Positions 1 through 64,000 of a stretch of 64,000 bases of DNA are shown here, one piece after another; position 1 is the stretch's first letter, and the number at the start of each line of letters is the position of its first letter. This stretch comes from a virus, in IMG/VR virus record IMGVR_UViG_3300009374_000001, positions 1-64,000 of that record. The stretch is one strand, 5' to 3'. Both the position numbers and the translations under genes were made by a program. A model generated the notes under the pieces. It did not search any database and was not told the DNA's origin. It was given only the letters and a program-made list of their open reading frames with translations.

Positions 1-126
1 GACGCAGCAGACTTGGTTAAGGGCGAAATTGATGATGTGAAAGACGCATCAGACTTGGTTAAAGGCGAAATTGATGATGTGAAAGACGCAGCAGAATCAG
101 ATAGAGATGCAATAGCTGCAGCTAAG
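1..126 (+). repeat. 42-bp in-frame tandem repeat, three units (third degenerate)
   Basis: Units lie at 1-42, 43-84 and 85-126. The first two differ at only two or three bases. The third keeps the first codons and then diverges. The array may extend upstream of the window. It encodes 14-residue coiled-coil repeats. Confidence 0.85.
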
Positions 127-150
127 TCAGATGCAGAAGCACCTAAATAA
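1..150 (+). CDS. C-terminal end of a repeat-containing coiled-coil protein (5' partial)
   Basis: The frame is open from the first base to a TAA at 148-150, so this is the last 49 residues of a gene that starts before the window. It holds two nearly identical 14-residue units (DAADLVKGEIDDVK and DASDLVKGEIDDVK) and a third, degenerate unit, then an Ala/Asp-rich end (SDAEAPK). Fourteen residues is two heptads, and the hydrophobic spacing fits a coiled coil. A tape measure or another long tail protein is plausible because tail genes follow, but the fragment is too short to show this. No catalytic motif is visible. Confidence 0.7.
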   Translation, partial: DAADLVKGEIDDVKDASDLVKGEIDDVKDAAESDRDAIAAAKSDAEAPK

Positions 151-163
151 CTACATTTAAAAG

Positions 164-967
164 ATGATATTAGATTTAATTACATATAATATACTTATTC
201 AAACGTTTAACTCGCTTATAGGCTTTGGCTTTGAAGTTAGTAATATAAAAATAAGACATAAAGGGAAAATACTATTGTTTAATGATTTAAGCAGCTTCAT
301 GTCTCATGTTTTTTTAATGAACAAGGCCCATGTGTTAGATAATATATTTACAGCTGATGTATTAAAGAAATTTAGAGGTGATTTAAGCAGAGGCTATATT
401 CAGCATGAAATGTTTAGTTTAAGCAATGAAAATTTATATAGTAAAGGCAATATAGTCGAGCTAATAGGGGTGCATCTTAGTAGAAGAAAAGAAGCATATG
501 ATATTATGCGAATTTCGAATATAAAACATATTATAGTTAATAGAGGTGATTCTGTAGAAGCATTTAGAAATATAATTATGCAAACGTTAGACATGTACAA
601 AGAAATATTACTAAAAGTTAAAGATCTTTCGACATTGCTTCCAGATAACATTTTAAACAAATTAAGTAATTTTGATGTAGATGCACTAGAATTATTTGCA
701 ATATATTTTAATGTAATGAAATACAATACTAAATCTAAGCTAAACGACAACATACTGCAAAAGATGTATATTAAGAAAGAAGATCTAATAAATTACAAGA
801 CTTTGACAAATTCTATATTGATACAAAAAGCTGCGTTTAAGCCTGAATATGAAAATGAACTGATATTTGATAGTGAAAGTATAGGCGATGATGTGTATGA
901 TGGTGGATCTATTAGCGCTGAAGGAGAAGAAGTCTCTAGCAATTCTAGCGACGTTATATTAAAGTAA
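164..967 (+). CDS. Unrecognised 267-residue phage protein
   Basis: The start is an ATG 14 bases after the preceding stop. The protein begins with a hydrophobic stretch (ILDLITYNILIQTF), is rich in Ile, Leu, Asn and Lys, looks largely helical, and ends in an acidic, Ser/Gly-rich tail (roughly residues 228-267). I see no catalytic motif. It is the first of four unknown genes between a coiled-coil gene and a baseplate tube-like gene. A role in tail or baseplate assembly, like the small T4 hub-assembly proteins, would fit the position, but the sequence does not show it. Confidence 0.75.
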   Translation: MILDLITYNILIQTFNSLIGFGFEVSNIKIRHKGKILLFNDLSSFMSHVFLMNKAHVLDNIFTADVLKKFRGDLSRGYIQHEMFSLSNENLYSKGNIVELIGVHLSRRKEAYDIMRISNIKHIIVNRGDSVEAFRNIIMQTLDMYKEILLKVKDLSTLLPDNILNKLSNFDVDALELFAIYFNVMKYNTKSKLNDNILQKMYIKKEDLINYKTLTNSILIQKAAFKPEYENELIFDSESIGDDVYDGGSISAEGEEVSSNSSDVILK

Positions 968-1017
968 GAAACAAAAGAAGCACAAGCTATATAATTAATA
1001 AATAATAGTATATAGCT

Positions 1018-1524
1018 ATGGGACAAAAAATTAAATATCAATGGATTAAAGGTGATGATTTTGGAAAAGTTGTTGAATTTGATAGAGAAGATGACAAATT
1101 CACTTATTTTATAGACGGTACAAAAATATTTAGTAATGTTAAAAGTGAATTCTTAATGCTAATAAATGATGATAATCCAGAATTGCCTGTTAATAAGACA
1201 CAGACAGAAGCTACTAAGATAGCTAACGAAGATAGGTCTGACCCTGTGAAAGTTGAAACTAAAATAAGTCCAATTATGGATTTACTTACTAAGCTTAAGT
1301 CTAATAAAACAAAAGTAAACATAGAAATTGATATATCGCTCCCACCTGCTTCGCTATATGATATAATGAAAGAAGCATTTGGAGATGAAGTAGATTTTTG
1401 CATAGAGTCGTATGCAATAAACAGCATAGATAAAGAAAGCATTTTTTTAAATGTTGAAAAAACAATTATTAATAAAGTTAAAAAATTTATTAAGCTACAT
1501 AAAAAAGAAGTAATAAATGAGTGA
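1018..1524 (+). CDS. Unrecognised 168-residue phage protein
   Basis: The start is ATG at 1018, after a 50-base AT-rich gap that includes TATATAATTAATAAATAATA-like sequence. The N-terminal 55 residues look like a small beta domain (YQWIKGDDFGKVVEF, FTYFIDGTKIF). A Thr/Glu/Asp-rich linker follows, and then a C-terminal domain of about 90 residues (LYDIMKEAFGDEVDFCIESY) with a lysine-rich end. The last bases overlap the next gene by eight, suggesting coupled translation. I do not recognise the family. Confidence 0.75.
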   Translation: MGQKIKYQWIKGDDFGKVVEFDREDDKFTYFIDGTKIFSNVKSEFLMLINDDNPELPVNKTQTEATKIANEDRSDPVKVETKISPIMDLLTKLKSNKTKVNIEIDISLPPASLYDIMKEAFGDEVDFCIESYAINSIDKESIFLNVEKTIINKVKKFIKLHKKEVINE

Positions 1525-1936
1525 AGAACTTTCAATTAAACAGAGAACGATATTTAGATTTGTATACACTAAATCAAAAAATGCATTTTTAACATATTAT
1601 AAAAAATCAAGTAAAGAATATACTAAAATCGACTATAGCGATATTTCTAGTAAATTAATAAAAAATGATGTACTAGGGCATGAGCCTTCTCCTCTTCTTA
1701 TAAATTTAGATATACATAGAAGAGTAAATAATGCAATAGAGAAGCCAGATATAAGCGCAATACTTTACAAGCTAGATTCTATTGATGAAAAAAATATCAT
1801 AAAAGTTAAAAAATCTATATCTAAAGCAGCAATAGAAGAATTAGTTTTTGAAATTGTATTAATAAACTATAATGATTACGACTTCTCACCTTCTTTTATA
1901 GAAGGGTTTTCTTCTATAGTCTCTTTACATACATAA
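1517..1936 (+). CDS. Unrecognised 139-residue phage protein
   Basis: The start lies inside the end of the preceding gene, and the stop shares a base with the next start (TAATG), so the three genes are probably one translation unit. The protein is Lys/Ser/Ile-rich with no recognisable motif. Its C-terminal third (IEELVFEIVLINYNDYDFSP) is hydrophobic and acidic. It sits among probable tail-assembly genes. Confidence 0.7.
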   Translation: MSEELSIKQRTIFRFVYTKSKNAFLTYYKKSSKEYTKIDYSDISSKLIKNDVLGHEPSPLLINLDIHRRVNNAIEKPDISAILYKLDSIDEKNIIKVKKSISKAAIEELVFEIVLINYNDYDFSPSFIEGFSSIVSLHT

Positions 1937-2541
1937 TGCACTCAAACAAGAAAAAGCACAAATTTATAGAACACAGGCTATTCAATACTGGTGAGAAAAT
2001 TGCTGCACTATTAAGTTTATATCCTAAGCCCAGAATTTTATTTCCAGTTAAAGCTATAATCATGGATGTAAAATACGACGAATATAATCCAAAATATTTA
2101 ATTAAGCTAACGCATTTTCATGATTCATTTACGTTCATTAAGAAAAATTTCATAGAGTCTGAGCATCATTATAGATTAAGCGGTACCAGTAAGCAATCAC
2201 TACCGTTAACTATTATTAATAAAGTTAAAGCAAAAGAAATAACTTCAAATGAAATGCTGCTAAACGAATTTAATGCATATGAAAACCAAGCGAAACTTTA
2301 TTATGTTGTTGATTCTGTCATGTGTACTAAAACACTGCCTTCTCTTATAGAAATATTTAATAAATTACAAGATTATTACATTGAAGATAGTTTAAGCAGT
2401 ATTAAAACATATGCTTTAAGAGTTTCATATACTGGGCAATATAAAATGAACACTTTACATGCTTTTAACTTGAGACTTAGAAAGTTTATAGGAGATTTAG
2501 TTAAAAATGATACATGGGAGTATTTTGCCAAATATTTATAA
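1936..2541 (+). CDS. Unrecognised 201-residue phage protein
   Basis: The ATG overlaps the preceding stop by one base. The protein is basic at the N-terminus (MHSNKKKHKFIEHRLF) with an alpha/beta-looking body and no known motif. The last helix (LHAFNLRLRKFIGDLV) is amphipathic. The gene is followed by a 40-base AT-rich gap before the tube-like baseplate gene. Position suggests a baseplate or tail-assembly role; the function is unknown. Confidence 0.7.
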   Translation: MHSNKKKHKFIEHRLFNTGEKIAALLSLYPKPRILFPVKAIIMDVKYDEYNPKYLIKLTHFHDSFTFIKKNFIESEHHYRLSGTSKQSLPLTIINKVKAKEITSNEMLLNEFNAYENQAKLYYVVDSVMCTKTLPSLIEIFNKLQDYYIEDSLSSIKTYALRVSYTGQYKMNTLHAFNLRLRKFIGDLVKNDTWEYFAKYL

Positions 2542-2581
2542 TATAATTAAGATAAATATAATAAATAAAACTTTTTAGTAT

Positions 2582-4222
2582 ATGCCGACATATGATGAGC
2601 AAAAACAGATAAAAAAACAAAAAATAACACCAAGCGAGGTTAAAGATTTTGGTAAAGGAGTTGAAGCTAGCTATAATCGTCATAGCTTATTTCAATACTC
2701 TGGCATGCCGTTTAATGGGAATAATTTAAGTAAAGACGCATATTTATTAGAAAATTGGGCAAACGTGAGCTCTCCTGGCTCAAAGAACCCAACAGCAAAA
2801 AACATTATTAATAATCTATCTGCATTTACAGCTAGTACGTTTACAGCTGAAGATTTTATGTCAGCTAGATATTATGGTAAGATCCCAAATAATCAACTAA
2901 TTACGTTAAGAAGATTTGCAATACCACATGCAGATAATTTATTTGAAAATTCAGCCCAAGATGAAGATGGAGACTGGCATAACACAGAAACACCAGATAT
3001 GGCAAGGGCTGTAACCTGGATAAGCGAAGCTACTAACAATAAACTTTCTGAAATTTTAAACTTCGGTGTTGGCTTTAACTGGGGAGAAGTTGAAGGTGTT
3101 TCACAGACTTTAGATGCAACTGGTGGCTCTATGGCAGATAGTGGCATCGGTCAAATCGATAGCGGCTTTTTTCAATCAATGCTAACAGCTGGACAAGGCT
3201 TAAATCCAGCACAGACTGCAAATTTAAAGAACTTTGAAGGCTCAGATCCGCTAGCAGAAACTTACCCAAATTTTATTCATGGGCCATTGAATGTTATACA
3301 CAAAGTATTAATGCAAGAACGGGGCTTAAAGTATGAGCAGGAGTTTACTCTTAATTTTTATTATGACTTAAGAGCTATTGATGGGGCTAATCCAAAACTT
3401 AATTTTCTTGATTTATTTTCTAATTTGCTTATATTGACATATAACACCGCACCATTCTGGGGAGGCGAGTCTAGAATGAAGCCTAATTTTAGAGCAGGCA
3501 AACCGTTGGGCGATTATAATGCTTTAATTGAAGGAGACTATAAAAAATTTACAGAAACTGCATTTCAAGACATGAAAACCATGATTGATACTTTAACTTC
3601 TGAGGAAGATGGAACACAACCAGAAGGCTGGCTTTCGTGGTTTAAGAAAGCAGGAAATGCTCTCAGTAAGATTACAAGCAATACATTAGGTAGTTTTTTT
3701 ATGAAAACTATAGCAGGCAAGCAGAATCATCAAGTAGTTAAAGCTTTATTAAGTGGAGATCCAGTGGGTCAGTGGCATTTAACAATTGGCAACCCTTTAA
3801 ATCCAGTTGCAATGATTGGGAATTTAGTATTAGAAGATGCTAAATTTGAGTTTGAAGGGCCACTTGGTTTTGATGATTTTCCATCTGGCTTAAAAATGAC
3901 AGTTACGTTAAAGCCTGGTAGAGCAAGAGATAAATCTGAAATTGAAAGTATGTTTAATTGCGGTAGAGGAAGATTATATTATGACCCAGAGAAACCAAGA
4001 GAAGGGTCGCCTTCTGTAGATTTTCTCAGTTCAGGGTATGAAGGAAATAAAGCATCAGTATATGGGACGAATCCAGAAACAGACGGGCTATTATCTGGGA
4101 AATTTCCAGCGATGAATGAAGATCTTAAGATGCAGTATAAACACATGAATGCTGGAATGTCAAACGAATACAATGCTAACCATGCACTAAAAAATCATGT
4201 TATTAATTCAATAAATCACTAA
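2582..4222 (+). CDS. Baseplate tail-tube-like protein (gp48/gp54-like)
   Basis: The 546-residue protein opens the recognisable baseplate block. The central and C-terminal part contains QWHLTIGNPLNPVAMIGNLV (about residues 400-420) followed by an acidic beta segment and GLKMTVTLKPGRARDKSEIE. This arrangement recalls the tube-fold baseplate proteins gp48 and gp54, which start the inner tube. It is larger than either T4 protein. An N-terminal Asn/Ser-rich region and a Gly-rich middle flank the core. The gene ends one base before the next ATG. Structural role is likely; the exact T4 counterpart is uncertain. Confidence 0.6.
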   Translation: MPTYDEQKQIKKQKITPSEVKDFGKGVEASYNRHSLFQYSGMPFNGNNLSKDAYLLENWANVSSPGSKNPTAKNIINNLSAFTASTFTAEDFMSARYYGKIPNNQLITLRRFAIPHADNLFENSAQDEDGDWHNTETPDMARAVTWISEATNNKLSEILNFGVGFNWGEVEGVSQTLDATGGSMADSGIGQIDSGFFQSMLTAGQGLNPAQTANLKNFEGSDPLAETYPNFIHGPLNVIHKVLMQERGLKYEQEFTLNFYYDLRAIDGANPKLNFLDLFSNLLILTYNTAPFWGGESRMKPNFRAGKPLGDYNALIEGDYKKFTETAFQDMKTMIDTLTSEEDGTQPEGWLSWFKKAGNALSKITSNTLGSFFMKTIAGKQNHQVVKALLSGDPVGQWHLTIGNPLNPVAMIGNLVLEDAKFEFEGPLGFDDFPSGLKMTVTLKPGRARDKSEIESMFNCGRGRLYYDPEKPREGSPSVDFLSSGYEGNKASVYGTNPETDGLLSGKFPAMNEDLKMQYKHMNAGMSNEYNANHALKNHVINSINH

Positions 4223-4223
4223 T

Positions 4224-5510
4224 ATGCAATTTACAACGCTTACTAATAAAAAGACCATAGTAAAGAACAGTACTTTACAAAAAGATATGGTAGATCTTAC
4301 AATAAACCTGGATGGCTCTTTAAAGCCAGAATTTTTGCACACAGTTTTTAAACACGAAGAAATGAGGCCAGACTTAATCTCGATATCATACTATAATACT
4401 CCAAAGTATGCAGATATTATTTTAAAGTTTAATGGTATTTCAAACCCGTTTTCCATTAAAGAAGATGATATATTACATATCCCATATTTGATTGATATTA
4501 CAGCTGCAGTAAAGAAATCTCAAAAGAGTAAAAATAAACCGAAAGACCAGTTTATAAACAAAAAGAAGATGTCAGAAGCTGATAAGAAAAGGCTAGAGTA
4601 TCTAAAGTCTCTCAATACTAAAAAGGCTTCAGCAGAAAATTTACCGCCCAATATGCTAAAAGACAATGAAGCTGGTATTACACGAAAAGATGGTGAATCT
4701 ACTTTAGGGCTTTCTGGTAAAAAGAGTAATGCATTAACTGTAAATTTTGAAAAGCTGGGTGATTTACTAAGAGGGAAAAAAATTAAAACAAACAATGAAC
4801 AAGACTTAATTCTGTTTAATGGGATTATTGCGCCAGTAGGGTCTCCTAGCGGAAACCCGCCGCCGGTGCTAAGCAATCCATACACAGATATTAATGGTAA
4901 TTTTTGGACATGGGTTAGCGTTCCGGCACCTGGGCATTGGGCACTAGTAGATAGTTCGATTATAGCACCAGCAGGCTCTCCAAGCGGAAACCCACCGCCG
5001 ATGCTAAGCAATCCATACACAGATGCTGGTGGGAATGTCTGGATCTGGAACCCAGAACCACCACCCGGGCGTTGGGGATTATCTAGCTTAGGGGATGTTG
5101 TTTTTGTTGAAAAAAATCGTGGGAGTAATGATGAGATTGTACTCCCAAAAGGTACTCGTGGAAGCAGTGGTAGTGCTGGAGATACTTCTAATGAAACAGA
5201 AAGCGATTGTGAAGATACTAAAAATGATACAAGTATAGAATTAAACACATGCGACGGTGACACGCTAATTATTAAAGGCTCAGATCTTGATAATATAGCA
5301 GAAAAACTTGCATGCATAAAAGAAAATAAAACATATATGGATGATGCATTACAAAGCGTCTTAGATACACATCCAGATTGTTTTGTTTCATACTCAGCAA
5401 GTAATGAACTATTTAGATCAACTAGCAATGCTACAGACTATTTAGTTAAAGCAGAAGATATAGATGCAGAAACAGTTGCAAACTTCTGTGATAAAAATGC
5501 AGGAAGATAA
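4224..5510 (+). CDS. 53: gp53-like baseplate wedge protein with LysM-like domain and internal duplication
   Basis: The N-terminal region (about residues 45-90) reads as a LysM-like segment (DLISISYYNTPKYADIILKF followed by an acidic loop and DDILHIP), as in T4 gp53, a wedge protein. The 428-residue protein is about twice the length of T4 gp53. The extra length is a charged linker (95-200), two tandem copies of a 44-45-residue Pro/Gly/Trp module (201-245 and 246-289), and an acidic C-terminal domain (300-428). The modules have the pattern SPSGNPPPxLSNPYTD then GNxWxW, and could be surface-exposed binding units. Neighbours are baseplate genes on both sides. Confidence 0.6.
   Translation: MQFTTLTNKKTIVKNSTLQKDMVDLTINLDGSLKPEFLHTVFKHEEMRPDLISISYYNTPKYADIILKFNGISNPFSIKEDDILHIPYLIDITAAVKKSQKSKNKPKDQFINKKKMSEADKKRLEYLKSLNTKKASAENLPPNMLKDNEAGITRKDGESTLGLSGKKSNALTVNFEKLGDLLRGKKIKTNNEQDLILFNGIIAPVGSPSGNPPPVLSNPYTDINGNFWTWVSVPAPGHWALVDSSIIAPAGSPSGNPPPMLSNPYTDAGGNVWIWNPEPPPGRWGLSSLGDVVFVEKNRGSNDEIVLPKGTRGSSGSAGDTSNETESDCEDTKNDTSIELNTCDGDTLIIKGSDLDNIAEKLACIKENKTYMDDALQSVLDTHPDCFVSYSASNELFRSTSNATDYLVKAEDIDAETVANFCDKNAGR
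4824..5090 (+). repeat. Two-copy in-frame tandem duplication of about 132-135 bp
   Basis: Copies are at 4824-4958 and 4959-5090 inside the gp53-like gene. They share long identical blocks, including the bases encoding LSNPYTD, and are visibly richer in G and C than the surrounding genes. High DNA-level similarity points to a recent duplication or selection to keep two copies. Confidence 0.85.
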
Positions 5511-5513
5511 TAT

Positions 5514-7007
5514 ATGAGCAGCATTAAAAAGAACATACTAACTATATCAGAGCCTTCTTTAGATATAAATGACATTACTATACCAGATTTAGACACTATA
5601 GATATAAGTAAAGAATACGGCGATAAAGTACCCGTGATTAGAATTAATGCATATGAATTTGGGCAACAAGACATTCTTAAATTTAGTGTTAACATGCATG
5701 GTTTTTTACCAGTACTTAATCTTTCAGTTTCAGATGCACAGGGAATGTTTAAACAAAGATCATACCCACGAGATGGGGATTTAATTGAGTTGTATATAGC
5801 ATCACCAGATGATAATGTATATAAACCAATTAGATGCGACTTTTTTATAAACTCTGTAGCATCAAAGACCAATGATGTATATAGATTTGACGGCGTCTTG
5901 TATATACCAGAAATTTTTAAAGAAGACTGTAAATCATATGAAGAAGATAGTAGCTTTAATCACTTACTTAGCACAGCAGATGAACTGCAAATTGGCTTTG
6001 CTAGTAATATAGAAAATAGTAATGACATAATGAAAAGAATCAACGCGTTCGATACGTTAGAACATTTTATTAAAAAGACTTCTATGCATTCATATAAAGA
6101 TGAAGAATCGTTCTTCGATTCTTACGTCGACATGTATTATTATTTAAACTTTGTAGATGTTAATGCTCAGTTTAATAGCGTGGATGATGAATTGGAAGAA
6201 AGTCTTATGGTATCTAGTGAAAATACTGCAATTTATCCAGATGATAATAAAAATATAAATCAGATAGATGCGCCGTTAATTTTGTCAAACATATATTCTT
6301 TTAAAGGCACTAGAAATTACATTAAAAGTTATAAACTTGTAAACAACACTGGAGTCACTAATAAGAAAAATGGATATACGAGGGTTTTGCAATATTATGA
6401 TTTTGGGGATTTAACAGAAACAAATTCTATAGCTAATTATTTATCATTTGAGGTGAATCCGCTCGCAAGTAATAAAATAAAAGATGGAAGCTTTACCTTA
6501 AATATGACAGGAGCTAGAGATAATCAACAAGAAGAAATTATCAAGTATAAGTTTTTAGGAAAGCATAGTGGTACTACGACATTCGGTAATACGCATGATA
6601 ATTATAAATATGCAGCAATACAAAATCTACACAACATTGAAGAAGTTAATAAGATAAGCTTAATAGTAGAATTAGAAAACGCAAACATGGCATTATATAA
6701 ATACCAACAGGTTCCAGTAGGTATTTTTATACAAGACCCAACTACAGTAGAAGAGATCAGGTTTGATATTGAAAAATTAAAAGAGATTGATCATAACGTA
6801 AGTGGAGATAGACAAGCTGCTATAGATGAATATATTACTATGATAGAAGAAGATCTTAAAATATATGAAGACTCAGAAGAACTAAGAGACTCAGTTTTAT
6901 CTGGGATATATATTATCGGAAACATAGAATACAAATATAGAAAAGGAGATAAAAATATGACACAGGTTTTAACTCTACTAAGAAGAGAATGGCCAGTTTG
7001 GATATAA
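5514..7007 (+). CDS. Probable baseplate hub protein (gp27-like)
   Basis: The 497-residue protein has a beta-rich N-terminal half with the pattern expected of a hub that joins tube to spike: INAYEFGQQDILKFSVNMHG and LPVLNLSVSDAQGMF, then PRDGDLIELYIASPDDNV, as in phage gp27/gpD-type proteins. The C-terminal part contains YRKGDKNMTQVLTLLRREWP, typical of the last strand and tail of such hubs. The gene lies between a LysM-containing wedge gene and the spike gene. Assignment rests on these patterns and on gene order. Confidence 0.55.
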   Translation: MSSIKKNILTISEPSLDINDITIPDLDTIDISKEYGDKVPVIRINAYEFGQQDILKFSVNMHGFLPVLNLSVSDAQGMFKQRSYPRDGDLIELYIASPDDNVYKPIRCDFFINSVASKTNDVYRFDGVLYIPEIFKEDCKSYEEDSSFNHLLSTADELQIGFASNIENSNDIMKRINAFDTLEHFIKKTSMHSYKDEESFFDSYVDMYYYLNFVDVNAQFNSVDDELEESLMVSSENTAIYPDDNKNINQIDAPLILSNIYSFKGTRNYIKSYKLVNNTGVTNKKNGYTRVLQYYDFGDLTETNSIANYLSFEVNPLASNKIKDGSFTLNMTGARDNQQEEIIKYKFLGKHSGTTTFGNTHDNYKYAAIQNLHNIEEVNKISLIVELENANMALYKYQQVPVGIFIQDPTTVEEIRFDIEKLKEIDHNVSGDRQAAIDEYITMIEEDLKIYEDSEELRDSVLSGIYIIGNIEYKYRKGDKNMTQVLTLLRREWPVWI

Positions 7008-7011
7008 TAAT

Positions 7012-8547
7012 ATGAAGAAGCATGGTAACGCAATACAAGATTTTTTAATTAAAGACAGTGAAAAGATATTAGAGTTACAGCGACCCTATTCATTAAAAGA
7101 TAGATACGACTTTCTAAAAAAAGATACTAGTCTTAATAAGCAACTAATCAGTGGAAGACAAGATCCTACATATCTTTCATTCGTCTTATTATTTGATAGT
7201 ATAGATGCAATAAACTCTCCATTTTTATCAACAAGCATGGAAGATAATACAGCACTTAAATATTTGAATGATATTAAAGATTTTAGAAGAGTAAAATATC
7301 TCGAACATTTTATAGAAGCATTTAAATCTATTAATAAAAATATGCCGTGGTTTTGGCAAAGCATTGATGGTATTGATAATTTATTTAAACTTAAAGGCTT
7401 AGAAGATACATATAGAGGTGGCGATGATTCTATTTTAACTATCAATACTCTTGAATCAATTGAACTACCAATTAGTGGATTGATGAATTTATATAGACAT
7501 ATATGCTATGACACACAGTACGGGAGAGTTATATTACCAGAGAATTTGAGAAAGTTTGGATTTTTATTATACATATCAGAAATTAGACTTGTTAGAAATT
7601 CAAGACATTTAAAGAATACAGGAACAGGAGTGCTAAAATATGATACAGAACAAGATCAACGAGATAAAGCAATAAACTATCTAGTTGGAGAAAATTCACC
7701 ATATTATGTTTTTTCATTATCAAATTGCGAGTTTAATTATGATGAATCGTTTGAATCATTTGGAAATTTAAGTAAAGAAGCACCAGAAGCAATAGGAGGC
7801 AAAATTGTCATTAATTATGAAAATGTTGATTTAATAGAATCTCAAACTATGCCTGGTTACTTGGGATATAAGATGACTAATAAAGAAAACTATATCATGC
7901 AAAGCGGAGATGGTAGCAAAGCTGAGCAAGCTGGGCAGTTTGGAAAAGAAAGCTTTGATCTAGATGAATCAGAAGAAGAAATTAAAAGAGCTAATAAGTT
8001 AAAAGATAATTCAGATACATTAGAATCTTTAGATGACTATATTAGTCAATCATCTAAAGCACAAGATAATTTAGGTATCGTGGATGGATATAAGGGAAAG
8101 CAAGAAACTTTACCAATCGGGCATGTAGAAGCAGAGTCAAACGCAGCAGACGCACAGAGCGGCTCGCTTAGCATAGACCCTATCTATGAAAAAGAAGATG
8201 GTGGCTTTGCCCAAAGCATATTAGATCAAGTTAAAGAGCTAGGGAATAGTATAGAAGACTCATTATTAGCTGCGCCTGAACGATTAAAAAATTCTGCCAT
8301 ACAATATGGGCAGGATTTAGTTTCAGGCTATGTTAATTCGCTGTTACTTGGAAACGTATATGGATTAAACGTACATACAGTAGGGCAAGCTCTTGAGCAG
8401 GCAAGCGTTCAAGGCTTAAGAGATGTATTTTCAGGTTCAGACGTAGAAGGTATTGGTCCAGCAATAGGAAGCAATGTGCATGAACGGGGTGCATCATCAA
8501 GCAATGCACAAAGTAATAACCCAGACAACGTATATGATGAGCAATAA
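7012..8547 (+). CDS. Baseplate/tail tube-fold structural protein
   Basis: The 511-residue protein contains LPISGLMNLYRHICYDTQYG and VILPENLRKFGFLLYISEIR (about residues 156-200), a combination I associate with tube-fold baseplate proteins of large myoviruses. A beta segment (YYVFSLSNCEFNYDES) follows near 230. The C-terminal 200 residues are low-complexity, acidic and then Gly/Ser/Asn-rich. It sits between hub and spike genes. It may be the gp48 or gp54 counterpart that the gene at 2582 is not. Confidence 0.55.
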   Translation: MKKHGNAIQDFLIKDSEKILELQRPYSLKDRYDFLKKDTSLNKQLISGRQDPTYLSFVLLFDSIDAINSPFLSTSMEDNTALKYLNDIKDFRRVKYLEHFIEAFKSINKNMPWFWQSIDGIDNLFKLKGLEDTYRGGDDSILTINTLESIELPISGLMNLYRHICYDTQYGRVILPENLRKFGFLLYISEIRLVRNSRHLKNTGTGVLKYDTEQDQRDKAINYLVGENSPYYVFSLSNCEFNYDESFESFGNLSKEAPEAIGGKIVINYENVDLIESQTMPGYLGYKMTNKENYIMQSGDGSKAEQAGQFGKESFDLDESEEEIKRANKLKDNSDTLESLDDYISQSSKAQDNLGIVDGYKGKQETLPIGHVEAESNAADAQSGSLSIDPIYEKEDGGFAQSILDQVKELGNSIEDSLLAAPERLKNSAIQYGQDLVSGYVNSLLLGNVYGLNVHTVGQALEQASVQGLRDVFSGSDVEGIGPAIGSNVHERGASSSNAQSNNPDNVYDEQ

Positions 8548-8571
8548 GATAGTGATTTTGGAGTATAAGTA

Positions 8572-9360
8572 ATGGAACTAACAGATATTAAAAAACCAGA
8601 TAGATTAAGCGACATCGATTGGCTGGGTGAAGTCGTTGATATTGAAGATCCTCATTTTTTAGGAAGGGTTAAAGTTAAAGTGTTTGGGAAGTTTGATTTG
8701 CTTGAAAACGATTTTATCCCATGGGCAACGCCCAGCACCTCTATAACTGCCGCATCAGAAACAGGAGGAGGTTTTTTCTCTGTTCCAAAGCTTAATAGTA
8801 TAGTAAGCATCAAGTTCGATAATAATTCTATATATGAACCTGTATATTTTTATAATGTGCATATTTCAAAAGACTTAAAGACAGAATTAGAGCCAAGCTA
8901 TTTAAATGCGCATTCTTTAATATATGATACTATCATAGAAGGTGGCTTAAAAATTTATTTCACAGAGAATGAATCTGGGAGTGGCACAACGGGGCTGGTG
9001 TTTAACTATAAAGACACCGTAATAAACATAAAGAACGATAGCTCTGTTGAGGTTAAGAACCCAAATGGTGATAATATCGAAATGCTTAACGATGGAAACA
9101 TCAATATAAAATGTTCTAGCAATGTGACTTTAAAGAACGAAGGAAACACTATATTAACAACAAAGGGAAATATACATCTTAACTCAAGCAATACAGATTC
9201 AGTAAGACTTGGTGCAGGGTTTGCTGAGAAAATTCTAAAGGGCCAGACTTTTCAAAGACTTTATAACTCACATACACATCCGACACCTACTGGCCCGAGT
9301 GGCCCGCCAATCCAGCAATCAATACCAACAGATTTATCTAAAACAACAAAATCAGACTAA
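8572..9360 (+). CDS. 5: Baseplate spike protein with OB-fold and HxH tip (gp5/gpV-like, no lysozyme domain)
   Basis: This protein would form the membrane-piercing spike. Residues 14-125 match a gp5/gpV OB-fold (WLGEVVDIEDPHFLGRVKVK, DFIPWATP, GGGFFSVPKLNSIVSIKF). Residues 135-215 have short repeating polar strands (VEVKNPNGDNIEMLNDGNIN) typical of the triple-stranded beta-helix. The end has HTHPTPTGPSGPP, where H234 and H236 fit the HxH iron site at spike tips. The 262-residue length leaves no room for the lysozyme domain of T4 gp5. A GGAG site lies upstream (near 8560). Confidence 0.85.
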   Translation: MELTDIKKPDRLSDIDWLGEVVDIEDPHFLGRVKVKVFGKFDLLENDFIPWATPSTSITAASETGGGFFSVPKLNSIVSIKFDNNSIYEPVYFYNVHISKDLKTELEPSYLNAHSLIYDTIIEGGLKIYFTENESGSGTTGLVFNYKDTVINIKNDSSVEVKNPNGDNIEMLNDGNINIKCSSNVTLKNEGNTILTTKGNIHLNSSNTDSVRLGAGFAEKILKGQTFQRLYNSHTHPTPTGPSGPPIQQSIPTDLSKTTKSD

Positions 9361-10406
9361 TGATAAACTGGGATAATTTAAAGGAGAGCTTTATTGGGTA
9401 TTTTGACTCATTTAATTTTAATGTTAGCAGAGGAGATTTTCAAACAGAAGAATTGACTTACTATATTCCAGCCATAAAACCAGGGGAAAACATAAGGTAT
9501 ACCGGCACAGAGCTTTCAGATGTTTGGTTTAATTTATTTCAAAACGCGCTATTAGATGGTAAGGCCGGTGGTCATAATTCTATTAACAGAAATTATGAAG
9601 TGCAAGCTGTTAATGAAGAAGGTGAGATTCAGGTTATGTATGTTGATTCTATATCATATAATGTAACTGAATATACAATGGACGATGACAACAATTTAAT
9701 TCAAAATACATATAATAATTTTAATAAGTTTAAAGATTCTACCGCTTTATTGTTTAATCAGATGTTTAGTAGCGATTTAAGTAGTAAAAAGGTTAATGGG
9801 AACTGGATCGTATATGATAATCTTAAACATAATGAAACTAAGCCTTATGGTAAGCTTCATGAATATGCAGATGCCCTAGCAAAGTATATAGGAAGTTTAA
9901 AGTTTAATAACGAACCTTATAATATTTTAAAACAAATACATCCTTCATTAGACGATAGCAAAATTAAACCTAATCCCGGGATTATGTTAATTAGCTCTAG
10001 TTATAAAAATGCAAAAGAGGGCGAAGGCGAAAATAAAGAAAATGATGATATAATTTTTTTACAGGGCACTATTGAAGATGATGGTAATTATGAATATCCC
10101 GGTGTCTTTTGGACTTATAATGGTGAAAGATTGTTTGAACCTAACGTGTTTATAGACTTTCATAGAAGAGTGCTAGAAAATGCAGAAGGTAATTTTATTG
10201 CACAAAAGAATTTAGGCATAATGGAACATGATATGCCTTTAGATTGTATGACACCTGAACTAGAAGCATTATTAATTGATTGGGATAACATAACAGACCC
10301 AGATAATATAAATGAAATGGAAGTTGAAAGTATAGATGAAAATGGAAATAGTATAACAGAAATACAAAGAACAGAGCTTCCTATAAGCTGGAGAGGAATT
10401 TTATAA
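9360..10406 (+). CDS. Probable virion protein, family not recognised
   Basis: The start overlaps the spike stop (TAATGA) and the end overlaps the next start, so it belongs to the same translation unit. The 348-residue protein is acidic with mixed alpha/beta character (ELTYYIPAIKPGENIRYTGT, NLFQNALLDGKAGGHNS). No enzyme motif is visible. Position directly after the spike suggests a baseplate or tail role. Confidence 0.65.
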   Translation: MINWDNLKESFIGYFDSFNFNVSRGDFQTEELTYYIPAIKPGENIRYTGTELSDVWFNLFQNALLDGKAGGHNSINRNYEVQAVNEEGEIQVMYVDSISYNVTEYTMDDDNNLIQNTYNNFNKFKDSTALLFNQMFSSDLSSKKVNGNWIVYDNLKHNETKPYGKLHEYADALAKYIGSLKFNNEPYNILKQIHPSLDDSKIKPNPGIMLISSSYKNAKEGEGENKENDDIIFLQGTIEDDGNYEYPGVFWTYNGERLFEPNVFIDFHRRVLENAEGNFIAQKNLGIMEHDMPLDCMTPELEALLIDWDNITDPDNINEMEVESIDENGNSITEIQRTELPISWRGIL

Positions 10407-11074
10407 TGGTAGATTTTAATGAATACCACAACAACTTAATAGCTATATTTGATCCATTTCAAGAACCCAAATTTTTTAGTCCAATGCCAAACGCAACAGA
10501 TTTTATGGGTTCAATAGACTTATTTTCATATGAGATGGCTAATTTATATTTGTCAACAGTTGCTCCAGCAAGCGGAGTTTTTACAAACACAGCTGGAGGG
10601 AACTTATTAATGCCGTATATAAGTGTTATTCAAAGAGCTGTTGGAGTACCTATATTAACTCTTGCGCTTTCAAGTATCTTAAAGAATTTATATACTAACT
10701 GTAAGACTATAACATACAAAGACTGTATACCAATAGGCGCAGCATTTGTTGGGATATGGTCACCTGGTCTAATACCCGGTGCTTATATGCCTTTGCCAGC
10801 CCACCCTCCGTCTTCAGTTATTCCAACGCCAGGGATACTTCAACTTGACCCAGGTTTTATTTCAGTATTTACAATTGCTGCTGCGTGGTATGCAAGTATG
10901 ATAATTGGTACAGATGAGCGATTTAGATATATCCCAACTCAGTTTATTAATTCTACACTAATCCGTGTTGCAATGGAGTTACATTTTAGATTAGATATAA
11001 AGGGATTATATATTGGCATAACTCCAGCTATTCCCCCTATCCCTACTGTGCTGCCCTGGTTTGGCTTGCACTAA
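10406..11074 (+). CDS. Hydrophobic probable virion protein, family not recognised
   Basis: The 222-residue protein is unusually hydrophobic and Pro/Gly-rich, with candidate membrane or buried segments near residues 60-90 (MPYISVIQRAVGVPILTLAL), 107-120 and 150-167 (FISVFTIAAAWYASMIIG). The Pro-rich middle (MPLPAHPPSSVIPTP) and end (TPAIPPIPTVLPW) are distinctive. It is the last gene before a clear promoter and a non-structural gene, so it probably closes the spike operon. A membrane-interacting tail component is possible but unproven. Confidence 0.65.
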   Translation: MVDFNEYHNNLIAIFDPFQEPKFFSPMPNATDFMGSIDLFSYEMANLYLSTVAPASGVFTNTAGGNLLMPYISVIQRAVGVPILTLALSSILKNLYTNCKTITYKDCIPIGAAFVGIWSPGLIPGAYMPLPAHPPSSVIPTPGILQLDPGFISVFTIAAAWYASMIIGTDERFRYIPTQFINSTLIRVAMELHFRLDIKGLYIGITPAIPPIPTVLPWFGLH

Positions 11075-11080
11075 TTTCCA

Positions 11081-11110
11081 TTGAAACATTCATAATTCTT
11101 CGCATATAAT
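11081..11110 (+). promoter_or_regulatory. Sigma70-like promoter upstream of the S1-like gene
   Basis: TTGAAA at 11081-11086 and TATAAT at 11105-11110 are separated by 18 bases, close to an ideal housekeeping promoter. The gap also holds an AGAAGGA-type ribosome site just before the ATG at 11148. This separates the S1-like gene from the spike operon. Confidence 0.55.
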
Positions 11111-11147
11111 ACATGTATGGAACATTTAACAACAGAAGGAAAAGCAC

Positions 11148-12284
11148 ATGATTAATTATTTAAGCAAAGATCTTTTAGAAGATGTTAGAGTCGTTAAAAG
11201 AGAAGATTTAAATGAAGAAGATGAATTTACTGGAATATCAGGCTTTAGTGATGAACACTTAAAATTAATTTATGATTCACTAGATTCATTTTATATACCA
11301 AAGGGTGGAGATATGATAAACACCCGAGTAATTGGAAAAACAAAAACAGATATAATTGTTGAAATGAATGGTAAGCAGTCAGCGTATATGTCTTTAAAAA
11401 AAGAACCTACACGCTTAACTGAGAAGATAGAAATAGGAGATATGGTTGATGTAATGGTCTTAGAAGCTGACAGCAAGAGTGCTACTAAAAAAGAAAGCGA
11501 GCCTATTGAAGTTTCAATGGAACTAGCAGAACTCCAAACCACATATAATAATATGAGAACTGCAATTTCTGAAGAAGATAATACTGCATATCTTGGCACG
11601 ATAAAAGATATGATTGATAACGGTGGCTATATAATTAACGTAGCAGGGGTTGATTGTTTTATGCCAGGTTCTCATGCAGGAATTAATAAACTTTATGATT
11701 TTGCAAGTATCATTGGTGATGAGGTTTATGTTATACCTATCAATTACGTAAGAAGTAGAGATATGATAGTTGTATCGCATAAAAAATTCTTAGAATTGCA
11801 AAAACCATTAGCACTAGAAACTCTTAGAGATAATATGAGTGAACAAAAAACGGGCTCAGTCACAGGTACTACTAAATTCGGAATTTTTTGTGAATTTGAT
11901 GACTGTTTAACTGGGATGATTCATAAGAGTGAATTTACAGATGAGCTTAGAGAAAGACATAGCAATAGTCTAGTTAAACCAGGTGAAAGCATAGATTTCT
12001 ATATTAAAGAGATTATATCTGAAAAGAAGATTATACTGAGTTTAGAAAAATATGAAAACCCATGGGATAACATAGAAGAAAAATACCCAATCACTAGTAA
12101 CGTAGAAGTGACAGTTACTTCTATTAAAAATTATGGTGCCTTTATTAAATTCGAAGAAGGGGTCTTTGGTCTGGTACCCATTAAAGAACTAACTAGTAAA
12201 AAAGTCAACGAAGGTGATAAAATAGAAGTTACTATTACTGGCATTGATAAAGGATCTAAGAAGATTTTTACAACTTTTCGATAA
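11148..12284 (+). CDS. Ribosomal protein S1-like protein with four S1 RNA-binding domains
   Basis: S1-type OB-fold repeats can be read at about residues 54-110 (degenerate), 147-212 (GTIKDMIDNGGYIINVAGVD), 233-300 (GSVTGTTKFGIFCEFDDCLT) and 316-376 (VTSIKNYGAFIKFEEGVFGL). Host S1 usually has four to six such domains and brings mRNA to the 30S subunit. At 378 residues this resembles a shortened S1. I infer a phage factor that binds mRNA or ribosomes, perhaps to favour AT-rich phage mRNAs that lack Shine-Dalgarno sites. It has its own promoter and an AGAAGGA site. It is out of place between tail genes. Other roles, such as RNA decay or replication, are possible. Confidence 0.85.
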   Translation: MINYLSKDLLEDVRVVKREDLNEEDEFTGISGFSDEHLKLIYDSLDSFYIPKGGDMINTRVIGKTKTDIIVEMNGKQSAYMSLKKEPTRLTEKIEIGDMVDVMVLEADSKSATKKESEPIEVSMELAELQTTYNNMRTAISEEDNTAYLGTIKDMIDNGGYIINVAGVDCFMPGSHAGINKLYDFASIIGDEVYVIPINYVRSRDMIVVSHKKFLELQKPLALETLRDNMSEQKTGSVTGTTKFGIFCEFDDCLTGMIHKSEFTDELRERHSNSLVKPGESIDFYIKEIISEKKIILSLEKYENPWDNIEEKYPITSNVEVTVTSIKNYGAFIKFEEGVFGLVPIKELTSKKVNEGDKIEVTITGIDKGSKKIFTTFR

Positions 12285-12321
12285 GCTATTGCACTTATAT
12301 TGTTAAGATTGTAATATATAA

Positions 12322-12329
12322 TATAAATA
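12322..12329 (+). promoter_or_regulatory. TATAAATA box, possible T4-type late promoter
   Basis: An exact TATAAATA, the T4 late-promoter -10 sequence, lies 12 bases before the ATG at 12342 in a 57-base AT-rich gap. Initiation from it would leave almost no leader. In AT-rich DNA the match could be chance. Confidence 0.3.
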
Positions 12330-12341
12330 TAATGCACATGA

Positions 12342-13631
12342 ATGACAACAGAAAGTACACTTAATGAAGTTTTAATTAATTCACTAGTTGGATTTGAATT
12401 TGAATTTTATTATGATAAAAAGTCAGAAGAAGCTAGTAGAGAACTTCAAAAATATCTTAATAAAGATGTTATTGTAATTGATAAAGTTCATAGTAAGCTT
12501 GAGCCAACTGATAAAGTCTTTAAGCTTGAGCCAGATTATTCAGGTGGCAAAGATTTAAAAGAATTAATTACAGGTCCTTTAAAATATAATGAAGCTAGAT
12601 TATTGCTTATATCAATGCTTAAGTGGATTGATAAAAATGCATATACCACAGATAAATGTTCGATTCATTTAAACATATCATTTAATTCAAGATTTGCAAA
12701 TGTCTATAGGTTAAATGTATTAAAGTTTATTTTAGACTTTGATGAAGATAAAGTCTATAGCATGTTTCCGCATAGACAAAATTCTGTTTATGCAAAGTCT
12801 ATCAAATATGTTGTCCCAAGACATATAGATTCTCAACCTAGTACATCTGAAGTTTCAATTACTAATTACGTATACCCTATCGAAAAATACTATGGTATAA
12901 ACTTTAGTAAAATAGCAAAGAATTATATTGAATTCAGGTATATTGGTGGGAAAGATTATCAAAAACAAGTTAATGATATATTAAGCCTGTTAGAGTATTT
13001 TATAGAGTTTTTATATAGTAACGTTTCAGATACTGAATTTACAGCATTACATAAAATTAAACTTGATAAATTAATTAATGATAATAAAAAGATACACGAA
13101 TCATTTAAGAGTGTAGATTATTTTATTAAGCATTTTCCAGATATACAATTTACAGTTGATTTAAAAGATGATATTGAGATACTTAAACTTTATTGGAATA
13201 AAATAAGAGTTCAAATAATTGATTTATTAGTTATTGGTTCTTTTTCAAAGGGTCTAATAAATTATGATTCAGATACTGGGCGCTTACAAGTAAAAGATGC
13301 TAAATTAGAAAGAATATATAATATAGAAAAACTAGATTTAATAAGTTGTAAGCTTTCTGGTAATATTAAAAAAGCAGATATATTTAAATCAGATATATCA
13401 AGTTCAATATTAGAAGACTGCAACTTATTTGATCACTGTAAATGTAAAGAAAGTAAATTGAAAAATTCATATATAAATAGAACATCAGAATTAAATGACT
13501 GTTATATATTTGGACCATTATCAATCATGAATGGAACTATGAATGGCGGCATTTTTAGAGAAGGTAAAATAACAGGTATCTCTAAATTAAATAATGTCAA
13601 AGAAATTGATGTAAAACAAATTGAAGGATAA
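12342..13631 (+). CDS. Amidoligase-like protein with C-terminal pentapeptide-repeat-like helix
   Basis: Motifs match the phage/bacterial amidoligase family (COOH-NH2 ligase, glutamine-synthetase-like fold): GFEFEF at 17-22, LEPDYS at 62-67, KELITGPL at 73-80, CSIHLNIS at 106-113 and IEFRYIGG at 196-203. Such enzymes use ATP to join a carboxylate to an amine. Residues about 325-400 show pentapeptide-like repetition (KKADIFKSDISSSILEDCNL), suggesting a right-handed beta-helix. The gene lies between baseplate genes, overlaps the next start by one base, and follows a TATAAATA box. Substrate is unknown; a virion protein or host cell-wall peptide are candidates. Confidence 0.7.
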   Translation: MTTESTLNEVLINSLVGFEFEFYYDKKSEEASRELQKYLNKDVIVIDKVHSKLEPTDKVFKLEPDYSGGKDLKELITGPLKYNEARLLLISMLKWIDKNAYTTDKCSIHLNISFNSRFANVYRLNVLKFILDFDEDKVYSMFPHRQNSVYAKSIKYVVPRHIDSQPSTSEVSITNYVYPIEKYYGINFSKIAKNYIEFRYIGGKDYQKQVNDILSLLEYFIEFLYSNVSDTEFTALHKIKLDKLINDNKKIHESFKSVDYFIKHFPDIQFTVDLKDDIEILKLYWNKIRVQIIDLLVIGSFSKGLINYDSDTGRLQVKDAKLERIYNIEKLDLISCKLSGNIKKADIFKSDISSSILEDCNLFDHCKCKESKLKNSYINRTSELNDCYIFGPLSIMNGTMNGGIFREGKITGISKLNNVKEIDVKQIEG

Positions 13632-14485
13632 TGGGAGACTCAGATATTAGAGTAGGCACAGAAAGCTGGGAAGATTCAAATGATAAATCTAATGATTTAA
13701 ACAATAGCATTGGTAGTGCTTTAGATTTATTTATGAATGAAATTACTCAAGAAGTAACAGGCGGCGGGATGATCCCAATGAATTTGCCTAAGAAAGAAGT
13801 ATATAGAATAATACAAGAAGCAAAGAAATGGTTCTATAAGAATTATGAATATTCAGTAGCAGAGAACTTTTATATCATACCAAATGCAGAATTTGAAACA
13901 GATACATTTAATGCTAAACGAGCGTTTAAGCTCCCATCAGCAAGAGAAGATGGCAGCGGAAATATCGTTTCTGTGCATGGGTGCAACTTAACTACTCCCA
14001 ATGCTGGAGAATTCAGCACAGGGAGCTTAGGGTCTGACTTTGCAGTTGATAAGCTTATATTTCAAGGCATGATGAGGGGAGGAGAAGCTGCAGCAGGAGA
14101 AACTCTATTACAGTATGTAGTTAGAGAAAAATATATAGATATGATGAATAGCATATTTATTAATCCGATTAGTTTCAGTTATAATCCTAATAGTCATATA
14201 TTGAAAATACTAGGAGAAACTCCAGACGGGGACAAGCATCTGGTGCTTGAAGTATATGAGAGCATACCAGATGAAGATTTATTCATTGATGAAATTTTTA
14301 TACGATATACTACAGCAAAAGTTAAAAAGCAATTAGGTATAATGCTAACAACTTTTGAGTACAATCTACCGGGTGACATAACTATTAACGGTGATGCTAT
14401 TAAGGATAGCGCAGAAGCTGAGCTCGAAGCTATTATTGAAGAAATAAAGGGCGATGAGGGCATTGACTATTTTCTTACCAGCTAA
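13631..14485 (+). CDS. Probable virion structural protein (neck or baseplate)
   Basis: The 284-residue protein has a flexible acidic N-terminus, then PKKEVYRIIQEAKKWFYKNY, a beta-rich middle, and a conserved-looking C-terminal segment (IFIRYTTAKVKKQLGIMLTT followed by EYNLPGDITINGD). I recall similar C-terminal segments in structural proteins of large myoviruses, but cannot assign a T4 counterpart. It precedes the gp25-like wedge gene by 24 AT-rich bases. Confidence 0.55.
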   Translation: MGDSDIRVGTESWEDSNDKSNDLNNSIGSALDLFMNEITQEVTGGGMIPMNLPKKEVYRIIQEAKKWFYKNYEYSVAENFYIIPNAEFETDTFNAKRAFKLPSAREDGSGNIVSVHGCNLTTPNAGEFSTGSLGSDFAVDKLIFQGMMRGGEAAAGETLLQYVVREKYIDMMNSIFINPISFSYNPNSHILKILGETPDGDKHLVLEVYESIPDEDLFIDEIFIRYTTAKVKKQLGIMLTTFEYNLPGDITINGDAIKDSAEAELEAIIEEIKGDEGIDYFLTS

Positions 14486-14509
14486 TATAATATTAAAATA
14501 TATAATATA

Positions 14510-14866
14510 ATGGACATTTATATTAAAAACTCAGGTGACCCGAACTTTAACCCTAGAGCATTAGAATCACAGGATGATATAGATATATTGATTGAACAAA
14601 TTAATATGTTACTTTATACTGAAAAAACTGAGGTTTTAGGCGAGCATCAGATGGGTTCTGGGTTAGAAGGGCTAATATACGAATTTAATCTAACAGCAGG
14701 GCAAATAGAACGAACGCTTGAAGAGCAAATTGAGAAATATATTCCAATGTCAAGTAATTATAACATTGAAGTAAAGTGCCAATTTTATAAAGGCACGGTG
14801 CGAGATATTGCAACACTTGATGTTCTTATAAATAGTACGCCAGTAACAGGAGTAACCATAAATTAA
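14510..14866 (+). CDS. 25: gp25-like baseplate wedge protein
   Basis: The 118-residue protein has the length and pattern of the GPW/gp25 family: an N-terminal set-up of helices (DDIDILIEQINMLLYTEKTE), then GEHQMGSGLEGLIYEFN and a C-terminal beta sheet (YNIEVKCQFYKGTVRDIATL). T4 gp25 is 132 residues and belongs to the wedge core that initiates sheath assembly. It is followed directly by the gp6-like gene, the usual order in contractile tails. Confidence 0.8.
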   Translation: MDIYIKNSGDPNFNPRALESQDDIDILIEQINMLLYTEKTEVLGEHQMGSGLEGLIYEFNLTAGQIERTLEEQIEKYIPMSSNYNIEVKCQFYKGTVRDIATLDVLINSTPVTGVTIN

Positions 14867-14876
14867 AGAAATTTAG

Positions 14877-16607
14877 ATGATTAGTAACAAGAAAGATTTA
14901 AGATTTATAAGCAGAACTAGAGTTTCAGCTAATGACATGTTTAATGACGCAAAAGCATATTTAATTAGTACTTACAATAAAGCAAGCACAGTATTTACAT
15001 CAGCTAGCCCATTTGCACAGATATTAAAAGTAATGTCAGAATTGACAGAACTTATATTGTATTATATAGAAGATGCTACGGTTGAACAGAATATTGCAAC
15101 AGCAACAAACAAATCAAGCATTTACGGTTTAGCAAGACTTACTGGCCATAATCCTACTAGAGGGATAAGTGCAATTGGTGAAATCAAAATTCGCTACATG
15201 CCAGAAGTTAAGTTAGATGATATAGCTGGAGATTATATTTTTATACCAAATAGAGCAAAACTTAAATTAGCAACTAATGGCTTAATTTATTCTATTTCTG
15301 ATAATCTTGATTATATTAAAATGGATAAGACCAAGCTTAACAGGTTTGTAAGCGTAAAAATTACCCAAGGGATTTTTGATAAACAAACAGTTACTGGTAC
15401 TGGTAAATCAATGCAAAGTTTTAACATCGATACGCAAGGTAGAACAGATCATCACGAAGTAACAGTTACAGTAAATGGAAAGATATGGCCAAATTTCGAT
15501 TCATTATATGATATGAGAAGAAATACAGAAGGTTGCTTAATTAAAACTGGCATTTCAGGCGGAATTGACATATTCTTTGGAAATAATCATTTCGGGAAAA
15601 TCCCAGATCTCGGGTCTGTTATTGACGTAGAGTACATTAACACTGACGGGAGCAGAGGAAATGTCGCAGACTCAGCAGACGTATTCTATATGTTTGAAGA
15701 TGAAGGCTTTGATTCTTTAGGGGCGCCGGTGGACTTAAACGAGTTTCTTGTGATAGAAACTAAAATTTCACCTAAAATGGGAGCAAATTCTGAAGATACA
15801 AACTTTACAAAAGTTATAGCCCCATACGCAAGTCGTAATTTTACACTATCACACCCTAGAGACTTTGAATACTTTTTGTCTAGATATGATTCATTCTCTC
15901 ACATTGAAGCATATAATACGGCTGGAGATGACAACTTAGAAGATGATAACATCATTTATTTAAATATTTTGCCAGATGTTGCTAAGAAAATATATGGGAC
16001 TTACGACTATTTTCAATTTCCAGAAGAGGAGTTTACATTAAGCCCCTCAGAAATGCTAATGCTTAAGACAGCATTAAACAAATCAGGTCAGCTTATGATT
16101 GGGTCGGAGGTTCAGTTTATAGACCAGCATGTTACAAGATATGCAGTGGAATTGCACATTAGATACTGGAATAATACAGACCCAGAAAACATATATTATG
16201 ATATTAGAAAAAGTTTAAGTGAATATTTTTTAAATAATAAAAGAAAAGACAGAATACCAAGGTCTGATATAACAGGTATAGTTGAAGATATTGAAGGAGT
16301 TGACTCTTTAACAATTCAATATTATAGTCAAGATTATGAAGCACTTAAGCAAATACCTAATGCTAATTTAGAACAGCTGCGTAATAAGTACTTTGATAAG
16401 TTAGGAGATATTCGCGTTCAAGAAGGAAAATTTCCAATCATAAGAGGAGGGTGGGTTACAGCAGATGGTATTGAAGTTATAGATGAACCCTATTATATGA
16501 TAGGTAACAGCGAATCTGAAGAAGGAAGTAAAATGTATAGTTTAAAGGTAGTTTTTGATGAAGCTTTAACTTATAAATCAAACATTAGAATTAAATCATC
16601 ACAATGA
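14877..16607 (+). CDS. 6: gp6-like (baseplate J) wedge protein
   Basis: The 576-residue protein sits next to gp25, as do baseplate J/gp6 genes. The N-terminal segment (ELTELILYYIEDATVEQNIA, SSIYGLARLTGHNPTRGISA) is the typical start of the family, where the first helices are followed by a region that dimerises in the wedge ring. The middle has GGIDIFFGNNHFGKIPDLGS. The C-terminal half includes the strand-helix pattern YAVELHIRYWNNTDPENIYY. It is close to T4 gp6 (660 residues) in size. Start and end overlap or abut its neighbours. Confidence 0.8.
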   Translation: MISNKKDLRFISRTRVSANDMFNDAKAYLISTYNKASTVFTSASPFAQILKVMSELTELILYYIEDATVEQNIATATNKSSIYGLARLTGHNPTRGISAIGEIKIRYMPEVKLDDIAGDYIFIPNRAKLKLATNGLIYSISDNLDYIKMDKTKLNRFVSVKITQGIFDKQTVTGTGKSMQSFNIDTQGRTDHHEVTVTVNGKIWPNFDSLYDMRRNTEGCLIKTGISGGIDIFFGNNHFGKIPDLGSVIDVEYINTDGSRGNVADSADVFYMFEDEGFDSLGAPVDLNEFLVIETKISPKMGANSEDTNFTKVIAPYASRNFTLSHPRDFEYFLSRYDSFSHIEAYNTAGDDNLEDDNIIYLNILPDVAKKIYGTYDYFQFPEEEFTLSPSEMLMLKTALNKSGQLMIGSEVQFIDQHVTRYAVELHIRYWNNTDPENIYYDIRKSLSEYFLNNKRKDRIPRSDITGIVEDIEGVDSLTIQYYSQDYEALKQIPNANLEQLRNKYFDKLGDIRVQEGKFPIIRGGWVTADGIEVIDEPYYMIGNSESEEGSKMYSLKVVFDEALTYKSNIRIKSSQ

Positions 16608-16858
16608 GAAGAAAATACGTAAAGAAAAGTTTATATGACGAAGCATACAATTCTGTGAATAGAGTGTATCGGACTAACTTCGGGTATCAAGGCCAGATTT
16701 TTGAAAAGACAATCTCAAATCACATCTTAAGAAATGAAAGAACTAGACTGTTCTTAAATTATATTGAAAGTATTTTTATTAAGCTGATTGATAGTGCTAG
16801 ACAGTTACAGCTTTGGAAAGTATATACAGTAAGTAAAAAATACGATAAGATTAGATAA
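16604..16858 (+). CDS. Small basic protein of unknown function
   Basis: The ATG overlaps the gp6 stop (ATGA) and its stop shares a base with the next ATG. The 84-residue protein is very basic, Arg/Lys/Tyr-rich and probably helical (SNHILRNERTRLFLNYIESI). Tight placement between two wedge genes suggests a small wedge or assembly protein. No motif is recognised. Confidence 0.65.
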   Translation: MRRKYVKKSLYDEAYNSVNRVYRTNFGYQGQIFEKTISNHILRNERTRLFLNYIESIFIKLIDSARQLQLWKVYTVSKKYDKIR

Positions 16859-18264
16859 TGTCAGTTTACAATAAATATAGACATTTATACTTTTTTGATA
16901 AAGAAGGCGAATCATTAAATCTCATTTTTGATGTAGAAAACGATAGATGGCGCGGGAAGTTGTATTTCCCTAAAGTATCTGTTAAGCTTTTTGAAAGCAT
17001 TAATATGTTTATTACTGAAGAATTTTCAAACACTGATGGTAGACACGGGTTCCCAAAGATTGGTATACCTAATGCAGATTCGAAGAACTGGAATTTTGAG
17101 TGGGAAGACTCTAATACTGAAACTATTTCACTATACGGGTTTGAATTTGATGAAAAAGAGAATGCAAATCTAATTATATATGAAGATTTATCACTGACTT
17201 TAGATAACCATCCCACATCAAACCCAGTATTTAGCGACGACTATCATAAAATAACAAGCGATATTGATAGAAGATGCATGCAAATAAACTTTGCATTTAG
17301 ATCATTTGACGAAGACATATATGAAAGAAAGCTTTTTATAAAAGAAGAAGAAACTAATGATATTATAGCAGAGATAGATTTTTACGCAGAGTCTGAAGCA
17401 GAAGATGATAGATTAAATGTGCTATTAGATAACTTAGGTCATGATGTTAAAGAATCAGAATTTAAAGCACTTAGAGAAGCAGATATTAATGAAGACTTTA
17501 TTGATTATGAATTACTTAATCAAAAGCGTAAAGAAATGCTACTAGAAGGACATAACATTTACCCTTACGTTGGAAGCTATAAGGCTTTAGTAAATGTTAT
17601 TAAGTTTTTTGGTTATGATAATATTAAAGTAAGAGAATACTGGAGATTGATAGGAAATCCGAACATAGAGTTTAAGGAAAACTCAGCCACAGATGACTGG
17701 GCCACTAAATATAAATCATTTGACGTTAATGCCATATTAGAAGACGGTGCAGATTTTTCAAAACCTAACATTAATTTGCCATCTAAAACATATAGAAAAT
17801 CTAATAGGCTTTCACTAGTATTTCAAATTAATAAGCCAACCGGGAAGTATGATAAGTTTGATATTATGATGACAGAGGAGTTGCTGGAATATCCGATAGA
17901 AGAAGTGCTATTGAAACTTTTTGCTCTTAAAGAAATATTGCGTGATAAATATTTGCCATTAAATGCTAGGATTTGGGAAATAATTGGCGAAGCAGATTAC
18001 TTTAATAAAGTAGAATTTAATGCATTTACTAATCAGCAAAGAATAGATGAAGTAAGTACAGGTATAAAAGCAACAATGAAAGTAACTCAAGCTGGTAGAT
18101 TTATAAAAGATTTAAGAGGTCTCGGATCTGAGTTTATGTATGCATTTACTGAAAAAGAAGACTTTGAAGAAATAAACGACACAACGATGTCCATGTCCAC
18201 AGATGATATAGCAGACTTTTATGTAGACCCTGGATATTATTATGCAGGATATACAGAAGATTAA
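16858..18264 (+). CDS. Baseplate wedge-like tail protein (tail protein I/gp7-like)
   Basis: The 468-residue protein has a beta-rich N-terminal third and then EGHNIYPYVGSYKALVNVIK with FFGYDNIKVREYWR (about residues 230-260). That segment resembles tail protein I of P2-like phages and its equivalents in T4-like wedges, which follow gp6/J. The region SLVFQINKPTGKYDKFDI is also beta-rich. The C-terminus is acidic and Tyr-rich. The order gp25, gp6, small gene, this gene supports a wedge role. Confidence 0.6.
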   Translation: MSVYNKYRHLYFFDKEGESLNLIFDVENDRWRGKLYFPKVSVKLFESINMFITEEFSNTDGRHGFPKIGIPNADSKNWNFEWEDSNTETISLYGFEFDEKENANLIIYEDLSLTLDNHPTSNPVFSDDYHKITSDIDRRCMQINFAFRSFDEDIYERKLFIKEEETNDIIAEIDFYAESEAEDDRLNVLLDNLGHDVKESEFKALREADINEDFIDYELLNQKRKEMLLEGHNIYPYVGSYKALVNVIKFFGYDNIKVREYWRLIGNPNIEFKENSATDDWATKYKSFDVNAILEDGADFSKPNINLPSKTYRKSNRLSLVFQINKPTGKYDKFDIMMTEELLEYPIEEVLLKLFALKEILRDKYLPLNARIWEIIGEADYFNKVEFNAFTNQQRIDEVSTGIKATMKVTQAGRFIKDLRGLGSEFMYAFTEKEDFEEINDTTMSMSTDDIADFYVDPGYYYAGYTED

Positions 18265-18281
18265 ACAACAAAGATAAACAC

Positions 18282-20069
18282 ATGGGAGATATAGTACTGA
18301 CAACAGCGGGTTTACCAATAAGCGAAGGCGGATACGCATTACTTCGTGAATTAGAAAATGGTGAACTTTATAACACAGAGACCAGTATGTCATATACTGT
18401 ATCAGAAATAGCAGATGTTGTTTTAGGCTATTTTGATGCATACAATTTTGATAATTTTTCTCAATTACCAGATACTGAAGGAATACCTGCAGGCTCTCCT
18501 GTCGTGTTAGAGAATACCTCATTTCACTTAACTTGGGCCGAAGCATTGACCACTTGGGAAAATTTAGATACAAACGGATTAATAACATATTCTTTTACTA
18601 TGGACAATTTACAGGTCGGAACAGTGTTTGGCATAGAGAATAAAGCAACAGGTGAAAAAGCAGAAACCACAATGATTGATGGAGATTCTATTAAAAATAT
18701 ATTTGATAAAATTGTTGCAACAAATGCAAACTTTTTAAGTTCATTCAATATTTCCTTTATGGATGAAAGCGGTGATGGAAATGATGATACGATGCTCTTA
18801 AAAAGAAATACTTCTGTGCATGCAGATATCGACTTAATAGCATATCCAAGGTATAAAGGAGAAGGGAGACCTGCTTTATTGTTAACAGTTGATTCTTCTA
18901 CGAACATTAATACATGGGAAAGTATTGGGAATGGTAATTTTTATGAAGTAGAATGGTTTATTGAAAAAGAAAGCAATGAGTATGAAGATTTTTACTATGA
19001 ATCTAGAGGGCTAATATCAACGCACAATAAACTTGCATTAATATTGCCATACCCAGGCAATTATAATGTAATTATGAAGTTGTATGACTCATTTAATAAT
19101 GTTGTTTTAAATCACAATAAAGAAAGCATTACTGTACACCCATACGAAGCTGAAATAGCTGGAGTATATAAAACACTTGGAGATGAAGTTACATGGGAGA
19201 ATGCAAAATATAGCTGGGAAGACTTTACATCAACATGGGAATTACCATTTTTACCAAAAGATATGCCGAGAGAAGAACTTAAATACTTGTATGGAAGCTT
19301 AAGTAGAAGTGGCTTTCCTGCTAGTGATAACCTTGATATGGCAATGTCATTAAGATATATAGATGATAGCGATGATGGGTTTTCTACACTCCCTGGTCCT
19401 TATAGATGGGATAACTTAGAGGATGCAACATGGGAAGATACTAAGCATATTTGGTGGGATGCAACTCTGTTAGGGATTAATACTCCAGCCTCTTTTAGAA
19501 TTAACACTGTTAGTAATGGAGGTACTTTAAGTATTGTTCAGCAGTTACCTATCCCAGATATTGGGACGATAGAATTTACGAGTAATATTCTTTCAGATGC
19601 AGTAAATCTATTAAATGCATCAACAGCACCAGTATTTAGTAAGTATGAGTATAAACTTATAATTGATACAGATACTGGCGTTGAATACTTTATACTTGCG
19701 ATTGCTAAAGAGCTTGGGGAAAGCGGAGATTGGTATCATATAGAACCAAATAACATTGAGCTAAGTCATTTAAACTTACACAAAGATTTAGGTTATACGC
19801 AGAATAATTCAATTATATTTGAAGAACACCAAGAATTACCAAAGCTTACCCATGTTGTATTTTCTGCTGACCATTCTAGAATACCTGGAAAGACGAAAGC
19901 TAAATGGACATTGAATTACAATGATAATATAAGCGAGGATATATATTCAAACAGTAAATACTTTTCTTATCTTTTTAAGAAAGCTGGTAATTATACATTA
20001 TCTTTAGAATTAGAAGATTCAAATGGAAATGTATATAACAAAAATAAAAATATAATAACAATAAAATGA
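18282..20069 (+). CDS. Virion protein with PKD-like domains and repeated Trp motifs
   Basis: The 595-residue protein has two PKD-like segments, at about 245-290 (LPYPGNYNVIMKLYDSFNNV) and 555-595 (KKAGNYTLSLELEDSNGNVY). Tryptophan-acid motifs recur at 84-93 (TWAEALTTWE), 305-320 (TWENAKYSWEDFTSTW) and 376-393 (RWDNLEDATWEDTKHIWW). Such beta-sandwich and Trp motifs suit surface or adaptor proteins of the tail. The stop overlaps the next gene (ATGA). I do not recognise the family. Confidence 0.6.
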   Translation: MGDIVLTTAGLPISEGGYALLRELENGELYNTETSMSYTVSEIADVVLGYFDAYNFDNFSQLPDTEGIPAGSPVVLENTSFHLTWAEALTTWENLDTNGLITYSFTMDNLQVGTVFGIENKATGEKAETTMIDGDSIKNIFDKIVATNANFLSSFNISFMDESGDGNDDTMLLKRNTSVHADIDLIAYPRYKGEGRPALLLTVDSSTNINTWESIGNGNFYEVEWFIEKESNEYEDFYYESRGLISTHNKLALILPYPGNYNVIMKLYDSFNNVVLNHNKESITVHPYEAEIAGVYKTLGDEVTWENAKYSWEDFTSTWELPFLPKDMPREELKYLYGSLSRSGFPASDNLDMAMSLRYIDDSDDGFSTLPGPYRWDNLEDATWEDTKHIWWDATLLGINTPASFRINTVSNGGTLSIVQQLPIPDIGTIEFTSNILSDAVNLLNASTAPVFSKYEYKLIIDTDTGVEYFILAIAKELGESGDWYHIEPNNIELSHLNLHKDLGYTQNNSIIFEEHQELPKLTHVVFSADHSRIPGKTKAKWTLNYNDNISEDIYSNSKYFSYLFKKAGNYTLSLELEDSNGNVYNKNKNIITIK

Positions 20070-20509
20070 AACTAACAGAAGCACAATTAAGAGAAACTAT
20101 CCAAGAAGTTATTAAAGAAGATGGAATTAATGAAGCTAAAGGTGAAGAAGCTAAAGCAATCTACAAAGAGTTTACAGATCTTGTTAAAGAATATAGAAAA
20201 AAAATTAAAGCTAAGGTTCTTCAAACGGGGCGCGGGTCTCATAGCTTAAACTTTGGCATTGAATCATTTTCTCATCACATTTTACCACAAACCACTGTTT
20301 ATTTTGTAGATGAAAGTATTTTTGGTGATGATTCTCACGAGATAGAAAAAGTAAGTTTTTCTTCAAGCAACATGGAAAGTAAAAAAGATTTAGACGTTTT
20401 CATTACATTACTAAAAGAAATTCAAAACAATTGGGAATTAATGGAAGAATATAAAGAAAAAGAAAAAGAGATTCAAGCAAGACTTGATGACCTACGTACA
20501 AAAAAATAA
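20066..20509 (+). CDS. Tagged protein of unknown function (class B N-terminal tag)
   Basis: The N-terminus, MKLTEAQLRETIQEVIKEDG followed by INEA, matches the second tag type seen at 37172, 44459, 45312 and 46330, with a possible INE|A cleavage site near residues 22-25. The rest (147 residues) is charged with a predicted coiled coil at the C-terminus (EEYKEKEKEIQARLDDLRTK). It lies between large tail genes and overlaps the upstream gene, so it is probably expressed late with them. I infer packaging into the virion; the function is unknown. Confidence 0.65.
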   Translation: MKLTEAQLRETIQEVIKEDGINEAKGEEAKAIYKEFTDLVKEYRKKIKAKVLQTGRGSHSLNFGIESFSHHILPQTTVYFVDESIFGDDSHEIEKVSFSSSNMESKKDLDVFITLLKEIQNNWELMEEYKEKEKEIQARLDDLRTKK

Positions 20510-20517
20510 ATTAGACT

Positions 20518-21138
20518 ATGTCAATTACAACAAAAGAGCTATCAGCAACAGCTTCATTATATCAGTCAAGATTTGATATTAACGAAAATTTTGCTATAGT
20601 AACAGATGCGATTAATGATGTACATGCGTATTTAGATGTAGATGCACAGATTTTAGACGGCATGACGAATGTTAAGTCAAATGCACTTTCAATTGGAGAT
20701 CAAGCAGATCCTTCATTTTCAGTGACATCAAGCTTAGCGTCATTTACATGTCCTATAACTTTTAATGATCTTGCAACATTTAATAAACCAGTTATTAGTC
20801 CATCATACGCAGATAAAACATTCGATGGCGGTTCTACATATACTTTAAGTGAAGTTTCAAGCGACCCAGATAACGTATATAAGCTTAAGGTTGCTAACGG
20901 AGACGGGAGCGACGTTAATGTAACTTTACCAGCTGGGGCAAACGGACAAAAAGTTATGCTAATCTCAGAAGATTCATCAGATTTTACAGGTAAAGAAATG
21001 ATTATAACATCAGATTCATTGTTATTGCCAGGTTCTAGTACTATGGTAAAATTTACAGGACAGAATCAAACTGCAACATTTATACAGGTAGATAACAACT
21101 GGTATTTGGAATCATCTTTTGGCATTACTGTAGCATAA
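20518..21138 (+). CDS. Probable fiber or decoration protein
   Basis: The 206-residue protein is Ser/Thr/Asp-rich with a helical start (RFDINENFAIVTDAINDVHA) and a beta-rich C-terminal domain (YTLSEVSSDPDNVYKLKVAN, NVTLPAGANGQKVMLISEDS) that resembles generic phage fiber shaft or head-domain repeats. It precedes the large tail proteins. No enzyme motif is present. Confidence 0.6.
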   Translation: MSITTKELSATASLYQSRFDINENFAIVTDAINDVHAYLDVDAQILDGMTNVKSNALSIGDQADPSFSVTSSLASFTCPITFNDLATFNKPVISPSYADKTFDGGSTYTLSEVSSDPDNVYKLKVANGDGSDVNVTLPAGANGQKVMLISEDSSDFTGKEMIITSDSLLLPGSSTMVKFTGQNQTATFIQVDNNWYLESSFGITVA

Positions 21139-21157
21139 ATAAAAGAAAATAATAACA

Positions 21158-23245
21158 ATGGCAACACCATTAATCAGAACATTACAAGTACAGGGCGGTA
21201 CTTTGTATGCATTTACATCAGCGTCGCAAGACTTGACTATGGCGTTTGGTAATGAAGATCTTAACTTTGAATTTTCAAAGTTTGCATTAATAGATATTCC
21301 AGATATGGATGTCCCTTCACAGGGTGAAAATTTCATACAGTTTAATACTATTGATGGAAGAATTTTTGATCAAGAACCAAACGATACTAACGTTGAGCTT
21401 GCTCAATCATTACAGAATTATGCATTAAATCTAGAATCATTATTATTAATAGATGATGATTATAATTCAGGTTTAAAGAGAACAGTAGCTGAGCGTGTAT
21501 TCTGGAAATGGATGAAAGAACTGGGGGCAATAAGATTTCAAGAAGCAAGCGCAGATGATACTTTATTAACAAACAAGTATAAAGAAGAAAATAGCGTAGA
21601 TAACCAATATAACCGCGTAGTAAAATATATGGGAGATATCGAAATAACAAACAACGTGAACTACGCAGGAAACTCGTATTCAGAATTATATCTAAATATA
21701 CCGAGTCATGTCGGTGCGCAACCTGCCATACTATTTGATACAATTTCAGATGCAAATTATTATCCATCAATGGCTGTACTAAATTCTAGCGAATATGTTT
21801 ATGGCAGAGATGATAGTACAATACATCCAGATGGGCTAAGTATTAGTGCATATTATGACTATGATGCACTAGTTAATTATGGTACAGCAGAGACTAGCGA
21901 TGGCACAGAAAATGCAAGATGGCATGAGGCATGGGAAGAAGACTCATATTATACAGATTTAACATTTGATAATGTAGAAAATGATTTAATTATAAAAGAT
22001 CATGCTGATTACCCAACAGCAGACTCATTTACAACTATAACATACAAGCGTAGTAAATTAGACGGAATAAGTCTCGATTGGAATCCTGAATCATATAAAG
22101 AGATTCAAGATGAAGTAAATATGGAAACTTTATATGACTATGCACAGGCAAGCAACTCAAGCTCATTTAAGTTTAATGCTGCTTTGATTTATTATGATTT
22201 ATACAATACATCTAATAGGGATGATTCTGTGACTAATTTGTATGGCATACTAATTTTAGATAACATATATGAGACTACGAATAAATCATACATTCAGCGA
22301 TATGATAAATTTAAGCCAGATGCAGTTACTAAACTTAATGGTAATGCATACGGGTTAAAAGTTAATATTAAATTCGATACAAGCATTGATAATGTAGCAA
22401 TAGAATCTAACATTAATGACTATAATACTATGTCAATGGATCTTTTTAATGATGCAAGTTTAATTATTCAAAATTCTGCGCACTTAGTTGAAAATATACA
22501 AGAACAAAGTAACTCATTCGCAGCTAGAATAGACAATTTAGAAGCACTAGCTTTTTCAAGCACAAATGTTGTAGAAATGCAAGCTAAGTTAGCTGAATTT
22601 GAACAATCATTAATAGATGCAAAGATGATGTATGATAGTGCAACTTCTTTAGTTGACTTGATAAGTCAAAATGCAAACGATATTACTGCATTAGCAGATG
22701 GAGCACTAAATAAAAATATTCAATATAATCTCGATGTATTTGAAGGAAGTGATGGTATTTCTATAAGCAAAGCTTCGCCTAATTCAATTAAAATCATTAA
22801 CAGAAATCAAGCATACAATATAAATAGATTTTATGAGTATGATAAAGATACAAATGAAAAGTTTAATGAAGTCACAGCAGCTTCACCGTTTTCATTATTG
22901 ACATCATCTAGTAAATCATTATACTTGAAGTTAATTCCGTTTACGAATATGGCAAGGGTAAGCGTTGAAGATTCTGCAAACGATAATCTTAATATTTACA
23001 TTGATGATTATATAAACAGATTTAAAAATGGTCAAACATTAAAAATTTCATGGAATAGCGAAATGGATTTGAATGGCTTTAATGTTAATATATTTACAGA
23101 TTCAAGAAATAGATTTAGAACTGGAACATACGGTAAAATTATAAAATCTATCTCAAATAGCAGTTTTATAACAAATAAACCAGTCATAGAAATTATATGT
23201 ATTAGTGAAAGTACATATGAGTTCGGCATAGACATTTTAAGATAA
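21158..23245 (+). CDS. Large virion structural protein (695 residues)
   Basis: The N-terminus MATPLIRTLQVQGGTLYAFT with FGNEDLNFEFSKFALIDIP is of a kind I recall from structural proteins of other large myoviruses. Residues about 430-510 look like a coiled coil (EQSNSFAARIDNLEALAFSS and following). The rest is mixed and Asn/Tyr/Asp-rich. It is the first of three large proteins that are probably part of the outer baseplate or the fiber network. Confidence 0.6.
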   Translation: MATPLIRTLQVQGGTLYAFTSASQDLTMAFGNEDLNFEFSKFALIDIPDMDVPSQGENFIQFNTIDGRIFDQEPNDTNVELAQSLQNYALNLESLLLIDDDYNSGLKRTVAERVFWKWMKELGAIRFQEASADDTLLTNKYKEENSVDNQYNRVVKYMGDIEITNNVNYAGNSYSELYLNIPSHVGAQPAILFDTISDANYYPSMAVLNSSEYVYGRDDSTIHPDGLSISAYYDYDALVNYGTAETSDGTENARWHEAWEEDSYYTDLTFDNVENDLIIKDHADYPTADSFTTITYKRSKLDGISLDWNPESYKEIQDEVNMETLYDYAQASNSSSFKFNAALIYYDLYNTSNRDDSVTNLYGILILDNIYETTNKSYIQRYDKFKPDAVTKLNGNAYGLKVNIKFDTSIDNVAIESNINDYNTMSMDLFNDASLIIQNSAHLVENIQEQSNSFAARIDNLEALAFSSTNVVEMQAKLAEFEQSLIDAKMMYDSATSLVDLISQNANDITALADGALNKNIQYNLDVFEGSDGISISKASPNSIKIINRNQAYNINRFYEYDKDTNEKFNEVTAASPFSLLTSSSKSLYLKLIPFTNMARVSVEDSANDNLNIYIDDYINRFKNGQTLKISWNSEMDLNGFNVNIFTDSRNRFRTGTYGKIIKSISNSSFITNKPVIEIICISESTYEFGIDILR

Positions 23246-23257
23246 AAATAATAAAAG

Positions 23258-26200
23258 ATGGCAAATAACACAATAAATTCAGACGGTGATATTATAACAG
23301 AAAACCCTGTAACAGATATCCCTACAAATTCGTTAGCTAGTAAAGTTGCACAGTATGTAAGATTAAACACAAATGCAATAGATACTTATTCTAAGATTAG
23401 CGAAGCAGTTTATTCTGACAAAGATAACGTCACGCTTACGATATTGAAAGATGATCATTCAAGAGTAAATATCAATATACCTACATTTGGGTGGATGGTG
23501 AAAGAACTTGAAAGACTTAACTTGAATTTTGAAAATTTATCAAGTTTTTCAGGGCAAGAAGTTGCTGTTCAATTAGCAGACGGGACATTTCAAAAAGTAA
23601 TAAAATCAGAATTGCTAAAAGAAGCAAATGATATCTCAGGGCTAGAAGTTCCAAGTAAATTTAATACTAAATCAAACTGGTTCTTTGAAGACTTTTTAAA
23701 TCCACAGCTCTATATAGCGCTTGACTTTTCAGATAAAATTGACATCGCAACAGAAGATGTTAAAGTAAAAAGGTATATTCTTGATTTAAGTGAAAGCGTT
23801 ATACAAGAACACTTTGATAATAATTTCAAAGGAAGCTCCTCTATTAATCATGATTTGTTTAACAGCTTTTTAACTGATAATAACATATCATATGAATTAG
23901 ATGAAGATATTGTTAAAATGCCACCAAGAACAGTTAATTATGAGGGTAATTTTTCAGTTATATCAATACTTAAAGACGCTAATGATAATAAAAACATTTA
24001 TCAATTAAATAAACTTTCATACACAGATTTAAAGAGTGGAGTAAGTGACGGTTTGATGATAAACACAGGAGATACATTAAAGCTCAATAATACTAATACA
24101 AGATATACAATTACAGCTATTGATAAAGCTACTAAAACTATTAAAGTTAATTTAATGGACGGGAGAGATATACTCAAGGTAGGAGCAAATGTTCTATCAA
24201 TCTATAAGGGATATGAGAGTGATTTATCAACTAATATAAATATAGGATTTGATGAAAATTTAGTTATATTCGTTAAGGGAATCAATCCAATTAGTAAAAT
24301 AGAGTCGAAGCACTGGTCAAATGGTATTGGATTTAGTAGTAATGAACTAACGATTATAGATAGTGCTGGTAAACATATGAGCTTAGCAGATTATTATGAT
24401 GAATATGTCGTAGACTTCGGTAGATTTATACATTCATATCAATTAGATAATGTCCCGCCATCAGCATTTGGAGTTACTCCAAATGCACCAGAACTTGATA
24501 GTAGAGATTTTAGAGTAACATCTATTAACGATCATCTTACAGGTTCTGATGCATTTAAAAATGTACAAGATTTACAATCAACGAAAGAAGAAGCAGAGAG
24601 TAAGGTTAAAGCATTCGATACAGAGCTTAAAGCTCAACGAGATCTAATGAGTAACAAAGAGTACTCGACAGATGCTGAATATCAAGCAGATAGAACTGTA
24701 TATAGAAGTTTAGTAAATGACCGTGAAACTGAAAGCACGCTATTTGCTTCAGTTGTAAGGGATATTAAAAGTACTATTAATGATACTAATTTAGTTAACG
24801 TAAGCCCAAAGTACAGAGTTCGTGGTTTTTGGGAGATTCCACAAGCACAAACTCATAAATCTACAGGAGACCAGAAAGTTATAGGGTTTATACTTAACTA
24901 TAGATATTTAACAAAGTCTGGAGATTCTAGCAATACTGAAACATTTGACTTTGGTAGTGAAGATTCAAAGAAGCGTGGTACATTTTCTGATTGGATCGAA
25001 ATGAAATCACCAGTATTAATACGAGCACTAAATGCATCAGGTAAATACGAATGGGTTAGTAGCTCAGTTGAGAATGGAGATCTTATAAATATCAATCAAC
25101 TAGATATTCCGATTAACTATGGTGAAACTGTAGAAGTTAGAATTAAATCAGTTTCAGAAGCAGGCTATCCAAGTAATTCTATGATGTCAGAATGGAGCAA
25201 CTCAATTAGAATTAATTTCCCTGATTCTTTAAATAAGTTAACACCACTAGGCTCTATTATAAAGGAAAATTTACAAGATTTATCTAAAATCAAAATGTGG
25301 GAAGAGCTACAGGGCTTAGGCGTTTTTAGCCATGTAGAATCATCTTATAAATCAGGAGGTAAAGAGTATTTGCATGATGCAAATTCAATTTCATCTGGCT
25401 TCTTTACACCAGAACAAAGCCCAATAGCATTATATGATAAGCTTAACGAATTATCAAATATGATTAGCCAGTTGCAAACAGAATTAAGTAAAACTAAAGG
25501 CGAAATGAGTGTTAAAGTAATTGCTCCAGATGGTACTATTATTCCAGTTAAGATAAATGGAACTACAAACATTTTTGCAGGATTTTATAAGAATGACGTA
25601 GAAGGCATGGCTATTAAAAAAGGTGCAATTATTAGTAAAGAATATGAAGTGGTTATAGAAAATATACAAGCTGGACCAGTCGAACTTGCAAGTTTACTCC
25701 CAGGGAGTGTAAATACAGAAATTTACTCATCTGGAGATTTTTTCAATAATGGTAATGAAGTTTCATCTGTAGTCGACAATAACTTATATTTTATGAATAA
25801 CGGGAGATATGACTATGTGCCTGTTAATTATATGTCTGAGCTAGATCAATTACAACCATATCAGGGAAGACAGACAAATGGACAGAGCGTGTATGTAAGA
25901 CTTAAGTCTATCGATGGTGCGCATAATAACTATTCAGATATTGATTTAGATACAAATTCTGTTCCAGCAAATGCAAATAGAAATAATTATGAATACAGTG
26001 CAGATTCTATTCCAAGTACAGAAGTTGGAGGTAGCACAGCATTTATATGGAAGTATAAATATTTTAACATGCACCCAGAGTTAATAGACACAAGCAATGT
26101 AAATGATTATGCTAATTCTTTATATGTGCATAAAGATCACCCTATTGTAGCAGACTATCACCCTGCAGCATTTGAATATAGCGCAGAAGTTACAACAGCA

Positions 26201-26707
26201 TTGTCAGATATAAATACAAACGGCAAAATTGTTCATAATAAGTATTTTAAAACAACGCTCAATAACGCATATTTTAATGACGGAAATAGAGCAATGAAGT
26301 CACAATTTGTTGAAAACGATCAATATCTACTAGGCGGCAGAAGCTGCGGGTGTTATCTTTTTGTCAAATTAAACAACAAAGAAAGTTTAAATATTGGAGG
26401 TGAAACTCAATTCTCATATAAAAATATAGCAATGGGCTCAGAAAATGCAATAAGATTTCCTATAGTATTTCAATACAGAATGACAGATTATTCTGGAGCG
26501 AATGATGGTGGCTCTGGCTTTATAGACGGAGATCCAGAAAATTCAGGCTTTTTACAATACAACAAAACAATAGGTTTTGATATTAAAGAAAAAGATAATG
26601 ATATTACAAGCTTTGATTTGAAATTTAATGTAACGTATAAAGAACTAGGATTTGGGAGTACGAAATTTAGCCCACAGGACTTAGGTAACACCGGCGGTGA
26701 ACAATAA
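23258..26707 (+). CDS. Large virion structural protein (1149 residues) with coiled coil and Fn3-like region
   Basis: A coiled-coil segment lies at about residues 425-510 (STKEEAESKVKAFDTELKAQ). After it comes a fibronectin-III-like stretch ending in VEVRIKSVSEAGYPSNSMMS, and a second short coiled coil near 730 (KLNELSNMISQLQTELSKTK). The C-terminal third is beta-rich. These parts fit an extended tail or fiber protein. The ATG follows the previous stop by 12 bases. No enzymatic motif is visible. Confidence 0.6.
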   Translation: MANNTINSDGDIITENPVTDIPTNSLASKVAQYVRLNTNAIDTYSKISEAVYSDKDNVTLTILKDDHSRVNINIPTFGWMVKELERLNLNFENLSSFSGQEVAVQLADGTFQKVIKSELLKEANDISGLEVPSKFNTKSNWFFEDFLNPQLYIALDFSDKIDIATEDVKVKRYILDLSESVIQEHFDNNFKGSSSINHDLFNSFLTDNNISYELDEDIVKMPPRTVNYEGNFSVISILKDANDNKNIYQLNKLSYTDLKSGVSDGLMINTGDTLKLNNTNTRYTITAIDKATKTIKVNLMDGRDILKVGANVLSIYKGYESDLSTNINIGFDENLVIFVKGINPISKIESKHWSNGIGFSSNELTIIDSAGKHMSLADYYDEYVVDFGRFIHSYQLDNVPPSAFGVTPNAPELDSRDFRVTSINDHLTGSDAFKNVQDLQSTKEEAESKVKAFDTELKAQRDLMSNKEYSTDAEYQADRTVYRSLVNDRETESTLFASVVRDIKSTINDTNLVNVSPKYRVRGFWEIPQAQTHKSTGDQKVIGFILNYRYLTKSGDSSNTETFDFGSEDSKKRGTFSDWIEMKSPVLIRALNASGKYEWVSSSVENGDLININQLDIPINYGETVEVRIKSVSEAGYPSNSMMSEWSNSIRINFPDSLNKLTPLGSIIKENLQDLSKIKMWEELQGLGVFSHVESSYKSGGKEYLHDANSISSGFFTPEQSPIALYDKLNELSNMISQLQTELSKTKGEMSVKVIAPDGTIIPVKINGTTNIFAGFYKNDVEGMAIKKGAIISKEYEVVIENIQAGPVELASLLPGSVNTEIYSSGDFFNNGNEVSSVVDNNLYFMNNGRYDYVPVNYMSELDQLQPYQGRQTNGQSVYVRLKSIDGAHNNYSDIDLDTNSVPANANRNNYEYSADSIPSTEVGGSTAFIWKYKYFNMHPELIDTSNVNDYANSLYVHKDHPIVADYHPAAFEYSAEVTTALSDINTNGKIVHNKYFKTTLNNAYFNDGNRAMKSQFVENDQYLLGGRSCGCYLFVKLNNKESLNIGGETQFSYKNIAMGSENAIRFPIVFQYRMTDYSGANDGGSGFIDGDPENSGFLQYNKTIGFDIKEKDNDITSFDLKFNVTYKELGFGSTKFSPQDLGNTGGEQ

Positions 26708-26725
26708 AAATAATATTTAAATATA

Positions 26726-29700
26726 GTGAATGTAGATTTAACTCATGATGCATCATTTCAACTATTACGAACAAATCCTAAGTTAACTGGAAACGTTAAA
26801 CTGATTGCTAATAGTTCAAATGATATTTTTTTAGAAGCTTTTGATGTTGGGAGTGCTTTAAGTAAAAAGAAGTATAAAAAGTACCCAGTATCAAGTTCTG
26901 GAAAGTATGAAGAAGACTTGATTCGTTTTTATGATAACGGAAATTTATCTCTAAAGAATATTTTTGAAATTGAAAATATACAATTAGATGTAAAGCGCAA
27001 GTTTAATTCACAGTATTATACGAAATATTGGTCTGGTGGTGATTACGCTCCAAATTACTATGATGAAAATTTTAGCTATTTTGCTCCACTATGGCTTAAT
27101 AAAAATGTTCCAGATTATTTTATAATTTTTAGAAATGAAGATAGTTTAACAGAGCATATTGATGAATCTAATTTATTTGAAAAATCAACAATTGTTAAAA
27201 CATTTAGTCTAAAGGAAGATAGTTCAATAGGGAAGTATATAAGAAGCTACTCAGATAGGCTTTTTCAATACTCAGATGCTCTATCAATTTCATTTAATAA
27301 AAATATAGGTGCAACTATTACAGGCATCGATGTAACTAAGGGTGGTTTTGTCAATAAAAGCGAAATAATAAACAGCAATTTTATATCGACAGACGGGAGC
27401 ATTATTAACGATGATGAATATATTACTTTAGGGTTTGAACGAAATGGGTTAGCAATTGGAAATATCTTGAATCTTGAATTTATGTTTAACGATGAAAATG
27501 CTGAAATTTTTAAGCCTTATAGATATTTCGGTTTATATATATCTGAGAATGAACTCGGGACTTTTAGATTAGACGGCTCAGCTGCGCTACGTGATATAGA
27601 TAATGAAAAAAATCAAATACCTAAAATTTCTAGCGAGTATGACACTAATGAAACAAATTTAAGTGACTTTATCCAAGCGAATATAGACGGAATAGCAGTA
27701 TATCCAGAATATGAATCTACGCCAAAGTCTCAATATATGAGTGATAAGCCAAGTTATTTAATCCCGAATGAAGAAGACTTGCAGTTTAACTCAGTATTTT
27801 ATTTAAAAGGAAAAAGCGGTGATTTTTATAATTTTAAGAATAATTCTGATAGTAGCTTTAAGAAGATTAGACTTGCAGCTAACAAAATTAACTGGAAAGA
27901 TTTAACAGGTGGTAATGAAATAGTACTATCAGCGCATGTACAGCAGAATAATATAAATGGTATAGCAAGATTTGAATTTGCAATGAAAGATGCTCCTAAG
28001 CATGGTGATAGATTTTTTATAGCTAGACCTAAAAGACAATCATATGAACTAATTCTTTCAAATGTTTCTGAGTTTGACACTATTAGAATAGCATATACAG
28101 AAAAAGATTACATCGATTTTGCAATACCACCAGATTCAGGAGATATTTTAGGTGAAGCATATCAAGCTTGCATAGATGCATGGGAATCTACGCCTGTTCT
28201 TGAATTTACAAAGTACCAAGTTTCTAGACAGGGAGATAAGCTTGTAATTCTTGAAAATGATTTTCACGGAGAAGACTCAGATTTTAATGTTAGTAATTTA
28301 TCAGGCGGAGATACCTCATGTACTTTAAATAAATTGGTATCATCAGAATTTAAAAAATATGTAGTAACTGCTATTGATCATAATCTTATAAGCGAGGGTG
28401 AATTATTAACGCTTAAAAGAGGCAAGCATTTAAATAAATTCTTTTCTAATCAAGGTACTCTTAAAGAAGTTACTAATGCACTTGTTGATGCATTAAACGA
28501 GGGTGAAAATCTCCCATATAAAGTTATTATCATAGATAAAAATTCACATAAAATTCTTGCTACTGCAAAGAGCGATGGTGAAAGATCAAATTCTATAATA
28601 TTTGGAGAATATAAATTGAATACTGGAGATTCTATAAGTTTAGAATTTCAAGCAATATCTCAGCATAACATCGATGGATATAATAGCTGGAGTTTTATTG
28701 GCGGGAGTGATTCCCCATATAATAAAATAACAATAGATAAAGATTTGTTTTCAGCATTTAATGAAGATGAGAAATTTATAAGGGGAATTAGACCGCCAAG
28801 TAGAGATAACGAGCTACTCCAGATAGCATACGTATGTTCTTATATCGACGAACCAATATATGATACGCTAAACAACATAATAGATTTTAGAGATATTGAT
28901 ACAAAGGTAACAGTTTATACAGAAAAAAATACAAAAATATACATAGACTCAACAGAATCAATTGGCTTGTATGAGCTATATAACATACCATTTGGTGCAC
29001 TATCTATATTTAAAGTAAAAGACTTTGATTTTAATTTCTATAGCACAGAATATAGTATTTCCGATGAATTGAAAAGTGAATTAATTTTTTATAAAGACAT
29101 TTTTAATAATGCGACTAATAACAACCCAGATATAGAATACTTTATAAATAACGTAGGCTTTAATTCTGTCAACACAGTTGATTCAAATGGAACGATAATA
29201 CCAGCAGAAAATGAGTATACATTGTTTAATGAAAATGCAGGAAATAATAAGCATAAGTCTAGAATAAATCCATATATTACTAAATGGTCATCATTATCAA
29301 ATACAGATTCTAGATTAAATCCGCATAGATTAAATTCTTCGATAGCATTTAGTAATGCAGGCATTTTGCCAATCACAAAGGCAGATGAACGACTTTCTTT
29401 TGCATTTACGCACGAATGGTTCTATCTTCATACAATGCCAAATTGGCTAGGAGCGGTTGATTTAGAATTAAACGATATTAAAAACTATTTTGACTATGCG
29501 ATAGACATAAGCGAAGATGGCTTATATAATAGCAATGTCAATTACTTTGAAAAGTACTTCACGATTAATACACTAAGGAAAGTTATTTTAGATGATTTAG
29601 CAAATCCATATAGTGCAACTGTAACTAGAGGAGAACAGGAAGTTGTAGAAACTCAGCATAGATATAGCAAAGTTAATGCACATGGTGAAACTATTTTTAG

Positions 29701-31387
29701 AGGAGTAAAGTTTAAAATTAGCAATACCATCCCATCTAACGGTGATATTAATGAAACTAACTATAATAACTATAAGTTTTCTGCTATTCTTATTCCTCAC
29801 GACGGCACTAACTATGGAGAAGATAAGAAGCGTTTTGAAATTAAAATCATAATGAATAAAAAGTTTAAAAATATAACATTCTTAGTATTTTTACAGCTTG
29901 ACCACTTCATGACAGACTTTGCAGTTGATAGAACGTTACTTTACTCATTAGATACTTTTTATGAAGATTTATCTGGTACATCAGTAGGTGATTTACAAAT
30001 CCAAGGCATTATTGACTGTAGAGCTGAAGAAATTAGCGGCACAGATTTTTTAAATGGGATTGTTAAAGGCAGCTATGACGATAGAGGAATGCCAAGCAGA
30101 TTTAAAGAAGATATTAAGCTTAATGAAGAGGGCGTGTTTAATTCAATTAGAATAGATTATTTAGATTTAATATTTGACGTTGATAAAGTTATTTCAAATG
30201 GTGAACTAAGTTGTAGCAATTTTAGATATATTTCAACTGGAGAAATTGCATCACAGCCAACTACTATATCAAATTCAATATTAAGAGAATCAGAGTATGT
30301 TTATGAAAATGGTAGATTTAAAGCTGCATCTGGCATTTTAAGTAATTTAGCGATTGGGAACGTAGCTAAATTGCTAGCAGAAAACTCAGATTTTATTTCG
30401 TATGAAACTATTGATGAAAATGGAATTCTTTCGCAAAGCCAGTATAGCGTATCAGTAATTGACCAGACTGCATATTCAACAGCATTTGGAGATTTATATA
30501 GATATGGAGATAAATTTATGCCTAAGTTTAATGATGTAATTAGAACGTCCCATTATAGAATTAATGAATTTGATAATGCTGAAATAACTGAGAATGATAG
30601 AAACGCTGTTATATTTAATGCATTTAAAAATAGAAGCACAGAAGTTTTTAATGATATAGGTGGTGCTTTAATAGAAGGGCTATCATATAATGCCGTGATG
30701 AATAATTATATACCAAGCAACGGGGGTGTGCTAGGTTTAATAGACCCTGTAAGAATGAAAGATTTAAACGTTTTTGATAGCACATGGGCCAATGGCTATT
30801 ACACGCAAAGCTACTCTGTTAATAAACATGTTCTACAGAACGACATTCCAAATTTACTAGAGCATAAGGCGATGTTTGGCTCTAAGATGATAAATTTAAT
30901 TGATGAATTCGAAGCTGAGTACTTTATAGCAGATGAATTAACTTACACAGAATTAAATGAAGTAAGGTATATAGAAGGTGGAAGTAATATTAGATATGCT
31001 GAAACGCAAACACAGATACTATTAGATATAGACGTAACAAAAATAGCAATAAATGCTATATATGATACGTTTGTTAAGAACACGCTAAGCTTATATTTAA
31101 ATGAAAGAGATAGTAAAGAATATATTTTTAATAATTTATTGGATAAATATAATGTAGAAAGTATACAACTATATTCTGTTATTTCAACTGATGCAAATTT
31201 AAATGAGAGTTTACCGGTAGTTAACTTTCTAAATATGAATGACAAACTTAACTTAGGATATTCAATAAATAATAATTATAGTACTGAACAGTCTATAAAA
31301 AATAAATATGATGTGAGAATTATAGTTAATAAAACTAAAGGCTATAACTATTCATTTTCACCTACAATAAAAATGATAAAGATTTAA
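26726..31387 (+). CDS. Very large virion structural protein (1553 residues), GTG start
   Basis: This is the largest gene in the window. The start is GTG at 26726; the nearby ATGATG is out of frame. The N-terminus (FQLLRTNPKLTGNVKLIANS) and the segment FAPLWLNKNVPDYFIIFRNE resemble a structural protein I recall from other large myoviruses. The remainder is mixed alpha/beta, with no catalytic motif seen. Its size and place, between other large tail genes and the collagen-like fiber gene, suggest a tail fiber, fiber network or baseplate-peripheral protein. Confidence 0.6.
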   Translation: MNVDLTHDASFQLLRTNPKLTGNVKLIANSSNDIFLEAFDVGSALSKKKYKKYPVSSSGKYEEDLIRFYDNGNLSLKNIFEIENIQLDVKRKFNSQYYTKYWSGGDYAPNYYDENFSYFAPLWLNKNVPDYFIIFRNEDSLTEHIDESNLFEKSTIVKTFSLKEDSSIGKYIRSYSDRLFQYSDALSISFNKNIGATITGIDVTKGGFVNKSEIINSNFISTDGSIINDDEYITLGFERNGLAIGNILNLEFMFNDENAEIFKPYRYFGLYISENELGTFRLDGSAALRDIDNEKNQIPKISSEYDTNETNLSDFIQANIDGIAVYPEYESTPKSQYMSDKPSYLIPNEEDLQFNSVFYLKGKSGDFYNFKNNSDSSFKKIRLAANKINWKDLTGGNEIVLSAHVQQNNINGIARFEFAMKDAPKHGDRFFIARPKRQSYELILSNVSEFDTIRIAYTEKDYIDFAIPPDSGDILGEAYQACIDAWESTPVLEFTKYQVSRQGDKLVILENDFHGEDSDFNVSNLSGGDTSCTLNKLVSSEFKKYVVTAIDHNLISEGELLTLKRGKHLNKFFSNQGTLKEVTNALVDALNEGENLPYKVIIIDKNSHKILATAKSDGERSNSIIFGEYKLNTGDSISLEFQAISQHNIDGYNSWSFIGGSDSPYNKITIDKDLFSAFNEDEKFIRGIRPPSRDNELLQIAYVCSYIDEPIYDTLNNIIDFRDIDTKVTVYTEKNTKIYIDSTESIGLYELYNIPFGALSIFKVKDFDFNFYSTEYSISDELKSELIFYKDIFNNATNNNPDIEYFINNVGFNSVNTVDSNGTIIPAENEYTLFNENAGNNKHKSRINPYITKWSSLSNTDSRLNPHRLNSSIAFSNAGILPITKADERLSFAFTHEWFYLHTMPNWLGAVDLELNDIKNYFDYAIDISEDGLYNSNVNYFEKYFTINTLRKVILDDLANPYSATVTRGEQEVVETQHRYSKVNAHGETIFRGVKFKISNTIPSNGDINETNYNNYKFSAILIPHDGTNYGEDKKRFEIKIIMNKKFKNITFLVFLQLDHFMTDFAVDRTLLYSLDTFYEDLSGTSVGDLQIQGIIDCRAEEISGTDFLNGIVKGSYDDRGMPSRFKEDIKLNEEGVFNSIRIDYLDLIFDVDKVISNGELSCSNFRYISTGEIASQPTTISNSILRESEYVYENGRFKAASGILSNLAIGNVAKLLAENSDFISYETIDENGILSQSQYSVSVIDQTAYSTAFGDLYRYGDKFMPKFNDVIRTSHYRINEFDNAEITENDRNAVIFNAFKNRSTEVFNDIGGALIEGLSYNAVMNNYIPSNGGVLGLIDPVRMKDLNVFDSTWANGYYTQSYSVNKHVLQNDIPNLLEHKAMFGSKMINLIDEFEAEYFIADELTYTELNEVRYIEGGSNIRYAETQTQILLDIDVTKIAINAIYDTFVKNTLSLYLNERDSKEYIFNNLLDKYNVESIQLYSVISTDANLNESLPVVNFLNMNDKLNLGYSINNNYSTEQSIKNKYDVRIIVNKTKGYNYSFSPTIKMIKI

Positions 31388-31388
31388 T

Positions 31389-32837
31389 ATGTCAAATATA
31401 AAAATTAAAGAATTAACAAGTGCTGATAAACTTTCTGAGTTAGTTGGGAAGCTTAATTATAATTTTAACCAAATTTTAATCAATGGCGGAGGACCAGCTG
31501 GGTTTCGTGGAGAGGAAGGGCCCCAGGGTTTAATGGGTTTAATTGGACAACCTGGAGAACAAGGCATACAGGGTCTTCAAGGAGATGCTGGCTTAGATTT
31601 AACAGAAGAGTGGATTCAGCATAATCAAAACGGTGCTAGAATACTAACGCCTGGCATTGATGAAACTGGAAACCCTGCCAAAATATTACTAGGGGCAAAC
31701 GACTATGCATCATATGATGATTGGAACGAAATTGGTAACTACTCTGATGGAGGGTATATTTCAAGTATTGTAGATGGGACAAATATAGTCAATAATGCTA
31801 TTTTTGGGCATACTACCATGATAGGTGGAGATGGAAAATATCAAGCTTCTCAATTTGCAAGGTTTGCTGTAGATAATACAGGTACTTTACTTATACAGGG
31901 CGCGCAATCAATTGCTTCAGGAGCAGAAAATGGACTCATTATAGAATCTATAGATGCATTTATTAAATTACAAAATTCTGCAGCAGGAACTCCGTCATAT
32001 ACAATAGAAGATTCGCATTGGTTTAAGGGTGGTCATGTAATATTAGAAGATATTGATTTACAGTTATCCTATAATGAGCAAGGTCCGGGTGGTTTTATTA
32101 AAATTCTTGATCAAGATGGCAATATTCATAATTCGTTATGGCTTGACATGGATAACACTTTACATATAGGCCCAAACAGTTCTCAAATTGATCAGATTAC
32201 TTTTTCTACAAATATAAATGGAAAGTACGTAAGCATAGATGAAAATAGATTACTTATTAATTCGGGTGCAATAACAGAGTCTAGTGATTTAAAGTCTAAC
32301 TTTCAAATTGATAAAGATTTTGCAATTGAAACAAATGAAAGATGGGTTATATTTGGAAATAACTTCCATAGTATAACTACAGGAGATGAGCCTATTGAGA
32401 AGACTTGGAGTGAGGATGACAGTTTTGCACTTGCAATTGATAAACTAAGCAAAGAGTTTAATATTATTGCATTTGATGGAGATGCTGGAGAAATAGATAA
32501 TTACAGAGTAGCATTTAAAATGGATAAAAACGGGAGTTTAGAAATAGACTCAAGTTTTTTAAACCCGCCATTAAAGACAGGGAGTTATTTAAATCATTCT
32601 GCACTTGAACCAAGATATGTTTCTCAAGGTGGATTTAATAGCACTATTGCTGGATTTACAGAAGATGTTTGGATCAAAAGTTTCACTGGATATAACGCAG
32701 AACTTAAATGGGTCGATGCTACGTATAAAGCAGTATATGAACCAGATGAACAAACTGGGATAGATGGAAATGGTATGATAAGTTTTATAACAGGAGATGG
32801 AAAAATGCATTTTGCAGGAGTACATGAAAATAATTAA
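31389..32837 (+). CDS. Fiber protein with collagen-like Gly-X-Y segment
   Basis: Residues about 33-68 are a collagen-like run with glycine at every third position (GPAGFRGEEGPQGLMGLIGQ and on to GDAGLD). Before it is a short helical anchor (ADKLSELVGKLNYNFNQILI). After it are about 400 residues of beta-rich fiber-like sequence. Gly-X-Y shafts are well known in phage tail fibers and form triple helices. The gene starts one base after the previous stop. It is probably a host-contact fiber or its proximal part. Confidence 0.7.
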   Translation: MSNIKIKELTSADKLSELVGKLNYNFNQILINGGGPAGFRGEEGPQGLMGLIGQPGEQGIQGLQGDAGLDLTEEWIQHNQNGARILTPGIDETGNPAKILLGANDYASYDDWNEIGNYSDGGYISSIVDGTNIVNNAIFGHTTMIGGDGKYQASQFARFAVDNTGTLLIQGAQSIASGAENGLIIESIDAFIKLQNSAAGTPSYTIEDSHWFKGGHVILEDIDLQLSYNEQGPGGFIKILDQDGNIHNSLWLDMDNTLHIGPNSSQIDQITFSTNINGKYVSIDENRLLINSGAITESSDLKSNFQIDKDFAIETNERWVIFGNNFHSITTGDEPIEKTWSEDDSFALAIDKLSKEFNIIAFDGDAGEIDNYRVAFKMDKNGSLEIDSSFLNPPLKTGSYLNHSALEPRYVSQGGFNSTIAGFTEDVWIKSFTGYNAELKWVDATYKAVYEPDEQTGIDGNGMISFITGDGKMHFAGVHENN

Positions 32838-32852
32838 ATAAAAAGATAAATA

Positions 32853-34256
32853 ATGTCAGTTAAAAAGAACTTAACTAATGATGAATTAAAGAATGCTATA
32901 GCATTTACAATTGATTATAAGAATAAAAGAGTAGGAATTAATAAACCAGAACCTGAGTTTGAGATGGATGTTAGTGGAGACATTAATGCTTCAAATAATA
33001 TACAAGGTTCTAAAATTATTGGCTTAAGTAATAACAATACATTCGGTAGTACTACAGTAACTGGTGTTTTGAATGTAGATGGGATTACACAATATACTCC
33101 TTACGCATTCCCACCAGATGGAGTTTCACTAGGCTCAGAATATTTTAATGCAAATACTAAGAAAAAATACTACTATGATGGTAATAACTGGATCCCTGTG
33201 GTTGGTGACTTAAACGATTTTCAACTAATACTCGATATTGAGCCGATAGCAGATAATATAGAATTTAGAAAAGTAGCAGGGTATAATACTATTATCACAG
33301 CAAACGGGGCTGTTCCTTCAAACGGCGACCCTACCTCACACCACTATGTACCTTTTATTACTACTAATAATTTTGGTACTGCACTTATTGCGAAGTTATC
33401 AGCAGAAACTATTACCACAAGAGGCGTTGGCGATGATAATAACGTAAGTCATTTAAGTATAGGTGATGTGACATTTAACGGGTATGCAATAGGACAACAT
33501 ACTATTCAAGTTTTAAATACTGATAATAGTGTTCATAATTTTATGTACTATCCAAATGACCAAGATATAAGCTTCGATTTAGAAACAGTTGAAGCAAATC
33601 CAGTAATATTAAAGGGATTAAGTGAGTGGGGTATCGGAGAAAGTGAAGTACAAATAACTGTAGATAATTTAGTTACAAATGACGCAGGCGGTGCATATAT
33701 ACCAGCAGAAAATACCATAGATGGAGTTAGGTGGAATTTGTCAGGATGGGAAATTGAATGGGTTGGTTTAGATGAAACTATTGAATTCTTAGTAGAAGGC
33801 GATTCTTTTCAATTTGGAAATTCAACGCTTGGTGCATCAGTTGGAGCTACAGCAGCTGATAATGACGTAGGAAAGCTAACGCTTTATATTAATAACATTA
33901 CAGGAGATGGTAGAAGAGTTGCAAAAGTTACAGGGAAGTTTTCACAAGAGCAAGGCGCTGTAACTCATGAACTTATATTATCTCAATTAGGCTTAGACCA
34001 AGGAGTTGAACCATTAAATAATACATTAGGAACAAGCACATTAAATGAAAATTCACAAATTGGATTATACGTAAAAGATGAAAGTGACTATAGAGAAAGA
34101 TTCATGTATTGGTTGGTTAACGGCGTTCAGTATAATGGGTCTGGTTCAGCATTCCTCTTGATGCTAACTATGGATTCAGACAAAACAGTGGTTGCAAGAT
34201 TTGGTCCACCGAGTCCTGACGGTGATGAACAGCTAGGTGGCGGACCACAATTTTAA
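32853..34256 (+). CDS. Tail fiber-like protein with C-terminal InlB-like repeat
   Basis: The N-terminal part (IDYKNKRVGINKPEPEFEMD and SGDINASNNIQGSKIIG) is a common fiber shaft motif. A central beta region follows. The C-terminus (residues about 405-455: YWLVNGVQYNGSGSAFLLML then TMDSDKTVVARFGP) matches the pattern of InlB B-type repeats found in surface adhesins. I infer a receptor-binding or distal fiber protein. The InlB-like module could have been acquired from a bacterial surface protein. Confidence 0.65.
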   Translation: MSVKKNLTNDELKNAIAFTIDYKNKRVGINKPEPEFEMDVSGDINASNNIQGSKIIGLSNNNTFGSTTVTGVLNVDGITQYTPYAFPPDGVSLGSEYFNANTKKKYYYDGNNWIPVVGDLNDFQLILDIEPIADNIEFRKVAGYNTIITANGAVPSNGDPTSHHYVPFITTNNFGTALIAKLSAETITTRGVGDDNNVSHLSIGDVTFNGYAIGQHTIQVLNTDNSVHNFMYYPNDQDISFDLETVEANPVILKGLSEWGIGESEVQITVDNLVTNDAGGAYIPAENTIDGVRWNLSGWEIEWVGLDETIEFLVEGDSFQFGNSTLGASVGATAADNDVGKLTLYINNITGDGRRVAKVTGKFSQEQGAVTHELILSQLGLDQGVEPLNNTLGTSTLNENSQIGLYVKDESDYRERFMYWLVNGVQYNGSGSAFLLMLTMDSDKTVVARFGPPSPDGDEQLGGGPQF

Positions 34257-34270
34257 AAATAAAAGCTAAT

Positions 34271-34510
34271 ATGCAATTAAGTAAAAAAGAATATTTTACA
34301 ATAAAAAACATGATAGATGATTATAAAAATGTCTATAATAAGATTTGTGAATTAGAAGATGAGATGAAAAAATGTCATGAAACACAAATTAAATTAGAAG
34401 AACATTTAAGATATATTAGAGAAAATGAAAAAAGATTCTCAAATAAACTAGAAGAAAGATACGGTCCTGGGAAATTAAACGCAGCTACCTTAGAATATGA
34501 AACGAAATAA
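34271..34510 (+). CDS. Small coiled-coil protein
   Basis: The 79-residue protein is almost wholly helical and charged (YNKICELEDEMKKCHETQIK, LEEHLRYIRENEKRFSNKLE), consistent with a coiled coil. It lies between fiber-like and tail genes, 14 bases after the previous stop. A fiber-assembly chaperone or small trimeric connector is possible; nothing in the sequence decides. Confidence 0.65.
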   Translation: MQLSKKEYFTIKNMIDDYKNVYNKICELEDEMKKCHETQIKLEEHLRYIRENEKRFSNKLEERYGPGKLNAATLEYETK

Positions 34511-34522
34511 AGAAGTATAAAC

Positions 34523-35878
34523 ATGGGAGAAAGTTCAAAATATTTTAAAATCTCTAGCGAGATATTAATGGAATACATTTATCATGACCCAAGCGCTGCA
34601 GCACAGGGCTATCATGTTAAGGGTAACTCGAATCATCCAGATTACCCTGATGATCCAAGAGGGCCTATTATTGAAACAGACTTAAACGATGCAACTATCA
34701 ACATATTAGAGAATTTGCATAACGGTAGTAATTATTTCTCATTTGCAAAGTACCTAAGTCACCCTGGTATAAACACAGATCTATACCCGCTAGGAAATTA
34801 TAGAGATAGGAGCTCTTTAGAAATCAATGCAGATGAAGCTAAATATGCATTACTTAATGATAATAGCCAAGTCAATTATATAGACTTTGATAGTAATATT
34901 ACAGGAACTGATGCGCTAAACGCGCAAATTACAGATGCTTTAAATGTTGCACCTAAGAAATCTATGGTATATGATACAGTTAAGCTTCATTTAGTAAATT
35001 CATATGACATAAGTAATGAATATGGTGGATTTATATTAGAACTAAATATGCTAGATTCTATAGATGTTAAGCACTATTTATCTTCTTTGTTGTATCTAAA
35101 TTCAGACTCATTTGAGAAGATTAACCCTAGACCTTTTATCTTAGGTGGGGCAATGTTTAATAAGTATATAGAGTTTAAAGTACCATCGTTAAAATGGATG
35201 GAAGAAGACTGGAATAATGACCCGACACAAACAGATACTTTTGTTTATGCATTTACAAATGGTAATGGGCCAAAAGAAAATGGTAATATTGATGTATCAT
35301 TAAGATTTATTAGTAATATATATGAAGATTCAGGCTATACGTATTTTAATGCACCAGAATCTATGGGATTTAATCTTAATAGAGAAGATGAGTATGCGGG
35401 ATTAATTGCAGTGCTAGAAGAAGCAGAAGATGGAGAGTATTTTAAACTTTATGGAGAATATGATGGTGAAATTTATGAAAACTTTATTACTTCTTTAATG
35501 AATACAAGTAATGCAGATTATATAGTATTTCATGACATCCAAGTATTTGAACAGATTGGTCTTTTAGGAGAAGGGAGCACGAGCAGTTTTATTGAAACGA
35601 GTAACATTACATTTGTGCAAACATCTGACTTTGAAGATCCATATCTATTTAGACCGATTATAAAAAATGCGAATGCTGCAGTTTCATATAGAATTGAATA
35701 CAACTTAAGATTATATAACAGTATCGATAATTCACAAATAATTAAACGAGCAAGCTTCGGCAGCTTTGATACAAAGAAGTATGGAAAAAAGATGAAAAGA
35801 ATAAATTTAGGCACAGTTCCTACTGTCACGAAGATTTATAATGTTATTGATAAACTTGCAACTATGGAGATTAAATAA
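34523..35878 (+). CDS. Probable virion structural protein (451 residues)
   Basis: The protein is acidic, Asn/Tyr/Asp-rich and beta-rich (KHYLSSLLYLNSDSFEKINP, SYRIEYNLRLYNSIDNSQII) with no enzyme motif. Its stop overlaps the start of the tube-like gene (TAATG), so the two are probably made together. Location among fiber and tube-like genes indicates a tail role. Confidence 0.6.
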   Translation: MGESSKYFKISSEILMEYIYHDPSAAAQGYHVKGNSNHPDYPDDPRGPIIETDLNDATINILENLHNGSNYFSFAKYLSHPGINTDLYPLGNYRDRSSLEINADEAKYALLNDNSQVNYIDFDSNITGTDALNAQITDALNVAPKKSMVYDTVKLHLVNSYDISNEYGGFILELNMLDSIDVKHYLSSLLYLNSDSFEKINPRPFILGGAMFNKYIEFKVPSLKWMEEDWNNDPTQTDTFVYAFTNGNGPKENGNIDVSLRFISNIYEDSGYTYFNAPESMGFNLNREDEYAGLIAVLEEAEDGEYFKLYGEYDGEIYENFITSLMNTSNADYIVFHDIQVFEQIGLLGEGSTSSFIETSNITFVQTSDFEDPYLFRPIIKNANAAVSYRIEYNLRLYNSIDNSQIIKRASFGSFDTKKYGKKMKRINLGTVPTVTKIYNVIDKLATMEIK

Positions 35879-36420
35879 TGTTATTAAATGCAAGAAATAA
35901 TCAGTTCGACTTTAAATTCCCTAGAAACTTTATTCCAGAAGCAATTGAAGAGAAATATGGGTCTTACTTAAACAGAATCCCAGGGAATGTAGTTGAAAAA
36001 ACTATAGATTTTATCAATTATACAATTCAAAGTGTATCAATACCAAGCTTTGGCTTTGACCCCGCAGAAGTTCAAACTAACGACGGGACAGTTACATACT
36101 TTAAGGGAAGTCAGCCGCTTCAGCAATTAATTGATAGGGAGTTTACTGTGACATTCCAGCTTGTCGACGGGTATATAAACTATTGGATATTACTAGACAC
36201 GCTCTTATATTATTACGTGTTAGATAATAATATTGATGATTTTTTATTAAGAATGAAAGATTCAGAAGGGAATGCATTGGTAACAATCAAAATGATTGAA
36301 CCGATTATGAAAATGCTAACTGAGCTAGAGTTAAGTTTTGCAAGTAATGTAGCAGAGTTCCAGACATTTGATGTTTCTTTTACATATAATATTATGGAAA
36401 TAAATATGGAGATTGATTAG
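35878..36420 (+). CDS. Tail tube-fold protein (gp19-like)
   Basis: The 180-residue protein has the size and strand order of a tail tube protein: a conserved loop SVSIPSFGFDPAE, then SQPLQQLIDREFTVTFQLVD, a helix (YWILLDTLLYYYV), and the final strands AEFQTFDVSFTYNIMEINM. T4 gp19 is 163 residues. No sheath gene is next to it, so it may be the main tube displaced from the sheath, or a tube-fold paralogue in the baseplate or fiber joint. Confidence 0.55.
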   Translation: MLLNARNNQFDFKFPRNFIPEAIEEKYGSYLNRIPGNVVEKTIDFINYTIQSVSIPSFGFDPAEVQTNDGTVTYFKGSQPLQQLIDREFTVTFQLVDGYINYWILLDTLLYYYVLDNNIDDFLLRMKDSEGNALVTIKMIEPIMKMLTELELSFASNVAEFQTFDVSFTYNIMEINMEID

Positions 36421-36779
36421 TGGAAGATGTAGTACAAGAAATAACAACTGAGCTTATAGGTAAATATGGCTGGATGGCACTTGCATTTTTTACTCTTTCT
36501 ATATTTAGAAACACTATAACAGAAATGATAGAGGCGTTAGGCATTTTTATTGGAAATGATTTTAATAATGATGATGTAATATATGTAAATGGCAGAGAAG
36601 CCAGAATTATTAGAGTTACTTTAAGAAAGACAGTTTTTTATATGGTTGAAGAAAATACAAAGATGGTAGTTAAAAATACAAGATTAAAGTCTTTAACACT
36701 GGAGAAAAAATTACCAAATACTGAGTATAGACAAAAATATATAGAAATGAGAAACAAACATAAAAAAGATAATATATAA
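36420..36779 (+). CDS. Miniature MscS-like membrane protein, GTG start
   Basis: The GTG shares a base with the preceding TAG. One membrane segment is visible at about residues 16-46 (YGWMALAFFTLSIF and following). It is followed by a sequence that fits the MscS beta domain (NDDVIYVNGREARIIRVTLR, then TKMVVKNTRLKSLTLEKKLP), matching the family pattern in which a hydrophobic strand precedes a polar N-x-x-L turn. Full MscS proteins have three or more membrane helices and about 280 residues; this has 119. I infer a membrane pore or regulator, perhaps for lysis or superinfection. It could also be an unrelated small beta-domain membrane protein. Confidence 0.55.
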   Translation: MEDVVQEITTELIGKYGWMALAFFTLSIFRNTITEMIEALGIFIGNDFNNDDVIYVNGREARIIRVTLRKTVFYMVEENTKMVVKNTRLKSLTLEKKLPNTEYRQKYIEMRNKHKKDNI

Positions 36780-36782
36780 TTT

Positions 36783-37160
36783 ATGGAAACATTTTTAGAA
36801 TTTATAGAAAAGGAAGATAAAATTTCAGAAGCTGAAGTTGAATCGCTTAATGAAAATCTCAAGTCAGAATTAACTGAAGAAGAAGAAGCTGAAGTTGATG
36901 CAGCAATCGATGCGTTTGTTGAAGAGTACTTAGATAAAGGAAAAACACTCGCGGATCTTAATGAAGAAATGACAAATGAAGGCATACTTGGTGGTATATT
37001 TGGTGGACTTACCGGATTTGCATTTGGCAAGAGTGTAGGAAAGCTTATTGCAAAAGTCTTAGGAATTAGTAAAGGAGTTTTATATGACTTATTGACTTCA
37101 AGACTTGTAGGGGCAGCTCTTGGTGCGGCAATTGGAAATAGTTTAGGTAAGAAAAAATAA
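36783..37160 (+). CDS. Tagged, glycine-zipper membrane protein (class A N-terminal tag)
   Basis: The N-terminus METFLEFIEKE resembles the T4 capsid-targeting sequence (MKTYQEFIxE). A very acidic middle (EEEEAEVDAAIDAFVEEYLD) follows, then two Gly-rich hydrophobic segments (GGIFGGLTGFAFGKSVGK and GAALGAAIGNSLGKKK). Glycine-zipper segments insert into or cross membranes. I infer a virion-carried or late membrane-active protein, possibly linked to DNA entry or lysis with the MscS-like gene upstream. Confidence 0.55.
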   Translation: METFLEFIEKEDKISEAEVESLNENLKSELTEEEEAEVDAAIDAFVEEYLDKGKTLADLNEEMTNEGILGGIFGGLTGFAFGKSVGKLIAKVLGISKGVLYDLLTSRLVGAALGAAIGNSLGKKK

Positions 37161-37171
37161 AATAAGATAAA

Positions 37172-37510
37172 ATGAAAACATCAGAATTACAAAAAATAAT
37201 TAGAGAAGAAATTCAAAGCTTGAATGAAGGCAACATTGCAATAAACACTAAGCATAGATATTGGTATGGTGTAGATTCTCCAGAAAAGCAATCTGATAAA
37301 TTTTTAGTTGCAAATAAAGGTGTTGATAAGAAAAAAATAGAAAATAAAGATTTACAAATATGGATTACTAAATTTGTAAAAGATAATAAATTAAAAGATG
37401 CTTGGGATTATAATTGGATTGCAATGTTTTGCTATTCTATGAAGTATACAAATAAATATAAAAACGTTGATTTAGGTAAAATGGACGAATGGGCAAGAAA
37501 AAACCATTAA
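37172..37510 (+). CDS. Tagged protein of unknown function (class B N-terminal tag)
   Basis: The N-terminus MKTSELQKIIREEIQSLNEG matches the class B tag and ends in LNE|G, a good gp21-type cleavage site. The remaining ~92 residues are basic and Trp/Tyr-rich (HRYWYGVDSPEKQSDKFLVA, KLKDAWDYNWIAMFCYSMKY). No known motif is seen. The gene is followed at once by the resolvase gene, whose TTG directly follows this stop. Confidence 0.65.
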   Translation: MKTSELQKIIREEIQSLNEGNIAINTKHRYWYGVDSPEKQSDKFLVANKGVDKKKIENKDLQIWITKFVKDNKLKDAWDYNWIAMFCYSMKYTNKYKNVDLGKMDEWARKNH

Positions 37511-38173
37511 TTGAAAGACATTTTCATAGGCATAGACTTTAGTCTTAAAAGCCCAGGCATTTGTATTTATAAAGATAACACGTATAAGTGGTTAAGCTTT
37601 ATTTCACTTGATAAAAAACACACAAAGAAAGAGATTAAAGTCATTGAAGAACTTTCTACATTAGCAGATGTTGAGGTTATAGAATTAATTTCAAGAGATA
37701 TTAAAAAGAAAGTATTGCGTTCAGAATTTGAGAAACTCAGGCTTTACACAGATAATGCATTACTCATATTAAAACATCTTAAGTTTGCAATTGGACAGAG
37801 GACAGATGATACAAGTTTACACTTTATATTTGAAGGATATAGCTATGGAAGTCAAACAAATAATTTGATAGACATTGTAGGAGCTACCACAATCTTAAAA
37901 AACATGATAATATTGGAATTCATATATGCAGAAGATTCTATGATAGTTCTTGCTCCTACTACTATTAAGAAACAAGCAGGTCATGGGAGATATAATAAAA
38001 GAGAATTATGGGATGTCTTTTCAGAGAATAGACTAGGTGATAAAGATATAGTGAAGTCAGATTTTTATAACTTTGCAAAAGAATTAGAAATAGGTAAGAA
38101 AGTCTATGCACCATTAGATGACTTAGTTGATTCATACTTGGTTATTAATGCAGGAATTAGATTAAAAGATTAA
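37511..38173 (+). CDS. RuvC-like Holliday junction resolvase, TTG start
   Basis: The start of an RNase H/RuvC fold is clear: FIGIDFSLKSPGICIY with D9, then HFIFEGYSYGSQ supplying a glutamate, and APLDDLVDSYLVINAG near the C-terminus supplying the last aspartates. This would cut branched DNA before packaging, the role of endonuclease VII (gp49) in T4. No in-frame ATG lies before D9, so the TTG directly after the upstream stop is the likely start. It is followed by a promoter-containing gap and gp32. Confidence 0.7.
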   Translation: MKDIFIGIDFSLKSPGICIYKDNTYKWLSFISLDKKHTKKEIKVIEELSTLADVEVIELISRDIKKKVLRSEFEKLRLYTDNALLILKHLKFAIGQRTDDTSLHFIFEGYSYGSQTNNLIDIVGATTILKNMIILEFIYAEDSMIVLAPTTIKKQAGHGRYNKRELWDVFSENRLGDKDIVKSDFYNFAKELEIGKKVYAPLDDLVDSYLVINAGIRLKD

Positions 38174-38178
38174 ATACA

Positions 38179-38210
38179 TAAACAAATAATCATTATTTAA
38201 TATAATAATT
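38179..38210 (+). promoter_or_regulatory. Promoter upstream of gp32, near-identical to the one before dUTPase
   Basis: TATAAT is at 38201-38206 and TAAACA, a possible -35 element, at 38179-38184. The 22-base stretch ending at 38210 is repeated with one change at 53238-53259 upstream of dUTPase. The 100-base gap 38174-38273 contains no gene. Conservation at two replication loci argues for a real early or middle promoter. Confidence 0.6.
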
Positions 38211-38273
38211 GTTAAAGAGCTAATAGGCACTTTACAGGCAATAAACAAAACAAAGAAGTTAAGAGGCAATAAA

Positions 38274-39188
38274 ATGGCAAAGAACGAACTAGACATTTTT
38301 AATATCGGCGTAGACGATATTGAAATGCATAAACGAGAAAAGACACAATCTGATATTTATAAACCCAATGCACTAGATGGGAAAGATGGCGTTTATAAAG
38401 CACTAATCAGATTCATCCCAAACATAAACAATCCTACAAATCCATTAATTCATAAATGGGTATATTGGCTGACAGATCAAAATGGTGATGGCAAACTTAT
38501 AGATTCACCAGGCACTGTTAATAAAGAAGATCCAATTGCAAAGTTGTTTTTTAAGCTTCGTAAATCTGAATCTGCAGTAGACCGCAAGAATAGCGAAAAG
38601 CTTAAGCGCAGAGAACAGTTTTATGGCATTGTTCAAGTTATTAAAGACCCACAGAATCCTGATTTAGAAGGTACATTGAAGGTTTTTAAATTTGGTTACA
38701 AGATTAAGCAAAAACTTGATGAAGAATTAAAACCTGCATTTGGTGAAGCTACTCAAATTTTTGATCTTTTTGATGGAAAGAACTTTGAGTTAATTATCAC
38801 AAGACAGGGCGATTTTAATAATTATGATTCAAGTAAGTTTTCTAACTCAACATCTCCAATTGCTATTGATGATGTAGAAATGGAACGCAACACAGAAAGT
38901 ATGGATCTTATTAGAACGCATTTGACTGATAATACACCAAACGTCTCTGTATTCGAGTATAAAGAATGGGATGATGAAACACATGACTGGGTAAATACAT
39001 GCTTAAACCAGTATAGAAGTCCTGGGGAGTATATCACATCCACATCTGCTCCAGTAGTTGAAGAAAAACAAGTAGCGACATCTTTAGTAAATGATGAACA
39101 GCCGACTGATACAGAAGTAGCTGGTGATACCAATAAAGATACAGGCGACGAAGCTCTTGATGATTTCCTTAATAACTTAGATATTTAA
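38274..39188 (+). CDS. 32: Single-stranded DNA-binding protein (gp32-like)
   Basis: The 304-residue protein is close to T4 gp32 (301 residues) in length and layout: an N-terminal start with a basic turn (EMHKREKTQSDIYKPNALDG), a core with aromatic and basic residues (RREQFYGIVQVIKDPQNPDL, GTLKVFKFGYKIKQKL, EYKEWDDETHDW), and a very acidic tail (GDEALDDFLNNLDI) like the protein-interaction tail of gp32. It has only one visible cysteine, so the zinc finger of T4 gp32 is missing. An AGAGG site precedes the ATG. Neighbouring primase, UvsW and UvsY-like genes fit. Confidence 0.8.
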   Translation: MAKNELDIFNIGVDDIEMHKREKTQSDIYKPNALDGKDGVYKALIRFIPNINNPTNPLIHKWVYWLTDQNGDGKLIDSPGTVNKEDPIAKLFFKLRKSESAVDRKNSEKLKRREQFYGIVQVIKDPQNPDLEGTLKVFKFGYKIKQKLDEELKPAFGEATQIFDLFDGKNFELIITRQGDFNNYDSSKFSNSTSPIAIDDVEMERNTESMDLIRTHLTDNTPNVSVFEYKEWDDETHDWVNTCLNQYRSPGEYITSTSAPVVEEKQVATSLVNDEQPTDTEVAGDTNKDTGDEALDDFLNNLDI

Positions 39189-39198
39189 GGTATAACTA

Positions 39199-40266
39199 AT
39201 GGAGGTAAATTCAGGTTTATTTGATGAAATAACAAGTTTAATTCATCAAATTTTAACTGAGCAGCACTCTAATCATTCTAAACAAAGCATGCGGGACATG
39301 CAAGGTCGTTTAAACTTTGCATGCCCGTATTGCGGGGATTCTGCAATTGACAAGAATAAAGCAAGAGGCAACTTATATTTCGATACGCTCCAGTATCACT
39401 GTTATAACTGTGAAAAGCACACAGACATATATAGATTGTTTAAAGACTTTTCAGTTTCATTCAAAGACCCAAACACAACATTAAATGTTTTAGATTATAT
39501 TAAAGCAAATGCCAGTTTTGGAAAACAAGCAGAAGTTTTAGAATTTGAACTATTTGAGAAACTTAAAAGATATGCAGTCCCAATAAGTAAAATTCAAGAC
39601 AAGTTTAAATGCTATCCAATTTCACAAAATAGCACAATCTATCCGTATCTTAAAAAAAGACTTATACATATATTCTCCCAGTCATTTTTGTATTCTGAAA
39701 AGTATGATAAGTTGTATATATTAAATCTTTTGCCTACTGGAGATGTAGTATCTTTCCAAATTAGAGATATGAAAGGCGGGCCAAACAAGTATATGACATT
39801 TAATCTTGAAAAAATTATAAACAACTGTAAGCTAGATTCAATGCATTTAACAGAAGAAGCTGAAGAAGTAAAAAACATTAATAAGTTATCAACATTGTTT
39901 GGTATTGGGACTATTGACTTTTCAAAATCTTTTACTTTGTTTGAAGGGCCATTAGATGCAAAGTTTTTATATAACTCATTAGGTCTAACCACAGCTGGTA
40001 GAAATACTATAGAATTTGACGAGCTAAGTACAGTCAGATATTTATTTGATAACGATGAAGTAGGTAAGCGCATTATGCTTGAAAAGTTAAAAGCAGGAAA
40101 GCACGTTTTTTTATGGAAAAAGTTAATTGATGATTATAATTTATATAAATATAATATCAAGGATTTGAACGATTTAATGATGATATGTTATAAAAACAAA
40201 ATAAATGCACATAGACATATTGAAAAGTATTTCTCAAACGAAAGTTTGGATATGATTTATGTATAA
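39199..40266 (+). CDS. 61: DNA primase (zinc-binding and TOPRIM domains)
   Basis: The N-terminal zinc ribbon is C42-P-Y-C45 with C68-Y-N-C71 (ACPYCGDSAID, YHCYNCEKHTD). A TOPRIM-like domain has FEGPLDAKFLYN, where E and D are catalytic, and then YLFDNDEVGKR. This fits a DnaG-type primase that lays RNA primers for the lagging strand with the gp41 helicase. Length is 355 residues, close to T4 gp61 (342). The gene lies ten bases after gp32. Confidence 0.8.
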   Translation: MEVNSGLFDEITSLIHQILTEQHSNHSKQSMRDMQGRLNFACPYCGDSAIDKNKARGNLYFDTLQYHCYNCEKHTDIYRLFKDFSVSFKDPNTTLNVLDYIKANASFGKQAEVLEFELFEKLKRYAVPISKIQDKFKCYPISQNSTIYPYLKKRLIHIFSQSFLYSEKYDKLYILNLLPTGDVVSFQIRDMKGGPNKYMTFNLEKIINNCKLDSMHLTEEAEEVKNINKLSTLFGIGTIDFSKSFTLFEGPLDAKFLYNSLGLTTAGRNTIEFDELSTVRYLFDNDEVGKRIMLEKLKAGKHVFLWKKLIDDYNLYKYNIKDLNDLMMICYKNKINAHRHIEKYFSNESLDMIYV

Positions 40267-40465
40267 TTATATGATTGATAAAGAAATAGAAGAATTTTTA
40301 AGAGATTCAATTTTAGACGAGCGAAAGAATAAGTTACTGATTGACTTAAAGCTTGAAGATACAAAGGAAATAGAACTGCCCGTTTTAAAAATTGAAAAGC
40401 CTAAAAGAAAAAAAGTAAAAGTATTTAAGCATTGGAAAAAGAAGAGCAAAAGGGATTTGTTTTAA
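40259..40465 (+). CDS. Small basic protein of unknown function
   Basis: The ATG at 40259 is inside the end of the primase gene; an in-frame ATG at 40271 is an alternative start. The 68-residue protein is acidic at first and then strongly basic (KPKRKKVKVFKHWKKKSKRD). The stop overlaps the next ATG (TAATG). A DNA- or polymerase-binding role would fit the location, but there is no motif to show it. Confidence 0.6.
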   Translation: MYNYMIDKEIEEFLRDSILDERKNKLLIDLKLEDTKEIELPVLKIEKPKRKKVKVFKHWKKKSKRDLF

Positions 40466-40893
40466 TGAATGATAAAGAGAAAAAACTAGAAGATTTAGAA
40501 AAGTTTCTTTCTTCTAAAAGAAGCGAGTGGACCAGCAGAATTCGTGAAATAATTAAAGGTATTCGTAATGTTGAAAAGCTAGAAGATGATATCGCACTAA
40601 TGCTTTCATATAGACAAATGCTAGTAGAAGAAGTAGCAGACTTGAACTCCACGATTTTTAAAAACAAAAAGTCATACAATGTACTTCAAAAGCATAAATA
40701 TATATCATATTATAAAAACGACTACAAATGGTCTGACAAACAAAAAAATATGATGTTAAAATCTGATTTGGCGATAGAAATCATGCAAATACAATTACTA
40801 GATTCTCAGCTTGAATTTTTCAAAGAATGTATACAGACGCTTGATAAAATGGGATGGGCTGCTAAAGTTAGAGTAGACCTAGAAAATATATAA
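40465..40893 (+). CDS. UvsY-like recombination mediator
   Basis: I place the start at ATG 40465, which overlaps the previous stop and has AGGGAT upstream, rather than at 40432. The 142-residue product is close to T4 UvsY (137 residues) and, as in T4, lies next to uvsW. It is all-helical with a basic middle and ends in QLEFFKECIQTLDKMGWAAK, which resembles the conserved C-terminal helix of UvsY. UvsY loads UvsX recombinase on gp32-covered DNA. The match is a pattern judgement, and an unrelated coiled-coil protein remains possible. Confidence 0.5.
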   Translation: MNDKEKKLEDLEKFLSSKRSEWTSRIREIIKGIRNVEKLEDDIALMLSYRQMLVEEVADLNSTIFKNKKSYNVLQKHKYISYYKNDYKWSDKQKNMMLKSDLAIEIMQIQLLDSQLEFFKECIQTLDKMGWAAKVRVDLENI

Positions 40894-40896
40894 TGT

Positions 40897-42396
40897 ATGA
40901 AATTATCACTAAACGGAAATAAAAAGATTCTAATAGTTAGCGATGCTACTGAACAAGAACTCGAACAGCTTAATGTATCTTTAACTAAAAGAATTGAAAG
41001 TTGGAGATTTAATCCTCTTGTTAAGAAGGGAGTATGGGACGGTTATGTAAGCTATTTTAAAAATGATAAATACATTCCAGCTGGCTTATGGAAAGAAGTT
41101 CTAGATATTGCAAAGAAGTTTAAGCTTAATATAGAATTTGATGACTCAATTAATAAGTTATTTGATAGAAACATTAAATATGAAGATTTTGAAATATGGG
41201 TAATTACTTTACTTAAAGAAAGCAATTTAACTCCGCGAGATTATCAGATAGAAGCTGCATTTAATATATTAAAGTATAGGAAGTGTCTTACTGAGATGGC
41301 TACCTCATCTGGAAAAACATTAGTTGCTTATTTAGTTATTGCGTATTTGCTAGAATTTGAGAAAACTAAAAAGATTTTATATGTAGTCCCGAACGTTAGC
41401 TTAGTTATTCAGGCATCAGAAGATTTTTATGAATATAGTGATAACAGCCAGATAGATTTAGAAATACAGCAAATTTATTCAGGTAAAAAGATAAAAGACA
41501 ATTGCAATGTAGTAGTTGGCACATATCAAAGTTTAACTAAAAAGTCTAAAGAGTATTTTGATGTATTTAACGCTGTAATAGTAGATGAAACACACAAAGC
41601 AAAGGCAATTTCGATTAAAAAGATTTTAGAAAAATGCACGTGTGATTATTCTATTGGGCTAAGCGGGACGATCCCTAAGCCAGGGACTTTAGATAGACTT
41701 ACTCTTATGAGCGGTGCTGGACCTGTCGTAACAGATATTGACACAAAGACATTGCAAGATTCTGGGTATGTTTCTAAATGCAAAGTATCTGTATTAGATT
41801 TAAATTATGCACCTCAAAAAACAAGAGATTCATTTGAATCTTTGCAAAAATCTGGATATGATAGTAAAAAAGTATTTGAACTTGAAAAGAATTATGTAAT
41901 ACAATCTAATACGAGGCTAGATTTTGTCACAGATGTTATAAGCAAAGTGACAAAAAATACGTTAGTGCTATTTCATAGAATTGAATATGGGAAAACACTA
42001 TATAAAGAACTTAGAAAATTAAATGATAAAGCAATTTATTATGTCGATGGATCTGTTGATGCAGATATTCGAGAAACATATAAAGAAAAAATGGAACACG
42101 GGGATGACGTCATATTAATAGCAAGCTTTGGCACATTCAGCACTGGAATTTCAGTTAAAAACATACATAATATTTTCTTTACAGAATCGTTCAAGTCAGA
42201 AGTCATAATAAGACAGAGTATAGGGAGAGGGTTAAGATTAAGAAAAGGAAAAGACATGTTAAATATAATTGATTTTGTAGATAATTTTTCTACGCTTAAT
42301 TGGCAGAATCATTTATATAGACATGGCATAGCAAGACAAAAAATATATAAAGAGCAACATTTTCCATTTACTGTTAAAAAGATAAAATTAGCTTAA
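40897..42396 (+). CDS. uvsW: UvsW-like superfamily 2 DNA/RNA helicase
   Basis: The helicase motifs are in order: Q-like TPRDYQIEA (112-120), motif I ATSSGKTL (135-142), motif II DETH (230-233) and motif VI QSIGRGLRLRKG. The 499-residue length matches UvsW (503), which unwinds branched and R-loop structures and remodels forks. The N-terminal ~110 residues (WRFNPLVKKGVWDGYVSYFK) form the accessory domain expected in UvsW. It closes the gp32-primase-UvsY-like-UvsW block. Confidence 0.85.
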   Translation: MKLSLNGNKKILIVSDATEQELEQLNVSLTKRIESWRFNPLVKKGVWDGYVSYFKNDKYIPAGLWKEVLDIAKKFKLNIEFDDSINKLFDRNIKYEDFEIWVITLLKESNLTPRDYQIEAAFNILKYRKCLTEMATSSGKTLVAYLVIAYLLEFEKTKKILYVVPNVSLVIQASEDFYEYSDNSQIDLEIQQIYSGKKIKDNCNVVVGTYQSLTKKSKEYFDVFNAVIVDETHKAKAISIKKILEKCTCDYSIGLSGTIPKPGTLDRLTLMSGAGPVVTDIDTKTLQDSGYVSKCKVSVLDLNYAPQKTRDSFESLQKSGYDSKKVFELEKNYVIQSNTRLDFVTDVISKVTKNTLVLFHRIEYGKTLYKELRKLNDKAIYYVDGSVDADIRETYKEKMEHGDDVILIASFGTFSTGISVKNIHNIFFTESFKSEVIIRQSIGRGLRLRKGKDMLNIIDFVDNFSTLNWQNHLYRHGIARQKIYKEQHFPFTVKKIKLA

Positions 42397-42404
42397 ATAT
42401 ATAA
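42391..42404 (+). promoter_or_regulatory. Possible AT-rich promoter GCTTAAATATATAA before a tagged gene
   Basis: The stop of UvsW is embedded in GCTTAAATATATAA, which recurs exactly at 52034-52047 before another tagged gene. A related core lies at 14493-14505 before the gp25 gene. It could be a late promoter serving virion genes. The AT content makes chance matches easy. Confidence 0.3.
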
Positions 42405-42428
42405 TAAAACAAAAAAACAAAACACATT

Positions 42429-42764
42429 ATGAAAAACATAAAATCATTTCAAAGTTTTAGTGACTTTCGCAAGGAAGCTGTTATTAAACAAGTAACTGAA
42501 GAAAAATCTGCACTACAACAAGAATATGCAGATTTCTTTAAAGACCTTCTGAAAAAGTATGACGTAGGCTCTCCTGCTGAATTATCTGATGAAGATAAGT
42601 CAAAATTCTTTGATGAAGTTTCTACTGGCTGGGATAAAGGCGAAGGTAAGAATGCTAAAGGTGAAGAATCAGTTGAAGATGTTGAAGAATCAGTTGAAGA
42701 ATCAGTTGAAGATGCTGAAGAATCACTTGAAGAAGAATTAGATATTGAAATAACTGAAGAGTAA
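42429..42764 (+). CDS. Acidic tagged protein, possible prohead core or scaffold component
   Basis: The start KSFQSFSDFRKE is a class A tag-like sequence. A helical middle leads to a C-terminal half made of short acidic repeats (VEDVEESVEESVEDAEESLE). Very acidic small tagged proteins are known in T4-like proheads as core proteins (for example gp67 PIP). It is the first gene of the tagged island and is preceded by a possible promoter. I infer a core or internal protein; no catalytic motif exists. Confidence 0.55.
   Translation: MKNIKSFQSFSDFRKEAVIKQVTEEKSALQQEYADFFKDLLKKYDVGSPAELSDEDKSKFFDEVSTGWDKGEGKNAKGEESVEDVEESVEESVEDAEESLEEELDIEITEE
42664..42736 (+). repeat. Short tandem GAA-TCA-GTT-GAA repeat encoding acidic tail
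   Basis: Imperfect 12-15-base units encode E-E-S-V-E steps in the acidic tail. This low-complexity tract also produces a spurious Ser-rich frame on the other strand. Confidence 0.8.
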
Positions 42765-42768
42765 TATA

Positions 42769-44058
42769 ATGAGGCTTCATTCATTTAAAGATTTTGTAAA
42801 TGAATCTATGTCTAATTTATTAATTGAAGGTGGATCATTTGGCCATCTTCAGCACCCATTTGAAGATTTAACATTATCATTTACAGAGATAAAAGAACTT
42901 ATTGAACTTTCTTTAGATATTGGATTTAGAAGGGAGAACATGGTTTCTGAGAAAACAGATGGCATTCAACTTTCTATTACATGGAAGAATGATGAGATAA
43001 GATTTGCAAAACAGGTTCACACAAAGAAGAATCAGGCAGAGAAAGCTTGGTTTCTTTCTGATGTTAAAGAGCAATGGAAAGCTGTAGCTGATGTGATGTA
43101 TTTAGCAGGCTCGGATTTAAGTGCTGCTCTTTCTGCATTACCTAAGAAATTACTATTAGAAGTATTTGGTGAAGGCAGGAGATTTCTTTCATTAGAAGTT
43201 ATTCATCCGAAGTCATCCAACACAGTTTATTATGGAAGCCCTTTATTAGTATTTCATGGCTTAATAGAATATGATGATAATGGTAAACAAGCCTCTGAGA
43301 TGGATTCTAAGATTACTAAGATGCTTGAGAAAGAACTTGTTAAAGTTAATGCAAATAAACAATCATCGTTTTCTTTACAAGCTCCTAATTTTATTACACT
43401 AGTTAAGTCTGACAAGTTTCCAAAGATAGCAAATACGTTAAAGAGTAACGTGAATAAAATTATAAAAGAAGCTGGGCTTAAAGACAGCGATACTATAGGT
43501 GATTTGCTATATTATTCGTTCGGTGAAAAGATTAAGTCTTGGGCAAATTCATTTAATTATGAAATATCTATAGATGAAATTAATCTACTTTCGCAAAGAT
43601 TTGCTGAACAAAAAGGTTCATACTTTACAGTTAGAGACATGAAGAAAATTGAAAATGAAAAGTTTCAAGAGTGGGTGATTGGCTATTCAGCAAAAGCTGG
43701 CGGATGGAAGGCAGATTGGAAAGATTTTGTTCAGCCAATAGAAACTGTCTTTCTTAAGGTAGGTACAGAAGTAATGCAGCAAATGAGTTCTTATTTAGCA
43801 ACTGATTTAGATGGAAGTAGCGAAGTAATGAGAAAACAATTAGAGGATGCAATTAATGTTATAAACGCGTCTGATAATGCTACAGCTATTAAAAAAGTTG
43901 AAAGTGAAATGAAAAGAATTGAAAACGCGGGTGGCTTAAACAAATTAGTTGCAAGTGAAGGTATAGTTTTTAACTTTAAGGGAAAGCTTTATAAGTTTAC
44001 TGGTCTTTTTGCTCCAATACATCAAATTGTTTCAATCATAAAATTTGGAAAGTTATAA
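42769..44058 (+). CDS. Tagged ligase-like nucleotidyltransferase family protein (class A tag)
   Basis: The tag MRLHSFKDFVNESMSNLLIE, with possible cleavage after LIE, is followed by GHLQHPFEDLTLSFTEIKEL and EKTDGIQLSITWKNDE. KTDG in this setting resembles the nucleotide-accepting KxDG motif I of DNA/RNA ligases, with FGEGRRFLSLEVIHP as a possible later motif. I recall homologous large phage proteins that carry only unknown-domain names. The 429-residue protein may act on nucleic acid in the infected cell. Ligase activity is inferred from motif I and not shown. Confidence 0.55.
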   Translation: MRLHSFKDFVNESMSNLLIEGGSFGHLQHPFEDLTLSFTEIKELIELSLDIGFRRENMVSEKTDGIQLSITWKNDEIRFAKQVHTKKNQAEKAWFLSDVKEQWKAVADVMYLAGSDLSAALSALPKKLLLEVFGEGRRFLSLEVIHPKSSNTVYYGSPLLVFHGLIEYDDNGKQASEMDSKITKMLEKELVKVNANKQSSFSLQAPNFITLVKSDKFPKIANTLKSNVNKIIKEAGLKDSDTIGDLLYYSFGEKIKSWANSFNYEISIDEINLLSQRFAEQKGSYFTVRDMKKIENEKFQEWVIGYSAKAGGWKADWKDFVQPIETVFLKVGTEVMQQMSSYLATDLDGSSEVMRKQLEDAINVINASDNATAIKKVESEMKRIENAGGLNKLVASEGIVFNFKGKLYKFTGLFAPIHQIVSIIKFGKL

Positions 44059-44454
44059 ATGGGTATTATTAAAACGTTTGAGAACTTTATTAATGAAAGA
44101 ATAGATTATCTTGAAGTTGCAAGTTCTCTTATTAAGCACTATGGCTTTAATACTAAAGTAAAGTTTGTTAAAAATTTAAAAAATAAAGCTGAATATGATT
44201 GGGATAGTGACACAATAAGATTAAGAACTTCATATAAAACAGAGAAAGATTTTCTTATTACTGTTTTACATGAAATTAATCATGTCAGGGGTGTATATGA
44301 AATGGGTGTTAAGAAATATAAAGATGAATATAAGCATGCAGGTGACATTGCTTTAGCTAATAACGGAGATTTTTATAAAGATAACAGCTTTGAAATAAAG
44401 GCTGAAGATTGGGCACAAAGAGAAGTGAAAAAATGGATAAATAAAATAAAATAA
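44059..44454 (+). CDS. Tagged HExxH metallopeptidase-like protein (class A tag)
   Basis: The tag is MGIIKTFENFINER. Residues 71-75 are HEINH, a zinc-binding HExxH motif in a helix (DFLITVLHEINHVRGVYEMG), and a later EIKAEDWA could give the third ligand, as in IrrE/ImmA-type peptidases. The 131-residue length is a minimal gluzincin. It is preceded directly by the ligase-like gene. I infer a virion-delivered protease that cuts a host or phage protein, or an inactive relative. Confidence 0.6.
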   Translation: MGIIKTFENFINERIDYLEVASSLIKHYGFNTKVKFVKNLKNKAEYDWDSDTIRLRTSYKTEKDFLITVLHEINHVRGVYEMGVKKYKDEYKHAGDIALANNGDFYKDNSFEIKAEDWAQREVKKWINKIK

Positions 44455-44458
44455 TAAG

Positions 44459-44728
44459 ATGAAACAATCAGAATTAAGAAAACTAATTAGATTAACAATT
44501 AAAGAGCATATGAATGAAGATTCTTCTGGATCATTTCGGTCTAAGAAGCAAGTAGAACGGTTGACAAAGGGCAAATCTATTCGAGAAACATTTGTAAACC
44601 CATCGGTTGAATATAACGTTACTAACGATGGCGGTATTGTAATTTTTGGTAAAAGAGAAAAAGTTCATTTTACAAAGCAAGACGTTGAAGCTTTAGTAAA
44701 ACAACTTAAAAGAAAAGGGATTGCTTAA
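44459..44728 (+). CDS. Tagged small protein of unknown function (class B tag)
   Basis: The tag is MKQSELRKLIRLTIKEHMNE, followed by a Ser-rich spacer. The C-terminal ~55 residues (VTNDGGIVIFGKREKVHF, QDVEALVKQLKRKGIA) form a small alpha/beta domain. The stop overlaps the next ATG (TAATG). No motif is recognised. Confidence 0.65.
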   Translation: MKQSELRKLIRLTIKEHMNEDSSGSFRSKKQVERLTKGKSIRETFVNPSVEYNVTNDGGIVIFGKREKVHFTKQDVEALVKQLKRKGIA

Positions 44729-45315
44729 TGATTTTAGAGTTTAAACAATTCGTAGAGTCTATCCAGTCTGAACATACCGGAGAGAAGGTAATTATATTCC
44801 CTGGGAGATTTCAGCCATTTCATAATGGGCATCTTAAAGCATTTGAAAAAGCTTATAAAATGTTCAAGTTAAGAGTTATACCTATACAAATAGTTAGTAA
44901 GAATAAGAACTCTCCAATTAAAGACAAAAAGCTCTTACAAGATATGGGTAATGCATTAGCAAAAGAGAATAAGAAGTTTATTGCAGATATACTGGTAAAG
45001 CCTGACAATGTTATGGGAAATATACCGCAAATGATTAAATGGCTTAGAAGCATTGGTTATAATCCAATGGGCATGGGAACTGGTGAAGATAGATATAAAG
45101 GCTATAAAGGCCAAATTGATTATCTTTTATCAGATAAGTCAGATGTGCCTACAGAAGAATTTGAATTAAAGGTAGTAGATGATAGAACAAGTGGTGCAAG
45201 TGGAACCGCAGTAAGACATGCATTTCAAGATGATGACGCAGATGCACTTAAAGCGATGATTCCAGAGGTACTATTCTTTAAATTTTATAATAAAATAAAA
45301 AAAGCAATACAATGA
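44728..45315 (+). CDS. Tagged NMNAT/cytidylyltransferase-like nucleotidylyltransferase (class A tag)
   Basis: After a short tag (MILEFKQFVES) the protein has an HxGH nucleotidylyltransferase start (FPGRFQPFHNGHLKAFEKA, HNGH at 32-35) and SGTAVRHAF at 158-166, which fits the second ATP-binding motif (ISxTxxR) of NMN adenylyltransferases such as NadR/NadM. The 195-residue length is typical. Such enzymes make NAD from NMN and ATP. In an injected protein this could restore NAD drained by host defence. Another nucleotide substrate is possible. Confidence 0.7.
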   Translation: MILEFKQFVESIQSEHTGEKVIIFPGRFQPFHNGHLKAFEKAYKMFKLRVIPIQIVSKNKNSPIKDKKLLQDMGNALAKENKKFIADILVKPDNVMGNIPQMIKWLRSIGYNPMGMGTGEDRYKGYKGQIDYLLSDKSDVPTEEFELKVVDDRTSGASGTAVRHAFQDDDADALKAMIPEVLFFKFYNKIKKAIQ

Positions 45316-46319
45316 AGATAACAGAACAGAAATTGAGAAAACTTATACAAGAAAACATTAAGACCCTTACTGAAAAACTTAAAAGATCATCTAGTGAATA
45401 TGATAAATTTGAACAATGGCTAATCACTCTTGATCAAATGACAGTTGGTCATATACTTGACACGTTTGGGACAAAGTTACCAGACGGAGCAGATTTTGAT
45501 ACACCAGGCTATTTCCAAGATGAAGAACTTGACTACGACGATGCTTACGATTTCTTTAGGAGTAACATGGGTGCATCTTGGGTTCAAGATATGGAAAAGT
45601 TTTATAGCAAAAATAAATCTAAATGCGATAAATACACAGAAAGATATACAAAGCAACTTAAAATCTTTAACGAAAATCATTTAAATGAAAAAGACGTATG
45701 GTCTATTAAAGGCTTAGACTCTTCAGATCAACAGGATGTTAATTTAATGAAGCGCGCATTTGAACTTGCAAAAGTTAAAATTATAAAGATAGAAAAATAT
45801 AACGATAGAGCTTACTTTATTACTTTAATTGCAAAAGATGGCAAAGCCATTATTGATACAGAGATTGATACTTTAAGTAATGTCTTTTATATGAATGATA
45901 ATAGAGGCAGAAATAAAATCGGCACACTGCATAGAACAAGTGAAGTTGTTAAGGGTATTAAAGCTCTTGCAAAACTTCCAGGATTTGGACAAACAAGCTT
46001 AGTTAAAGTTAAAGAGTCTTTGGACGAAACATATAAGCTTCGCAAAATTATTAGAAAAGAACTTCAAACTTTGAATGAAGCTAAGATGAGCAAGAAAGAA
46101 TATCAAGAAGCAGCAAAAGAATTTGTTAATCAATGGGAAGATGATTTTAAACAAAGAATCAAAGATGACGGCGGATTTGATTATGAAGAAATGACATATG
46201 ACACTGCTCAAGCTAATAACTTATGGAACGATGGACCTAAGATGGACGCAGATTGGTTATATGACTATATAGAAAAAGAATTAGAAAAGCGACAGTGGTA
46301 TAAAAAATACACAAAATAA
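45312..46319 (+). CDS. Protein with class B tag at the N-terminus and a second, internal copy
   Basis: The 335-residue protein starts MKITEQKLRKLIQENIKTLT with LTE as a possible site. Residues 243-257 are LRKIIRKELQTLNEA, another class B tag with a good LNE|A site. The first part (25-235) contains an acidic domain and then a basic alpha/beta domain ending in a helix-hairpin-helix-like KLPGFGQTSLVKVKESL. The part after the internal tag (about 80 residues) is charged and Trp-rich. This looks like a fusion of two tagged proteins that could be separated by prohead protease cleavage. Confidence 0.65.
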   Translation: MKITEQKLRKLIQENIKTLTEKLKRSSSEYDKFEQWLITLDQMTVGHILDTFGTKLPDGADFDTPGYFQDEELDYDDAYDFFRSNMGASWVQDMEKFYSKNKSKCDKYTERYTKQLKIFNENHLNEKDVWSIKGLDSSDQQDVNLMKRAFELAKVKIIKIEKYNDRAYFITLIAKDGKAIIDTEIDTLSNVFYMNDNRGRNKIGTLHRTSEVVKGIKALAKLPGFGQTSLVKVKESLDETYKLRKIIRKELQTLNEAKMSKKEYQEAAKEFVNQWEDDFKQRIKDDGGFDYEEMTYDTAQANNLWNDGPKMDADWLYDYIEKELEKRQWYKKYTK

Positions 46320-46329
46320 AAATAATACA

Positions 46330-46557
46330 GTGAAAGAGCAAGAATTAAGAAAACTTATTAGAAAAGAGCTTAACGAACGTATTTCTGGTTATGATGAATT
46401 TGATGTAGCAGTTAAAATTGATTCTGCTATGGAAAAGCTTGACAAAAATATGGGAGTTGAAGTATTTGCAAAGGGTATTGCTAATATGTTTAATGACGTA
46501 TATGGGAAAGAATATGCAAAAGATTTTTATGAAAATATTAACAAAAAATATCAATGA
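46330..46557 (+). CDS. Small tagged protein (class B tag), GTG start
   Basis: The start is GTG at 46330. The tag is MKEQELRKLIRKELNERISG, nearly the same as the internal tag in the preceding gene. The remaining 55 residues (KIDSAMEKLDKNMGVEVFAK) look helical. The stop overlaps the next start. It could be a small DNA-associated internal protein; the function is unknown. Confidence 0.65.
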   Translation: MKEQELRKLIRKELNERISGYDEFDVAVKIDSAMEKLDKNMGVEVFAKGIANMFNDVYGKEYAKDFYENINKKYQ

Positions 46558-47435
46558 TTAAAACTTTTAAAGAGTTCTTGAAGCTTTATGAAAGCGGTAA
46601 TGCTATTGATGACGTAAGACCTATTTTAGGTAGAGAGATACCTGAAACCTTAGAGCATGTAGAAAGGGATCTTTTAAATGCAGTAGGTTTAGATGGTTTT
46701 GATATAGATGCAGCAGTTATAGGTTCAGCTGGAAAGAAAGGCGATGATATAGAATCAGGAGATATTGATATTGCGGTAAGTATTGATAAACTTGCAGGTG
46801 AAAACTCAACTTCTATCAATGAAGTATTAAAGTTTTTAAATATGACTTTAAAAGCTGCAGGTTATGATACTGCAGTTAATTATGGATTCAAACAAGTTTC
46901 AGTGCCATTTCCTATTAAAGGAGATAAAGCCAATGGATATTGTCAAGTTGACTTAATGCTTTCGGATAGCTTAGAATGGTCAAAATTTATGTATCATAGT
47001 CCAGATTTTACCAAGACAGAGTCAAGATATAAAGGTGCATACAGAAACTTATTAATGATGGCAATTGCAACAGAGTCTAAAAAAGAAGCCACTAAGAAAC
47101 TAGACACTGGAGAAACCGTTGAATATGAGCAGTTAGTCATTAGATTAAATACAGGTCTTGTTAAAGTTAGAAAGTCTTTACAGGGTAAACGTGGCTTGGT
47201 TAAAACACCTAAACTTTTAAAAGATTTTGATAGAGTTGTAAGCAATGTTCCAGATGAAGTAGCTGAAGCTTTATTTGGTGAAGGCGTTAAAGCTAAAGAT
47301 ATAATGACATTTGAAAAATGCTGGGATCTTTTTAATTCAAAAACATTTCCATATAAAAATAAAGAAGATATTATTATACAAAAATTTGAAATATATTTAA
47401 GTAAATCAAAGTTACCATTCCCTGAGGAACTATAA
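46554..47435 (+). CDS. Tagged DNA polymerase beta-type nucleotidyltransferase (class A tag)
   Basis: The tag is MIKTFKEFLKLYES with LYE|S as a possible cleavage site. The nucleotidyltransferase core is VIGSAG (56-60), GDIDIAVSI (69-77) with D70 and D72 as metal ligands, and CQVDLML (130-136) with D133 as the third. This is the active-site layout of the pol-beta superfamily, which includes CCA-adding, poly(A) and toxin-type nucleotidyltransferases. Length is 293 residues. The target may be RNA, protein or a small molecule. A second member lies at 48741. Confidence 0.75.
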   Translation: MIKTFKEFLKLYESGNAIDDVRPILGREIPETLEHVERDLLNAVGLDGFDIDAAVIGSAGKKGDDIESGDIDIAVSIDKLAGENSTSINEVLKFLNMTLKAAGYDTAVNYGFKQVSVPFPIKGDKANGYCQVDLMLSDSLEWSKFMYHSPDFTKTESRYKGAYRNLLMMAIATESKKEATKKLDTGETVEYEQLVIRLNTGLVKVRKSLQGKRGLVKTPKLLKDFDRVVSNVPDEVAEALFGEGVKAKDIMTFEKCWDLFNSKTFPYKNKEDIIIQKFEIYLSKSKLPFPEEL

Positions 47436-48337
47436 TGAAAATTGAATCATATTCAAATTATACAACTCTACAAGAGGCTAAGCTTTATGGCTTTACTATT
47501 AAACAACTGTTAAACAGTACCTTAAAATTTAAAGGTAAGACTCTAATTTATTTTGATACTGAAACACTAGGGCTTAAGCCTCATGTAGATTATATTCAGC
47601 TTACGCAAGTTGCAGCAATTGCGTATGATGGCTCAACTATGAAAGAACTTGATTCGTTTAACACTAAGGCTAAATTAGGAGACCCCGCAAAGCATTTATT
47701 AAAACCTGATTCTGATGAAAGAAAAGGATGGGAAGAAAGACAAAAGGCAAGAGGTAAAAGTAAAGGGTTAAGCAATCCTGATGAACTCTTAAAAATGACA
47801 AGATACGGCGATGAGGGTGTTGATTTTATAGAAGAGAAAAAATCAATAGAAGATTTTATTTCATTTATATCTAAGTTTAAAGATCCTATTTTAATTGCGC
47901 ACAATGCACCCTTTGATATGAAATTTATGCATGTAAGAGCTAAATTATTTGATTTAAAGTTCCCTAAAGCTGAAGTATTAGATACATTAAAATTGTCAAG
48001 ACTTTATTTTGTTCCTCTTTTACAAGCTGCTGAGAATAGCAAAGAGTTAGAAAGTATTTTAACAGCTTTATCTAATAAGTTAAAAACAGGAGAACGTGGA
48101 AACAAAGTTTCATCGACGCTTGGAAATTTAGGAAAGGCGTTAGGCGTAAGTGTTGATTCATGGCATGACGCAAAAGCTGATGTTGAGATGTTAATGCAAA
48201 TTGTTGAAAGAATGAAAGAATTCTTTACCCAATACATTGATATAGATATTAGTAAGGAGCATCAGCATGCTGCAAAACTCGATGCTCTTTCTAAAAAGCC
48301 TTGGTGGTGGTCTAAGAAAAAGAAATACAGGATATAA
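47435..48337 (+). CDS. Tagged DEDDh 3'-5' exonuclease (class A-like tag)
   Basis: The tag is MKIESYSNYTTLQEA, with LQE|A as a good site. The exonuclease motifs of the DnaQ type are LIYFDTETLG (D41, E43), AHNAPFDMKF (D161) and WHDAKADVEML (H244, D249). The 300-residue length leaves about 70 residues of insertion between the first two motifs. The C-terminus is Trp/Lys-rich (KKPWWWSKKKKYRI). It may degrade host nucleic acid or trim phage DNA. It is not the polymerase proofreading domain, which is present in the gene at 56254. Confidence 0.8.
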   Translation: MKIESYSNYTTLQEAKLYGFTIKQLLNSTLKFKGKTLIYFDTETLGLKPHVDYIQLTQVAAIAYDGSTMKELDSFNTKAKLGDPAKHLLKPDSDERKGWEERQKARGKSKGLSNPDELLKMTRYGDEGVDFIEEKKSIEDFISFISKFKDPILIAHNAPFDMKFMHVRAKLFDLKFPKAEVLDTLKLSRLYFVPLLQAAENSKELESILTALSNKLKTGERGNKVSSTLGNLGKALGVSVDSWHDAKADVEMLMQIVERMKEFFTQYIDIDISKEHQHAAKLDALSKKPWWWSKKKKYRI

Positions 48338-48744
48338 TGAAAATTAAATCATATCCAAATTATATTACAGAAAATCCAGACAAGATCTATGTTGGTAAGG
48401 TAAATGAGTTTGATTATTTAAAATCAGAGCTTGATAATGCTAAGAAAGTTTTTAAAGAATTACAGAAGATGTACCCAGATATTCCAAAGTTTCCATTAGT
48501 CTTTAAAGATTTAAAGGGAAGAGGGAGTGGGTTTTTAACTACGACTAGATTAAGAGGCGGCAAGTTTATTTTTATAGATAAAATGACTATCGATAATACA
48601 GGTTTAACTAGTAACCCAGCGGACTATGCAGTGTGTCATGAATTTGCTCATGCAATTCTTGCACATACAAAGCAATCGCTTGCTCATAGTAAAGCACACG
48701 ACAAGCTTACATATAAACTTGCAAAAAAATTTAATTTAGTATGA
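48337..48744 (+). CDS. Tagged HExxH metallopeptidase-like protein, second copy type (class A-like tag)
   Basis: The tag is MKIKSYPNYITEN. Residues 101-105 are HEFAH within YAVCHEFAHAILAHTKQ, a zinc-binding HExxH motif, followed by histidines at 110, 117 and 121 that could supply a third ligand. The rest of the 135 residues is a small alpha/beta fold. It is not clearly related to the HEINH protein at 44059. The stop overlaps the next gene (ATGA). Confidence 0.6.
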   Translation: MKIKSYPNYITENPDKIYVGKVNEFDYLKSELDNAKKVFKELQKMYPDIPKFPLVFKDLKGRGSGFLTTTRLRGGKFIFIDKMTIDNTGLTSNPADYAVCHEFAHAILAHTKQSLAHSKAHDKLTYKLAKKFNLV

Positions 48745-49805
48745 AAATTAAATCATATACAAACTTCATTAATGAAGGTGGCTGGTCAAGTGCAAAGACA
48801 CAATCTACTGTATTAACCCCACATGTTTTAAAGCTTGCACATGAAACATTACAAAGTATTTTTAAAGAGTTTAATGCCTGGCTTGATAAAGAAGGAATGC
48901 CTCCGATGAAACCAATACGGGCAGTTGGCTCAGGCAGTTATTGGGAAGATGATTTAGTTAATCAACCAGATAAATTATATGGTGATATTGATTACTTATT
49001 TGAATATCCGATTTTAGAGTTTGATCCAAATCCTACAAATAATAGAAAAAATGAATTAGATACAATTAAGCTTTATAATGAAATGCTTTTAGATTGGATA
49101 AAGGCGTTTAAGCCAAATTCTGTTGATTATGAAGAGTCTGTTAAGATATCAAGCCCAACAAGTATTAAGCTTTTAATAATTCCAAAAGATGACATGTTTA
49201 TACAAGCAGACATTTTAATTACTAGTGGCATCTATAAAGATTGGGCGATAGGTAGATATACACCAGTAAAAGACATAAAAGGTTTTGTTATTGGCTATTT
49301 GTATAAAGCAATTGGCTTGACTTTAACCATGAGCTTTCTTGATAGAGGAGTAAGAGCAAAGTTTATTGATGGTAACTTAGTTAGTTTTAGAAAGAGAAAA
49401 AATGTCGAAGAGATGATTATTAGTTTAGACTTTGGCAACTTCTTATACGATATTGCTGAATGGGCAATGGAATTTGATGGTAAGAATAAAAAGAAGATGA
49501 AAGTACATAAGCTCCTAAAGCAGCAAAAAGGTTTAACAAGAGATAATGTTACACTTGAAAAATTCTGTGTAGGCATTAAGGGTCTTGCATATACATTAGA
49601 AATGAACGACTTATTACACATATTCTCTCTTTCAAGTGCAGATGACATGATAAACAAGACAGAAGAAAATTATATAAATTCAATATCTGATGTAAGGCAT
49701 AGCAGTAAGTTTAAGAAAGCTGAAACAGCTCATGCTAGGGCTGCTATGGAGAAGATATTTAAATTCATTGATTATGGAATAGAAACAGTAAGTAGAAGTT
49801 TATGA
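48741..49805 (+). CDS. Tagged pol-beta-type nucleotidyltransferase, second member (class A tag)
   Basis: The tag is MKIKSYTNFINEG with an INE|G site, the best match to the T4-type pattern. The core is VGSGSYWED (62-70), GDIDYLFEY (81-89) and MFIQADILI (152-160) with D82, D84 and D157 as likely metal ligands. The spacing differs from the gene at 46554, so they are separate family members and not a recent duplication. A basic helical C-terminal half follows. It overlaps both neighbours, consistent with operonic translation. Confidence 0.7.
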   Translation: MKIKSYTNFINEGGWSSAKTQSTVLTPHVLKLAHETLQSIFKEFNAWLDKEGMPPMKPIRAVGSGSYWEDDLVNQPDKLYGDIDYLFEYPILEFDPNPTNNRKNELDTIKLYNEMLLDWIKAFKPNSVDYEESVKISSPTSIKLLIIPKDDMFIQADILITSGIYKDWAIGRYTPVKDIKGFVIGYLYKAIGLTLTMSFLDRGVRAKFIDGNLVSFRKRKNVEEMIISLDFGNFLYDIAEWAMEFDGKNKKKMKVHKLLKQQKGLTRDNVTLEKFCVGIKGLAYTLEMNDLLHIFSLSSADDMINKTEENYINSISDVRHSSKFKKAETAHARAAMEKIFKFIDYGIETVSRSL

Positions 49806-52039
49806 AATCACTATATAAAGAAAAGAACTTAGACAAATTATTTAAACAGAGTCTTTTAGTAACAGAAAAGATTGACGCGCCTAGAATTAAGGTGAAGAAA
49901 GTTAACGATGGTTTTGAAATATTTAAGGCAAATTCAAATACGGCATTAAACGTAGTTGATAGAACTTTAACATCATTATACGAAAATGCGTATGAGCATT
50001 TTTCAAGTTTTTGGAAAGATATGATTGAAGAAGTCCCAGATAATTACATATTTGAAATGTATTATATGACTAATACAAAGCCAGTAAGAACTGAATATGA
50101 CAGGCTACCGAAGAATAATCTAATACTTATATCAATTCAAGTAATGGAGAATGATAAAGTTAAAAAGATTATTAGAGAGCCTAAGATACTAAATGAATGG
50201 GCAGATAAATTTGAAATAGAACACCCGCCTATTTTATTTAACGATAAATTAAGTGAGAATCAGAAATTTAAGTTAAAAGAGTTGCTATCACAGAGCAGTA
50301 AAGATGTTTTTGGGCTATTCAGTAATAGTTCATTTACAGCACATATTATGTCAGTGCTAGACCCTAGAATTCATGAGATGACACTTAACAAAGATACACA
50401 TAAGAATACTAATGGATTTATTTTTACATTTCATGCAGGAAAGGTTGTTTCTAATCTGCTACTACAGAGCTCTCTTAAAGAAAGTAATGATTCATATACG
50501 CCTAATGATTCATACGACTTAGTATTACTAGACTTAGTAGAATATATGATAAAAGATGAATCATGGGAGCATATTTTGCTTAAAGAACATGGTGAAGATT
50601 TAAGATATTTAGAGTGTATCTCAAATATTTTTAATATGTATATGGAAAAGAATATGCATAGACTTTTAGGAATGAGTTTAGAGAAAATGGATTTTGCAAA
50701 TAAGCCAGAATTTAAACTTAATAAAAAAAATATTAAGAACAAAAGAACTAACGAATTATTAGACATTCATGTTTTAAGTGAAATCTTTCAGGCAATGTTG
50801 GGTAGTTTCAGAAAGCATAGAAGCAAAGAAACTACACTAATTTCAAATGCTGCTATTACAGAAATAAATTTATTGATTGATAAGATTAATGAAAAGATAG
50901 GAAAAGAACCAGATATTATAGAGGACAGCGATGAAGTTAAAGATTTTGAAAGTTTTATGATTAGTGAAGGTAGAGATGAAATAATTAATAATATAAATCT
51001 TTCATTGAAAGACTTGGAGATTGATCAATTAAATTATATCAATACATACATTAATAAACAAGGATTAAGTTCAAAAATTAAAGAGATTTTTTCAGGCTTA
51101 GGCTTAACGACTGGTATAGATAAAGTAGTTAATGGCTTTTTATCTTTATTAGTTGGCGCAGGCGGATCATTAGAAGATAATATAGAAATAGTTGATAAAT
51201 TATCAATAGACGGGACGTTATTCAATGATTTAGATATTGGGAAGGTGTCAAATTTTAAGAATAATTTAATTACTAATAGCAAATTTCACACAAAGCTTAT
51301 CAAGACTTTTATTGACTGGGAGCCTAAAAAAATAGATAAATCTGCAATTGGAAAAGGAGAAGCATTTTTAATTGCTTTATTGGGCGGACGAAAAGCAGAA
51401 CATGGAGATATTAAAATAGGTGATAATAATTATGAAGTTAAAGGTAGAGGGGCTCGATTAAAAGCGCAAAGGGGCTATGGTACTTTTATAAATAATGAAA
51501 AAACTTTCATTAAAGATTTTTCTAGTGTTGTTAACTATGGGTTTACACCAAAAGAGAAAATAAATAATAAATATTTAGATAAAAAGAAAAATATACTACC
51601 CTTTAAAGAAATATCTAAAAACATTAACAATATTAATTTTACTGATAAAGGATTATCAATGTATAGAGAGTTTATATTAAATGCAGATAACCCACTTAAA
51701 GCTGTAGAAGTATTACAAGAGTTGTTTAGAAAGATTTTTGTAAATGTTAGTAATTTTAATGAATTATCATTTTTAGATACTTTAAATTCATCCGCTTCAG
51801 AAAAAAAGATGCTTATGGATTTTAAATTAGAGTACAGCAGATTTATATTTGATTATTATAAGAAACAAGAAAAATGGGATTATTTAATGTTTATAAATTT
51901 AGATAACGCTAATTATGTCTGCATTGAAAAATCTAATGAATTTGTGAATTTAATAAAAAATGGAAAAATAAAAATAAATGTAAGCCATAGCTGGACCCAA
52001 ACACAAAATAATGTTCCACAATATACATTAGTGGCTTAA
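49802..52039 (+). CDS. Large protein with ligase-like N-terminal and PD-(D/E)XK-like C-terminal regions
   Basis: The 745-residue protein has no clear tag, but starts MKSLYKEKNLDKLFKQSLLV. Residues 21-43 (TEKIDAPRIKVKKVNDGFE) resemble ligase motif I with K23, NYIFEMYYM (81-89) a later motif, and NGFIFTF (204-210) the motif IV of RNA/DNA ligases. Residues 517-553 have E520 in a helix, HGDIKIGDNNYEVKGRGARL (534-553) with D536, E545 and K547, the PD-(D/E)XK nuclease signature. I infer a nucleic-acid ligase-like plus nuclease protein. Long helical middle. Activities are inferred from motifs only. Confidence 0.6.
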   Translation: MKSLYKEKNLDKLFKQSLLVTEKIDAPRIKVKKVNDGFEIFKANSNTALNVVDRTLTSLYENAYEHFSSFWKDMIEEVPDNYIFEMYYMTNTKPVRTEYDRLPKNNLILISIQVMENDKVKKIIREPKILNEWADKFEIEHPPILFNDKLSENQKFKLKELLSQSSKDVFGLFSNSSFTAHIMSVLDPRIHEMTLNKDTHKNTNGFIFTFHAGKVVSNLLLQSSLKESNDSYTPNDSYDLVLLDLVEYMIKDESWEHILLKEHGEDLRYLECISNIFNMYMEKNMHRLLGMSLEKMDFANKPEFKLNKKNIKNKRTNELLDIHVLSEIFQAMLGSFRKHRSKETTLISNAAITEINLLIDKINEKIGKEPDIIEDSDEVKDFESFMISEGRDEIINNINLSLKDLEIDQLNYINTYINKQGLSSKIKEIFSGLGLTTGIDKVVNGFLSLLVGAGGSLEDNIEIVDKLSIDGTLFNDLDIGKVSNFKNNLITNSKFHTKLIKTFIDWEPKKIDKSAIGKGEAFLIALLGGRKAEHGDIKIGDNNYEVKGRGARLKAQRGYGTFINNEKTFIKDFSSVVNYGFTPKEKINNKYLDKKKNILPFKEISKNINNINFTDKGLSMYREFILNADNPLKAVEVLQELFRKIFVNVSNFNELSFLDTLNSSASEKKMLMDFKLEYSRFIFDYYKKQEKWDYLMFINLDNANYVCIEKSNEFVNLIKNGKIKINVSHSWTQTQNNVPQYTLVA

Positions 52040-52047
52040 ATATATAA
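52034..52047 (+). promoter_or_regulatory. Second copy of the GCTTAAATATATAA element
   Basis: The 14 bases are identical to 42391-42404, and lie at the stop of the large ligase/nuclease-like gene before the tagged gene at 52066. Possible late promoter; low certainty. Confidence 0.3.
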
Positions 52048-52065
52048 AAAAACAAATATAAAATT

Positions 52066-52413
52066 ATGACTAAAATTTATGAAAACTTTGAAGACTTTGT
52101 TTTTAATGAACTTAATAAAGAAATTGATATTGAACTAGTTGATGAAAGAGTTGAGGTTAAGCGTAAATACACAGATAAATATCCATCTAAATCCATTAAC
52201 GCAAAAGCAAGAGTTAGAAGTGCAGTGCTAAGTGCAATGAAAGATGGGATAGTTACTGAAGAGGAACTTGATAATATTATAGCTGCAGCACAGGGCAGTA
52301 AAGCATGGAAGCGTAAAAATACTAAGCTTTTTAAAGTTACAGAAGATGGCATTAAACTTTCAAAATTTGGTTCACGAATCTATAGAAGAACTCTAGTTAC
52401 AGAGGAAAAATAA
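52066..52413 (+). CDS. Tagged small protein of unknown function (class A tag)
   Basis: The N-terminus MTKIYENFEDFVFNELNKEI matches the class A tag pattern. The remaining ~95 residues are basic and rich in helix-forming residues (AKARVRSAVLSAMKDGIVTE then a C-terminal Arg/Lys-rich part). No enzyme motif is seen. The stop overlaps the next ATG (TAATG). It closes the tagged island. Confidence 0.65.
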   Translation: MTKIYENFEDFVFNELNKEIDIELVDERVEVKRKYTDKYPSKSINAKARVRSAVLSAMKDGIVTEEELDNIIAAAQGSKAWKRKNTKLFKVTEDGIKLSKFGSRIYRRTLVTEEK

Positions 52414-52835
52414 TGCCATCTAAGTCAATCGCACAGCAGCGTCTGTTTGGGATGGCTCTTGCATATAGAAGAGGAGAGCTTAAAAAGTTTGAAATATCTC
52501 AAGAAGTTATTGATCTTGCAAATTCAATGTCTGAAAAAGACTTAGAAGATTTCGCTGAAACTAAGCATAAAGATTTACCATACAAAGTTAAAGAAAATAT
52601 AGAACTTAATGATATTTCAGGTATGGGAGATGTAGCACTACCTAATATGCAAACGCATAATATAGGAAGTGGGGATATGCCGTTTGGGCATCATTATTGC
52701 AAATGTTTAAATTGCGGCGAAGTTGCAATTAAAGATGAAGAGGTTTCATGCGAATTAATGACTTGTCCTGTATGTCAAAATTCTATGGTAAATGAAAGAA
52801 AGTATATAAAAAAATATATTGACTATGTTAGATAA
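52413..52835 (+). CDS. DUF3008-like protein with C-terminal zinc ribbon
   Basis: The N-terminal MPSKSIAQQRLFGMALAYRR is a strong match to the DUF3008 motif (MPxKSKAQQRLFGMA). The C-terminus has two CxxC pairs, CLNCGEV and CPVCQNS, separated by about 20 residues, which fits a zinc ribbon. The function of DUF3008 is not known; it occurs in bacteria and phages. The 140-residue length includes the added ribbon. Its end overlaps the holin-like gene. Confidence 0.7.
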   Translation: MPSKSIAQQRLFGMALAYRRGELKKFEISQEVIDLANSMSEKDLEDFAETKHKDLPYKVKENIELNDISGMGDVALPNMQTHNIGSGDMPFGHHYCKCLNCGEVAIKDEEVSCELMTCPVCQNSMVNERKYIKKYIDYVR

Positions 52836-53217
52836 ATTATTAACATTTTTTACAGGTAATACAATAAAAGAAATAGGAGATGCTGTAGATAATCTTGTTA
52901 CGAGCGACGAAGAACGTATGAAGCTAAAAACTGAAGTAAAGCAGATTTTAGTAAATGCAGAAGAAGCTGCGCAAGAACAAGTTTCTGCCAGATGGGAAAG
53001 TGATATGAAGCATGGTAGTTTTTTAAGTAAGAATGTTAGACCATTAAGCTTAATATTTTTAACTTTAATGTTTGTTGTAATATCTATATTTGATGGTAAC
53101 ATTGGGGAATTTCAAATAAATGATTCATATATCCCAGTTTATCAAACTCTATTAATGACAGTATATGGTGCATATTTTGCAGGCAGAAGTTTTGAAAAGA
53201 TTAAAAAATCAGAGTAG
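52825..53217 (+). CDS. Holin-like membrane protein (3TM-holin type)
   Basis: I choose ATG 52825 over the TTG at 52819. Two strong membrane segments are visible, PLSLIFLTLMFVVISIF and PVYQTLLMTVYGAYFAGRSF, preceded by an acidic amphipathic helix (EEAAQEQVSARWESDMKHGS). This matches 3TM-type phage holins, which permeabilise the inner membrane at lysis. No endolysin gene is adjacent in the window. A TAG at 53217 is followed by a promoter gap. Confidence 0.6.
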   Translation: MLDKLLTFFTGNTIKEIGDAVDNLVTSDEERMKLKTEVKQILVNAEEAAQEQVSARWESDMKHGSFLSKNVRPLSLIFLTLMFVVISIFDGNIGEFQINDSYIPVYQTLLMTVYGAYFAGRSFEKIKKSE

Positions 53218-53226
53218 ATAAATAGA

Positions 53227-53259
53227 TAAACAATTACATCATTATTTTATATAATAATT
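53227..53259 (+). promoter_or_regulatory. Promoter upstream of dUTPase, near-identical to the gp32 promoter
   Basis: TATAAT is at 53250-53255 and TAAACA at 53227-53232, 17 bases apart. The stretch 53238-53259 differs from 38189-38210 by one base. The gap 53218-53271 holds no gene, so transcription of the nucleotide and replication block probably begins here. Confidence 0.6.
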
Positions 53260-53271
53260 AAAAATTATTGT

Positions 53272-53727
53272 ATGAAATTTTATAAATTAAGAGATGTTAA
53301 AAGTCCGGTTCGTGGCACAAAAGAAAGTGCAGGATTGGACTTTTTTATACCAGATGATTGGAATGATGGTAATACTAAATTAGTAAAACCAGGTGAAAGC
53401 TTATTAATACCGAGCGGTATTAAAGCAAATGTCCCTAAAGGATTTGCATTAATAGCTTTTAATAAATCAGGAATTGCAGTTAAAAAACAATTATATGTAG
53501 GTGCTTGTGTAGTAGATGAAGATTACCAAGGAGAAATTCACATTAATGTAAGCAATGTATCTAGGGATACTGTAACAGAGGTTAGCCCTGGGGATAAAAT
53601 CATGCAATTTTTATTATTACCTATAAATTATGAATTACCAATCGAGGTAAATTCAGAAGAAGAATTATGGAAAGACAAAGCCAGTGAAAGAGGCACTGGT
53701 GGCTTTGGATCAACTGGAACAAATTAA
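53272..53727 (+). CDS. dut: dUTPase (deoxyuridine triphosphatase)
   Basis: The five dUTPase motifs are present: SAGLDFFIPDD (motif 1), a second near NKSGIAVKK, GACVVDEDYQGEIHINV (motif 3), GDKIMQFLL, and the C-terminal RGTGGFGSTG (motif 5). The enzyme hydrolyses dUTP to dUMP, keeping uracil out of DNA and feeding thymidylate synthesis. The 151-residue length is typical of a trimeric dUTPase. It begins the nucleotide metabolism block with RNR. Confidence 0.9.
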   Translation: MKFYKLRDVKSPVRGTKESAGLDFFIPDDWNDGNTKLVKPGESLLIPSGIKANVPKGFALIAFNKSGIAVKKQLYVGACVVDEDYQGEIHINVSNVSRDTVTEVSPGDKIMQFLLLPINYELPIEVNSEEELWKDKASERGTGGFGSTGTN

Positions 53728-53741
53728 CGTAAAGAATATAA

Positions 53742-56243
53742 ATGACAGTAATTGACGTTGGGCATTCATCAGAATTATTAATTGACTATTTTAATGGAGA
53801 TGAATTAGCAGCAAATACTTTTTTGAATAAATATGCACTTCGAGATGAAGATGGTAATTTACTAGAGCATCACCCAGATGAAATGCATATGAGACTTTCA
53901 AGAGAATTTGCAAGAATAGAACGAAAGTATAAAAACCCATATAGTAAAGATGAGATATATGATTTACTAAAAGACTTTAAGTATCTTGTACCACAAGGAA
54001 GTCCGATGTTTGGGATTGGTAATAAGCACCAAGTCATTTCATTGTCAAATTGCTTTGTGATTGGTAATGGTGCTGATTCTTATGGCGGTATTACAATGGT
54101 TGATGAAGAGCAGATACAGCTTATGAAACGAAGAGGTGGTGTAGGCCATGATCTTTCTCATATAAGACCTAATAAAACTAAAGTGCATAATTCTGCAATG
54201 ACCTCAACCGGTTTAAAGCCATTCATGCAGCGATTTTCAAATTCAACTAGAGAAGTTGCACAAGGAGGTCGAAGAGGAGCACTAATGCTCACGCTTGATA
54301 TTAGACATCCAGACGTTGAAAGTTTTATTGATGCAAAGATGAATAAGATTGACATAACTGGTGCTAATATTTCATTAAAATTAAGTGATGAATTCATGAG
54401 AGCTGTTGATGCTAATAAAACATTTAAGCTTCAATATCCAGTAGAATCTGAAAATCCGAAGATAGAACTTGATATTGACGCAAAGTCTTTATGGGATCAT
54501 ATTATCAATAATGTTTGGTCAAGCGCAGAACCTGGTATATTTTTCTGGGATAAAGTGCTAAGCGAGTCACCAGCAGATATGTATGCAGAAGAAGGCTTTA
54601 GAACTATCTCCAGCAATCCCTGCGGTGAGCTCCCTCTCTGTCCTTATGATTCTTGTAGACTTTTAGCTATAAATTTATCAAGTTATGTTGAAAACGAATT
54701 TACAGAAGATGCAAGTTTTGATTTTGATTTATTGGCAGAACACACAAAGATTGGTCAAAGACTTTTAGATGATATGATTGACTTAGAAATTGAAAAGATT
54801 AATGCAATTTTAAGAAAGATAAGTTCTGACCCTGAGAACAATAGTATTAAAAGAGTTGAAAGAGAACTTTGGCAAAAGATAAAAGAAAAGGCTATACAAG
54901 GAAGAAGAACTGGGTTAGGTGTAACTGCAGAAGGCGATATGCTTGCATATATGAATATGCAATATGGCTCAGATGAGGCAATAAAATTCTCAGAACAGGT
55001 TCATAAGTTAATAGCGGTTAGTTCATACGTAAGTTCTATAGAGCTTGCTAAAGAAAGAGGCTCATTTCCAATTTGGGATTATGACACAGAGAAAGAAAAT
55101 GATTTTCTTAAACGAATCGATATGAATTTATCTATGCAACAAAGAAAAGATTATAAAAGATATGGTAGGAGAAATATTGCAAACCTAACTCTTGCGCCTA
55201 CTGGTACTGTAAGCATGATGACTCAGACTACATCAGGGATTGAACCGGTATTTCTTATTCAATATACAAGAAGAAAGAAAGTAAACCCAAATGAAATTGC
55301 AACATCAGATTTTGTAGATGATCTAGGCGATGCATGGACAGAGCATACTGTATTTCATAATGGTTTTAAAAGATGGATGAATATAAATGGGATATTTGGT
55401 GAGCTTAATGATGAAGAGATAGAAAAATTTGTAAAAGAATCCCCATATTACAAAGCAACATCAAATGACATTAACTGGGTTCAAAAAGTTAAAATGCAAG
55501 GCGTAATACAAAAATGGATAGATCACTCAATTTCAGTTACAGTGAATGTACCACAAGATACTAAAAAGTCAACAGTAAATGAGGTTTATATGACTGCATG
55601 GAAAGCTGGATGTAAAGGTGTAACTTTATATAGAGAAGGGAGTAGAAGTGGTGTACTAATTGCAAAAGAAAAGAAAGAAGAAGAAAAGTTTGAAAAAATG
55701 GCAGCAGTTGAAAGACCTAAGACATTAGAGTGCGATATACACCACAGAATAGCAACGGGGGAGGCGTGGTTGGTTATTGTAGGAAAGTTATTGGATAAGC
55801 CTTATGAAATATTTGCATTTAGAAAATGGACAGAAGATGAAGAGTCTGAAGATAAATTTAATCTGCCACGTTATATCAAGCTAGGCAGACTTGAAAAGAG
55901 GTCTCATGGGAAATATGATTTAATTTGTGGTAAAAACGATAACTTCATCGTAAAGGATATTACAAACCTGTTTAAATCAGAGGAAGAAGAAGCATTAACA
56001 AGATTAATTTCATCTGCGCTTCGACATAGAATGGGCGTTGAATATATCGTCGATCAATTAAATAAAGTCCCATCGAATATTACAAGTTTTAGTAAAGTTG
56101 TTGCTAGAACGCTGAAACAATATATCACAGAAGATATAGAATTAATAAATAAAACATGTACAGAATGCGAAGATCCTGACGGACTAATTATTCAAGATGG
56201 ATGTTTAAGTTGCAAAAGTTGTGGTTTTAGTAAATGTGGATAA
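53742..56243 (+). CDS. nrdJ: Class II (cobalamin-dependent) ribonucleotide reductase
   Basis: The 833-residue protein has the class II RNR features: SLSNCFVIGN with the first redox cysteine, GGRRGALMLTLDIRHPDVES, NPCGELPLCPYDSC with the radical-site cysteine, APTGTVSMMTQTTSGIEPVF, and a C-terminal double CxxC (CTEC and SCKSCGFSKC) typical of NrdJ. It makes dNTPs from ribonucleotides using adenosylcobalamin, and needs no NrdB, which is absent here. It follows dUTPase. The phage relies on host cobalamin. Confidence 0.85.
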   Translation: MTVIDVGHSSELLIDYFNGDELAANTFLNKYALRDEDGNLLEHHPDEMHMRLSREFARIERKYKNPYSKDEIYDLLKDFKYLVPQGSPMFGIGNKHQVISLSNCFVIGNGADSYGGITMVDEEQIQLMKRRGGVGHDLSHIRPNKTKVHNSAMTSTGLKPFMQRFSNSTREVAQGGRRGALMLTLDIRHPDVESFIDAKMNKIDITGANISLKLSDEFMRAVDANKTFKLQYPVESENPKIELDIDAKSLWDHIINNVWSSAEPGIFFWDKVLSESPADMYAEEGFRTISSNPCGELPLCPYDSCRLLAINLSSYVENEFTEDASFDFDLLAEHTKIGQRLLDDMIDLEIEKINAILRKISSDPENNSIKRVERELWQKIKEKAIQGRRTGLGVTAEGDMLAYMNMQYGSDEAIKFSEQVHKLIAVSSYVSSIELAKERGSFPIWDYDTEKENDFLKRIDMNLSMQQRKDYKRYGRRNIANLTLAPTGTVSMMTQTTSGIEPVFLIQYTRRKKVNPNEIATSDFVDDLGDAWTEHTVFHNGFKRWMNINGIFGELNDEEIEKFVKESPYYKATSNDINWVQKVKMQGVIQKWIDHSISVTVNVPQDTKKSTVNEVYMTAWKAGCKGVTLYREGSRSGVLIAKEKKEEEKFEKMAAVERPKTLECDIHHRIATGEAWLVIVGKLLDKPYEIFAFRKWTEDEESEDKFNLPRYIKLGRLEKRSHGKYDLICGKNDNFIVKDITNLFKSEEEEALTRLISSALRHRMGVEYIVDQLNKVPSNITSFSKVVARTLKQYITEDIELINKTCTECEDPDGLIIQDGCLSCKSCGFSKCG

Positions 56244-56253
56244 AGGAATTTAA

Positions 56254-57657
56254 ATGCTATTAAGTATTGAGCAAGATGATAATAGATTAACTGTTTCGTA
56301 TTATGATAAAGAAGGTGAAACAGCATATAAGATATATGATTTAAATCAATTTAAAAATTGGTATGTTTGTCATGATGGTGATAGATATAAATCTGATATT
56401 TACACGAATTGGGATGGGAGACCTGTTAAACAAGCAAATGCAAAGTTTTTAAATAAACATAGTATTATTGATTTTTTGCAAACTCTGCCTCAAGAAGATA
56501 AAGACTTAATTTTTGCACACAATTATCCAAAGATGTATTTTATGGATATTGAAGTTGAAGTAACTGATGGCTTCCCAGAAGCAAAAAAAGCAGAAAATAG
56601 AATTATTACAGTTTCTATAGCAACGCCTGATAAAGAAATTATAATCTTAGGGTTAAAAGATCTTTCTCCTAATGAAATCACAAATATCGAAATTGATATA
56701 CATAATCATTTTCTTAAAGTTACAGATGATACTTGGAAATTAAAGTATATTAAGTTTAATTCTGAGTATGATATGGTATATACGCTATTGACTAAATATA
56801 TAAGTAAATTGCCCATTATATCTGGGTGGAATTTCATAAGCTACGATTGGACATATATTATTAATCGCTGCTATAGATTACAAATAAACCCAGATATTGC
56901 AAGCCCTTCATTAAAACTAGAAGGTGCTGATAACACGCCAATGCATGTTGGTATTGTAGATTATATGAGACTCTATCATCAGTATGATAGGACAGTAAAA
57001 GTTAAAGAATCATCAACTTTAGCGCATGTTTCGAATATAGTACTTGGTGTATCTAAAGTTAAAAACAATATGAATCTTAAATTACTATATGAGCAGAAAT
57101 ATGCTCAATATGTTTTTTACAATGCCGTTGATTCTATATTAGTTCATATGCTTGATCAAAAGCTCAAGCTAGCAGATGTGCTATATACAGTTGCAAGTAT
57201 GACTAAATCAACTTTATACAGAGCAAGTTCTCCTGTTACTATAACAGAAAGTCTTTTGCTACCGCTATTTAAGCAAAATAACAAGGTATTAGCAAGAGAT
57301 AATGCTGAAAAACAGAAAAAAATAAAGTACACTGGCGCGTACGTTAAAGCACCGAAGGTCGGGTTTCATAAGGGCGTTGCTTGTTTTGACTTTGCAAGTC
57401 TATATCCATCTATGATGAGACAATTTAACATATCTCCAGAAAATTTAAAAAATAAGGTGCCTCCAGTAGCTGTTGAAAAAACTAAAAATGAAAGTAATAT
57501 AGTAACTATTAATGGCTGCGTCTTTGATAAAGAAGACTCATATCTTAGAATGATTTTAACAGCTCTATATGCTAAGCGAAAAGAGTATAAGGGAAAAGCG
57601 TTTAACGCAAAGTTAAAAATGGAAAAAATAAAGAAACAATTAAAAGAAATTAAATAA
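56254..57657 (+). CDS. 43A: DNA polymerase gp43, part A: exonuclease and palm start
   Basis: The 467-residue part has the family B exonuclease motifs, Exo I FMDIEV (D98, E100), Exo II GWNFISYDW (191-199), Exo III YNAVDSILV (289-297), and polymerase motif A DFASLYPSMM (379-388). It ends in the fingers region (KRKEYKGKAFNAKLKMEKIK) after motif A and lacks motifs B and C. Those are in the gene at 58650. The two parts must pair to give a complete enzyme. An AAGGA site precedes the ATG. The stop is not a simple frameshift of one long frame, because two other genes lie between. Confidence 0.85.
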   Translation: MLLSIEQDDNRLTVSYYDKEGETAYKIYDLNQFKNWYVCHDGDRYKSDIYTNWDGRPVKQANAKFLNKHSIIDFLQTLPQEDKDLIFAHNYPKMYFMDIEVEVTDGFPEAKKAENRIITVSIATPDKEIIILGLKDLSPNEITNIEIDIHNHFLKVTDDTWKLKYIKFNSEYDMVYTLLTKYISKLPIISGWNFISYDWTYIINRCYRLQINPDIASPSLKLEGADNTPMHVGIVDYMRLYHQYDRTVKVKESSTLAHVSNIVLGVSKVKNNMNLKLLYEQKYAQYVFYNAVDSILVHMLDQKLKLADVLYTVASMTKSTLYRASSPVTITESLLLPLFKQNNKVLARDNAEKQKKIKYTGAYVKAPKVGFHKGVACFDFASLYPSMMRQFNISPENLKNKVPPVAVEKTKNESNIVTINGCVFDKEDSYLRMILTALYAKRKEYKGKAFNAKLKMEKIKKQLKEIK

Positions 57658-57676
57658 AATAAAACAAACACATAAT

Positions 57677-57853
57677 ATGAAAGCATATGAAAAGTTAGTA
57701 GAAACGCTACAGAACACTGATAAAGATGTTTACAAATTTTATGAAAAGGGCAATAGCTCAGCTGGAACTCGTATTCGTAAAGCAATGCAAGAAGTTAAAA
57801 GATTAGCACAAGAACTGCGTGTTGATATTCAAAATGTTAAAAATGCAAAATAA
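57677..57853 (+). CDS. Histone H1-like (Hc1-like) small DNA-binding protein
   Basis: The 58-residue protein, reading MKAYEKLVETLQNTDK then KFYEKGNSSAGTRIRKAMQE and RLAQELRVDIQNVKNAK, closely resembles the Hc1/histone H1-like proteins common in Bacteroidota, with the core FYEKGNxxAGTRxRK. It could bind phage or host DNA or modulate replication. It is too short for most automatic gene lists. The gene lies between the two halves of the DNA polymerase and before the clamp. The likeness supports a Bacteroidota host. Confidence 0.7.
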   Translation: MKAYEKLVETLQNTDKDVYKFYEKGNSSAGTRIRKAMQEVKRLAQELRVDIQNVKNAK

Positions 57854-57865
57854 AGAAAGTAATAA

Positions 57866-58633
57866 ATGTTAAATTTAAAAATAGACAAAATAAATGTAGC
57901 TCAACTTTCAGAATTCATCAGTTCTGTTATAAGCATCTCAGAGTTTGTGTATATGAGAATCATTGGTGATGAGCTAATATCAACTTGCTATTTGCCACAA
58001 AAAGATGCAGTAAAACAGCATAGAGCAAATCTGAATGATGTATTTACTTTCAGTAGTGACTTTAGTAAAATAGAATCTAAAGTTGTTAAAGTGGCGTTTT
58101 TTGATGGCATAAAAGTATTAAAAGCTTTATCGCATTTTTCTGGAAAAGAAATTTCTGGTATATTAACATTAAGCGAAGAAGATGAATCATATACAGGTTC
58201 ATCATTGATGCTGGTAAGTGATAATTTAACTATAGAACTTGCGTGCGCAGAACCCACGCTAGGTTTTACAGATATACCAGAAGATAAGCTAAATGGGATA
58301 TTATCCGCAAATAATTATAAGTTTAATTTTACATTAGAACATGAAATGATTAATAAACTTAAATCATTATTTAAGCTCGAATCAGATAAAGATACATTTA
58401 AAGTTCATTTAAAAGACAATAAAGTAAACATTATTGGCAATATGTATAATATTGCTGCTGCTGATGTAGATAGTTTGAATACGACCAGTGAATATGAAAC
58501 TACCCTTTACAAAAAGTATATTTCATTGTTAGGAAAATATAACTATAAAACGTCAGTATGTGAGAATAAACTAGTGTTTGAATCGCCAGATAAAAATACA
58601 ACATTAACTGTAGCAGTATGTGAAGAAAATTAA
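57866..58633 (+). CDS. 45: DNA polymerase sliding clamp (gp45-like)
   Basis: The 255-residue protein has the two-domain beta pattern of gp45 clamps: YMRIIGDELISTCYLPQKDA, VAFFDGIKVLKALSHFSGKE, and a second half FTLEHEMINKLKSLFKLESD then VNIIGNMYNIAAADVD. T4 gp45 is 228 residues. The clamp encircles DNA and holds the polymerase. Here the gene lies between the two polymerase parts. Its function is assigned by pattern and context; sequence identity of clamps is always low. Confidence 0.65.
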   Translation: MLNLKIDKINVAQLSEFISSVISISEFVYMRIIGDELISTCYLPQKDAVKQHRANLNDVFTFSSDFSKIESKVVKVAFFDGIKVLKALSHFSGKEISGILTLSEEDESYTGSSLMLVSDNLTIELACAEPTLGFTDIPEDKLNGILSANNYKFNFTLEHEMINKLKSLFKLESDKDTFKVHLKDNKVNIIGNMYNIAAADVDSLNTTSEYETTLYKKYISLLGKYNYKTSVCENKLVFESPDKNTTLTVAVCEEN

Positions 58634-58649
58634 GTCTTAGGGTTTATTA

Positions 58650-59795
58650 ATGAACTTAAATGACTTATCAAAAGAAGATCTAAAGCACCAATACGATATA
58701 GCAGAATCAGAATCTTTAAAATTTAGAAATTATGAACAAGCTGTAAAGTTAATTTTAAACTCAATGTATGGAGCTTTTGGCAATAACTATTTTCATTTTT
58801 TTAATATTGACTTAGCAGAAGCAATTACACTACAGTGCCAAGATGCAATATTGTATACTGAGGTTGCTATCAATAAATATTTTAATGATTTTTGGCATAA
58901 AGATAAGGAATTACATAAATTATTAGATATTGAAGTTACTGATTCAATTAAGGACGCCGTAGTTATATATATTGATACAGATTCTTGTTATGTTTCATTT
59001 GAAGAAGTTTATCAAAATGCAAATTATGATGGTGATGTAACAGAATTCATTAAAGACATATATGAATATAGATTAAAAAACTATATTAAAAATGTACTTT
59101 ATAAATATTCGGATAAATGGAACACTGATTCTTTTTTAAAGTTTGAATTAGAAACTATTGCATATTCTGCAATTTGGCTATCAAAAAAGAAATATATTCA
59201 AAACATTGCATGGGAAGATCCTGGCATTGATCATAACAAGTTAGAATTTATTAAAGCTACAGGTTTTGAAATTGTCCAATCATCAAGCCCTAGCTTTGTA
59301 AGAACTAAATTAAAAGAAGCTTTAATTTTAATGTTTAAAGATGATAATCCAAATTTAAGTGAACTTGTTTCATTTCTTAAAGATGTTAAGAAAGAATTTA
59401 AGTTAGCAAATATTGAAGAAATTAGCTTTAGTAAACGAGTCAATAACATTGAAAAATACATTATAGATGATTATTCACATTTTGAAGTTGCAAAATCTTG
59501 CCCAATAAATGTAAGAGCAGCAGGGTATTATAATTATCTTTTAAACAATTCAGAATATAAGAGTAAGTATCATAATATACCAAGTGGTGAAAAAGTTAGA
59601 ATATATTTTACAGATGACAATTTATCTAACGTATTTGCATTTATGCCTGATGAGCATCCGTATGAATTTGCACCTAACGTTGACTATGATTTGCAATTTG
59701 AAAAGTCAATATTAGATCCGCTGAACAGAGTTATTAAAGCAGTAGGTTTAAAGACTCTTAATTCGAACTTAATTTATGCAAAAACACTTTTTTAA
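58650..59795 (+). CDS. 43B: DNA polymerase gp43, part B: fingers end, palm and thumb
   Basis: The 381-residue part begins with a short helical lead and then has motif B KLILNSMYGAFGN (33-45) and motif C YIDTDSCYVSF (107-117) with catalytic aspartates. It continues through the palm and thumb, with KKKYIQNI near the KKxY site that contacts the primer. It lacks the exonuclease and motif A. A TTAGGG site precedes the ATG. The C-terminus ends AKTLF; no clear clamp-binding box (QxxLxxFF-like) is seen. It must pair with the gene at 56254. Confidence 0.85.
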   Translation: MNLNDLSKEDLKHQYDIAESESLKFRNYEQAVKLILNSMYGAFGNNYFHFFNIDLAEAITLQCQDAILYTEVAINKYFNDFWHKDKELHKLLDIEVTDSIKDAVVIYIDTDSCYVSFEEVYQNANYDGDVTEFIKDIYEYRLKNYIKNVLYKYSDKWNTDSFLKFELETIAYSAIWLSKKKYIQNIAWEDPGIDHNKLEFIKATGFEIVQSSSPSFVRTKLKEALILMFKDDNPNLSELVSFLKDVKKEFKLANIEEISFSKRVNNIEKYIIDDYSHFEVAKSCPINVRAAGYYNYLLNNSEYKSKYHNIPSGEKVRIYFTDDNLSNVFAFMPDEHPYEFAPNVDYDLQFEKSILDPLNRVIKAVGLKTLNSNLIYAKTLF

Positions 59796-59803
59796 GGAGA
59801 CTA

Positions 59804-59983
59804 TATGAAATTAACTTTGAAGACCAAAAACAAAATTTAGACTTAATGATGAATACTATTAAGTCCGTATATAAGGAATATACTAAAGTACCAATGAAAA
59901 AACTAGATGAGATATTAAAACATGATTTGCTATGGGACGCTGAAACTTGCAAATCAATGGGTCTTATCGATAAAATAATATAA
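59804..59983 (+). pseudogene. ClpP-like protease C-terminal remnant behind an 11-codon open frame
   Basis: An AAGGAG site leads to ATG 59804, but that frame stops after 11 codons at 59837-59839. The -1 frame runs open through to the TAA at 59981-59983 and reads MMNTIKSVYKEYTKVPMKKL (ATG at 59846), ending WDAETCKSMGLIDKII. That end matches the ClpP family C-terminus (AxxAxxxGLIDxII). No catalytic Ser or His remains. It could be a decayed clpP-like gene, or a short 45-residue gene starting at 59846. Phages sometimes carry ClpP-like prohead or host-type proteases. Confidence 0.5.
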
Positions 59984-59993
59984 GGATAAACTT

Positions 59994-61133
59994 ATGGCAA
60001 AATCAAAATTTTCATTTGATGATTTAAACGCTGAACTAGAAAAGTCATCAACGACATTTAGTTTAGGAACTAGAATGGATAAATCTACATTCGCAGATGT
60101 AACTGAATTTATAAATACAGGAAATTATGCACTAAACGCATGTCTTTCAGGTTCATTATTTAAGGGTTGGCCAAATAATAGAACTATGGCCATTGCAGGA
60201 CCAAGCGGTACTGGAAAAACATTTTTAGTATTAAATTCAATTAGAGAAGCAATCAGGATGGGCTATAACATTGTATTTTATGACTCTGAAGCTGCAGTGG
60301 ATAAAGAACTTATGGCTAAATTTAATATTGATACTACAAAAGTTCGATATGAACCAGTCGCGACAGTTCAAGAATTTAGAACAAAAATTACTGGGCTTAC
60401 AGATTTTGTGCAAAAGAGACTTCGTAAGAATGAAGATGTGCCGAAGTTAATGGTTATTTTGGATTCAGCTGGAAGTCTTGCAACAGATAAAGAAGTTGAT
60501 GATGCAATAACAGGTTCTAGCAAAGCTGATATGACAAGAGCAAAAGTACTAAAAAGCATATTTAGAATCATTACAGTAAGATTAGCAGAATGTAAAATAC
60601 CTATGATATTTACAAATCATACGTATATGACACAGAGCTTTATTAGCCAATCAGTTGCAGGCGGTGGAACAGGCCCTGAATATTCTGCTTCGATTATTTT
60701 ATTCTTGACAAAGGCACAGCTAAAAGAAAAAGATGTAAAAGCAGGAATTATTGTTACTGCAAAGCCAAACAAGAATAGATTTGCAAAACCTAACCCTATA
60801 AAATTTCATATTCATTATACTAAAGGGATGAATCCTTATGTCGGGCTTGAGCAGTATATTGATTGGAAAGATATTGGTATTGCCAAGGGAAAGATAGTAA
60901 AAGGCGAAAAGGTTTTAGTCAAAACAGCTAGGCAATGGATCTGTAAGCATCTTGATGAAACAGTTTCAAATGCAGATTTTTTTACAAGCAAAGTATTTAC
61001 ACAAGAAGTACTTGAAAAAATAAATGAAAAAATCCAGCTATTATTTAATTATGGTGATGTTGAAGATCATGAGACGACTGAAGATTTTTTAAGCCAAACT
61101 AAAGAAGTTGATGAAGAAGAAGCTAACGTTTAA
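59994..61133 (+). CDS. uvsX: UvsX-like RecA-type recombinase
   Basis: The 379-residue protein has Walker A GPSGTGKT (69-76) and a RecA-like core: FYDSEAAVDKELMAKF, then KLMVILDSAGSLATDKE as Walker B, and FTNHTYMTQSFISQS for DNA binding. The C-terminal acidic tail (DHETTEDFLSQTKEVDEEEA) resembles that of UvsX. It promotes strand exchange for recombination-dependent replication. T4 UvsX is 391 residues. An AAGGA site precedes it. The downstream gene starts inside its end. Confidence 0.85.
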   Translation: MAKSKFSFDDLNAELEKSSTTFSLGTRMDKSTFADVTEFINTGNYALNACLSGSLFKGWPNNRTMAIAGPSGTGKTFLVLNSIREAIRMGYNIVFYDSEAAVDKELMAKFNIDTTKVRYEPVATVQEFRTKITGLTDFVQKRLRKNEDVPKLMVILDSAGSLATDKEVDDAITGSSKADMTRAKVLKSIFRIITVRLAECKIPMIFTNHTYMTQSFISQSVAGGGTGPEYSASIILFLTKAQLKEKDVKAGIIVTAKPNKNRFAKPNPIKFHIHYTKGMNPYVGLEQYIDWKDIGIAKGKIVKGEKVLVKTARQWICKHLDETVSNADFFTSKVFTQEVLEKINEKIQLLFNYGDVEDHETTEDFLSQTKEVDEEEANV

Positions 61134-61422
61134 TAGAGATAAATTCAAAATTAAACACATATTAGGTATTGAGAAAGAATTAGATTCATGGCCAGATGCA
61201 AATGATTTAATTTATATACTCATTAAAAAGAAGCATGATCATATTAGATGGAACGGGAGTATGAGCTTCTCAGATATTAAAATTAAACACTCATATATTA
61301 GAGGCTTTGATGATAAAGTTGATGTAGCAATTGAAGATCTTATAAAACAAGGGATAATTAAACTAGTAAGCGAAACAGAGGATAAGAAACAATATATGAT
61401 AATTAAAAACCCATTCGAATAA
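61111..61422 (+). CDS. Small protein between uvsX and gp41, winged-helix-like end
   Basis: I place the start at ATG 61111, within the uvsX end, rather than the in-frame TTG at 61108. The 103-residue product is basic at the start (KKKLTFNRDKFKIKHIL) and ends with EDLIKQGIIKLVSETEDKKQ and YMIIKNPF, which has the recognition helix and wing spacing of a winged-helix domain. It abuts the gp41 ATG (TAATG). A DNA-binding helper of the recombination or helicase complex is possible. Confidence 0.6.
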   Translation: MKKKLTFNRDKFKIKHILGIEKELDSWPDANDLIYILIKKKHDHIRWNGSMSFSDIKIKHSYIRGFDDKVDVAIEDLIKQGIIKLVSETEDKKQYMIIKNPFE

Positions 61423-62762
61423 TGAATATATCACAAGATTTTGAAAAAGTATTTTATGCACTATCGTTAGAAAGACCTAAGTATTTAAATAAAATACAAG
61501 CAGGATTCTATGCGAGCAAAGAACTTGATATTATGTCAATGCTTGCTAAGAAATTTTATGAAAGATTTAAAGAGACTCCGTCTTCAAGTCAAATGAAGTT
61601 GCTTGTTCAAAATAGTAAGCAGGCAAAGAATAGAATTAAAGATAATATCATTGACTTAGTATATAATGTTGAATTAAGTGAATATGACAATGAATGGCTA
61701 GAATCAACAGCAGAAGGTTGGATACGCTGGCGTAATTTTGATAGAACGTTGATAGATACAGTTGAGTACATTAAGACTACTGAGATTACTCCAGAAACTG
61801 TAGAAAGCATTATTACTAAAGCAAAAATCTTAATTAATGATAGAAATGCTATATCATTTACTTCTGATATCGGATTAGATTTTTTTAATTTTGACAATCA
61901 TAATCAAAAGAGCGAAGAAAAAATTGCAAGTCATTATGACTTTGTTAATCAAGCGCTTGGCGGTGGTTTTGATAAAAAGAGTCTTATTGTTTATGCAGGA
62001 GAGCAGAGCATTGGTAAGTCCATATTTCTTGCAAACGATGCAGGGAATTTCATGAGAATGGGTCATAACGTTGCAGTTATAACTCTAGAGATGTCAGATC
62101 ATAAATTCGTAAAGCGAATAGGTGCTAACGTGCTAGATATAACAATGGCAGAATATGATACAAAGTCAAAAAACAAAAAATATATGAAACGGCGTCTTGA
62201 TAGAGTTACAGTAGGGTTAGTTCCTCCTGGAGAATTGTATATTAAACAATTCCCTACTTCACAAGCTACAGTTAATGACCTTGAACTTCATCTTACAGAA
62301 ATTGAAGAAAATAAAGGAATTAAATTATCCGTAATTGTTATAGATTATATTAACATTCTTGCAAATTATCGAAATACAAATTCTGAAAATACTTATATGA
62401 AGATTAAACAAATTGCAGAAGATTTAAGAGCAATGGCTGTAAGAAATGATTGGCTAATTATTACAGCAACGCAGATTAATAGATCTGGCTGGGACAGCTC
62501 AGAGATTTCAATGGGAGTTATTGCAGAATCAGCAGGCCTTGCTCACACAGCAGACGCAGTATTTGGTATTATACAAAATGATGAAATGCATGCTGATAAT
62601 ACATACTGGTTAAAACTTTTAAAAGTCAGAGATGGTGAGGGAAAGGGTTTAAAATTCAAGCTAGATATAGATTATTCGCACATGAGAATAACTGAAACTA
62701 CACAGACGAGTACCAGCAGTATATTCACAAAACAAATGACAGATGATGAAAAAACGAGATAA
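61422..62762 (+). CDS. 41: DnaB-family replicative helicase (gp41-like)
   Basis: The 446-residue protein has Walker A GEQSIGKS (193-200), Walker B SVIVIDYINIL, and a DnaB-type H4 segment TATQINRSGWDSSEIS, with an N-terminal helical domain of about 150 residues. This unwinds duplex ahead of the polymerase and works with the primase at 39199. T4 gp41 is 475 residues. It overlaps the next gene by 20 bases. Confidence 0.85.
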   Translation: MNISQDFEKVFYALSLERPKYLNKIQAGFYASKELDIMSMLAKKFYERFKETPSSSQMKLLVQNSKQAKNRIKDNIIDLVYNVELSEYDNEWLESTAEGWIRWRNFDRTLIDTVEYIKTTEITPETVESIITKAKILINDRNAISFTSDIGLDFFNFDNHNQKSEEKIASHYDFVNQALGGGFDKKSLIVYAGEQSIGKSIFLANDAGNFMRMGHNVAVITLEMSDHKFVKRIGANVLDITMAEYDTKSKNKKYMKRRLDRVTVGLVPPGELYIKQFPTSQATVNDLELHLTEIEENKGIKLSVIVIDYINILANYRNTNSENTYMKIKQIAEDLRAMAVRNDWLIITATQINRSGWDSSEISMGVIAESAGLAHTADAVFGIIQNDEMHADNTYWLKLLKVRDGEGKGLKFKLDIDYSHMRITETTQTSTSSIFTKQMTDDEKTR

Positions 62763-63174
62763 AATATTTAATAATACATTCTGGGAAAAGAGCTTAGATA
62801 CTTCAAAACCAATATTATTTACACTTAAGAGTGCATGTAACGCTGAAGAAGTTTCAAGATTAGAGAATCTTGAAATTGAAATTCATGAAATCGTTAAAGC
62901 TTTAAAAAATCCAATATACCTCAAAAAAGATGATAATAATAAATATGTTAAACTTAATAAAGAAGCAATTAATGAAATTTATGGGATAGCACTAGATAGT
63001 CTAAGTAATAATTATAAGAAAGTAGAATTATATGCTGGCGTTTCAAATTATTTTAATATTACACATACGAAATTTTATAACTCATTGTCTAATAAGTATA
63101 AAGAAGATTTAATAGATGAATTAGATAAAAGCACTAACGCATTAAAAAGAATGGGGATACATAAGCTATTTTAA
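62743..63174 (+). CDS. Unrecognised 143-residue protein between gp41 and gp47
   Basis: The ATGATG start overlaps the gp41 end. The protein is helical and charged (NLEIEIHEIVKALKNPIYLK) with a C-terminal coiled-coil-like segment. No motif is recognised. Between the helicase and SbcD-type nuclease, a replication-associated role would fit, but it is not shown. Confidence 0.65.
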   Translation: MMKKRDKIFNNTFWEKSLDTSKPILFTLKSACNAEEVSRLENLEIEIHEIVKALKNPIYLKKDDNNKYVKLNKEAINEIYGIALDSLSNNYKKVELYAGVSNYFNITHTKFYNSLSNKYKEDLIDELDKSTNALKRMGIHKLF

Positions 63175-63176
63175 AT

Positions 63177-64000
63177 ATGAATAATTTTAAAAGAATATGG
63201 ATGATTTCTGATACGCACTGGGGTGCAAGAGCAAATTCATCAATGTGGCAAGATACTATAGAGAACTATCATAGAAAAGTTTTTATACCATTACTTAAGA
63301 AAGAAGTTAAAAAGGGTGATGTTCTCGTACATGCTGGAGATATGTTTGATAATAGACAAACGCTTAATTTATTAGTTGGCAATGCTGCTCTTAGTGTCTA
63401 TACAGAAATTGCAAAAATACTACCCATTTACATCATAGTAGGTAATCATGACATTTACAGAAAAAAAACTAATGATATATCTAGCCTTGATTTTTTAAAG
63501 AATGTTGAAAATATACATGTACTAAAAGACGCAAAGGTTTTTGAATGGTCAGAAGAAAAAGTATTACTAATGCCGTGGCAAAGCGATAGAGAGTCAGAAA
63601 TTAATACAATTACAGAACATAGTAGCGCAAGTATTGTCATTTGCCATTCTGAAGTAGCAGGGGTGCAGTTAAATCATGGGATCAAAAGTTTTGATGGTGT
63701 ACCTATTGCAAATTATAAGAAATTTAAGCAAGTATTCTCTGGGCATATACATCATAGAGCTCTATATGATAATGTACAAATGCTAGGCTGCCCTTATCAA
63801 ATTACACGCTCTGATACAAAGAACTCTAAAGGCGTGACATTATATGATATTAAAAAAGATGAAATTGTCTTCTTTGAGAATAACTATAGCCCTAAGTTTT
63901 TGAAAATACCACTTGACAAGATACTTGATTTTAAGCTAGAAGAGTTAAAGAAAGTAGTATGTAATAATTATATAGACTTATACATACCATCGAAAATTGC
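63177..64000 (+). CDS. 47: gp47 (SbcD/Mre11-like) nuclease subunit, 3' partial
   Basis: The frame runs from ATG 63177 to the window end (274 codons seen). It has the calcineurin-like phosphoesterase motifs of SbcD/Mre11: SDTHWGA (D12, H14), HAGDMFDNR (D55), VGNHDIY (N90, H91), CHSE and SGHIHH. With gp46 it resects DNA ends for recombination; T4 gp47 is 339 residues, so about 65 residues are missing. The gp46 partner is not in the window and may follow. Short AT-rich spacing precedes it. Confidence 0.85.
   Translation, partial: MNNFKRIWMISDTHWGARANSSMWQDTIENYHRKVFIPLLKKEVKKGDVLVHAGDMFDNRQTLNLLVGNAALSVYTEIAKILPIYIIVGNHDIYRKKTNDISSLDFLKNVENIHVLKDAKVFEWSEEKVLLMPWQSDRESEINTITEHSSASIVICHSEVAGVQLNHGIKSFDGVPIANYKKFKQVFSGHIHHRALYDNVQMLGCPYQITRSDTKNSKGVTLYDIKKDEIVFFENNYSPKFLKIPLDKILDFKLEELKKVVCNNYIDLYIPSKI

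Follow-up and report, generated by a model that had tools for sequence, protein, structure and literature searches.

The window analysed here, a stretch of 64,000 nucleotides belonging to a virus record of 75,247 bases, carries a gene for a 58-residue Hc1-like protein that is a bare, short helical domain and is encoded among genes for the copying and recombination of DNA. The missing lysine-rich tail and the place among DNA-copying genes point to a small paired-helix helper of replication rather than to a chromatin protein. With moderate confidence, we read the product as a small self-pairing helical accessory of DNA replication or recombination and not as a bulk lysine-rich compactor of DNA.

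A genuine gene of the PF07432 family

The open reading frame runs on the plus strand from ATG to TAA (57677-57853), and its 58-residue product includes FYEKGNSSAGTRIRK. The PF07432 (Hc1) model of Pfam covers residues 1-56 of the protein (model positions 1-56 of 57) with 70.8 bits and an E-value of 8.3e-20, a score about three times the curated Pfam cut-off of 23.5 bits, and 57 of 57 aligned relatives also match the family. Relatives at about 40-64% identity exist in dozens of viral contigs and bacterial genomes. A pattern-based scan of viral contigs confirmed 82 viral stretches with relatives, 80 of which were kept, and an identical protein occurs in two contigs. Close homologue pairs differ mainly at the third codon position (for example, 9 of 11 and 30 of 41 differences), and synonymous differences outnumber non-synonymous ones in most of these pairs. 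This bias indicates that the reading frame is under protein-level selection, and the open reading frame is confirmed as a genuine gene, well beyond chance. The preliminary description of a phage-encoded, Hc1-like gene of 58 residues at this place is thus borne out by exact coordinates, an end-to-end PF07432 match, selection on the frame and a setting in a virus record with relatives in 82 viral stretches; the homology search that it proposed recovered the Hc1 family in viruses and in Bacteroidota-group genomes. Searches of PHROGs and NCBIfam found no family for the protein. None of the 57 family members has a PHROG match, so the gene is likely to go unlabelled in PHROG-based phage annotation. 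Searches of solved structures with the protein and with its profile gave no meaningful match, and a viral fold search with the predicted model returned weak helical-hairpin matches alone (best E 0.04).

Tail, charge and predicted fold

The sequence of the protein stops where the PF07432 domain stops. A C-terminal tail of more than 15 residues past the domain was found in 0 of 55 viral Hc1-like segments and in 1 of 36 Bacteroidota-group segments. The exception, L103, has a 28-residue Ala/Lys/Pro tail and so shows a two-part architecture amid mostly tail-less relatives. The lysine-rich C-terminal nucleic-acid-binding tail typical of chlamydial Hc1 is therefore missing from the 58-residue protein. 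Mean net charge is +1.9 in the phage rows and +3.0 in the bacterial rows, with a lowest value of -4, and the window's copy, at +5 and pI 9.7, stands at the basic end. Judged by composition, the family as a whole is weakly basic, near neutral.

An AlphaFold2 model with a mean pLDDT of 96 places helices at residues 2-24 and 27-57, and the protein is predicted to be a two-helix hairpin. The model has no strands and does not contain the winged-helix globular domain of eukaryotic linker histone H1. Helical hairpins come easily in structure prediction, and such models say nothing on dimerisation. Helix 2 keeps three heptads across 57 phage and bacterial proteins, with hydrophobic residues at positions 33, 37, 40, 44, 47, 51 and 54, basic residues at 34, 41, 48 and 55, glutamine at 38, 45 and 52, and acidic residues at 39, 46 and 53. 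Seven residues (A29, G30, T31, R32, R34, K35 and R48) are invariant in all 57 rows, and the hydrophobic moments of helix 1 and helix 2 exceed those of shuffled sequences (P 0.0006 and 0.0004, respectively). The heptad pattern would suit a paired-helix protein, either a dimer or a bundle, with a conserved basic row. A possible counterpart to the N-terminal dimerisation part of chlamydial Hc1 would be this heptad-patterned helix within the predicted hairpin, as modelled for the monomer. From these features we infer that the two helices fold as a hairpin and that helix 2 mediates self-pairing into a dimer or higher form, which would display R32, R34, K35, K41, R48 and K55 as a conserved basic row. 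This row could be the site of contact with nucleic acid or with an acidic partner, for instance the tail of the single-stranded DNA-binding protein (SSB).

The same basic row makes a DNA-coating role possible, in which a nucleoid-type protein would coat or compact phage (or host) DNA through the basic residues of helix 2 instead of a tail. The conservation of the six residues, the net charge and pI of the window's copy and the name of the family agree with such a role, and compaction for packaging has been proposed in an account of moraphages (PMC12619734). However, no viral segment has the lysine-rich tail, several viral copies have net charges of 0 to -4, conserved acidic positions lie in between the basic ones, and the missing part is the one that binds DNA in chlamydial Hc1 (PMC2848022). 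Overall, we regard DNA coating as unlikely, although it is the strongest of the rival readings. The chromatin-like control of phage or host DNA raised in the preliminary description is not supported, given the lack of the lysine-rich tail, the weakly basic family and the location of the gene in a replication and recombination module.

The replication and recombination neighbourhood

The genes around the Hc1-like gene lie on one strand with short gaps. The order begins with ribonucleotide reductase (RNR; 53742-56243, plus strand) and continues with the N-terminal part of a family-B DNA polymerase (PolB; 56254-57657, plus), which contains the exonuclease and motif A (DFASLYPS) and matches PF00136/PF03104 and phrog_2062 (E 5e-69). 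This part stops 19 bases ahead of the Hc1-like gene. A gene for a 255-residue protein (57866-58633, plus) begins 12 bases downstream and is followed by the C-terminal part of PolB (58650-59795, plus; motifs LILNSMYG and YIDTDS; PF00136; phrog_1918, E 3e-71), a UvsX/RecA-like recombinase (59994-61133, plus; PF00154, E 4e-15) placed in an order common to relatives, a 104-residue protein and a DnaB-like replicative helicase (61422-62762, plus; PF03796, E 1e-22). The 255-residue protein is sliding-clamp-like by fold alone: sequence-profile searches gave no family match, and in Foldseek the top PDB matches of its predicted model (mean pLDDT 60) belong without exception to PCNA, 9-1-1, beta-clamp or T4 gp45 (best E 6e-6). 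The phage SSB gene (38274-39188, plus; phrog_224, E 2.5e-33) is distant from the Hc1-like gene in this genome and adjoins it in many relatives.

The break in the polymerase falls after motif A and before motif B, and the Hc1-like and clamp-like genes occupy the gap within 56254-59795; some relatives have RNR genes in this gap as well. A frame error was rejected as the cause of the split, because two complete genes lie in the gap, other contigs repeat the order, and the PHROG matched by one half stops where that of the other half starts. A split gene 43 is known from Aeromonas phages 25 and 44RR (PMC2988022), whereas the spacer here consists of replication genes and not of an endonuclease gene.

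Elsewhere in the window, many unrelated genes (36783-37160 and 42429-52413) have one of two short N-terminal motifs, one like MKIKSYTNFINE and the other ELRKLIR. The motifs, defined by patterns picked after looking, occur in 7 and 4 of 61 open reading frames; among 834 internal segments, the corresponding counts are 4 and 3. Internal proteins of phage T4 have capsid-targeting leaders, and by analogy the proteins with these motifs may be packaged into the head.

The arrangement around the Hc1-like gene recurs in other phages. Among 53 distinct viral loci, retained after identical proteins were dropped, the commonest neighbours are SSB (phrog_1192/224), UvsX (phrog_97), a 5'-3' exonuclease (phrog_107) and a DnaB-type helicase. 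SSB, UvsX, clamp, PolB, exonuclease or DnaB lies within three same-strand open reading frames in 38 of the 53 loci; SSB is directly adjacent in 28 cases and the clamp in 7 cases. In the other 15 loci, the gene is found by RNR, PhoH, a nucleotidyltransferase or genes of no known function. The order Hc1, clamp, C-terminal PolB and UvsX is repeated in seven loci (L003, L009, L011-L014 and L021), and its first three genes also occur in L023. In the 462-kb phage LR756500, Hc1 is followed by the clamp and a match to C-terminal PolB lies a few kilobases further on. The UvsX-like gene of L003 and L021 seems to be interrupted, with two parts matched apart, perhaps by an intron or an inserted gene. Since many of these loci come from a few related marine lineages and related loci are over-represented, the counts describe an arrangement that recurs in several lineages and not 38 independent events. 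Bacterial copies share a neighbourhood among close relatives at most and none across clades. Gene neighbourhood may mirror the timing of expression instead of direct function. Even so, a position in one run with polymerase, clamp, recombinase and helicase would fit an accessory of replication or recombination.

As the gene immediately precedes the clamp gene in the window and its relatives, the protein could also be a helper of late transcription near the sliding clamp, with a role comparable to that of T4 DsbA. In T4, the gene of the small DNA-binding protein DsbA lies beside gene 33 and the clamp takes part in late transcription, but the T4 in vitro system revealed no effect of DsbA (PMC2988020). 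Moreover, family searches gave no link to DsbA or gp33, and the neighbours in most loci are SSB and UvsX and not the clamp, which leaves this role very improbable.

A broader form of the replication-accessory reading is that Hc1 domains without a tail serve widely as an accessory, unrecognised so far, of recombination-dependent replication in phages, perhaps as an SSB/UvsX mediator where the UvsY of T4 is missing; we offer it tentatively and rate it well below the accessory role itself. UvsY (PF11056) was present in 3 of the 10 records examined (L004, L006 and L019), which form one lineage with the Hc1 gene outside the replication module. No UvsY match was found in the six examined records with Hc1 inside the module, nor in the 476-kb record of L050, where Hc1 is again outside it. 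The pattern is a hint only, since the three positives belong to a single lineage and the records may be incomplete.

Distribution, host and comparison with known systems

PF07432 was found in 87 of 148 (59%) Bacteroidota-group genomes, drawn from the phylum group to which a Pedobacter locus belongs, and in 10 of 99 (10%) Planctomycetota, drawn likewise from the group of a locus in that phylum. Of 14 control genomes, 1 had it, a Bacteroides. The presence of the motif in Bacteroidota, claimed in the preliminary description, is thus upheld. Its proposed use as a marker of host phylum is suggestive only: the family is commonest in the Bacteroidota group, but it also occurs in Planctomycetota and, as a distant copy, in a Synechococcus phage. 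Shine-Dalgarno-like sites precede 11 of 56 starts against 5% of control ATGs, and such weak use is compatible with Bacteroidota without being specific to them. Other phages with a PF07432 gene have been predicted to infect Bacteroidota (PMC12619734). Together with the distribution of the family and the weak Shine-Dalgarno use, these predictions make a Bacteroidota host likely, though not proved, for the phage of the window.

In a 58-column tree with 79 copies from phages and bacteria, of the kind suggested in the preliminary description, the phage and bacterial labels clustered (8 changes against 26 when shuffled). The columns are too few to place the window's copy, and the tree neither dates nor places a transfer from host to phage. 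The copy L094, from a contig binned as Sphingobacteriales, groups inside a phage clade; this contig could be a prophage or phage sequence that was binned wrongly.

The frequent occurrence of the domain in Bacteroidota-group bacteria, some with many copies, allows a further reading, namely that the phage domain pairs with host Hc1-like proteins, putting them out of action or redirecting them. Mixed pairs of this kind are conceivable for a paired-helix domain, and the genome of Pedobacter sp. V48 (L088, G002) has 11 PF07432 copies. However, the phage gene lies in a replication module and not with host-takeover genes. Since the bacterial copies are mostly tail-less too, they offer the phage domain no obvious effector part to poison, and we consider host interference distinctly unlikely.

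Several known systems resemble the protein in part. Among small accessory proteins of T4-type phages, DsbA, UvsY and gp59 have DNA, SSB, the recombinase or the clamp as partners; the likeness is one of role only, a functional analogy, with no sequence relation in the family searches. The closest counterparts are the tail-less PF07432 members of Bacteroidota, which share the 57-residue domain, the AGTR(I/V)RK core, the length and the lack of a tail. The core is mostly AGTRIRK in phage copies and mostly AGTRVRK in genome copies, a difference to be read with the fact that the phage set was gathered by patterns favouring I and the genome set by an unbiased profile search. The two groups also differ in setting, with replication modules around the phage copies and not around the bacterial ones. 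Chlamydial Hc1 (HctA) combines an N-terminal dimerisation part with a lysine-rich C-terminal DNA-binding part (PMC2848022), the latter lacking in the window's protein. Kinship to HctA rests on the grouping made by Pfam, and the link is remote, since a BLAST survey in 2006 limited Hc1 to the Chlamydiales (PMC1403754). The 'histone H1' of Synechococcus phage S-SRM01 is likewise a phage-encoded PF07432-type protein, but it is distant (46% over 37 residues) and its gene lies among hypothetical, lysin and porin genes. PF07432 proteins were reported in 2025 from moraphages (PMC12619734), which, like the phage of the window, encode such proteins and have predicted Bacteroidota hosts; the replication-module context described here is not part of that account as far as it was available.

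Databases name the family a histone and phage papers echo that reading, yet phages and most of the Bacteroidota copies examined hold the helical domain alone, and phages keep the gene beside SSB, UvsX and the clamp. An accessory role, if true, would give a testable function to an uncharacterised domain present in over half of the Bacteroidota sampled. Set against these known systems, the recurring replication and recombination setting, the tail-less architecture as the rule in phages and the missing PHROG appear, within the literature searched, to be unreported features of the family.
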